Positions 1-31,470 of a DNA stretch of 31,470 bases are shown here, one piece after another (position 1 is the first letter of the stretch; the number at the start of each line of letters is the position of its first letter). The DNA is from an uncultured Eubacteriales bacterium (GTDB lineage: Bacteria; Bacillota; Clostridia; Oscillospirales; Acutalibacteraceae): NCBI GenBank assembly GCA_900321905.1, contig ONXZ01000006.1:3754-35223 (forward strand). The letters are read 5' to 3'. The notes beneath the pieces are model-generated. The model ran no database searches. It was given only the letters and a program-made list of their open reading frames with translations, and was not told where the DNA came from. The position numbers and the translations under genes were made by a program.

Positions 1-734
1 TCTTTTTCCTTTGGCAGCGACTCAAGTTCTTTTGACGTGATTGAGTCCTCATAGTCGGACAGATATTCAAGAAGGAACTCGTTGCCGAAGGCGCACACTT
101 TGTCATCAGGCAGTTTAACAGCCGCGTACTGATGACCGCTGTACATCTCTACATACCAAACCTCTTTCTGGTCGGCGATAAAGGCGATGTTAATCTCGCT
201 GCTGCCGTATTTATCAATAAGTTTGAAAAGGGTTTCAACGCCTTCCCTTGCCGTCTTGCTCTGGCAAACAACAAGGTCAACTGCGGAAAACTCGCAAACG
301 CCTTTTTTTGCAAGCGGGTCAGCCGCAATCGCGTCGTGATTTGAAAACGCGGTGATTGACATAATCATAACAACGCCGTATTCGTTAGCACACACAGCCG
401 CGTCCTTGCCCTTGTAGGCATTCGCCTTTTGCACGCTGGCGTCAATAGGCGTTGAGGTGTATCTGTAAGTGGTTGCAGGAATCTCGGTCATAATAGTACC
501 CTGCAAATCGACAGGCATAGTTCTGCCCGGTTCGTCCTCAACTCGCTCGGTGATTTCAAGGTGGTTTGCCCAAACGTGCTGGAAATCGTTTGACTTGGCG
601 ATGATAGTAGTGCCGTCGGCACTCGCTTTAGACCCAACGTAAAATGCCGTGCAGGCAAGCGCCTGCGTAGCGCCTGCTGTTGCAAAAATTACAATCAGCA
701 TTGCTGTTATTATTAGTCTTAATCCCCTTTTCAT
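1..734 (-). CDS. Secreted C69-family dipeptidase (Ntn hydrolase), 3' end off the window
   Basis: The reading frame opens at an ATG (734-732) behind AGGAG and runs without a stop to the left edge, giving 244 codons; the C-terminal part is missing. A signal peptide (about residues 1-27, ending QALA) is followed directly by Cys28 in CTAFYVGSKASADGTTIIAK. This is the classic start of peptidase family C69: cleavage exposes a Cys that acts as the N-terminal nucleophile. The family cleaves dipeptides and short peptides, and here it would act outside the membrane. The SxDGTT motif, the 'AKSND' segment and the later ACxNExGVVM region fit the family. It could also be called a generic C69 or linear-amide hydrolase. 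Substrate unknown. The neighbouring rlmD is on the same strand, 198 bases upstream. Confidence 0.85.
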   Translation of the reverse strand, partial: MKRGLRLIITAMLIVIFATAGATQALACTAFYVGSKASADGTTIIAKSNDFQHVWANHLEITERVEDEPGRTMPVDLQGTIMTEIPATTYRYTSTPIDASVQKANAYKGKDAAVCANEYGVVMIMSITAFSNHDAIAADPLAKKGVCEFSAVDLVVCQSKTAREGVETLFKLIDKYGSSEINIAFIADQKEVWYVEMYSGHQYAAVKLPDDKVCAFGNEFLLEYLSDYEDSITSKELESLPKEK

Positions 735-932
735 ATCCGTATCTCCTAAAGTTTATTTATCGTCACAAAATGTGACATATCGCGCCGCAAGCATATCGCA
801 CGCCAAAGGCATATATCGCATGTTAGTATATCGCTATTGGTGTTTGAATTAGCTATATATTTTGCTTTGCTCAATGCAATATAGTTGCTATCCAATTGCG
901 ATATAGCGTGCGCCGCACACTGCGAGATTCAC
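735..932. repeat. Intergenic stretch with repeated ATATCGC motifs
   Basis: Between rlmD and the dipeptidase the heptamer ATATCGC occurs at 777, 793, 813 and 828, and inverted (GCGATAT) at 898-904. Two short hairpins lie at the rlmD end: CACTCAC/GTGAGTG (930-950, overlapping the rlmD stop) and a GTGTGC/GCGCAC-type stem near 907-918. Neither has a T-run in the minus direction, so a true terminator is not shown. I see no gene here. The repeat resembles short AT-rich intergenic repeats of Clostridia; its role is unknown. Confidence 0.5.
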
Positions 933-2294
933 TCACTTCGTTCGTGAGTGTAAAACAACTACGGTCTCAATATGCGGTGTGCGCGGGAACATATCAACGG
1001 GCGTTGCCTCAAGCGCGGTGTAGCCGCTTGACGAGAGTATCTGCAAATCGCGTGCGAGCGTTGCCGGGTCGCACGAAACGTAGACTATCCGTTTTGGCGA
1101 CATACGGCAGACTGTACCGAGCAGTTCGGCAGAGCAGCCTTTTCGCGGCGGGTCGAGTACCGCCACATCGGGGCGAATGCCGCGTTTTTCAAGTTCAGCA
1201 GCGCCGTACTGTGCGTCGCCGCATATGTATTCGGCATTTTCTATGCCGTTTAATTTTGCATTTTTGCGTGCGTTTTCAACCGCCTGAGGAATAATCTCAA
1301 TGCCGTAAATCTGTTTTGCCCTGTCCGCCATTGTCAGCCCGATAGTGCCTGCGCCGCAGTAAATGTCGCACAACACATCGTCGCCTGTAAGGTCTGCATA
1401 CTCGGCTGCTTTTAAATATAACTTTTCGCACTGGTCGTGGTTGACCTGATAAAATGAATTTGGCGAAATCTCAAACTTTTTGCCAAGAAGTACATCGGTC
1501 ACGCTTTCGCTGCCCCACAGCACCTTTGTTGTGCCGCCAAGGATAACGTTGCTGTTTTTTGTGTTGACGTTTTGGCAAATGCTTTTAACGCCGTCAATCT
1601 GCGTAAGATTTCGGATAAGCAAATCCGCCTGCGGTAGTTTTTCACCGTTTGTAACGGCGCACGCCATAATCTCGCCTGTAGAAGTTTTGCGCAGATATAT
1701 GTGCCTGAGGAGTCCGCTGCCGCTATTTTCGTCATACGAAGTAACGCCGCTCTTTTCAACCCAGTCTGCAAACGCCGCAAGACATTTTTCAAATTCTGCA
1801 GGCTGGAGTCTGCACGAGGCACAAGGTATAATGCGGTGGCTTTTATATGCGTAAAAGCCTGCAATCAGTTCGCCGTCGTTTATTGACACAGGGTACTGCG
1901 CTTTGTTGCGGTAGCCGTCGATTTTTTCAGCGCCGATAACATCGTTTACAGGCACGTCAATGTGGCCTATGCGCTTGATTGCGTCCTCAACCCGGCTCCT
2001 TTTAAACCGCAGTTCCTCTGCGTAGGTCATATTCCTGAACGAACATCCGCCGCATTTTGCAGATGCGGTGCAGTCGCTCTTTATCCTGTGCGGAGAGTGG
2101 TTGACAATCTCTTTAACAATGCCAATGCAGTAGCGTTTTGACGTCTTGATAATATGAGCGATTATGTCATCGCCGGTTACCGCGCCGCGCACAAAAACGG
2201 CAACGCCGCCATAGTGACCGACAGCCGCACCTTCGCTTGTCATATTGTCAATATGCAGTTCAATGTCATCGTTTTTCTTAATATCCATAATCAT
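933..2294 (-). CDS. rlmD: 23S rRNA (uracil-5-)-methyltransferase, RlmD/RlmCD (RumA/TrmA) family
   Basis: SAM-dependent enzyme that makes 5-methyluridine in 23S rRNA. At 453 aa it has the full family length. An N-terminal TRAM-like RNA-binding domain (about residues 5-62) precedes an iron-sulfur ligand set: Cys75, Cys81 and Cys84 (CX5CX2C), with Cys158 or Cys161 as the fourth. The Rossmann methyltransferase follows, with SAM motif DIYCGAGTIGL (about 310), the VLDPPRKGC motif, and the catalytic cysteine in YVSCDPATLARDL near the C-terminus. Start: ATG at 2294 or the second ATG two codons later; neither has a strong Shine-Dalgarno. A possible promoter, TTGCCC-17-TATTAT, overlaps the terminator of the upstream lipoprotein gene. 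In Gram-positives one enzyme often modifies two uridines (RlmCD), so the exact target position is not fixed by sequence. Confidence 0.92.
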   Translation of the reverse strand: MIMDIKKNDDIELHIDNMTSEGAAVGHYGGVAVFVRGAVTGDDIIAHIIKTSKRYCIGIVKEIVNHSPHRIKSDCTASAKCGGCSFRNMTYAEELRFKRSRVEDAIKRIGHIDVPVNDVIGAEKIDGYRNKAQYPVSINDGELIAGFYAYKSHRIIPCASCRLQPAEFEKCLAAFADWVEKSGVTSYDENSGSGLLRHIYLRKTSTGEIMACAVTNGEKLPQADLLIRNLTQIDGVKSICQNVNTKNSNVILGGTTKVLWGSESVTDVLLGKKFEISPNSFYQVNHDQCEKLYLKAAEYADLTGDDVLCDIYCGAGTIGLTMADRAKQIYGIEIIPQAVENARKNAKLNGIENAEYICGDAQYGAAELEKRGIRPDVAVLDPPRKGCSAELLGTVCRMSPKRIVYVSCDPATLARDLQILSSSGYTALEATPVDMFPRTPHIETVVVLHSRTK

Positions 2295-2327
2295 ACCGCC
2301 ACAGAATTAACCAATTTAGATAATAAC

Positions 2328-2365
2328 ATAAATAAAAATAAAGGGCAAGAGAAATCTTACCCTTT
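2328..2365 (-). terminator. Rho-independent terminator of the FN3 lipoprotein gene
   Basis: Read on the minus strand, an 11-bp stem AAAGGGTAAGA / TCTTGCCCTTT (one G-T pair) with a TTTC loop is followed by ATTTTTATTT. It lies 20 bases past the stop codon of the lipoprotein gene. Confidence 0.82.
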
Positions 2366-2385
2366 TAATATATAAATTATAATTA

Positions 2386-3408
2386 TTAGTCATCTTCGCC
2401 TTCAATAATGTCAATCGCGTTGCCTGATAAACTGAAACTGTAAACTTCTTTATCCGTTTCACCGCTGAAGGAAGATTTTGTTTTTACAAGTCTGCCTTTG
2501 AACTTAACTGCGCCCCAGTACTTTTCATCAGTCTTAATTGTGACTGTTGAGCCGTCAAGATTGACTTCCTTTTCGTATTTATCGCCGTCAACTTCGATTA
2601 TGAGTTTATCCTCAATGTTACCCTTAACTGGCAAAGTTACGTGGAAGGTGATTTTGCGTTTGTCCTTGTTGGCAGCCGTTTTTGCAGAAGTTTTTGCCCA
2701 CTTTGATACGCTCCTGCCGCCCTTGTTTTCGTTATACGCTCTGATTCTGAACGTGTAAGTGGTGTTTGAAATAAGCCCTTCGACCTCAATTTCAGTTGCT
2801 TTGGTGGACTTTTTGAGCGATGAAAACGTCTGTCCGTTGTCGCTGTACTGCACCTCGTAACCTGTGCATTTAACGCTTGACCAGTGAAGAACAAGCGAGT
2901 CCTTTTTAACCTTGTCTGTCCACGCTTTTTTAGGCGTTGACGGCGCAGCAGGCTTTACAATAGCGCCTTTTTTGGTGGTTGTTGCCTTTTTCTTTGTGGT
3001 TGCGCCTTTTTTGGTTGTGGCTTTTGCGGTAGTTTTGTTTGACGACTTTTTGCCGCTGTTCTGATTGCCGCCGCTGTTTTTAGCGTTTGCAGAGTCGCCG
3101 CCCACATTGACGCGTTCCGTCACAGCCTGGGTAACGTTTTTGTATTCGCCGTTTTCAACTTTGGTGACAGCCTTGCCGTCTGAGCCTGTGACAATCTCGG
3201 TGACAGGCTGACCGTTAGCGTCCGTCACAACGACAGCCTCAACCTCCTCGGTTACAGGGTCGCCGTTTTTATCGGTAACAATTTCGCCGTTTGCGTTTGT
3301 CACCGCCTGGGTCACGGTTTCGGTTTTAGGCGCTTGCCTGCACGCAATCAGTGTGCAGAGCAAAACAACCGCCGTGAGTATTGCAAAAAGACTTTTATAC
3401 TTTTTCAT
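2386..3408 (-). CDS. Lipoprotein with Thr-rich repeats and one fibronectin type III domain
   Basis: A signal peptide ends in a lipobox, TLIAC, with Cys23 as the lipidation site, so the protein should be anchored to the outer face of the membrane. Residues 30-100 hold repeats of the type VTDxNGxPVTE. A Lys/Thr/Ala-rich linker (about 110-150, KATTKKGATTKKKATTTKKG) leads to a fibronectin type III domain (about 154-246, with TGYEVQYS and TYTFRIRAYN). The last 90 residues form an unassigned, probably beta-rich domain ending in acidic residues. The start is set by AGAGGT upstream of ATG 3408. It appears to be a single-gene unit with its own terminator. A role in surface binding is inference; nothing in the sequence indicates an enzyme. 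Confidence 0.85.
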   Translation of the reverse strand: MKKYKSLFAILTAVVLLCTLIACRQAPKTETVTQAVTNANGEIVTDKNGDPVTEEVEAVVVTDANGQPVTEIVTGSDGKAVTKVENGEYKNVTQAVTERVNVGGDSANAKNSGGNQNSGKKSSNKTTAKATTKKGATTKKKATTTKKGAIVKPAAPSTPKKAWTDKVKKDSLVLHWSSVKCTGYEVQYSDNGQTFSSLKKSTKATEIEVEGLISNTTYTFRIRAYNENKGGRSVSKWAKTSAKTAANKDKRKITFHVTLPVKGNIEDKLIIEVDGDKYEKEVNLDGSTVTIKTDEKYWGAVKFKGRLVKTKSSFSGETDKEVYSFSLSGNAIDIIEGEDD

Positions 3409-3472
3409 TTTAATACCTCTGTCAGATTATTTGTGTATATCATAACACGATATTGTTAATACAAAGTGAAAT

Positions 3473-4345
3473 CTAAATTAATGTAATTTTAAATTTGAAA
3501 CTCGCCGTTTCGTCAGGTTCAAGTATTGTCATGCCGCGCTTGTTTTCAATAACATCGCTTTCGTCAGAACAGTTTGAGATACCTGTCCACGGCTCCAGCG
3601 CAACAAAATCAGGCTTGCCGACAGCCGACCAGATAAGGAGGTTTGCCATATCCTGATACTCGATTTTAACGCCTTTGCCGCACTTGCCGATTAGCGTTGC
3701 GCACTTTGACTCAATACCGTCAAAAATCATAGAGTCAAGTTCTTCAAACAGTTCGTGCTTCATCGGGATTGTGTCGCCGTCAAGCACATCGTAGCGTACG
3801 GACACGTCAACAAGTCCTGTTTCGTGGTCAGGGCGCAGCGGTCTGTGGGACATAGTTTTGTCAAAAACAACTTTGTAGTCCTCAAATTTTTCGCCTTCGC
3901 AAAGCGGACAGTTAAACGCAGGGTGACCGCCGATTACAAACGGCATTTTGTCAGCCCCCGTGTTAGTGATGATATACTCATTTGTCACCGTGTCGCCAAC
4001 GATTGTGTACTTTATCCTGAGTTCGTAGTCAAACGGAAACGCCTTTTTAGTGTCCTCGCTGCTGTGCTGAACAAAAGTTATGGAGTTTGCGTGCTGTTCA
4101 AGCACTTCAAACGGTGTGATACGCGCAATTCCGTGGCGCTTCATAACGCATTTTTTGCCGAATGCCGTGCCTTCGTTGTCAGGCAAAACGCCTACTATCG
4201 GAAAACACACAGGTGCCTGATTGCCCCAGTATTTTGCGTCACCCTGCCACAGGTATTCAACGCCGTCTTTTTTGAGCGAATTCAGCATTGCGCCCTCAAG
4301 CCCCAAAACTGCGCTTGCGGTGCGGCTTTTGATTGTAAATTTCAT
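3473..4345 (-). CDS. Aldose 1-epimerase family protein (LacX-type galactose mutarotase fold)
   Basis: Likely interconverts the anomers of a hexose or hexose phosphate in the cytoplasm. The 290-aa protein has the family signatures: WGNQAPVCFPIVG near residue 45, KRHGIAR (about 70), the catalytic His in GGHPAFNCPL (about 160) and the catalytic Glu in ALEPWTGISN near the C-terminus. I place the start at ATG 4345 because GGTGAT sits just upstream and because the promoter at 4363-4391 would begin transcription near 4356. A TTG codon at 4357 would therefore fall at or before the transcript start. The gene is monocistronic and divergent from the acidic protein. LacX-type members are often distinct from GalM and their substrates are poorly known. 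Confidence 0.88.
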   Translation of the reverse strand: MKFTIKSRTASAVLGLEGAMLNSLKKDGVEYLWQGDAKYWGNQAPVCFPIVGVLPDNEGTAFGKKCVMKRHGIARITPFEVLEQHANSITFVQHSSEDTKKAFPFDYELRIKYTIVGDTVTNEYIITNTGADKMPFVIGGHPAFNCPLCEGEKFEDYKVVFDKTMSHRPLRPDHETGLVDVSVRYDVLDGDTIPMKHELFEELDSMIFDGIESKCATLIGKCGKGVKIEYQDMANLLIWSAVGKPDFVALEPWTGISNCSDESDVIENKRGMTILEPDETASFKFKITLI

Positions 4346-4362
4346 TTTAATCACCAAATTTT

Positions 4363-4391
4363 ATTATATCCCAAATTAAATTGCATTGCAA
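4363..4391 (-). promoter_or_regulatory. Sigma-A-type promoter of the aldose epimerase gene
   Basis: On the minus strand TTGCAA (4391-4386) and a perfect TATAAT (4368-4363) are separated by 17 bases. The predicted start, near 4356, leaves a leader of about ten bases containing GGTGAT. Confidence 0.75.
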
Positions 4392-4393
4392 CA

Positions 4394-4422
4394 TTGAAAT
4401 AATAGTAATTATGGTATACAAT
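4394..4422 (+). promoter_or_regulatory. Sigma-A-type promoter of the acidic protein gene
   Basis: TTGAAA (4394-4399), 17-base spacer, TACAAT (4417-4422). It stands back to back with the epimerase promoter, the two -35 boxes being two bases apart, so the two genes may compete for polymerase or share a regulator. Confidence 0.72.
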
Positions 4423-4449
4423 AGTGGTAACATATGTATGGAGGAAATT

Positions 4450-5025
4450 ATGGATTTAAAAAGTTATATAGAGGAATCTATTTTTGAAGAAAAGGAAAAA
4501 TCCGCCCCGCTCTACCACCTGATATGGGATAACTTTGACGAGGACGGTTTTGTTGTGACTGACGAGCCTGATAACGAAGTTGACTGTATATTCAAGGCGG
4601 TGGCTATACAAAACCTGATTGGCGAATTCATCTACCGCCTGTATGACGAGGTGAACGAAACCGATTTTGACGATGTGCGCGAACACCTGCAAAACCTCGG
4701 TATCGGTGAAGAGAAAATCATAGACTACTGCTATGAAAATCCTGAAATTGACGCCGATGACGAGGACGACGACATAACTATCAAAAACGCGCTTGATTAT
4801 ACAACCGAAATTGTGGCGGACAAGTTGCTTGAACTGTTTTCAACAGACGATTTGTTTGACTATTTCTTCTGCGCGACGTATGACTTTGAGCAGGACTTCA
4901 CCTTTGCGTTTGAGGACACAGACGAGTTTGAGGCGTTTGTAGACTCAAACACAGAGCGCCTTGACGCGTACAAAGAGGAATACCCTGCCGTTATGACCTG
5001 GATTGAACAAGGTATGATAGTATAA
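4450..5025 (+). CDS. Very acidic cytoplasmic protein of unknown function (191 aa)
   Basis: The start is ATG 4450, five bases behind TGGAGG (4439-4444); longer in-frame starts lie at or before the promoter. No family is recognised. The protein lacks a signal peptide or membrane segment and is dominated by Asp and Glu, for example NPEIDADDEDDDI around residue 100 and several aromatic-acidic pairs (FDEDGF, DYFF, FEDTDEFEAF). This suggests a compact helical acidic protein, perhaps an adaptor, metal- or cation-binding protein or nucleic-acid mimic; none of these can be shown. It has its own promoter, and the run of U after the 5113-5133 hairpin gives it a terminator. Confidence 0.85.
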   Translation: MDLKSYIEESIFEEKEKSAPLYHLIWDNFDEDGFVVTDEPDNEVDCIFKAVAIQNLIGEFIYRLYDEVNETDFDDVREHLQNLGIGEEKIIDYCYENPEIDADDEDDDITIKNALDYTTEIVADKLLELFSTDDLFDYFFCATYDFEQDFTFAFEDTDEFEAFVDSNTERLDAYKEEYPAVMTWIEQGMIV

Positions 5026-5030
5026 ATATT

Positions 5031-5137
5031 AGCCTCCCTTGTGTAAAGGGAGGTGCTGAGCGAATGCGAAGCGGAGGGATTGTAACAACCCCTCAGTCGC
5101 ATAAATGCGACAGCTCCCCTTACACAGGGGAGCCTTA
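5031..5137. repeat. Multi-hairpin palindromic intergenic element (about 107 bp)
   Basis: The ends are inverted repeats of one another and each is itself a hairpin: CCTCCCTT/AAGGGAGG (5033-5053) and GCTCCCCT/AGGGGAGC (5113-5133). Between them lie GAGGG...CCCTC (about 5073-5094) and GTCGCAT/ATGCGAC (about 5096-5111). It fills the whole gap between two convergent genes. Elements with this sequence pattern are, from memory, common between genes in Oscillospiraceae and Lachnospiraceae; it looks like a non-autonomous mobile or REP-like element, but I see no target-site duplication. Confidence 0.7.
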
Positions 5138-5144
5138 TTTTTTT
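5113..5144 (+). terminator. Rho-independent terminator formed by the right arm of the palindromic element
   Basis: GCTCCCCT-tacac-AGGGGAGC is followed by CTTATTTTTTT on the plus strand, right after the acidic protein gene. The T-run overlaps the stop codon of the convergent membrane protein gene. Confidence 0.65.
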
Positions 5145-5952
5145 AGTTTATTGATGAAATCATTGTGCCGTCTTTTGTCCAGAGGACGAGTGCGGCAGGG
5201 CTGTATGCATTGCCGCTTTTGTCCTTTGCGGTCAGTTTATCTGCGGAGAGCGTAAGTTCGCCCTTTTCGTCATAGAAAAAGTAACCGTCTTTGTCAATAA
5301 AGCACTTTAACGATTCAAGTTTTTTGCTGTCGCCTTCTTTAACATACCACGTTTGCAGGTTGTTGTTCTGTTTGCAGAAATACCTGTTGCCGTCTTTGTC
5401 ATAAAACGGCACGTCAATCGGGCTTTTATACGCTTTGCCGTCGCGGTCATAGTATGTGAGATTGTATGTGAGATTGCCTGTAACGTCAGCGGTAACTGCT
5501 TTGGATTCGTCCGGCTTTACAGTAGGCTGCTCTTTGCCGCTACTGTCCCCGGCGGTGGTTTCACTCTGCTTTTTGGAATACTCCTCAAGGATTTTGTCAA
5601 CGGATTTGTCAATTTCCTCGTCGGTATAATTGTCCGAAATATCAGTTGTGATTTTATTCGCCGCGACAGTTCTGCAAATGCCTGTGCAAATACACAGCGC
5701 AAAGATAACCGCCGATATTATAAATAGTGTAACGCTCTTTTTTGCAAGTTTTTCTTTTTTTCTCAAAGCAGCGTAAATGGCGCCCGTGATTATCGGGAAA
5801 AAGAACGCAAGCACTGTAAAGAGTGTTGTTGATTTAAAGTTTTGCTCACGGCAGTCAATATTCAGCGCGAGCATAAAAATCACCCTGAACAGAACTGCAA
5901 AGACTATGCACAAAACGGTTAAGGTAACAACCGTTCCAACAGTTGCGGTCAT
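5143..5952 (-). CDS. Three-TM membrane protein with extracytoplasmic D-x-D-G aromatic repeats
   Basis: No family recognised. Start ATG 5952 has GGAGGA six bases upstream. Three hydrophobic segments lie at about 7-30, 43-62 and 73-96, the first two separated from the third by a Lys-rich loop (RKKEKLAKK). A soluble C-terminal part of about 170 residues holds five short aromatic/Asp-Gly motifs: YDRDGKAY, YDKDGNRY, IDKDGYFF, YDEKGELT and KDKSGNAY. These recall beta-hairpin repeats of the WG or YD type; calcium binding through DxDG is possible but unproven. The stop codon of the PAP2 gene lies only two bases upstream, so the two genes are almost certainly co-transcribed and translationally coupled. 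Confidence 0.85.
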   Translation of the reverse strand: MTATVGTVVTLTVLCIVFAVLFRVIFMLALNIDCREQNFKSTTLFTVLAFFFPIITGAIYAALRKKEKLAKKSVTLFIISAVIFALCICTGICRTVAANKITTDISDNYTDEEIDKSVDKILEEYSKKQSETTAGDSSGKEQPTVKPDESKAVTADVTGNLTYNLTYYDRDGKAYKSPIDVPFYDKDGNRYFCKQNNNLQTWYVKEGDSKKLESLKCFIDKDGYFFYDEKGELTLSADKLTAKDKSGNAYSPAALVLWTKDGTMISSIN

Positions 5953-5954
5953 TG

Positions 5955-6887
5955 TTATTCCTCCGCTGATTCTCCGTTAACCTCGGCGTTTTTCTCTTTC
6001 CAGTGCATTTTGCAGTATTCCTTGCCGTCGATTGCTGGATACTTGTCGTCATCGTGCTTTGCTTCGTTCTGGCAGTCGTACTCAGCGTTATATGCACAGC
6101 GGATTGCGTTTTCGCCACCTTCCGAAAGTGACGGAATGTACGCAGCGCAGAAGATTGCAATAAGTGCAACACAAATAATGCACTTGTTGATTATGTACTT
6201 AGGTTTCTGCTTATCTTCAAACTTCTTAAACAGTTTGTCAGCGTCAGCGCCGTCAAGGGCTTTGGACTTTTCAAACGCCTTGCAGATAGCAACTGCGATA
6301 TAGTAGCCGCAAACACCTGCGATTGTGCCGACTACAAGACCGCAAAGCACGTCGCTTGCGTAGTGAACCATAAGATACACGCGCGAGCCCATTGTGCAAA
6401 GCGCGATAATCGGAAGCAGTATTGCAATTTTCTTTTTGCCTTCGCTGCGGAAAACAAGAGCCATTGAAACAGCGATTTCAAACGCTGCGGTTGTGTGGCC
6501 TGACGGGAACGAGTAGTCGCTCTCGGACAGTTGGCCTGCGCCGACATACCATTTCCAGTAATCTGCATTTCCCTGCAGGGTGTTGTAAGGTCTTATGCGC
6601 AGCGCTGCAGGTTTAACAACAACGTTTGTAACAAGCGTGCCGATGATAATTGCAAATACAAGCGCAAAACCGAATTTTCTCGTCTTTTTAAAACAGCAAA
6701 GCACTAAACCAAGCACTGCTGTTGGTATAACAAATGCCTCGTCGCCAATGGTGGTGAAAAGTTGTGCAAGCGCGGTAAGAAAACCGTTTTGCATGCTGCC
6801 GAAAAAGTGGAATGCCCACATATCGAAGCCGTAAAAAATCTCGTTAATTCTTTCACCGAGCGTAGCGGCTAAAAGTATAGGTGTCAT
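5955..6887 (-). CDS. PAP2-family membrane phosphatase with a Cys/His-containing C-terminal tail
   Basis: Likely dephosphorylates a lipid phosphate or undecaprenyl diphosphate at the membrane. The three PAP2 motifs are complete: K92-x6-R99P100, P128SGH131, and S168R169-x5-H175-x3-D179. His131 and His175 would be the catalytic pair. About six membrane segments surround them, with a further one near residues 230-250. After it, a tail of roughly 55 residues contains Cys in IRCAYNAEYDCQNE and then YCKMHW, an arrangement that could bind a metal. This is unusual for the family. Start ATG 6887 follows GGAGGGG; a TATAAT sits about 20 bases further upstream but its -35 is poor. First gene of a two-gene unit with the three-TM protein. 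Confidence 0.9.
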   Translation of the reverse strand: MTPILLAATLGERINEIFYGFDMWAFHFFGSMQNGFLTALAQLFTTIGDEAFVIPTAVLGLVLCCFKKTRKFGFALVFAIIIGTLVTNVVVKPAALRIRPYNTLQGNADYWKWYVGAGQLSESDYSFPSGHTTAAFEIAVSMALVFRSEGKKKIAILLPIIALCTMGSRVYLMVHYASDVLCGLVVGTIAGVCGYYIAVAICKAFEKSKALDGADADKLFKKFEDKQKPKYIINKCIICVALIAIFCAAYIPSLSEGGENAIRCAYNAEYDCQNEAKHDDDKYPAIDGKEYCKMHWKEKNAEVNGESAEE

Positions 6888-6970
6888 ATTATCCCCTCCG
6901 TTAATAAATATTATAAATGTTATGAAAATATATGTATTTTGTTGATATTAAAAATAGATTTTCAATATGC

Positions 6971-7094
6971 GTGATTTTTTAATTTGACAAGGTTTGACGA
7001 AAAATCGTTTTGTAAAATGTGTGGATTTTTTCGTTTGACAAGGCTTGACAAAAATTGTTTTGTAAAATGAGTGGATTTTTTCGTTTGACAAGGC
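6971..7094. repeat. Tandem 50-bp repeat (two full units plus a partial third)
   Basis: Units begin at 6971, 7021 and 7071 with GTGGATTTTTTCGTTTGACA (first unit slightly different) and continue with AAGGCTTGACAAAAATTG and TTTTGTAAAATG. The third unit breaks off after about 24 bases and runs into the 142-bp element. This lies in the 341-base gap between the PAP2 and iolC genes, where I see no credible gene. Confidence 0.75.
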
Positions 7095-7212
7095 TTCCAA
7101 TTCAAATCAAAAAGCAGCGAAGCGAAATTTTGATTTGAGAGGAGAAACATATGGAGTGATTGTTAGTATTTTGCTTTGCAAAATGCTTTAATCACGGAAT
7201 ATGTTTGGACGA
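7071..7212. repeat. 142-bp dispersed element, copy A (partner at 11138-11279)
   Basis: The copy begins with GTGGATTTTTTCG and ends in GGACGA, like copy B. It contains two stems: TCAAATCAAAA/TTTTGATTTGA (7102-7138), and a long imperfect hairpin at 7145-7206 built from AAACATAT/ATATGTTT, GTGATT/AATCAC and an inner AGTATTTTGC-ttt-GCAAAATGCT. GAGGAG lies six bases before an ATG-GAG-TGA mini-frame in the hairpin's left arm. Copy A ends 16 bases from the stop of iolC, on that gene's downstream side. Confidence 0.8.
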
Positions 7213-7228
7213 GGAAAAAGACACCATT

Positions 7229-8248
7229 TTAGGCGCGTGCAACCATCTCGCCGTATTCAGCCTTGCACTTGTCTATATACTCCTGAACCTGCTGAGCAGA
7301 CGGCATAGCGTCGGAGCAGGAGTGTGCGGCAATGAGGATGGATGCAGAAGCAGAGCCGAACTCAAGACAGTCGATGATATCTTTGCCCTGAAGCAGTGAA
7401 TAAAGGAAGGAGGAACCGTAGCCGTCGCCGCCGCCGAAGCCCTTGAGAAGGACTGCGGGGAAAGGCTTGATGTTGTAGAATTTGCCGTCGTTGGTGTAGG
7501 CGGTTGAGCCTTGTTTGCCGTGCTTGATTACGCAGATTGAAGCGCCGAAGGACTGCCAGTATTTGGCGGATTCGGGGTCGCTTGGGCGGACGCCGATAAT
7601 GCCTTCGGTGAGGTCAAATTCCTCGCGTGAACCCATAATAACGTCTGCGTTCTGGGCAACGAGCGAGTAGTAAACAGCAATTTCGTCCTTCGATTTCCAG
7701 GTGTATTCGCGATAGTCGATATCGAAAATGATGCGTGTGTTGTTCTTTTTAGCGAGCATCATTGCTTTGAGGCAAGCCTCGCGTGACGGCGACTGAGCAA
7801 GCGCTGTGCCGCTGATAACGATTGCTTTTGCAGAGGCGATATACGCTTCGTCAATATCCTCGGGCTCCATGCAAAAGTCGGCAACATTGTCGCGGTACAT
7901 AAGGATTGAGGAGGATTCTTTTGAGAGAATCTCGGTAAAAGTCAAGCCGAGGTTTTCGCCGTTTTTAGCGCGTGTGATGTGTGAAGTGTCGATACCCTCT
8001 TTGTTAAAATAGTCAACAACAAAGTCACCGAACTGGTCGTTGCTGACGCAGCCCTGGAAGCCGACTTTGCAGCCAAGACGGGCAAGACCGACTGCGATGT
8101 TTGCAGGTGAGCCGCCAACGTACTTGTTGAAGTTTGATGATTCCGACAGAGGCATATACATATCGGTTGGGTTAAAGTCGATTGCAATTCTGCCAATCGG
8201 GATAAAATCAAGCGGTTTTGACATATCAAATGTTACGTAATTTTGCAT
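7229..8248 (-). CDS. iolC: PfkB-family sugar kinase, 5-dehydro-2-deoxygluconokinase (IolC) type
   Basis: In the myo-inositol pathway IolC phosphorylates 5-dehydro-2-deoxy-D-gluconate. The 339-aa protein follows the IolC pattern closely: IGRIAIDFNP at the N-terminus, KYVGGSPANIAVGLARLG, SILMYRDNVADF, SGTALAQSPSREA, DIDYREYTWKSKDE and AVYYSLVAQNADVIMGSREE. The PfkB catalytic signature is GFGGGDGYGSSFLY, with the usual Gly-Ala-Gly changed to Gly-Gly-Gly but the catalytic Asp kept. Start ATG 8248 has AAGGAG at a good distance. It lies 12 bases after the aldolase gene and is surely co-transcribed with it. No other inositol gene is in view, so the physiological substrate remains open. Confidence 0.88.
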   Translation of the reverse strand: MQNYVTFDMSKPLDFIPIGRIAIDFNPTDMYMPLSESSNFNKYVGGSPANIAVGLARLGCKVGFQGCVSNDQFGDFVVDYFNKEGIDTSHITRAKNGENLGLTFTEILSKESSSILMYRDNVADFCMEPEDIDEAYIASAKAIVISGTALAQSPSREACLKAMMLAKKNNTRIIFDIDYREYTWKSKDEIAVYYSLVAQNADVIMGSREEFDLTEGIIGVRPSDPESAKYWQSFGASICVIKHGKQGSTAYTNDGKFYNIKPFPAVLLKGFGGGDGYGSSFLYSLLQGKDIIDCLEFGSASASILIAAHSCSDAMPSAQQVQEYIDKCKAEYGEMVARA

Positions 8249-8260
8249 AGTTATTCTCCT

Positions 8261-9103
8261 TTATGCTTTATTGTCTGTGCCAAAAATCAGGATGTGAGTT
8301 TTAGCGTTTTGGTAAGCGCCCTCAACCTCTGCGCCCTGCAGGTCGTAGTAGCCGTTAATCCCGCCGTTTTCGTAAGCGGCGCGGACGGTCTGCTCAACGC
8401 GGTCAAAAGTTGCGGTTGCGATATTTATTTTTTTAATGCCTGTTTTTGAGCAGCGCACAAAATCATCAGGCGTAATGCCTGTACCGCCGTGAAGCACAAG
8501 CGGTGTAGTAGTGATTTTGTCAACCTCCTCAAGGATATCAAAGCGGAGTTTGGGCGTGCTTTTGTAGTTGCCGTGAGCGTTGCCGATGGCGATTGCAAGC
8601 GCGTCAACGCCTGTTTCCTTTTCAAAGCGGACAGCGTCTGCAGGTTTTGTGCAGTTGATTGCAATATCCTCGCTGCCATCCTCGCTGCCGCCGACACAGC
8701 CGATTTCCGCCTCGACAGCGGCGCCGTATTCGCGAGCCTTAGCGATAACACGGTTGGTTTGGGCAATGTTTTCGTCAAGCGGAAGGTGCGAGCCGTCAAA
8801 CATAACCGACGTGAAGCCGAGGTCGAGCGCCTGACTGATTTTTTCAAAAGTTTTGCCGTGGTCAAAGTGAACTGCAACAGGCACTTTAGCGCCTTTTGCC
8901 GCCGCCACCATAAGCGGACCGATAACTTCAAGCGGGGACTGTTTCAGGCGAACTTCTGCAATTTGCAGAATAATCGGCGCTTGCAGTTCCTCCGCCGCTT
9001 TGATTACGCCGAGCACCATCTCCATATTGGCAACGGAGAAAGAGCCGACTGCGTAGTTGCCTTTTTCCGCGTCACGGAGCAGGTCTTTCATATTAACAAG
9101 CAT
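8261..9103 (-). CDS. Class II (zinc) ketose-bisphosphate aldolase
   Basis: Cytoplasmic metal-dependent aldolase that splits a ketose phosphate into dihydroxyacetone phosphate or a related three-carbon product. The 280-aa protein has the class II landmarks: VHFDHGKT (about 78-85, catalytic Asp and zinc His), AEIGCVGGSEDG, IGNAHGNYK (zinc His) and VLHGGTGI (zinc His), then NIATATFD. It resembles the GatY/KbaY/IolJ/FbaA group; pairing with iolC favours 6-phospho-5-dehydro-2-deoxygluconate aldolase (IolJ), but the sequence looks closer to the general class II group, so I give no symbol. Start ATG 9103 follows AGAAAGGA. First gene of the unit, with the promoter at 9151-9179. Confidence 0.88.
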   Translation of the reverse strand: MLVNMKDLLRDAEKGNYAVGSFSVANMEMVLGVIKAAEELQAPIILQIAEVRLKQSPLEVIGPLMVAAAKGAKVPVAVHFDHGKTFEKISQALDLGFTSVMFDGSHLPLDENIAQTNRVIAKAREYGAAVEAEIGCVGGSEDGSEDIAINCTKPADAVRFEKETGVDALAIAIGNAHGNYKSTPKLRFDILEEVDKITTTPLVLHGGTGITPDDFVRCSKTGIKKINIATATFDRVEQTVRAAYENGGINGYYDLQGAEVEGAYQNAKTHILIFGTDNKA

Positions 9104-9150
9104 AATTTTTCCTTTCTGAAATTGTGATATGCATAGAATTATACATTATA

Positions 9151-9179
9151 ATTTTACTACAAGAGTGATTTGTTTTCAA
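9151..9179 (-). promoter_or_regulatory. Promoter of the aldolase-iolC unit
   Basis: Minus strand TTGAAA (9179-9174), 17-base spacer, TAAAAT (9156-9151), about 47 bases before the aldolase start. It is divergent from the rnpB promoter, which begins 18 bases further on. Confidence 0.65.
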
Positions 9180-9196
9180 CTAATTTTTAATAATTA

Positions 9197-9225
9197 TTGA
9201 TTTTATTTAAAAAATATTCTATTAT
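9197..9225 (+). promoter_or_regulatory. Promoter of rnpB
   Basis: TTGATT (9197-9202), 17-base spacer, TATTAT (9220-9225), placing the transcript start at about 9231, exactly where the RNase P RNA begins. Confidence 0.78.
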
Positions 9226-9230
9226 ATATA

Positions 9231-9563
9231 GGACAAGTTGCCCGGACGGTTGCGCGCGAAAGCGTGAGGAAAGTCCGAGCAGCACAGAGCAGGATAACGG
9301 CTAACGGCCGCCGAGGGCGACCTCCGGGACAGTGCAACAGAAATAAACCGCCTGCTTTTTGCAGGCAAGGGTGGAAAGGCGAGGTAAGAGCTCACCGAGG
9401 GGGTGGTAACATCCCCTGCCATGTAAACCCTATCCGCTGCAACGCCGACTGGGGAGTTGTTTGCTCGACACATAACCCCGAAGGGCGGCTTGAGCGCGGT
9501 GGTAACACTGCGTCGAGATAGATAACCGTCCACGACAGAACTCGGCTTACAGGGCAACTTGTC
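9231..9563 (+). ncRNA. rnpB: RNase P RNA, bacterial class A
   Basis: Catalytic RNA that removes 5' leaders from tRNA precursors. The terminal helix P1 is visible as GACAAGTTGCC at the 5' end and GGCAACTTGTC at the 3' end. Conserved core segments are present in order: GAGGAAAGTCCGAGC (9267-9281), the ACAGAAATAAACCG region, GGTAAGAGCTCACCG, and near the 3' end CCACGACAGAACTCGGCTTACAG. The domain order is that of the ancestral type A RNA rather than the Bacillus type B. The length, about 333 bases, is normal. No strong terminator follows; the LCP gene starts 64 bases downstream in the same direction. Confidence 0.96.
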
Positions 9564-9626
9564 AAATCAAAATACAGTTTCGTCTGCTTTTTGAGTTAAT
9601 ATGTTAATAAAACCCGAGGTGATTTT

Positions 9627-11027
9627 TTGCCAAGATTTGACAACGAGGGGTTTAACCCCAACAAGCGAATAAGTAACGACAACAGGGACAGAAGCGTACC
9701 CGAGGGCGAAAACTATTATAAAAACGCCGGCGACGACATATTCAGCGGCAGAGATATTTACAGCGGCGACGTGATTGACAATCAGGACGAACTTGCTCCG
9801 CCGCAGCGCAGCTTTCGCCAGATACAGCAGGACTACAACCCCGAAGTTTTGCGCGACTTTGACGCAGAGCGCCGCCGTGAAAACCGCGACAGACCTCGCC
9901 GGAGTCAGCAGGCGGCAGAACCGCAGTGGCATCACTCCCCGAGTATGGGCAGGTCGATACTAAACCGTGACGAGCCAAAGCCAAAGCCGAAGCCGCGGTT
10001 TGAAAAACCGCCTATCGAAAGGCCGCAAAAAGGCGGCGCGGCGGCAAAAAAGAGTCCGAAAGCGACGATAAAAAAGATATTTATTGCAATCATTGCGCTG
10101 CTGCTCGCTATAGTGATTGGCGGCATACTGCTTGCAAACGCGGTGCTTGGCAGGATTAACTACGACGACAATATTCCAAACCAATATGTAGCAAGCGGTC
10201 AACTTGAAAAAAGTATGAGCGTTACAAACATCCTGCTGCTCGGCGTTGACGCAAGGCCTACTGAAAAAAGCGAAACAAGCCGTGCAGATACGATGATGCT
10301 TGTGTCGATAGACCGCAAACACCACTGCATAAAGATGACTTCTTTTTTGCGTGATACCTGGGTTTATATTCCTGCACTGCAGGGTGAACAGAGGCTGAAC
10401 GCGGCTTCCGCTTACGGCGGATACAGCGGCGTTGTGGACACGATTGAATATAACTTCGGCGTGGACATTGACGGATATGTTGTGGCTGACTTTGAGATGT
10501 TTAAGGTGCTTGTTGACAGCATTGGCGGCGTTGAGGTTGACGTTACCGAAGCCGAGGCAAAAGAGGTAACAAATCACAAAGTGCGTTACGGCAACGTTAC
10601 GCTGCCTGCAGGTCATCAGAAACTTAACGGCGAGCAGGCGCTTGCGTACTGCAGAATCAGAAAAATTGACACCGATTTTGTGCGGACAAAACGTCAGCGC
10701 ACGGTAATACAATCCATACTAAAGGAAGTTAAGAAGGGCAACCCGATTAAAATTTCCAAAATGGCGCTCAACAGCGCACCGTATATTGAGACAAACCTGT
10801 CAAAAGTAAAACTTATGGCAGTTGCCGCTGCAGGACTGACCTGTATCAGGGGCGATATGGTGCAGCAAAAGGTGCCGTTTGAAGGCACTTGGGAATATGC
10901 CTATAAAAACGGTATGAGCGTTATCGCAATCAACACAGAGCAGAACAAACAAAAACTGATTGATTCAATTTACAACAAAACAGCACAGCAAATTAATGCA
11001 GAAAATGCAAATGCGGACAACGGATAA
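9627..11027 (+). CDS. LytR-CpsA-Psr (LCP) family cell-wall polymer ligase
   Basis: LCP enzymes move teichoic acids or other glycopolymers from undecaprenyl phosphate onto peptidoglycan. The 466-aa protein has a long charged cytoplasmic N-terminus (1-149, with a Lys/Pro run PKPKPKPRFEKPP), one membrane segment (about 150-174), and the LCP domain (about 199-360). Key residues are visible: Asp in LLLGVDARP, Arg/Asp in SRADTMML, Arg-Asp in SFLRDTWVYIP, and the RIRKIDTDFVRTKRQR segment. The start is TTG 9627, four bases behind GAGGTGAT, which makes the non-ATG start believable. It may be read from its own weak promoter or from rnpB. The 149-residue N-terminal extension is longer than usual. Confidence 0.92.
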   Translation: MPRFDNEGFNPNKRISNDNRDRSVPEGENYYKNAGDDIFSGRDIYSGDVIDNQDELAPPQRSFRQIQQDYNPEVLRDFDAERRRENRDRPRRSQQAAEPQWHHSPSMGRSILNRDEPKPKPKPRFEKPPIERPQKGGAAAKKSPKATIKKIFIAIIALLLAIVIGGILLANAVLGRINYDDNIPNQYVASGQLEKSMSVTNILLLGVDARPTEKSETSRADTMMLVSIDRKHHCIKMTSFLRDTWVYIPALQGEQRLNAASAYGGYSGVVDTIEYNFGVDIDGYVVADFEMFKVLVDSIGGVEVDVTEAEAKEVTNHKVRYGNVTLPAGHQKLNGEQALAYCRIRKIDTDFVRTKRQRTVIQSILKEVKKGNPIKISKMALNSAPYIETNLSKVKLMAVAAAGLTCIRGDMVQQKVPFEGTWEYAYKNGMSVIAINTEQNKQKLIDSIYNKTAQQINAENANADNG

Positions 11028-11045
11028 GTTGTCCGCATTTTTAAT
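11009..11045 (+). terminator. Rho-independent terminator of the LCP gene
   Basis: A 12-bp perfect stem, AAATGCGGACAA / TTGTCCGCATTT (11009-11020 and 11029-11040), runs into a T-rich tail. The LCP stop codon lies in its loop. Confidence 0.85.
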
Positions 11046-11075
11046 TATAAATGATGAATTATGAATGATGAATTG
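11043..11075. repeat. ATGAATT-type dispersed repeat
   Basis: AATTATAAATGATGAATTATG followed by a second AATGATGAATTG makes a short tandem. The same motif recurs at 31421-31446. A GC-rich hairpin (TGGGCgttGCCCA within GGGCG...CGCCC, 11080-11098) follows at once. The rest of 11076-11137 shows nothing else. Confidence 0.6.
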
Positions 11076-11137
11076 TGGGTGGGCGTTGCCCACGCCCAAT
11101 TATAATATAAGTCGAGTAACTAAACAGTAATAAAAAA

Positions 11138-11279
11138 GTGGATTTTTCGTTGGGCAAGACTTCAATTACAAATCAAAAAGCAACGAAGTGAAATTTTGAT
11201 TTGAAGAGGAGAAACATATGGAGTGATTGTTAGTATTTCGCAAAGCAAAATACTTTAATCACGAAATATGTCTGGACGA
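11138..11279. repeat. 142-bp dispersed element, copy B
   Basis: It aligns end to end with 7071-7212 with scattered substitutions and compensating small indels. The long hairpin (11212-11273) is kept: the inner stem is AGTATTT-GC-aaa-GC-AAATACT with one C-A mismatch, while in copy A the same place reads TTTTGC/GCAAAA with a G-T pair. The ATG-GAG-TGA mini-frame behind GAGGAG is also kept. This copy lies just beyond the terminator of the large minus-strand unit. Confidence 0.8.
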
Positions 11280-11320
11280 AAAGAAAAGGGTACGGATTTC
11301 TCCGTACCCTTCTCTTTTAG
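11279..11320 (-). terminator. Terminator of the dockerin/surface-protein unit (bidirectional)
   Basis: AGGGTACGGA-tttc-TCCGTACCCT (11287-11310) is a 10-bp perfect stem. On the minus strand it is followed by TTTTCTTTT; on the plus strand by TCTCTTTT. It lies 26 bases beyond the stop of the 34-aa gene. Confidence 0.82.
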
Positions 11321-11335
11321 CCGTTAATCGTGAGA

Positions 11336-11440
11336 TTAATCGTCGTCGCCGTCGATCTGCTCTGTCTGTGAAGTAGCAATAACATCAACGGTTTCATACT
11401 CATCAACGATAACCTCTGGCTTTGTGTAGAGTTCTTTCAT
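11336..11440 (-). CDS. 34-aa microprotein, last gene of the surface-protein unit
   Basis: ATG 11440 stands five bases behind a full AGGAGG, a better ribosome site than most genes here have, and the frame runs 34 codons to TAA 11336. The peptide begins MKELYTKPEVIVDEYETVDV and continues IATSQTEQIDGDDD. It has no signal peptide, Cys or hydrophobic stretch; the tail is acidic. From memory, gut Firmicutes have many short proteins with a KPE...(D/E)VI.TS pattern and no known job, but I could not search. It lies 77 bases after the Cys-repeat protein gene and 16 bases before the terminator stem. A modified-peptide precursor, a regulator or an orphan are all possible; no maturation enzyme is nearby. 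Confidence 0.78.
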   Translation of the reverse strand: MKELYTKPEVIVDEYETVDVIATSQTEQIDGDDD

Positions 11441-11465
11441 AATGAACCTCCTATTATCCTCCGTG

Positions 11466-11483
11466 TCTGCCCCGAAGGGCAGA
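11466..11483 (-). other. Intercistronic hairpin with a UUCG tetraloop
   Basis: As RNA from the minus strand: UCUGCCC-UUCG-GGGCAGA, seven perfect pairs closed by the very stable C(UUCG)G loop. No U-run follows, so it is more likely an mRNA 3' stabiliser or processing boundary than a terminator. It separates the Cys-repeat gene from the 34-aa gene. Confidence 0.6.
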
Positions 11484-11517
11484 ACGGTTGATGATTAATT
11501 AGATTAGTTATTGTTGA

Positions 11518-14025
11518 TTAATAGTTGAACTCAGCCATGTCTGAGTATACAGTCTGAACAAGGTCGCCCTTCTTAACAACGATGAATGACTTAGCTGTTA
11601 CTGTACCGTTCATAGCCTTGATACCGTAGTTAAGAGCGAATTCGTTAGATGAAGAGTTCATCTGACCTGCACGAGCAACCTTAACAGCACCGCTGTTTGT
11701 ACCTGTGCCTGTCTTGCCTTCGTTTTCGATAGCAAGGTCAGCGTCAGTGAGGTTCTTACCGTATACGAAACCATAGTCAACAAGAGTGTAGCCTGCCGGT
11801 ACAAATCTTGTAGCCATGATATTGAATCTGTAAGCCGGCTCAGCAAGTCTTGTTGCGCCGATGATTGTTGTTGTCGGCAGAGCCTCAACATCGTCAGTAA
11901 TCATTGTAACTGTTGTGTCAGCACCTACGAAGAATGCATAAGTATCCTCTGTAGAAACTACTACGCCGTCAATCTTCCAGCCCTTAGCGCTGTCGCTCTT
12001 AAGAGTAGCCTTTGTATCGTAAGGAACAGCGTCCTTAGCAATACCTGCAGGAAGTGTAAGAACTTCGTCAGTGATGTCAGCACCCTGTGCGTCCTTAACT
12101 GTTACTGTGTACTTGTCTGTTGATTCAACATCTTCGTAAACAGCCCAGATTGTCTTGGAAGCGTCAAGTGCAAGGATATCAGCGTCAGCTGTATCCCACT
12201 GAACAAACTTGCTTGACGGATATGACTGAGCTGTCGGGATACCGTCAGCAGCAATTGCAGACTGGTAATCAGCAGCGGACATATCTCTGTAAGCCTTAAC
12301 TTCGTTACCGAACTTATCGTAGAATACTACAGAAATTGTCTGTGATGACGGAGCTTCAAATACAGGAGTGATTGTCATATTAGTGTAAGCGTATGTTGTG
12401 AATGTTGCATCAGTTGATACGATCTTACCGTTTGACTCCCAACCCTTGAAGAAGTCAGTCTCTTCTGTTGCAGCAAGTGTTACCTGGCTGTTGTAAGGAA
12501 CCTTAAATGTCTGGTCCTTAACGCCGTCAACATCTTCGCCGTTGATTGTTACGTTACCGATATCATACTTAGTAACAGTAATCTTCATACCCTCAGCAGG
12601 AACAACAACGTGCTCTCTTGAGAGTTCTTCGTTGCACTCTGTGCAGTATGTTACAAGGTCGTATGAACCGTCGGTTGTAGCAGTTGCAGGAACTTCGTTC
12701 TCCTTAACTGCTTCGCCAGGTGTATGAGCGAGTTTGCCGATTGTCTTATGTTCTCTTGAGATTTCTGCGTTACATACTGTGCAGTATACAACCTCGTCAT
12801 ATGAGCCTTCTGCTGAGCATGATGCAGGAACATAGTTCTCCTGAACTGCTTCGCCAGGTGTATGACCCGGTGCAGGAATTGAAATCGGATTGCTGATTTC
12901 GTTTGTAGCCTCAGCGTCTGAGTACATCTTGCCGCAGCCTGAGCATACCCAGTAAGCCTCTGTACCATCCTCTGTGCAGGTTGCAGGAACTTTTGCATGA
13001 GCAGTAAGGTTGTGTGTATGACCAGCCGGAGCCTTTGTCTGAACTTCCTTAGAATCGTTGAATTCGCCTACTGAATAGGTGTATGTTGTGATTTCAGGAA
13101 GAGTTTCTGTCTGCTGCTGAGTTACTTCAAATGTAGTCTGAACAGTGTCAGTTGTTGTGTGAGAAGCGTCACGTGAGCAAACATAGTTTGCTGTAACCTC
13201 ACCTGTTGTAGTGTTAAGTGTATTCCAGTCAATTGAGTTGATTACGAAATCGTGATCCAACGGATTTGTGTAGTCAGATGTGTACTGGTCATCGCCACGG
13301 ATACATGTGTAAGTTGTGTAACCGCCCTCTGTGCAAGTAGGCTCTGTTACAACCGAAGTGTATTCATGCTGAAGTGCAGGAATAACAGCAGGCTGTTCAA
13401 TTTCGGTCTGACCCTCAGCGTCTGAGAAGAGTTTATGACAAACTGTGCATTCCCAATATGCTGCTGTGCCGGCTGTTGTGCAAGTTGCAGGAACTTCAGC
13501 AACAGCATTGAGTGTGTGACCTGTAGGATCTGTGTAGTCAGCAATATAAGAATCCTGACATTTAGAGCATGTGTATGTTGTGTAACCGCCCTCTGTGCAA
13601 GTAGGTGCTGTTACAACAGGAACATAAGCATGGCCTGTAGAACCGATAGTCTTGGTTTCTCTTGAAATTTCTTCGCCGCACTCTGTGCAGTAAATAACTT
13701 CGTCATAAGAACCGTCTTGTGTGCAAGTTGCAGGAACTTCGTTCTCACGAACCGGTGTGCCGGGTGTGTGAGTGTGAACGTCCTGAACGTTCTCGTTCTT
13801 GCCCATGAACTTAACCTTGAATGAACCTTCGCGAGGCTCAGGAGCACCGAACTGTGCTTTAGGACCGTTGAAACGGTTTTCTGCATAAGTAGCAGCCGTT
13901 GCAAGGTTATCAGTGTTTACAGCAGCGTACATACCTTCAGAGAAGGATGAGAACGTCGGTCGAGCTCTTTGCATGACCTGCTGTGTTACCGTTGTGAACC
14001 CAGAATTCAACCGGGTTATCAGCAC
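11518..14025 (-). CDS. C-terminal part of a frameshifted surface protein with Cys-motif repeats
   Basis: The open frame is 835 codons but its only start is a GTG (14025) without a ribosome site or signal peptide, and it overlaps the end of the 311-codon frame upstream. It is therefore the continuation of that gene after a one-base frame change. The first ~420 residues hold about seven repeats of 40-50 aa patterned as HTPGEAVKENEVPAT-C, a Gly, Y-x-x-x-x-C-x-x-C and a final His. One unit has lost the second Cys and reads TCIRGDDQYT. After residue ~460 come domains resembling InlB B-type repeats (KVPYNSQVTLAATEE, FFKGWESNGK) and a beta-rich C-terminus. No dockerin, LPxTG or membrane anchor is visible. 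Repeats of this kind are common in large gut Firmicutes surface proteins; their ligand is unknown. Confidence 0.75.
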   Translation of the reverse strand: MLITRLNSGFTTVTQQVMQRARPTFSSFSEGMYAAVNTDNLATAATYAENRFNGPKAQFGAPEPREGSFKVKFMGKNENVQDVHTHTPGTPVRENEVPATCTQDGSYDEVIYCTECGEEISRETKTIGSTGHAYVPVVTAPTCTEGGYTTYTCSKCQDSYIADYTDPTGHTLNAVAEVPATCTTAGTAAYWECTVCHKLFSDAEGQTEIEQPAVIPALQHEYTSVVTEPTCTEGGYTTYTCIRGDDQYTSDYTNPLDHDFVINSIDWNTLNTTTGEVTANYVCSRDASHTTTDTVQTTFEVTQQQTETLPEITTYTYSVGEFNDSKEVQTKAPAGHTHNLTAHAKVPATCTEDGTEAYWVCSGCGKMYSDAEATNEISNPISIPAPGHTPGEAVQENYVPASCSAEGSYDEVVYCTVCNAEISREHKTIGKLAHTPGEAVKENEVPATATTDGSYDLVTYCTECNEELSREHVVVPAEGMKITVTKYDIGNVTINGEDVDGVKDQTFKVPYNSQVTLAATEETDFFKGWESNGKIVSTDATFTTYAYTNMTITPVFEAPSSQTISVVFYDKFGNEVKAYRDMSAADYQSAIAADGIPTAQSYPSSKFVQWDTADADILALDASKTIWAVYEDVESTDKYTVTVKDAQGADITDEVLTLPAGIAKDAVPYDTKATLKSDSAKGWKIDGVVVSTEDTYAFFVGADTTVTMITDDVEALPTTTIIGATRLAEPAYRFNIMATRFVPAGYTLVDYGFVYGKNLTDADLAIENEGKTGTGTNSGAVKVARAGQMNSSSNEFALNYGIKAMNGTVTAKSFIVVKKGDLVQTVYSDMAEFNY

Positions 14026-14872
14026 TCGGTGTGCTCTTAAGTACGAACATATATGTTGTCATTACAGACTGACCTGCATATGTTTTGCCAAGAGTACCGT
14101 CAGCATTTGCAAACGGAATCTCGTCGTTAGTTACAGGTGACCATGAAGAAGTTGAACCTGAGTATACTTCTGCATACATATAGTGCTGTCCGTCATAGTC
14201 AGTTTTAACAACAGAACCGTCAGCAGCGATAGAATCGCCATAAAGAGCGGTTGCGTCATAATCAGCAAGAGAAGCAGCAGAATCTGCGTCCTCACCTGTC
14301 TGAGCAGCTGTACCAACTGTAACGGTACGCTTTGTTGAAGTCATTGCGCCGCTTTCTACAACGTAAACAGGCTCAATGTTGTCTGAATAAGCGATTTCTG
14401 CAGATGCACCGTAAACGGTGTTAACGCCGTCCATACGAACTGTTACTGTGAAAGCGTCGCCTGCCTGAAGTGTGTAGTCAGCGTCAAGCGCTGTCTTATC
14501 TGTCTCAAAGTCAGGATCTGCGTCTGCGCGAGCAGCAAGATAAGTGTCAATAACGTCTTTGCTGAGCGTAAGACCTGTTACTGAATACTTAGCTGCTGTT
14601 GAAACAGAACCTGAAGCGGTAAGCTCAGGTGCTGCAAGGCTTGACATTGTAAAGTCAGCCGATGTGTTTTTACCCTTCTGGGAGAGTGGACCCTCAGAGA
14701 AGTTTGATACCCAACTTTCTGCATCAGCAGCATTCTCATTAAGAATACCGAACTGAATATGAACGTCAGGTGTGAAGTCGGAGCCTGCAGCAAGTGCAGT
14801 AAACGGAACAGAGAATGTTACCATAAGCACTGCGAGTAAGCAAGCTAAGACTTTTTTAAATGATTTGCTCAT
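13937..14872 (-). CDS. N-terminal part of the same frameshifted surface protein
   Basis: ATG 14872 lies nine bases behind GGAGG. A clear signal peptide ends near ALAAGSDF (residue ~29), so the product is exported. The region after residue ~130 (LQAGDAFTVTVRMDGV, VYGASAEIAYSDNIEPVYV) has the strand pattern of cohesin-like or related beta-sandwich domains. The frame stops at a TGA (13939-13937) in the codons CTT-CTC-TGA, where the downstream frame continues EGMYAAVNTDN with unbroken coding for another 800 residues. An intact gene would span 14872-11518 and encode roughly 1,115 aa. The gene lies 41 bases after the 353-aa dockerin gene and belongs to the same unit. Confidence 0.78.
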   Translation of the reverse strand: MSKSFKKVLACLLAVLMVTFSVPFTALAAGSDFTPDVHIQFGILNENAADAESWVSNFSEGPLSQKGKNTSADFTMSSLAAPELTASGSVSTAAKYSVTGLTLSKDVIDTYLAARADADPDFETDKTALDADYTLQAGDAFTVTVRMDGVNTVYGASAEIAYSDNIEPVYVVESGAMTSTKRTVTVGTAAQTGEDADSAASLADYDATALYGDSIAADGSVVKTDYDGQHYMYAEVYSGSTSSWSPVTNDEIPFANADGTLGKTYAGQSVMTTYMFVLKSTPSADNPVEFWVHNGNTAGHAKSSTDVLILL

Positions 14873-14913
14873 TTAAAATTACCTCCATAAATTTTAGATA
14901 AATTAATTACTGT

Positions 14914-15363
14914 TTAAAGAGTCATATCGTTATAAGCGAACGGAACGCCAACCTCAAAGCCGCTGAATATTGACTTATCAAGTACGTTCGGACCGCCTGA
15001 ACCGTCAAGGTCTGCATCAGGATCGCCTGCGTCGAACCTGCTTGTGAAGCCTGACTTATCAAGTACGTTCATAGTACCGGATGAGTCGTAGTCAACAGCG
15101 ATTACGGGAATTACAGGATAATCTGTAACTTCGTTGCCTGAAAGTGTTATTGTTCTTTCAGGTACGCAGTACTTAACAATTGTAAGAGCAACAGCGCCTG
15201 AAGGAACAGTGATAGAGAACTTACCTTCATTGTTTGTTGTTACAGTTGCAAGTACATCACCCTGTGCGTCAACTGCGTTAACAGTTGCATTTGCTACATA
15301 TGAGTATTCCTCATATGTGGCGCCGTTAACATCCTTGGATACTTTAACTGAACCCGTTACAGT
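14914..15363 (-). repeat. 450-bp duplicated dockerin module, copy 1
   Basis: It aligns without indels to 16079-16528. I count six differences in the first 283 bases (14914-15196); beyond that, the part encoding the CnaB-like domain is more diverged and the match fades after GTTAC near 15360. It encodes the X-module-like domain plus the dockerin. Confidence 0.85.
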
Positions 15364-15975
15364 AATTGATGATGACGGTGACATATCGTAATCAAGGAAA
15401 GGATAATCGGTTGCTGTCTGCTCAAGGTCTTTATAGACGTAAGCAGGCTCGTTACCCTCTTCAAGGTTTGCGATGATGAATGTGTGATTTCTGTCGGTAG
15501 AGAGGTCGAAGAAATCCGCAAAATCGCCGTCTGTGTTTACCTCAACAGTAAGGGTAACCATTACAGTTTCGCCGTCAAGTTCTGTGTAAGTGGTGTTGTT
15601 TACTGTTGAAATTACAATAACAAAAGCGTTATTGTCCTCGTCTTTTTTGTAGCCGCCGTACTCAAAGCCTGAATTTTCAACATCGGCAATTGAACGAACC
15701 TGAGTGATATTGATATCATCAGTGTAATTTGCTGTCATATTGAAGATTGCAACGCTTGAAATATCGGACAGTACAAAATTAACTGTGTATGTTTGACCTG
15801 CAGCAAGTGAGTTGCCGTCAACCTCTTCATCGTTTGAATCGAGGAACTGCGTCTTGATAAATGGAGATTCTTCACCAAGAGGAACAGCCTCTGCTAAAGC
15901 GGTATATGGCATTGCTGCGATAATTAAAACAATGGAAAGGGCAGTAATCATTATTTTAAAAAGTGTCTTTTTCAT
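14914..15975 (-). CDS. Secreted protein: cohesin-like domain, CnaB/carboxypeptidase-regulatory-like domain, type I-like dockerin
   Basis: 353 aa. A signal peptide (about 1-29, ends YTALAEA) leads to a beta-rich domain (about 38-190) with AAGQTYTVNFVLSDISS and VAIFNMTANYTDDINITQV, a strand pattern like cohesins. A second domain (about 205-285, TVTGSVKVSKDV to SGNEVTDYPVIPV) looks like a carboxypeptidase-regulatory or CnaB fold and sits where cellulosomal X modules sit. The C-terminus is a dockerin: two EF-hand-like loops, DYDSSGTMNVLDKSGF and DLDGSGGPNVLDKSIF, with Asp at 1, 3 and 12 and Asn at 9. Dockerins bind cohesins through such paired calcium loops. ATG 15975 has only a weak GTGA upstream. 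No catalytic domain is present, so it is a connector or adaptor rather than an enzyme. Confidence 0.83.
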   Translation of the reverse strand: MKKTLFKIMITALSIVLIIAAMPYTALAEAVPLGEESPFIKTQFLDSNDEEVDGNSLAAGQTYTVNFVLSDISSVAIFNMTANYTDDINITQVRSIADVENSGFEYGGYKKDEDNNAFVIVISTVNNTTYTELDGETVMVTLTVEVNTDGDFADFFDLSTDRNHTFIIANLEEGNEPAYVYKDLEQTATDYPFLDYDMSPSSSITVTGSVKVSKDVNGATYEEYSYVANATVNAVDAQGDVLATVTTNNEGKFSITVPSGAVALTIVKYCVPERTITLSGNEVTDYPVIPVIAVDYDSSGTMNVLDKSGFTSRFDAGDPDADLDGSGGPNVLDKSIFSGFEVGVPFAYNDMTL

Positions 15976-16019
15976 AATAAATCACTACTCTGTGCTAAGC
16001 ACAAATTATTCCTTGCTAC

Positions 16020-16043
16020 GGATTGCCCCTTGCGGGGCAACCC
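16020..16043 (-). other. Intercistronic hairpin with a GCAA tetraloop
   Basis: As RNA: GGGUUGCCCC-GCAA-GGGGCAAUCC, ten pairs (one G-U) with a GNRA loop, in the 103-base gap between the 2,132-aa and 353-aa genes. No U-run follows. It may protect the 3' end of the upstream message or set the ratio of the two products. Confidence 0.6.
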
Positions 16044-16078
16044 GTTGATTAGATAATGTATATAATAATTATATACTA

Positions 16079-16528
16079 TTAAAGAGTCATATCGTTATAA
16101 GCGAACGGAACGCCAACCTCAAAGCCGCTGAATGTTGACTTATCAAGTACGTTCGGACCGCCTGAACCGTCAAGGTCTGCGTCAGGATCGCCTGCGTCAA
16201 ACCTGCTTGTGAAGCCTGACTTATCAAGTACGTTCATAGTACCGGATGAGTCGTAGTCAACAGCGATTACAGGAATTACAGGATAATCTGTAACTTCGTT
16301 GCCCGAAAGTGTAATTGTTCTTTCAGGTACGCAGTACTTAACAATTGTAAGAGCAACAGCAGTGTCAGGAACTTCAATCTCGAACTTACCTTCAACGTCT
16401 GTTGTAGTTGTTGCAACAACCTCACCCTGTGCGTCAACAGCGTTAACAGTTGCATTTGCTACATATGAGTATTCCTCATATGTGTCGCCGTTAACATCCT
16501 TGGATACCTTAACCGCACCTGTTACGGT
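16079..16528 (-). repeat. 450-bp duplicated dockerin module, copy 2
   Basis: Partner of 14914-15363, at the 3' end of the 2,132-aa gene. In the dockerin part the two copies differ by one amino acid (Ile or Thr in NVLDKS-x-FSGF). Confidence 0.85.
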
Positions 16529-19500
16529 GTAGCCTGTCGGCTCAGGTTCAGCAGTGAACTCTTCAAGGTTGTTTTCAGCAATGATGAGGTGTGATTTAGC
16601 AGTGTAGCAATCACTTACTTCTGCGTCTGTTGAGTCAGCGTCAGCGCGGCCTGCCTTAGCAGTTGTAACTGCCTCGCCGAGTGCGTCGATGTAAGCCTTC
16701 CAAGACTTGTCAGTGTAAAGTTTGTTGCCCTCTGCGTCCTCGTTAACGATTACGCCGTCCTTAACTGTACCGAAGCGAACTGCATTTGCTGTAGTAGCAA
16801 TTTCAGTGTAGTTCTTAACTTCATCAGCTTCGTACTTGCCCTTTGATGAGTAAGCGAATCTGTGAGTTGTGCCGTCAGTAGCAGGTGTGTAAGCGCTGTA
16901 TGCATTGTCAGATGCATGCTGAATCTCGTTTTCGAGTCTGTTGCCTGTCACATATGAGATATGTGTTGCGTCTGCTCTGCTCTTATAGAGTTCATACAGA
17001 CGGATTGCCTCACTAATCTCAACTGCAGAAGCAGATGTTGAATAGGTCGGCTGGTATACATAAAGTGTACCTTCGATAGGATCGCCGATTTCATAGCCGT
17101 CAAGTTTGCTGTAAACATCGCCGTCCTTGGTGTAGTATTCTGTGTCATACTGATATGTTGTATCAGTTGTAGCAACAGGATTCCACTCAGTTGAAAGGAT
17201 ACCTTCAGCCTCTTTTGCAACCTTAACCATAGCCTCGTAGTTTGCTACGATGAAGTTAACGTTGTTAAGACCTTCGCGGTCCTCACTTACGCTCTCAACG
17301 ATTCTGTCAGCAGCGTTCTTAACGTTAGCCTTAACCTGTTCCATCCAATAAGAGAGGTTGTTATCAAGCTGTTCGTAACGTGAACGATACTCGTCACCGT
17401 CGTTAGGTTTAGTGATTGTCTGACCTTCAGGCATCTTGTAAGTCGGGTCGTCAGTTGAGTTAACTTTCTCGCCGTTCTCATCTCTGTATACATACTGAAT
17501 CTGGCTGTAAAGAGGATTCTTGTCGGCGTCAGTTGCCTGAACATCGCCGTCAGTGAGATACGGATAATCGTAAGTCGTTGTATCCCAAACCTTTTCATAT
17601 TTAACAGAGTTAGCAATGTACCATACGCCGTCAACCTTAACAACAGCCTGGCCTGTAGCGTCCTTACCGCCTGTTACGTCAGAATCGGTAAGAGCGTGAG
17701 TAGCGTCAGCATAGTAAATCGGAAGCTGGCAGTCAACATCGTTGTACCAATAGCCGTCTTCGCCCTTAGTAGCTTCAACAAGCATCTTGGAAGGAAGGTT
17801 AACTGTTGTAGGTACAGGCTTGTAAGCCTTGTCGCCGTATGTTGCAGTTGAATCTTTTTTAACTGTTGCCTTGATTGTTGTAGAACCGAGGTAACGAGCG
17901 TTAGTAGCGTTGATTGGCTTAGAAATCTCTGCAACTGCGAGCTGGAATGCGTTTTGAAGTGAATCGTAAATTGATACATCTTCAAGGTCATCCCTCTGAT
18001 AAGCAGCCATAGTCTGAATATCAGCGTCGTATGCCTGCTGAAGTGTAGCAGCCTGAGTATCATCTGCTACATAAATGTTAAGTGTTGTCTTAGCCTCGTC
18101 GTTATTTCTGAACATATCAAGGTTAACAGTATCAGAGAACTTGGAAAGTTCTGTAGAACCGTCATACTTGAGGAATACCTTAGATGAATCTGCAGTATTC
18201 TTCTTAAGTCTGTTCTTACCAACGCCGAAGTATACACCGGGAACAGGAGTACCCCAAGAGATAGATACCTTAGAGTTCTGACCGTAGTTACCCTGGAGAA
18301 GACCGGTTGTAGGCTGTACGAATACAGCGCTGTAGAGGTACTCTTCAGTACCGTCTGATTTTACACGTGCAAGTTCACGGATAACACCCTTAACATAACC
18401 TGTTGCGAGTGCTTCGTCAAATGTCCAAACAACGTGAGGACGGGTTGTGAAACCGTCAGAGTTCTTAATCGTGTCGGAAAGAGCACCGATTTCAGCCTCT
18501 GTGTAACCCATATAACCGCCGCCAAGACCGCCGCCTGAACCGTCATCGTTAACAGTTGAATTGATAGCGTTAGTGTTCTTGGTGCCACGGTACCATGTGC
18601 CATCATAATAGTAGTCATAAAGGTCATAGTTGATGATGTTACCGGTTGCTCTGTCAATAGCAGCATAAGCAAGAGTTGTATCCGAGCCGCTTGCTGTTGA
18701 CTGAGTTGAAGCAACTTTGCCGTTTGTTACAGCATAGTACTTTGTACCGCTCTTAGCATATGTGAAGATACCGTCCATAGCCTTATATCCGTCACCGAAC
18801 AGCGTGCTATAGAGGTTCTTCATATAGAATGTCTTAGAGTTGATTGAGTTAGGATCGCTCATCGGGATAATGAAATCCTTAGGAGTATAATACTCAAAAC
18901 CATTGTTACCGCTTGGACACTTGGTGTAGTTAGCAGTTGTTGTGTTGTTGTTAAGAGTATTACCGTTGTAAGCAGTTTCAGCCCAACCCTTTTCAGTTGT
19001 GTGGTACATATAAGTCTTAGTCTGGAGACCTGTGTAAAGCGCAGTGCCGCCCTCGCCAAGAGTTACGTTGTAAGTAATTGTAAATGTGTAAAGAATGTTA
19101 GTTGAAGGTGCTTTACCTGTAATAGCAATCTTTGCAGTTTGCTCAGGTGCGACGTCAGCAGTTGTCTTTGCAACGCTTACAAGTGGTGTTGTCGGTGTAG
19201 TTGTGCTACCGTCACTTGTAACAGCACTGATGTCAACGCCTGTAACCTTAACATAAAGTCTGTTGTCCTGAACTACCTGTCCGTTAGTTCTGCCGGTTGT
19301 GTTATACGCTCTGTTAACACCGATAGAACCGTTCTTGATGTTGAGGTAGTTAGTATCAAGGTTAGAGTTTGCTGTAAGACCTGATACAGACGGATTGTCT
19401 ACAGATGCTGTAACAGCGCCGAACTTGTGCGCACCAATCTGAGGTGCAAATTCAGGCATAAAGCTGTTAACTGCTGTTGCAGCAAACATAGCCGCAGTCC

Positions 19501-22477
19501 AGGCACCCTTAGGACCTGTTGCGTTTACGCCGTCAAAACCGCCGAGTGCTGCGTACAGGTTAGCAACAATAAGCGACAGATAACCGAGGTCGTTACTTGA
19601 TGTAACAGTACCAACGTTCTGATAGCCCTTATAGTTACCAAGCCATGAAACATGGAGCATTGTGTCGAACGGTGATGATGAGCCAAGCTCTGAATATGTC
19701 GGAAGAACATGAGCGTAGCCCTTGCCGTAACGCGGACCAAGGAGATTGTTGATGAACGAAACGAGAATGTCGTTATAAACGAGTTCGTCAACGCCCTTCT
19801 TTGTAATCGGGTCAGAACATACGATTGTGTAAAGTCTGTTGAGGAAGTTTGTAATACCGCCGCCATTGTCAGAAATCTCAAGGATACCTCTGATAATGTC
19901 ATTGTAAAGCAGGTCATACGAATTGAACTGTCCGTCATAAGACGATGAACCGTACTGAAGTTGACCGAGTACAGGTAAGAGTTTGTTGATTACGTTATCA
20001 ACATTTACCCAGATTGTGTTTGTCGGCTGAACAAGCGACTTACCTGTTGAATCAGCAACACCGAGAAGTGTTGCAACAGACTTGCTCTGGATGTTTGTAG
20101 CAGCGCCAGCCTTTGTGCCTGCATATTTGCAGTCAGAAGCATAGTAGCAAACTACTGAGTTAGCAAGTGTCCAGAGGTCGTTTGTGCCTTCTGTGTAGAA
20201 GCCTGCAGCACCGGGTGCAGCAGCGTCATAAGCGTTCCACTCATTACCGCTTGAATCACGAACAGGAACGAATGCCTGTACAACGTAACCGACAGCGTCA
20301 CGAACCATAGGAAGAATGCAGGTGTTGAAGTCTGCGTTAATCATTCCGTCTGAATCGTAAGTGATGAGTGATGAGTAATCTCTGCCGGGAAGTACATATG
20401 AGAGATATTCAGCAAGTGCAAGATAGCCTGCGCCCTCTGCGTCCTTAACTTTATCCCAGTCTTCCTTGTGGATTGTGCTTGCAATACTTACATTCTGTAC
20501 TACAGCAGCGATACCAAGCGGAATAGCAGCCTCTTCAAAGTTCTGCTCTGTGAGGTTTGTAGTTCCGTTGTAAGTGATGTTGTGCTTCTTGTAGAATGTG
20601 TTGAAGATGTACGGGTCTGCAGCGTTTGCAGCGTACTCAAACATTGCAAGTGCATTAGAAACAAGTGTATCAACGCTTGTCTTAATGTTAGCGGCTTTGC
20701 CTGAACCTGTGAGGTCAAGGTTGCCTGTTGTTACCATAGTAGGTACTGTAAGGTTTGTGCCTACAACGCCTCTCTCTGAACCCTGGAAGCCGATGTTGTC
20801 GCTGTTCGGGAAGAGAACCTTTGTAGCAGCAACGAGAAGGTCGTTGAGAGCTGCAGGAATTGATGAATAAGCGTCGTTATCAAATGCTTCTGTAACGAAA
20901 TCGTCAATTTCCTTTGTGCCTGTCTGCTCAAAGTAGAGGTTGATAGGACCTGTCTGTACGTCAAAGTAGTAATCAGCCATTGGGCTGTAACGAAGTTTAA
21001 CGAAGAGTGACTTGGACTTGATATCTCTCCAGTTGTTCTTAGCGTCTTCAGCGATGCTACGGTCAAATGTGAGGTTAGTCTTGATGTACTCTTTCATCTC
21101 TGCTGCTGTCATATCATAACTGCCGCAGATTTCAGCAATCCATTCGTCAACCTTGTCGTACATGTCTGCGCCCTTATTTGCTGTGCTCCAGCCGTATTTA
21201 GCTGAACGCCACAAGAAATAATGGTTGTCGAAGTTTGTACCGCGATTGTTCTCGGTATCATCTTCGTTGTCGTAATTTACATGAACAAGACCGAGTGTAT
21301 CCTTGAGAGCAGTCTTCCAGGCAATCTTTGCTGCGGAATAAGCAATATCAAGAAGGTTGTCAGTCTTATTAACAACAAGTTTCTGGTCACCGTAACGGAA
21401 AAGACGAACGTTACCGTCATCTGTATAGTAGAGGTTAGCGTCCCATGTTGTGCCGTTTGCAGCATTGTATCCGTTAACGATTGTTGCAGTGTTTTCCTCT
21501 GTGAACTCAATGCCCTGTTCCTCAGCATAAGCTGCGAGCGCCGCATAACGAGTCTTTGAAGAATCCGCTGCTACGTCGAGATCTTTGTTAGCCTCAGTGT
21601 ATGTAATCTCTGCATTAATCTGCTGGAGAAGTTGTGTGCTGAGAGCCTCGAAAAGTCTGTCGTCAAAGTTCCAGTTTTTGAGGTTACCGTTGCTGTCAGT
21701 CTGCTTGTAATAAGCAAGTTCTTCCTCTGACCACCACTTTGTGTTGGTAAAGATAAGATTTGCTACTACGTTGTAAGCAAGGTCATTCTGATAATTGTCC
21801 CACATTCCGAGCGTATCTTTGAGCAGGTCGAAGATATCGCTGCTGCCTGCGATATTTTTGATAACACCGCCAAGGATTGAACCAAGGTTAAAGTCACCGA
21901 TAACAAGTTTACGGAAAACGTTGTTGCCGTCCTTAGTGTTATCATAAAGCAACTGTGCTACTGAAAGAAGAATTTCTTTTGCAGTGTACTGTGAGCGGTA
22001 ACTTCTGCCGCACTTTGATACTACGTCTGATGAAGATGTTGAATAGTTGTTTGCCAGATCAGCAACACCGTTGAGGTTGATGTTCTTAACATCGCCGCCG
22101 ATAAGACCGCCGTATGAATCAAGGAGGTCGTCAGCCTGCTCAACTGTGTAAATAAGACCGTCTACGCTGTCCATATAAGCGTCAATCTTAATGGTAGCGA
22201 CAACGATGTTCTGGCTGAAGTGGTATTCATCAAAACCAACAAGGTTCTTCATTGTCCAGGAGAGGTTAGCGTCTGCCCAGTCAAGAATAGCCTCTGCTGT
22301 CTGCTCGTCAGTCTGCTCTGCCCATGCAAGGAAGTTGTATGCGAGGTTCTCATCATGATAATCCTCAGCCCTTGCGTAAGCGGTAAGCACGCCTGTAAAG
22401 CAAGAAATAGCCATCAAAGCGGAGAGGAACAAAGCAATCAGTTTCTTTGTGAAAATTTTAGATTTTTTTGATTCCAA
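16079..22477 (-). CDS. Giant secreted protein (2,132 aa) with FIVAR-like region and C-terminal dockerin
   Basis: The N-terminus has a Lys-rich start and signal peptide (to about residue 36, GVLTAYARA). Residues ~40-1000 are mainly helical and Leu/Asn/Tyr-rich without a recognised domain; a beta-rich stretch follows (about 1000-1500, with NRLYVKVTGVDISAV and TNILYTFTITYNV). Residues ~1750-1990 look FIVAR-like, best seen in SWKAYIDALGEAVTTAKAG. The C-terminus repeats the 353-aa neighbour: X-module-like domain (TVTGAVKVSKDV on) and a dockerin with two NVLDKS loops. The start is TTG 22477; GGAGG lies 11 bases upstream, slightly far. It heads a minus-strand unit of four genes. No glycosidase, protease or adhesin family is recognisable, and the N-terminal 1,700 residues may be a new family. 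Confidence 0.85.
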   Translation of the reverse strand: MESKKSKIFTKKLIALFLSALMAISCFTGVLTAYARAEDYHDENLAYNFLAWAEQTDEQTAEAILDWADANLSWTMKNLVGFDEYHFSQNIVVATIKIDAYMDSVDGLIYTVEQADDLLDSYGGLIGGDVKNINLNGVADLANNYSTSSSDVVSKCGRSYRSQYTAKEILLSVAQLLYDNTKDGNNVFRKLVIGDFNLGSILGGVIKNIAGSSDIFDLLKDTLGMWDNYQNDLAYNVVANLIFTNTKWWSEEELAYYKQTDSNGNLKNWNFDDRLFEALSTQLLQQINAEITYTEANKDLDVAADSSKTRYAALAAYAEEQGIEFTEENTATIVNGYNAANGTTWDANLYYTDDGNVRLFRYGDQKLVVNKTDNLLDIAYSAAKIAWKTALKDTLGLVHVNYDNEDDTENNRGTNFDNHYFLWRSAKYGWSTANKGADMYDKVDEWIAEICGSYDMTAAEMKEYIKTNLTFDRSIAEDAKNNWRDIKSKSLFVKLRYSPMADYYFDVQTGPINLYFEQTGTKEIDDFVTEAFDNDAYSSIPAALNDLLVAATKVLFPNSDNIGFQGSERGVVGTNLTVPTMVTTGNLDLTGSGKAANIKTSVDTLVSNALAMFEYAANAADPYIFNTFYKKHNITYNGTTNLTEQNFEEAAIPLGIAAVVQNVSIASTIHKEDWDKVKDAEGAGYLALAEYLSYVLPGRDYSSLITYDSDGMINADFNTCILPMVRDAVGYVVQAFVPVRDSSGNEWNAYDAAAPGAAGFYTEGTNDLWTLANSVVCYYASDCKYAGTKAGAATNIQSKSVATLLGVADSTGKSLVQPTNTIWVNVDNVINKLLPVLGQLQYGSSSYDGQFNSYDLLYNDIIRGILEISDNGGGITNFLNRLYTIVCSDPITKKGVDELVYNDILVSFINNLLGPRYGKGYAHVLPTYSELGSSSPFDTMLHVSWLGNYKGYQNVGTVTSSNDLGYLSLIVANLYAALGGFDGVNATGPKGAWTAAMFAATAVNSFMPEFAPQIGAHKFGAVTASVDNPSVSGLTANSNLDTNYLNIKNGSIGVNRAYNTTGRTNGQVVQDNRLYVKVTGVDISAVTSDGSTTTPTTPLVSVAKTTADVAPEQTAKIAITGKAPSTNILYTFTITYNVTLGEGGTALYTGLQTKTYMYHTTEKGWAETAYNGNTLNNNTTTANYTKCPSGNNGFEYYTPKDFIIPMSDPNSINSKTFYMKNLYSTLFGDGYKAMDGIFTYAKSGTKYYAVTNGKVASTQSTASGSDTTLAYAAIDRATGNIINYDLYDYYYDGTWYRGTKNTNAINSTVNDDGSGGGLGGGYMGYTEAEIGALSDTIKNSDGFTTRPHVVWTFDEALATGYVKGVIRELARVKSDGTEEYLYSAVFVQPTTGLLQGNYGQNSKVSISWGTPVPGVYFGVGKNRLKKNTADSSKVFLKYDGSTELSKFSDTVNLDMFRNNDEAKTTLNIYVADDTQAATLQQAYDADIQTMAAYQRDDLEDVSIYDSLQNAFQLAVAEISKPINATNARYLGSTTIKATVKKDSTATYGDKAYKPVPTTVNLPSKMLVEATKGEDGYWYNDVDCQLPIYYADATHALTDSDVTGGKDATGQAVVKVDGVWYIANSVKYEKVWDTTTYDYPYLTDGDVQATDADKNPLYSQIQYVYRDENGEKVNSTDDPTYKMPEGQTITKPNDGDEYRSRYEQLDNNLSYWMEQVKANVKNAADRIVESVSEDREGLNNVNFIVANYEAMVKVAKEAEGILSTEWNPVATTDTTYQYDTEYYTKDGDVYSKLDGYEIGDPIEGTLYVYQPTYSTSASAVEISEAIRLYELYKSRADATHISYVTGNRLENEIQHASDNAYSAYTPATDGTTHRFAYSSKGKYEADEVKNYTEIATTANAVRFGTVKDGVIVNEDAEGNKLYTDKSWKAYIDALGEAVTTAKAGRADADSTDAEVSDCYTAKSHLIIAENNLEEFTAEPEPTGYTVTGAVKVSKDVNGDTYEEYSYVANATVNAVDAQGEVVATTTTDVEGKFEIEVPDTAVALTIVKYCVPERTITLSGNEVTDYPVIPVIAVDYDSSGTMNVLDKSGFTSRFDAGDPDADLDGSGGPNVLDKSTFSGFEVGVPFAYNDMTL

Positions 22478-22633
22478 TTTTAAATTTTCCTCCGTATAAA
22501 ATATTACGAATAACGCGATTTTCTGATTTTACGGTACGTCACAATCTCTGACCTCACTGCAAAAATTGCAGCAGACTGAAGGTATTTCACCGCCGTCAGG
22601 ACGAATGTCCCGTCAAAAAAACGCATATCACGC
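22478..22633 (-). promoter_or_regulatory. Structured 5' leader of the dockerin unit (about 155 nt)
   Basis: From the predicted transcript start near 22633 to the TTG start, the leader contains GGACattcGTCC (about 22603-22614), CTGCAA-ttt-TTGCAG (22557-22571 region) and a CGGTACGT-type stretch near the gene. I could match it to no known riboswitch class. It is long enough for post-transcriptional control. Confidence 0.4.
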
Positions 22634-22639
22634 AAATAT

Positions 22640-22668
22640 ATTAAAACACTAATCACTTATAAAGTCAA
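22640..22668 (-). promoter_or_regulatory. Probable promoter of the dockerin unit
   Basis: Minus strand TTGACT (22668-22663), 17-base spacer, TTTAAT (22645-22640). It is the best match upstream of the 2,132-aa gene. Confidence 0.6.
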
Positions 22669-23116
22669 TAAATTTTTGAGATTTTTTAACCTATTATATA
22701 CAGATGTCCCAAATTGTGAATATTTTGTGAACTTCCCCCTTGACAAATGCCGCTGTTTATAGTATGATTCAAATGCAATATTTACAATTTGTTAATAATC
22801 TTTTTACATTTGTTCAAAATTGGATTTTACACTTTTACAGTTGTGTATGTAAAGTTTAAATCTTTACACGGTGGCTGAATGACAAGTTTGTCCCCTTTAC
22901 ACAACACCATTTTGTGGCGGTATTAAGCGAAAAATCAACATATTGAATACGGCGTAAAGCAGGACGGCTTGCAAAAATTTCGGGCTCGTCCTGTCTGATT
23001 GACTTTTTTTGCAAATTTCGGCAAGCGTATTTTGCCGACTTCAGCAAATTGTTAACAGTTGTTGACAAATATGGTAGAAAAATTTAATAATTTATGAATT
23101 AATTTTGAATTTTATA
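22669..23116. other. Central part of the divergent regulatory gap
   Basis: No credible gene. AT-rich, with several inverted repeats: CAGGACG/CGTCCTG (22960-22993), GGCAA/TTGCC (about 23022-23037), GACAAgttTGTC near 22880, and paired CTTTACAC motifs (22862 and 22898). A TTGACA with downstream TATAGTATGAT (about 22740-22768, plus strand) could be another promoter. The number of dyads suggests binding sites for regulators of one or both giant genes. Confidence 0.45.
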
Positions 23117-23145
23117 TTGACATATGTTTTATAATCTGTTATATA
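23117..23145 (+). promoter_or_regulatory. Strong promoter of the 2,492-aa gene
   Basis: Consensus TTGACA (23117-23122), 17-base spacer and TATATA (23140-23145) with an extended TGt just before it. The predicted transcript start, near 23152, leaves a leader of about 95 nt. Confidence 0.8.
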
Positions 23146-23164
23146 TAATAATGTGTTTGCTTGT

Positions 23165-23219
23165 CGCAAAGCGAAATCCGGAATTGCTTTGCGTTCTCAT
23201 ATGCGAGGTTCACCCCTCG
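23165..23219 (+). promoter_or_regulatory. Two hairpins in the leader of the 2,492-aa gene
   Basis: CGCAAAGC/GCTTTGCG (23165-23193) and CGAGG-ttcacc-CCTCG (23204-23219) stand before the AGGAGA ribosome site (23235-23240). They may stabilise the message of this 7.5-kb gene or control its translation. Confidence 0.5.
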
Positions 23220-23247
23220 TAAATCATTAGAAAAAGGAGAGATGATT

Positions 23248-26200
23248 ATGAAAACGAGCAAAAAATTACTAAGCCTGTTTTTGGCATTAGTAATGATCAT
23301 TACATCATGTAGTGTTGGTTTCACCGCCTTTGCAGCAGACGGAAACAAAACTGACTCCAACAATACATATTGGAATGACGGCACGGATGCTAAAGCAGCA
23401 TTCGATTCACTCACAACACTCACAGATACCTACGTTCCGCAATTGCTGAATATTCCGGCAATTAAGAAGATTCTTGAAGAGAATCTCGGAATGAAGGTAA
23501 CCAGCACAACAAGCATCAGCGATGTTGTAGCAGGCGCTTCGCCAATGATTTTCGGCCTTTTGGGCGGCACAGTCGACAAAGAGGCTATTATCAAAGAAAT
23601 TAAGGGCGGCGCTGATTACACCAAACTTGACGACTACTGGTTCTCGTTCCTTGACAACGACAAAGCACAGGTAGACTTCTACACGCTTTACAATTTCTGC
23701 AAGGCAAACCAGAATGCTTCCGGTGAGGTTGGAGAATACGCAAGAGAAACTCTGCCAAAACTCCAGAAAATCAGCAATCAGTACAACGAGGCTGCTGCTA
23801 AGTTCGGCGCTGACATGGACGAAGCCAACAACGCTCTCGGAAACGACTTTAACAACTGGCTTACTTTTTTTGACCCTTCAATGACTAAAATTGAGGTCAG
23901 AAATATTGTGGCAGACGGCGTTAAATTTAAGGACGCTGCTCCGGGCAAGGCTAAGTTCCTTATTGACTATCTGAACGCTATGTTCGAGTCCTACGGCTCA
24001 AATGAAAAGGTTGAAAACGTTGCCGACCTGTTCTACTATGCAGGCGGCGGTGACGAAGGCAACGCAAGAACGTATCTTGCAAGGTTTATGGGTACTGCCC
24101 TTCTCGGCGGCGCGCAGATTAAACCGGCAGGCGCTTCAACCGCAATTACATTTGATAACTACGAAGACGTGCTCGGTGCAACATATTCACTTGAACAGTA
24201 CTGCACAGACAACAGCATTGACTACGAACACGCTTCCGCTGCAAAGAAAAAAATAATTGAAGAACATTATTCAAGTCATCTTGCAACTATGGCTCTTATG
24301 GCTGTTCTGCCTGAGAGGAACACCGACCTTTCGGCTTCCTCACCTTATTATGAGGAAATGTGCCTTGGTCTTATGGTTTACACAGGCGCGTTCGGCGACC
24401 TTGAAGCCTGCAAGAAAACTGTAAACGACGCGAAGATTACAGACGAGCAGTTTAACACATTCTGCAAGCACCTCAAAGATGACCTTCATCTCACAGGTTA
24501 TGATAAGAATGCGATTGTTACATATCTTAATAGTGATGAATGCCCGTTCTCACCGCTTGCTACCAAGTACTTTATGGGATACATCACTTCCTCACAGTCT
24601 GAAAATATCATTGCTCCGTTCTTTGAAAAGTGCCTTACAGACACAAGCGCTGCAAAGGCTCACGTTGTTGAAGATAACGATTACAACACCGTATACCTGT
24701 TCAAAAAAGGCAAGGACGGCAATCCGCTCGGTATAATCGACAGACTTAACAGCGTTATGGCTTCTGAGGTGCTGATTGACAAGTTCGGCAACGAAATCAC
24801 TCAGAAAGGTAGCGCAGGTTCCTGCAGAGATATCGCAGAGCCGGCTCTGTTCACCGAGGACTTCTTCAACTACAACTACGGCATTAAGCCGGGTATCAAA
24901 AACAAATACGAGTACACAGACGATATCAAGATTAAAGATGAACTTATGGTTGCGGCTGTTAACACAACGCTCAACAACCTGCTTTCAACATACTTTAATC
25001 CGGAAGACCCGAACTACGACCCGACAGTCGGCGGAATTATTGACGCCGCGCTTAAAGGACTTCTTGAAACTGACGTTAAGTTGTTTGATAAAAACGGCAA
25101 CGGTGTGCTCAACGACATTTGGCTCAAACTTTACGAAAACCCTGTAGAGGAACTGTTCAACCTTCTTCCTACAATCACAGTCGTACTTGATGAACTTCTT
25201 GTTCCGATTCTCCTGAACAAAGACGGCGACAAGTACAACGGTACAGGCAGAGGCGTCCTTTACAGCCTTCTCTGCACAGGCGAAGGCATACTTGCAAAGT
25301 ACACTCAGGACGCAGGCAGCCCGGTAGGTCTCGGCGCAATGGCTATCGACCTTAACAAGGCGCTCCCTGCTATACTCAACTGGATTACAGGCAACACGCA
25401 GAAGGCTGTTGATATTGTCGGCACATATGACGGCGGCACATACGACGCAAACGTTCCGCGCTTCCTCAACATCTACGTTGCAGACGCAGCAATTGCAAGT
25501 TTCCAACTCAACGGCGGACTTGAGGCTATTCTCAAGAACCTTGACGCTTTCAAGGGCGACAACGCTTACCTTGCAAAAGGCATTGACGAAGCAGTTACAG
25601 AGATTGCTAACTTTGCTCTTGACGCAGTTAACGACTATCTTGCCGAAAACGAAAACGACAAGAGATACGACAAAGAAGGCAGCGTTACACAAAACGGTCT
25701 TAACAATATCTTTGTAGCACTTCCTGAACTCATTGATTCAATCGGTCAGAACTTTATTCAGAAGTATGGCGTTGATTCCGACTGGACATATACCTGGAAC
25801 GGTAAGATTACAGGCGACGGTCAGTCACCTGATACACAGAAGAGGAACACCACCCTCACAGACTTTAAAAACCTTGCAAAGGTTAACAAGCCTGAACTGG
25901 TGCTCAACAACTTTGTTGACATTCTTATCGGCAACTGGATTAACGGTATGCTTGATATTGTTAACGACACAATATCTGACCCGAACAACAAAATTACTTC
26001 TAACCTTATCCTTGTGCAGGGACTCCTTGACGCACTCGGCGGATTTGGCGAAAAGTCAATCATCACCGACGTAGTTAACGGTCTGTTCCAGCTCAAGAGA
26101 TCAGACAAAGCGTCCTTCACTCTCACTAAGAGAGAAAAGACAAACTTTGTAGGTTTCAGTAACGAGAGCGGCTTCTTCCTCATCTCGAACATCCAGTACA

Positions 26201-29200
26201 AGAAGGCTGGTCAGGACAGAGGTCTTATCCCGTTCATCTCAACAATCATTAACCCGAACGACAAAAACAAGGCAGATTACAAGATTGGCAGAGCGATTAA
26301 CGCTACAACGCCAAAACTTGCAAGTTCATCAAAAGCCAATAAGTCGGCTGCAGGCACGGACTACAAAAAACTCCTTGCTAAGAAAAACGTCAAGGCAGCA
26401 CAAAAACTTGTAGACGCGCTCGACACATTGCTTTCATCTCTCCTTGCAAATACATCAGTTAACGGTTTTGATTTAGACGCAAACGATAACGTACTTTCAG
26501 GCGTTGTATCATTTGCATCTGCATATCTCGGATATCAGAACACTAACGATATAGTTAAACTTATCAACAACTATCTGTACTACATCAACGGTGAAAAGAG
26601 CACTGTTAAGAGCAAGTCAGGTAAAATCGGCACACAGCCTACTAAGGCAGGCAACGTTGATAAGAAGAAGATTTACACAACAGCAAATCTTTCTAACCTC
26701 GTTATCCAGACATACTCGCTGCTTGAGAACATAATCGACTACCTGTTCTACAACTCAGAGAGCGGCTTCCTCAAGACGAGAGACCCGCACATGCTTGTAG
26801 CAGACGCAGCATACGGTCTTATCTCGCCTGACGCAGTAGCAGTTCGCATGAGTTCGAAGTACAGCGACACGGTTAAGGTTCTCCAGAGCAAGGATTATCT
26901 CAACTGGAACTCATTTAAGGTTAACATCACAAACGCTAACAAGAAAGACGGCAACTATCAGAAGAACTACCTGAAGTTCGACTTCTCAAAGGGTGATAAG
27001 AAAGCCTTTTATGCAGGCCTTGGCGAAACCTTCTCAGGCGTAGCCGCTATCATCGGCGTACTTCTTACTGATTCCTGCGTATCCGCACAGGACCGCAACA
27101 CAAACCTTTACAGCGTAGTTCTGCACCCGGTTATGTCAAGCCTCGCTAAAGCAACAGGCGGCAGCGGCGTTATGACACCTGCAGCATTCGCAAAGGCAAC
27201 TCCGGCAGACCAGCTTATCAAGGGTATCCTTACTCCTGTATCAAGCACAATCGGTCAGCTTTACGGCGCACCTGCATCATTCCTTCTCAATGTAGTTAAG
27301 GGTCTTGCAGCAGTAGTTGACGATGACTCAATCAAGGGTATCATCGGCGGCGCTATCGGCATTGTAAACGGTCAGTTAGGCGGCGTGGTTAACGTTGTAG
27401 CCTACCTGTCACCTACACTCGCAGCAAAACTTGCAGACGTATTTAAGAATCTTGTAGGCGGCGTTTCAGGCGCTACATCATCACTTCCGCAGAAGAATAT
27501 CGTTGTTAACCTTCTCAACGGTATCTCAATCGGCAGCATGAAACTTAAGGACATCATCAACCTTAAAGCAATCAACTGGAAGAAACTTGCTGCTGCTAAA
27601 TCACCTGCAGAGGTACTGCTCCTCATCTACGGTTACGTAATTGACACCGTACTCGGTTCAGAACTTGTAAGCGGTCTTATCGACAGTTTCTCACCGGGTC
27701 TCACAAAGATTCTCAAGAAACTCAACGCTGTTGAAATTCTCAACATTCTCGCAGACGTAATCGCTTCTGTTCAGAGTCCTACGGAAATCTTCTGGACCTT
27801 CAAAGAATATGCAGGCAAGATTACAAACACATTCGTATACCCGCAGGGTATCCTCGCATCTGACGCTTCTAAGGCTGTCGGTCAACTTGACGACATTGTT
27901 GCAAACGTATTCCCGCTTCTCAATGCACTCGGCGTAACAGATGTTAAAGACCTTAAGGAAATCGTAAATGGCGCGCTTTATAAGAACGAACTTCTTACAA
28001 AACTTTCAAAGGCTGTTTACGGCGCACTCAGCAAGGACACCGTAGGCACAGTAGTCAAGGCTCTCGGCATTGACGTAACACCTAAGGGCTTTGCTAAATA
28101 TCTCACAGACACGAGTTACGGCGCAACTTACTCAAGCGCTGCTAAGAAACTCAAGAAGGTTAAGAGTTGGGATAAGATTGGCGACAACGACCTCAACTGG
28201 GGCTTCACAGACGGTAGTGCTATGGCACAGCGCGGCTTCATCCGCGGTCTTGCAGCCGCTCTCCGTCCGCTCAACGACCTGCTTTCAGTATTCCTTGCAG
28301 AGGGCAGCATTAAAGACGCTATCGACCTTGACGTAGTTAAGATTGCTAAGATTCTTGACCTCAAGGGCAAGACAAACCTCGGCAGCGGCGAATACGGCGC
28401 TACACTCGACTACAAACTCAAGGGCGGTATCCTTGAAATCGGTATCCGTTCAAATGTTAAGACGGCTAACAACAAGCCAAATGTAAGAAACGAAATCAAG
28501 GTTGATGTTAACGCAATTGCCAAAGACCTTCAGGCAATACTTAACGACGCTAAACTCGGTCTTGGTACAAACGGCTACGAAAGTGCTGTTATCCCGCTTC
28601 TTGAAGCATTTATGTGCAGAGGCGTCAAGACTTACAAGACTTACCTCAACGATTACAAGAAGGCTAAGGATAACCTCCTTATCGACGTAATCGACCCTGT
28701 ATTCAACCTTGTTGACGACGTACTTGCTAATCCGTTTGACACAGTTACAAAGATTCTGCCGAACGTTGCATACTTCATTGACAGCAACGGCGTTGCACAG
28801 GCAGTGGGCAACCTGCTCGCACCTATCACAGGCAAGGACGGAATCCTCGGCGTACTCAGCAAGCACGGTCTTAACATTGATAAGCTCGTTAAACTTCTCT
28901 TTGCAAAAGACCTTGGCACTATCGTGACAGACGCACTTGGCATTAACGCTAAGTTGACAATCAAACTCACAGATATGTCAAAGACTAACGTTCAGGTAAT
29001 TGTTGTACCGCTTATCAACTCGATTCTCAAGAAGAAAAAACTTCCTATCAGAATTCCTGATATCAGTTTCAAGACTCTTGCAAGCCACGGCTCAATCGCT
29101 GTTGTAAGCAGTGCGGCAAGGAACTCACAGGGCAAGTTCACAACCCGCCGCGTAATCTCAAGACAGGGCGAAACACTTATCGCTGTTCTCAGATACGTAT

Positions 29201-30726
29201 CAGATGTTCTTATTAAGAACGCTATGGGTCTTAAGAAGATACTCACGGGTATCGACGCAATCAAGAAGAACGACACAATCAAGAGCGTTATCGAAGTTGT
29301 ATTTAACCAGATTGCTCTTGCAAGCCGCGACGATATCGTTCGCGCAGTATTCTACTTCCTTACAGAGCAGGAAACTGACAAGTTCTTCGATTACTCAAAC
29401 TTCACCTACAAGGACAACTACAAGTTCTCCTGGGGTGAAATGGACGAAGAGTTCTGCCGTAAACTGAATCCTATGCTTGACGGCATGATAGGCTCACTCC
29501 TTGAGGGCGGTCTTGCAGGTCTTGTACAGGAAAAACTTTACACAGACGAACTCATCGCAAAACTCGCAACAGGTCTTTACGGCGCAGTTGAAGGCGTTAA
29601 GATTAACGACGATATCGGCTCGCTGACCAACCTGCTTGCAATGACAGACATCGACTTCTCAACAGGCAACGTTTCATCGCTGCTTATGAACGAGAGATAC
29701 GGTCTTACCTATCCTGCAGCCGCAACTGTAATCCAGTCGGCAGGCAGTTGGAAGAACGTTAAGGCTGAGGACCTCAAGTTCGGTGTTAAGGACAGAAATT
29801 CATTCCTTCACGCACTCACCGCAGTGCTTCGTCCAATCTTTGGCGTACTCGATGTACTCCTCAACGACGCGGCACTCAACATCTTCGACCTTGTTAAACT
29901 TCCGGGTTCTGACGGATATACATCAACAATCGTTCCTCTGCTTGAGGCATTCGGTGTATACAACATCAAGACTCAGTATCAGTACAGAGAGGATTGCTAC
30001 AAAGCATACGACAACGTACTGCTTGACATCCTCAATCCGCTGTGGGATAAGGTAGAGGATATCCTCAATGCTCCGCTTCAAACGCTTATGAGCATTCTTC
30101 CTAACCTGTCGCTGTTCTTCGCAAACGACGGACTGCTTCAGATAGTTGATAACCTTCTCACACCTGTATCGGCTCTGCTTGACGCAATCAGACCTATCGT
30201 TGATATCAACAAGGTTATTGAAGCACTTGATGTTGATATTCCTGGTCTCCTTAAGGAGAAAGTTGGTCTTACACTCACTAAGTTTGACCTCTATGACCTT
30301 CCGGGAACACTCAAGCCGCTCGTAGGCGCTGACAACGTGGTTGACACAATCAACAGCGTGCTCAAGGTTATCAAGATTAAGGGCAAACCGCTCGGACTTG
30401 TTCTTCCGTCAATTGATTGGTTCCGTCTCGCAAGCCACGGCAAGTTCATCACAAACGGAACTTCACAGGCTGCAGCATTTGGCAAGAGAATCTATGTTAA
30501 GGCTGATCAGGATGAAACACTCATCGCACTTCTCAGATTCCTCATCAACACAATCAATTACAAGAACAACTACAACCAGATAGTTAACCTCATCACAGGA
30601 CTCCTTGGCGACAACGTTGACGAAAGCCTTGCAGGCACAATCAACGACGTACTTGGAATGCTCAAGGGCGACGCGGACACAGTTATCGCCGACCTCGTTA
30701 AATTTCTCCAGCAGATCGCAGGTTAA
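23248..30726 (+). CDS. Giant secreted helix-rich protein (2,492 aa) with three long degenerate repeats
   Basis: No known family recognised. I choose ATG 23248, eight bases after AGGAG; longer in-frame starts fall in the hairpin leader. A signal peptide ends near VGFTAFAADG (residue ~33). The rest is rich in Leu, Ile, Asn, Asp and Lys, predicted mostly helical, with few Cys and no membrane anchor, LPxTG, SLH domain or dockerin. Three repeats of 400-520 aa can be aligned by hand from about residue 1200. Each has a Tyr/Trp box (YLNW-SFKV; SWDKIGDNDLNWGFTD; SWKNVKAEDLKFGVKD), then AFYAGLGE / GFIRGLAAALRPL / SFLHALTAVLRPI, an IPLLEAF-type box with LLIDVIDP, a box such as LPSIDWFRLASHG, and an ETLIALLRF box. 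It has its own promoter and terminator. It could be a surface-layer, scaffold or adhesin protein; the function is unknown. Confidence 0.87.
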   Translation: MKTSKKLLSLFLALVMIITSCSVGFTAFAADGNKTDSNNTYWNDGTDAKAAFDSLTTLTDTYVPQLLNIPAIKKILEENLGMKVTSTTSISDVVAGASPMIFGLLGGTVDKEAIIKEIKGGADYTKLDDYWFSFLDNDKAQVDFYTLYNFCKANQNASGEVGEYARETLPKLQKISNQYNEAAAKFGADMDEANNALGNDFNNWLTFFDPSMTKIEVRNIVADGVKFKDAAPGKAKFLIDYLNAMFESYGSNEKVENVADLFYYAGGGDEGNARTYLARFMGTALLGGAQIKPAGASTAITFDNYEDVLGATYSLEQYCTDNSIDYEHASAAKKKIIEEHYSSHLATMALMAVLPERNTDLSASSPYYEEMCLGLMVYTGAFGDLEACKKTVNDAKITDEQFNTFCKHLKDDLHLTGYDKNAIVTYLNSDECPFSPLATKYFMGYITSSQSENIIAPFFEKCLTDTSAAKAHVVEDNDYNTVYLFKKGKDGNPLGIIDRLNSVMASEVLIDKFGNEITQKGSAGSCRDIAEPALFTEDFFNYNYGIKPGIKNKYEYTDDIKIKDELMVAAVNTTLNNLLSTYFNPEDPNYDPTVGGIIDAALKGLLETDVKLFDKNGNGVLNDIWLKLYENPVEELFNLLPTITVVLDELLVPILLNKDGDKYNGTGRGVLYSLLCTGEGILAKYTQDAGSPVGLGAMAIDLNKALPAILNWITGNTQKAVDIVGTYDGGTYDANVPRFLNIYVADAAIASFQLNGGLEAILKNLDAFKGDNAYLAKGIDEAVTEIANFALDAVNDYLAENENDKRYDKEGSVTQNGLNNIFVALPELIDSIGQNFIQKYGVDSDWTYTWNGKITGDGQSPDTQKRNTTLTDFKNLAKVNKPELVLNNFVDILIGNWINGMLDIVNDTISDPNNKITSNLILVQGLLDALGGFGEKSIITDVVNGLFQLKRSDKASFTLTKREKTNFVGFSNESGFFLISNIQYKKAGQDRGLIPFISTIINPNDKNKADYKIGRAINATTPKLASSSKANKSAAGTDYKKLLAKKNVKAAQKLVDALDTLLSSLLANTSVNGFDLDANDNVLSGVVSFASAYLGYQNTNDIVKLINNYLYYINGEKSTVKSKSGKIGTQPTKAGNVDKKKIYTTANLSNLVIQTYSLLENIIDYLFYNSESGFLKTRDPHMLVADAAYGLISPDAVAVRMSSKYSDTVKVLQSKDYLNWNSFKVNITNANKKDGNYQKNYLKFDFSKGDKKAFYAGLGETFSGVAAIIGVLLTDSCVSAQDRNTNLYSVVLHPVMSSLAKATGGSGVMTPAAFAKATPADQLIKGILTPVSSTIGQLYGAPASFLLNVVKGLAAVVDDDSIKGIIGGAIGIVNGQLGGVVNVVAYLSPTLAAKLADVFKNLVGGVSGATSSLPQKNIVVNLLNGISIGSMKLKDIINLKAINWKKLAAAKSPAEVLLLIYGYVIDTVLGSELVSGLIDSFSPGLTKILKKLNAVEILNILADVIASVQSPTEIFWTFKEYAGKITNTFVYPQGILASDASKAVGQLDDIVANVFPLLNALGVTDVKDLKEIVNGALYKNELLTKLSKAVYGALSKDTVGTVVKALGIDVTPKGFAKYLTDTSYGATYSSAAKKLKKVKSWDKIGDNDLNWGFTDGSAMAQRGFIRGLAAALRPLNDLLSVFLAEGSIKDAIDLDVVKIAKILDLKGKTNLGSGEYGATLDYKLKGGILEIGIRSNVKTANNKPNVRNEIKVDVNAIAKDLQAILNDAKLGLGTNGYESAVIPLLEAFMCRGVKTYKTYLNDYKKAKDNLLIDVIDPVFNLVDDVLANPFDTVTKILPNVAYFIDSNGVAQAVGNLLAPITGKDGILGVLSKHGLNIDKLVKLLFAKDLGTIVTDALGINAKLTIKLTDMSKTNVQVIVVPLINSILKKKKLPIRIPDISFKTLASHGSIAVVSSAARNSQGKFTTRRVISRQGETLIAVLRYVSDVLIKNAMGLKKILTGIDAIKKNDTIKSVIEVVFNQIALASRDDIVRAVFYFLTEQETDKFFDYSNFTYKDNYKFSWGEMDEEFCRKLNPMLDGMIGSLLEGGLAGLVQEKLYTDELIAKLATGLYGAVEGVKINDDIGSLTNLLAMTDIDFSTGNVSSLLMNERYGLTYPAAATVIQSAGSWKNVKAEDLKFGVKDRNSFLHALTAVLRPIFGVLDVLLNDAALNIFDLVKLPGSDGYTSTIVPLLEAFGVYNIKTQYQYREDCYKAYDNVLLDILNPLWDKVEDILNAPLQTLMSILPNLSLFFANDGLLQIVDNLLTPVSALLDAIRPIVDINKVIEALDVDIPGLLKEKVGLTLTKFDLYDLPGTLKPLVGADNVVDTINSVLKVIKIKGKPLGLVLPSIDWFRLASHGKFITNGTSQAAAFGKRIYVKADQDETLIALLRFLINTINYKNNYNQIVNLITGLLGDNVDESLAGTINDVLGMLKGDADTVIADLVKFLQQIAG

Positions 30727-30743
30727 TAGTTAACAGTTAAAAA

Positions 30744-30778
30744 CAACCGCTTAGGGTAACCTGGGCGGTTGCTTTTTG
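30744..30778 (+). terminator. Rho-independent terminator of the 2,492-aa gene
   Basis: CAACCGC (30744-30750) and GCGGTTG (30765-30771) enclose a second stem AGG-gtaa-CCT; CTTTTTGTTT follows. It starts 17 bases after the stop codon. Confidence 0.85.
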
Positions 30779-30803
30779 TTTGAGAATAAGTATTTAAGTG
30801 TGC

Positions 30804-31262
30804 TTAATCAAACCTGCTTTTAAGTATTAGTAAATCGGACAGAGCAGCAGAATTGCAGTCTTTATCTGTATCTGCTTCTCTGTCTTTTTCTGTTTCTGTT
30901 TCAATTTCAATGTCTGTATCAATATCTTTATCTTTTTCTATATCTATATCGGTATTTTTGGTATCGTTTGGTATACGGTCGTATACGGTCGTATCATCTT
31001 TGCCCCACCGTTTTTTGATATTACGTTTATTCTTCTCGCACATTTCCTCATACTTTTTGTTGTTGATTTCAAACACCTGCTTTATGCTGACCCAGAGTAT
31101 TTTCAGCACAGCGTCGTCGGTGTCAAAGTCCGCGCCGTCGCACTGGTAGTCGTAAATCGCGGTAAGCAGTTTGCCGCGCTGTTCATCGCTAATCAGCGCC
31201 AACTGTTCGCGCCACTGTTTCATCATAAGGAACGCCACGTCCGATTGTTTTTGTTTTGACAT
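30804..31262 (-). CDS. DUF6291-type protein with charged repetitive tail
   Basis: 152 aa from ATG 31262, which lies eight bases after GGGAGGTG; the longer in-frame start is not supported. The N-terminal 90 residues match the pattern I know as DUF6291: FLMMKQWREQLALISDEQRG, LLTAIYDYQCDGADFD, then NNKKYEEMCEKNKRNIKKRW. The tail is almost pure Asp/Ile/Glu/Lys/Thr (DIDIEKDKDIDTDIEIETET and on), produced by near-repeats of GATATAGA/GAAACAGA-type hexamers. Such proteins occur in phages, conjugative elements and host chromosomes near replication or primase-like genes; the function is not established. Downstream of it comes the convergent terminator of the giant gene; what lies upstream is outside the window. 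Confidence 0.83.
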   Translation of the reverse strand: MSKQKQSDVAFLMMKQWREQLALISDEQRGKLLTAIYDYQCDGADFDTDDAVLKILWVSIKQVFEINNKKYEEMCEKNKRNIKKRWGKDDTTVYDRIPNDTKNTDIDIEKDKDIDTDIEIETETEKDREADTDKDCNSAALSDLLILKSRFD

Positions 31263-31285
31263 TTTGTCAACACCTCCCACTATTA

Positions 31286-31384
31286 GGGTGAAAACGGGCG
31301 TTTTTATGCAGAATTTACGCATAATTGGACGGTGAAAACGGCAAAAAAATTTATTTTCGCCATTTTATGCAGAAATCCTGCATA
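31286..31384. promoter_or_regulatory. Two dyads within direct repeats upstream of the DUF6291 gene
   Basis: TTATGC...GCATAA (31304-31324) and a perfect TATGCAG-aaatc-CTGCATA (31366-31384) each follow a GGTGAAAACGG motif (from 31287 and 31331), so the block looks like two diverged copies of one unit. The spacing suggests operator sites or a plasmid/phage-type repeat. I found no convincing -35/-10 pair between them. Confidence 0.5.
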
Positions 31385-31420
31385 GGTCAGAGAGGGTTTG
31401 ACCTTTGCAGTTTTGAATTG

Positions 31421-31446
31421 AATTATAAATGATGAGTGATGAATTG
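31421..31446. repeat. ATGAATT-type dispersed repeat, second copy
   Basis: AATTATAAATGATGAGTGATG then AATTG, matching 11043-11075. It runs to the window edge into a GGCTTCGCCTCG hairpin-like end. Confidence 0.55.
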
Positions 31447-31470
31447 AGGTTACTCGGCTTCGCCTCGAAC

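Follow-up and report, generated by a model that had tools for sequence, protein, structure and literature searches.

What is the giant protein encoded at this locus, and what might a bacterium use so large an exported product for? The window, by which we mean the whole stretch of DNA analysed (31,470 nucleotides from an uncultured Eubacteriales bacterium), contains a 7.5-kb reading frame for a protein designated P0001. An earlier note, made from the letters alone, had described its product as a costly secreted protein that may define a new family, built from three helical repeats, and had suggested a scaffold, a surface coat or a giant adhesin. All coordinates given here are window positions, and the assembly of the window's genome is 84% complete.

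An intact gene for an exported protein

The features of the P0001 gene are as follows.

23062..23091, + strand: promoter-like site, TTGACA-18-AATAAT (11/12 consensus match; region modestly enriched over shuffles)
23234..23239, + strand: ribosome-binding site AAGGAG, read from sequence
23248..30726, + strand: P0001 gene, intact 2,492-aa frame (831 matching proteins at E<=1e-3; dN/dS 0.09-0.31 against four relatives)
23248..23334, + strand: signal peptide, residues 1-29 ([AVST]xA site in 110/112, strict lipobox in 75/112 and C21 in 106/112 long forms)
30744..30771, + strand: intrinsic terminator, 12-bp stem and T-run (shuffles give 0.1)

It can be seen that the frame is uninterrupted, as had been claimed, running from an ATG at 23248 to a stop codon ending at 30726 with zero internal stops, and that it is followed by the terminator-like stem and T-run that the earlier note had also read. 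P0001 was found at a single place in the window's genome (84% complete). The promoter-like site agrees with the consensus at 11 of 12 positions, but whether it should be called strong is doubtful, because shuffled sequences already contain 4.6 such sites on average (sd 2.3), compared with 10 in the upstream region. The encoded protein has a simple layout, in which the signal peptide is followed by an N-terminal region of ~1,100 aa unrelated to the repeat units and then by three diverged units.

The signal peptide (MKTSKKLLSLFLALVMIITSCSVGFTAFA) is well supported, since 110 of the 112 long forms aligned there keep its [AVST]xA site. It also contains a lipobox-like ITSC, and for this reason lipid anchoring of P0001 may be possible; a strict lipobox is present in 75 of the same 112 proteins. 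The cysteine at residue 21 is kept in 106 of them, although the later AxA-type site is also kept.

Other means of attachment were sought in P0001 and its relatives. Among the matches listed, an LPxTG-like motif in the last 60 aa was found in 0 of 120 long forms, and none of these 120 reaches a hydropathy of 1.8 in the last 120 aa, as a C-terminal transmembrane helix would; in P0001 this value is reached by the signal peptide alone. P0001 has no SLH or Gram_pos_anchor Pfam domain at E<=10, in a search whose filters lose most matches above ~0.1, and it has no dockerin or cohesin match in Pfam or NCBIfam. The statement that no usual anchor and no dockerin are to be seen holds for P0001 itself, but it had passed over both the lipobox-like ITSC and the dockerin- and cohesin-like modules of the neighbouring gene products, which are described below. 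No S-layer, LPXTG or transmembrane anchor was found, which speaks against a place for P0001 at the surface, and the protein might be released from the cell.

Three diverged copies of one unit

Beyond the signal peptide, P0001 can be divided into four parts.

23335..26622, + strand: N-terminal region, residues ~30-1125 (segments of residues 31-1030 score no higher than 8.2% probability with the pooled units; no PHROGs match)
26623..27612, + strand: unit 1, residues 1126-1455, diverged and partial (unit HMM E 1e-9; profile comparison)
27829..29349, + strand: unit 2, residues 1528-2034, with a beta insertion (unit HMM E 2.5e-129; structure model)
29422..30696, + strand: unit 3, residues 2059-2483, the most conserved part (unit HMM E 4e-125; model pLDDT 86.8, pTM 0.84)

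The borders come from an HMM built on a sample of 160 sequences, comprising second, third and short-form units of the family itself, and the window's own units 2 and 3 were among the sequences from which this sample was drawn. Smith-Waterman alignment of unit 2 with unit 3 scored 350 when long segments were used and as much as 269 when pieces of 300 aa were compared; the best of 400 shuffled pairs scored 65. Unit 1 scored only 66-82 against the other copies by this method, and its place as the third copy was secured by profile comparison, which matched residues 1283-1447 to 1772-1979 (probability 98.4) and 1235-1438 to 2169-2397 (98.3), and the pooled-unit profile to residues 1031-1530 (99.8, against 0.5 for a reversed control).

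The three repeats that had been proposed are therefore present, and the positions given for them, 26850, 28108 and 29690 (residues ~1201, 1621 and 2148), correspond to the same box of the three units. In self-comparison the off-diagonal signal persists after residue 1200, where the repeats align with one another. The proposed length of ~400-520 aa needs adjustment, since the HMM borders give units of ~330-510 aa with unit 1 partial. Five sequence boxes had also been listed (PLLEAF, LASHG, ETLIA-LR, LRPL-type and Tyr/Trp); when searched for by regular expression each was matched in two of the three units; unit 1 has only diverged counterparts.

The idea that the N-terminal region consists of further, hidden units was rejected, as residues 31-1030 stayed at or below 8.2% against the pooled units, where reversed controls reached up to 3.0. 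Two weak local hits within it (66-257 to 1999-2145, probability 58.5, and 602-686 to 2258-2335, probability 43.8) were both unconfirmed in the pooled-unit comparison. Column identity is low at residues 200-550.

Fold, conservation and the possibility of a binding or catalytic function

Structure models predict that the unit is mostly helical, with a confident model for unit 3, so the description of P0001 as a helical protein is borne out for its units. The structure alignments excluded truncated loci, loci containing runs of N and those with additional units. A fold search with the unit model gave no significant match among PDB or viral structures. Likewise, no accepted match of the unit was obtained in Pfam, NCBIfam, PHROGs or PDB sequences, and profile searches of these libraries gave nothing above cut-off along the length of P0001, leaving most of the protein without a characterised domain. 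A weak match to DUF6712 (PF20459) at residues 1567-1633 was rejected: it scored 20.4 bits against a cut-off of 25 and was seen in 1 of 66 units at E 0.02.

Across these 66 units the invariant or near-invariant residues are mostly G, P, A, L, Y, N and D, and none is an invariant Cys, His, Ser or Lys. The scarcity of invariant polar residues makes a structural role for the units easier to envisage than a catalytic one. Giant exported enzymes do exist, and P0001 could in principle be a secreted enzyme of unspecified class, yet no enzyme family of Pfam or NCBIfam matches it, as the earlier note had anticipated, and the units form an array in which position is kept. Taken with the few invariant polar residues, this makes an enzyme very improbable.

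The codons of P0001 are under purifying selection, which is strongest in unit 3. Against four relatives, dN/dS was only 0.09-0.16 in that unit; it was 0.19-0.22 in unit 2, 0.22-0.27 in unit 1 and 0.21-0.31 over residues 31-1100. These values are rough because dS reaches 1.55. The faster evolution of the N-terminal half is what might be expected of a binding region, and it raises the alternative that P0001 attaches to mucin, fibre, food particles or other cells through its N-terminal region or its units, with the array only presenting the binding part. Such an adhesin or substrate binder would suit a giant exported protein with many relatives in rumen or gut samples. However, no carbohydrate-binding, Ig-like or adhesin domain was found in P0001, nor a wall anchor, and conservation peaks in the C-terminal unit rather than at the tip; we therefore regard this alternative as unlikely.

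Distribution of the family

Of 7,987 scored candidates, 831 proteins match P0001 at E<=1e-3. Among the 120 matches listed none has a precomputed Pfam domain, and where names are given they are mostly 'hypothetical protein'. The suggestion of a new family thus stands in the sense that no known family was matched, but with 831 members at this threshold it is not a rare one. Our literature search, which had most subscription journals outside its scope, found no paper on this repeat family among those listed, and the main text of PMC13079761, on Eubacterium coprostanoligenes, has none of the terms sought.

The repeat family was located at 68 loci when species genomes were scanned. The carriers include the cultured Eubacterium coprostanoligenes ATCC 51222 (L042) and two named Clostridium sp. 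CAG, and many relatives come from rumen or gut samples according to the record titles; one matching record labelled Bacteroides is probably mislabelled. Within the window's own bacterial family, 17 of 120 and 48 of 398 genomes match, the two counts resting on different queries and thresholds, and some of six loci of the species-genome scan could share species with genomes of the 398-genome sample. In a class-level sample the only match among 291 genomes was the window's own. As far as sampled in genomes of known taxonomy, the repeat family is restricted to one bacterial family. A phage origin was rejected: 73 pattern-matching stretches were found in viral contigs, none encoding a relative, and there was no PHROGs match.

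The long-form gene is divergent from a gene of one conserved cluster

The genes upstream of P0001 lie on the opposite strand.

16079..22477, - strand: P0002, 2,132-aa secreted protein with an X-dockerin-type C-terminus (same cluster divergent at 46/47 loci)
14914..15975, - strand: 353-aa secreted protein with an X-dockerin-type C-terminus and a possibly cohesin-like N-terminus (20-homologue profile)
11518..14872, - strand: c2-family gene with a weakly cohesin-like N-terminus, split into overlapping frames 13937-14872 and 11518-14025

When 20 homologues of the 353-aa protein were combined in a profile, it matched the X-dockerin of a scaffoldin (4wi0) with an E of 2.1e-13; Dockerin_1 is found in 13 of these homologues, with the window copy not among the clear hits, and Cohesin in 1. 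The C-terminus of P0002 matched the 353-aa protein profile with a probability of 99.9. P0002 itself was considered as a relative of P0001 and rejected, as it has no profile similarity to the units and none beyond the signal peptide region. For c2, a profile of 20 homologues matched cohesin 5g5d_A at E 2e-5, with Cohesin in 1 of the 20 at E 0.005, and c2 is related to the N-terminus of the 353-aa protein (probability 97.4). The c2 homologues at other loci are one frame as far as the contig pieces reach, and the split in the window is either a frameshift or an assembly error. An RNase P RNA of bacterial class A is also present in the window (9234-9565, + strand, 287 bits).

Pfam Cohesin has no match in the window's genome (84% complete), and Dockerin_1 (PF00404) is over its cut-off at 4 places there. 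Since PF00404 also matches control genomes (9 of 14 at E<=1, 2 of them over cut-off), only these 4 matches were counted.

The arrangement recurs. Of the 47 loci (the window among them) where 1 kb or more of upstream sequence is available, 46 have a gene of one cluster, P0002 in the window, in divergent orientation to the long-form gene, the exception being L039; 13 loci with less than 1 kb and L061-L069 were left out of the count. Two genes of the X-dockerin cluster are present at 40 of the 47 and c2 as well at 37. On the downstream side (L002-L060), NUDIX and NTP_transf_5 genes were each seen at 34 of 60 loci, a melibiase-like gene at 33 and a small multidrug export gene at 26, in counts for which many loci are cut short; in the window these genes do not adjoin P0001.

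Codon adaptation of P0001 (0.705) is close to the mean of the ribosomal genes (0.732, 19 genes, self-included), with 0.714-0.772 for the three neighbours and 0.445-0.645 for eight other window genes, but secY reaches 0.703 as well. This fits the costly and abundant product that had been supposed, and suggests that P0001 is heavily expressed.

Judged from sequence, the best explanation would be that P0001 serves as structure or scaffold at the cell surface or in the extracellular matrix, a reading to which we give a little less than an even chance. It is the simplest because the protein is, by its codon usage, heavily used, is exported, is built from units, has no enzyme signature and sits at a fixed locus with dockerin-type partners. 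Three tandem helical units would make a long, semi-rigid chain, and this chain may work together with the cohesin- and dockerin-type proteins of the divergent gene row. As P0001 has no dockerin or cohesin match, such contact is suggested by gene position only.

A two-unit form precedes an ABC transporter gene

The unit is also found in short proteins of ~870 aa, with two units and their own signal peptide (e.g. L064-L069, hypothetical proteins). A profile of P0001 residues 1455-2492 aligned to the short-form alignment with a probability of 100 (hhalign, E 3.5e-78, 752 columns), and by this comparison the short ABC-linked proteins and P0001 are one family, with homologous units in the same order. 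The short-form profile is matched by 255 proteins, and the 123 of 750-999 aa have 1.9-2.0 units each. Among the short-form matches listed, P0131 carries a precomputed Pfam label, PF19226, which was below cut-off when tested. The short forms differ from the long ones at the C-terminus, where a hydrophobic stretch of at least 1.8 in the last 120 aa was found in 106 of 120 short against 0 of 120 long forms, and a stricter test for an uncharged stretch was passed by 42 of 120 against 0 of 120 (both among the matches listed).

Of 30 testable loci, 26 have a MacB/FtsX-type ABC transporter gene on the same strand directly after the short-form gene. The two genes are -14 to +61 nt apart in 25 of these, and in L107 the gap is 387 nt. 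The 30 testable loci remained of 35 after four duplicates (L091-L094, the same genes as L119, L105, L112 and L113) and L122, which ends at the gene, had been set aside. At the other four (L117, L118, L120 and L121) an ABC neighbour is absent within 1-1.5 kb, and all four score lower against the profile. The neighbour at L064 has ABC_tran and FtsX domains in one chain, as in a MacB/FtsX-type (type VII) ABC transporter; the other neighbours were assigned by BLAST similarity only. MacB was the best NCBIfam model for two neighbours, below its cut-off (285 and 274 against 966 bits).

MacB-type transporters couple ATP hydrolysis to work outside the membrane and not to carriage of a substrate across it, according to PMC5985334, and FtsEX of Bacillus subtilis is reported to need membrane co-factors (PMC6705773). 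Both points, like the gene order, would suit an alternative in which the unit binds an extracytoplasmic ligand or lipid together with mechanotransmission transporters of the MacB/FtsX type, the giants being soluble, multi-site versions. One carrier, Eubacterium coprostanoligenes, converts cholesterol, which is so far a mere coincidence. Against this, the window's genome (84% complete) has no short form and no full-length ABC-FtsX orthologue, with only ATPase-domain matches to the transporter of L064, and the four lower-scoring relatives lack the ABC neighbour. We consider ligand handling by P0001 doubtful.

The same FtsX-type partner could point to the cell wall, with the module regulating or positioning peptidoglycan enzymes as FtsX partners do. 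A second observation in this direction comes from P0244 (2 sequences, 1,563 aa, on a 4,973-nt contig), in which the N-terminal 1,297 residues are P0001-like and the last units are replaced by choline-binding-like repeats and an L,D-transpeptidase domain. P0244 may be a gene fusion or an assembly chimera, though; it is the one case of its kind, from a short contig, and no such gene accompanies the long form, so that a role in wall machinery seems quite improbable. For the structural or scaffold reading, the link of the compact relatives to an ABC transporter means that the ancestral function may have differed from that of a scaffold.

Growth of the array

Unit-bearing frames of 1-9.4 kaa are found in other genera of the same bacterial family, several per genome. 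The largest (G003:C13:15207-43425, L139 and L081) is an open frame of 9,406 aa with a signal-like start, ~950 residues without units and then 11.4 unit-profile lengths; three further genomes (G509, G574 and G625) have frames of 9,088-9,354 aa. The protein of L062, whose start lies beyond the locus, is at least 6,775 aa long; it contains 11.2 units and has a hydrophobic helix at its C-terminus. By HMM coverage the number of units rises from ~2.0 in the short forms to ~2.7 at 2.25-2.75 kaa, ~4.8 at 3.5 kaa and 11.2 in L062. Eight giant paralogues of these other genera (L083-L086, L089, L090, L095 and L096) share an aromatic amphipathic C-terminal tail of the type NGLI-FFQKI-FFK-LF.

Among 82 units placed in a tree, those standing first in eight long forms make up one clade (100/100) and the later units another (21 rows, 100/99), which is split by position with arms supported at 93/83 and 100/96. 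Because the tree splits by position, the units have kept their places and have not been homogenised. In five-unit forms, units 4 and 5 group with units 2 and 3, indicating that a pair of units was duplicated. The last two units of P0060 are sisters that group with unit 3 of the others, and the last unit of L062, which adjoins its membrane helix, falls with the short forms' second unit (99/94). By analogy, position-specific clades would fit proteins in which each block has its own place. The direction was probably from short form to giant, though the root of the tree is a midpoint.

Discussion

We propose tentatively that the unit is a surface module, of which a compact two-unit version may sit in the membrane beside an ABC-FtsX machine, and that the giants could have arisen as the array grew by duplication of units and the long forms lost the membrane helix. 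A bolder version would have a new fold arising, in one family of gut bacteria, as the outer part of an ABC-FtsX system and multiplying into giants of 2,500 to >9,000 aa that form a novel surface apparatus with cohesin/dockerin-like partners; this we think rather unlikely. If these proposals are right, they would show how a part of a membrane machine turned into an exported giant, and would reveal a further surface structure in a little-known portion of the gut microbiota.

The family is of wider interest in that a domain without a library, sequence or significant fold match builds some of the largest proteins of these bacteria, with a codon usage that suggests heavy expression, in a group that is common in rumen and gut samples and includes a cultured species. 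The two-unit relative beside the ABC-FtsX gene provides a small, expressible entry point, and the divergent cohesin/dockerin-like genes suggest candidate partners.

Giant bacterial adhesins and S-layer proteins are mostly beta-rich or anchored by SLH domains or LPXTG motifs. P0001 is likewise very large, exported, repetitive and probably abundant, but differs from them in its mostly helical units and in that no anchor was found. With the partners of MacB and FtsEX (MacA-type adaptors, SweC/SweD), the short form shares a predicted extracytoplasmic, membrane-anchored location and a gene next to that of the ABC protein; it differs in that no sequence relation to any library family was found, and the long form has no ABC neighbour. 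Cellulosomal scaffoldins and X-dockerin proteins resemble the locus through the X-dockerin-type C-termini and weakly cohesin-like parts of the neighbours. The idiom of exported modular proteins is similar, but there are no enzymes in the locus; P0001, which has neither module, was rejected as a cellulosome component, and this remains a lead for its neighbours. Finally, the short two-unit relatives differ from P0001 in having two units only, mostly a C-terminal hydrophobic helix and an ABC-FtsX gene next door, and share with it the same unit and a signal peptide of their own.
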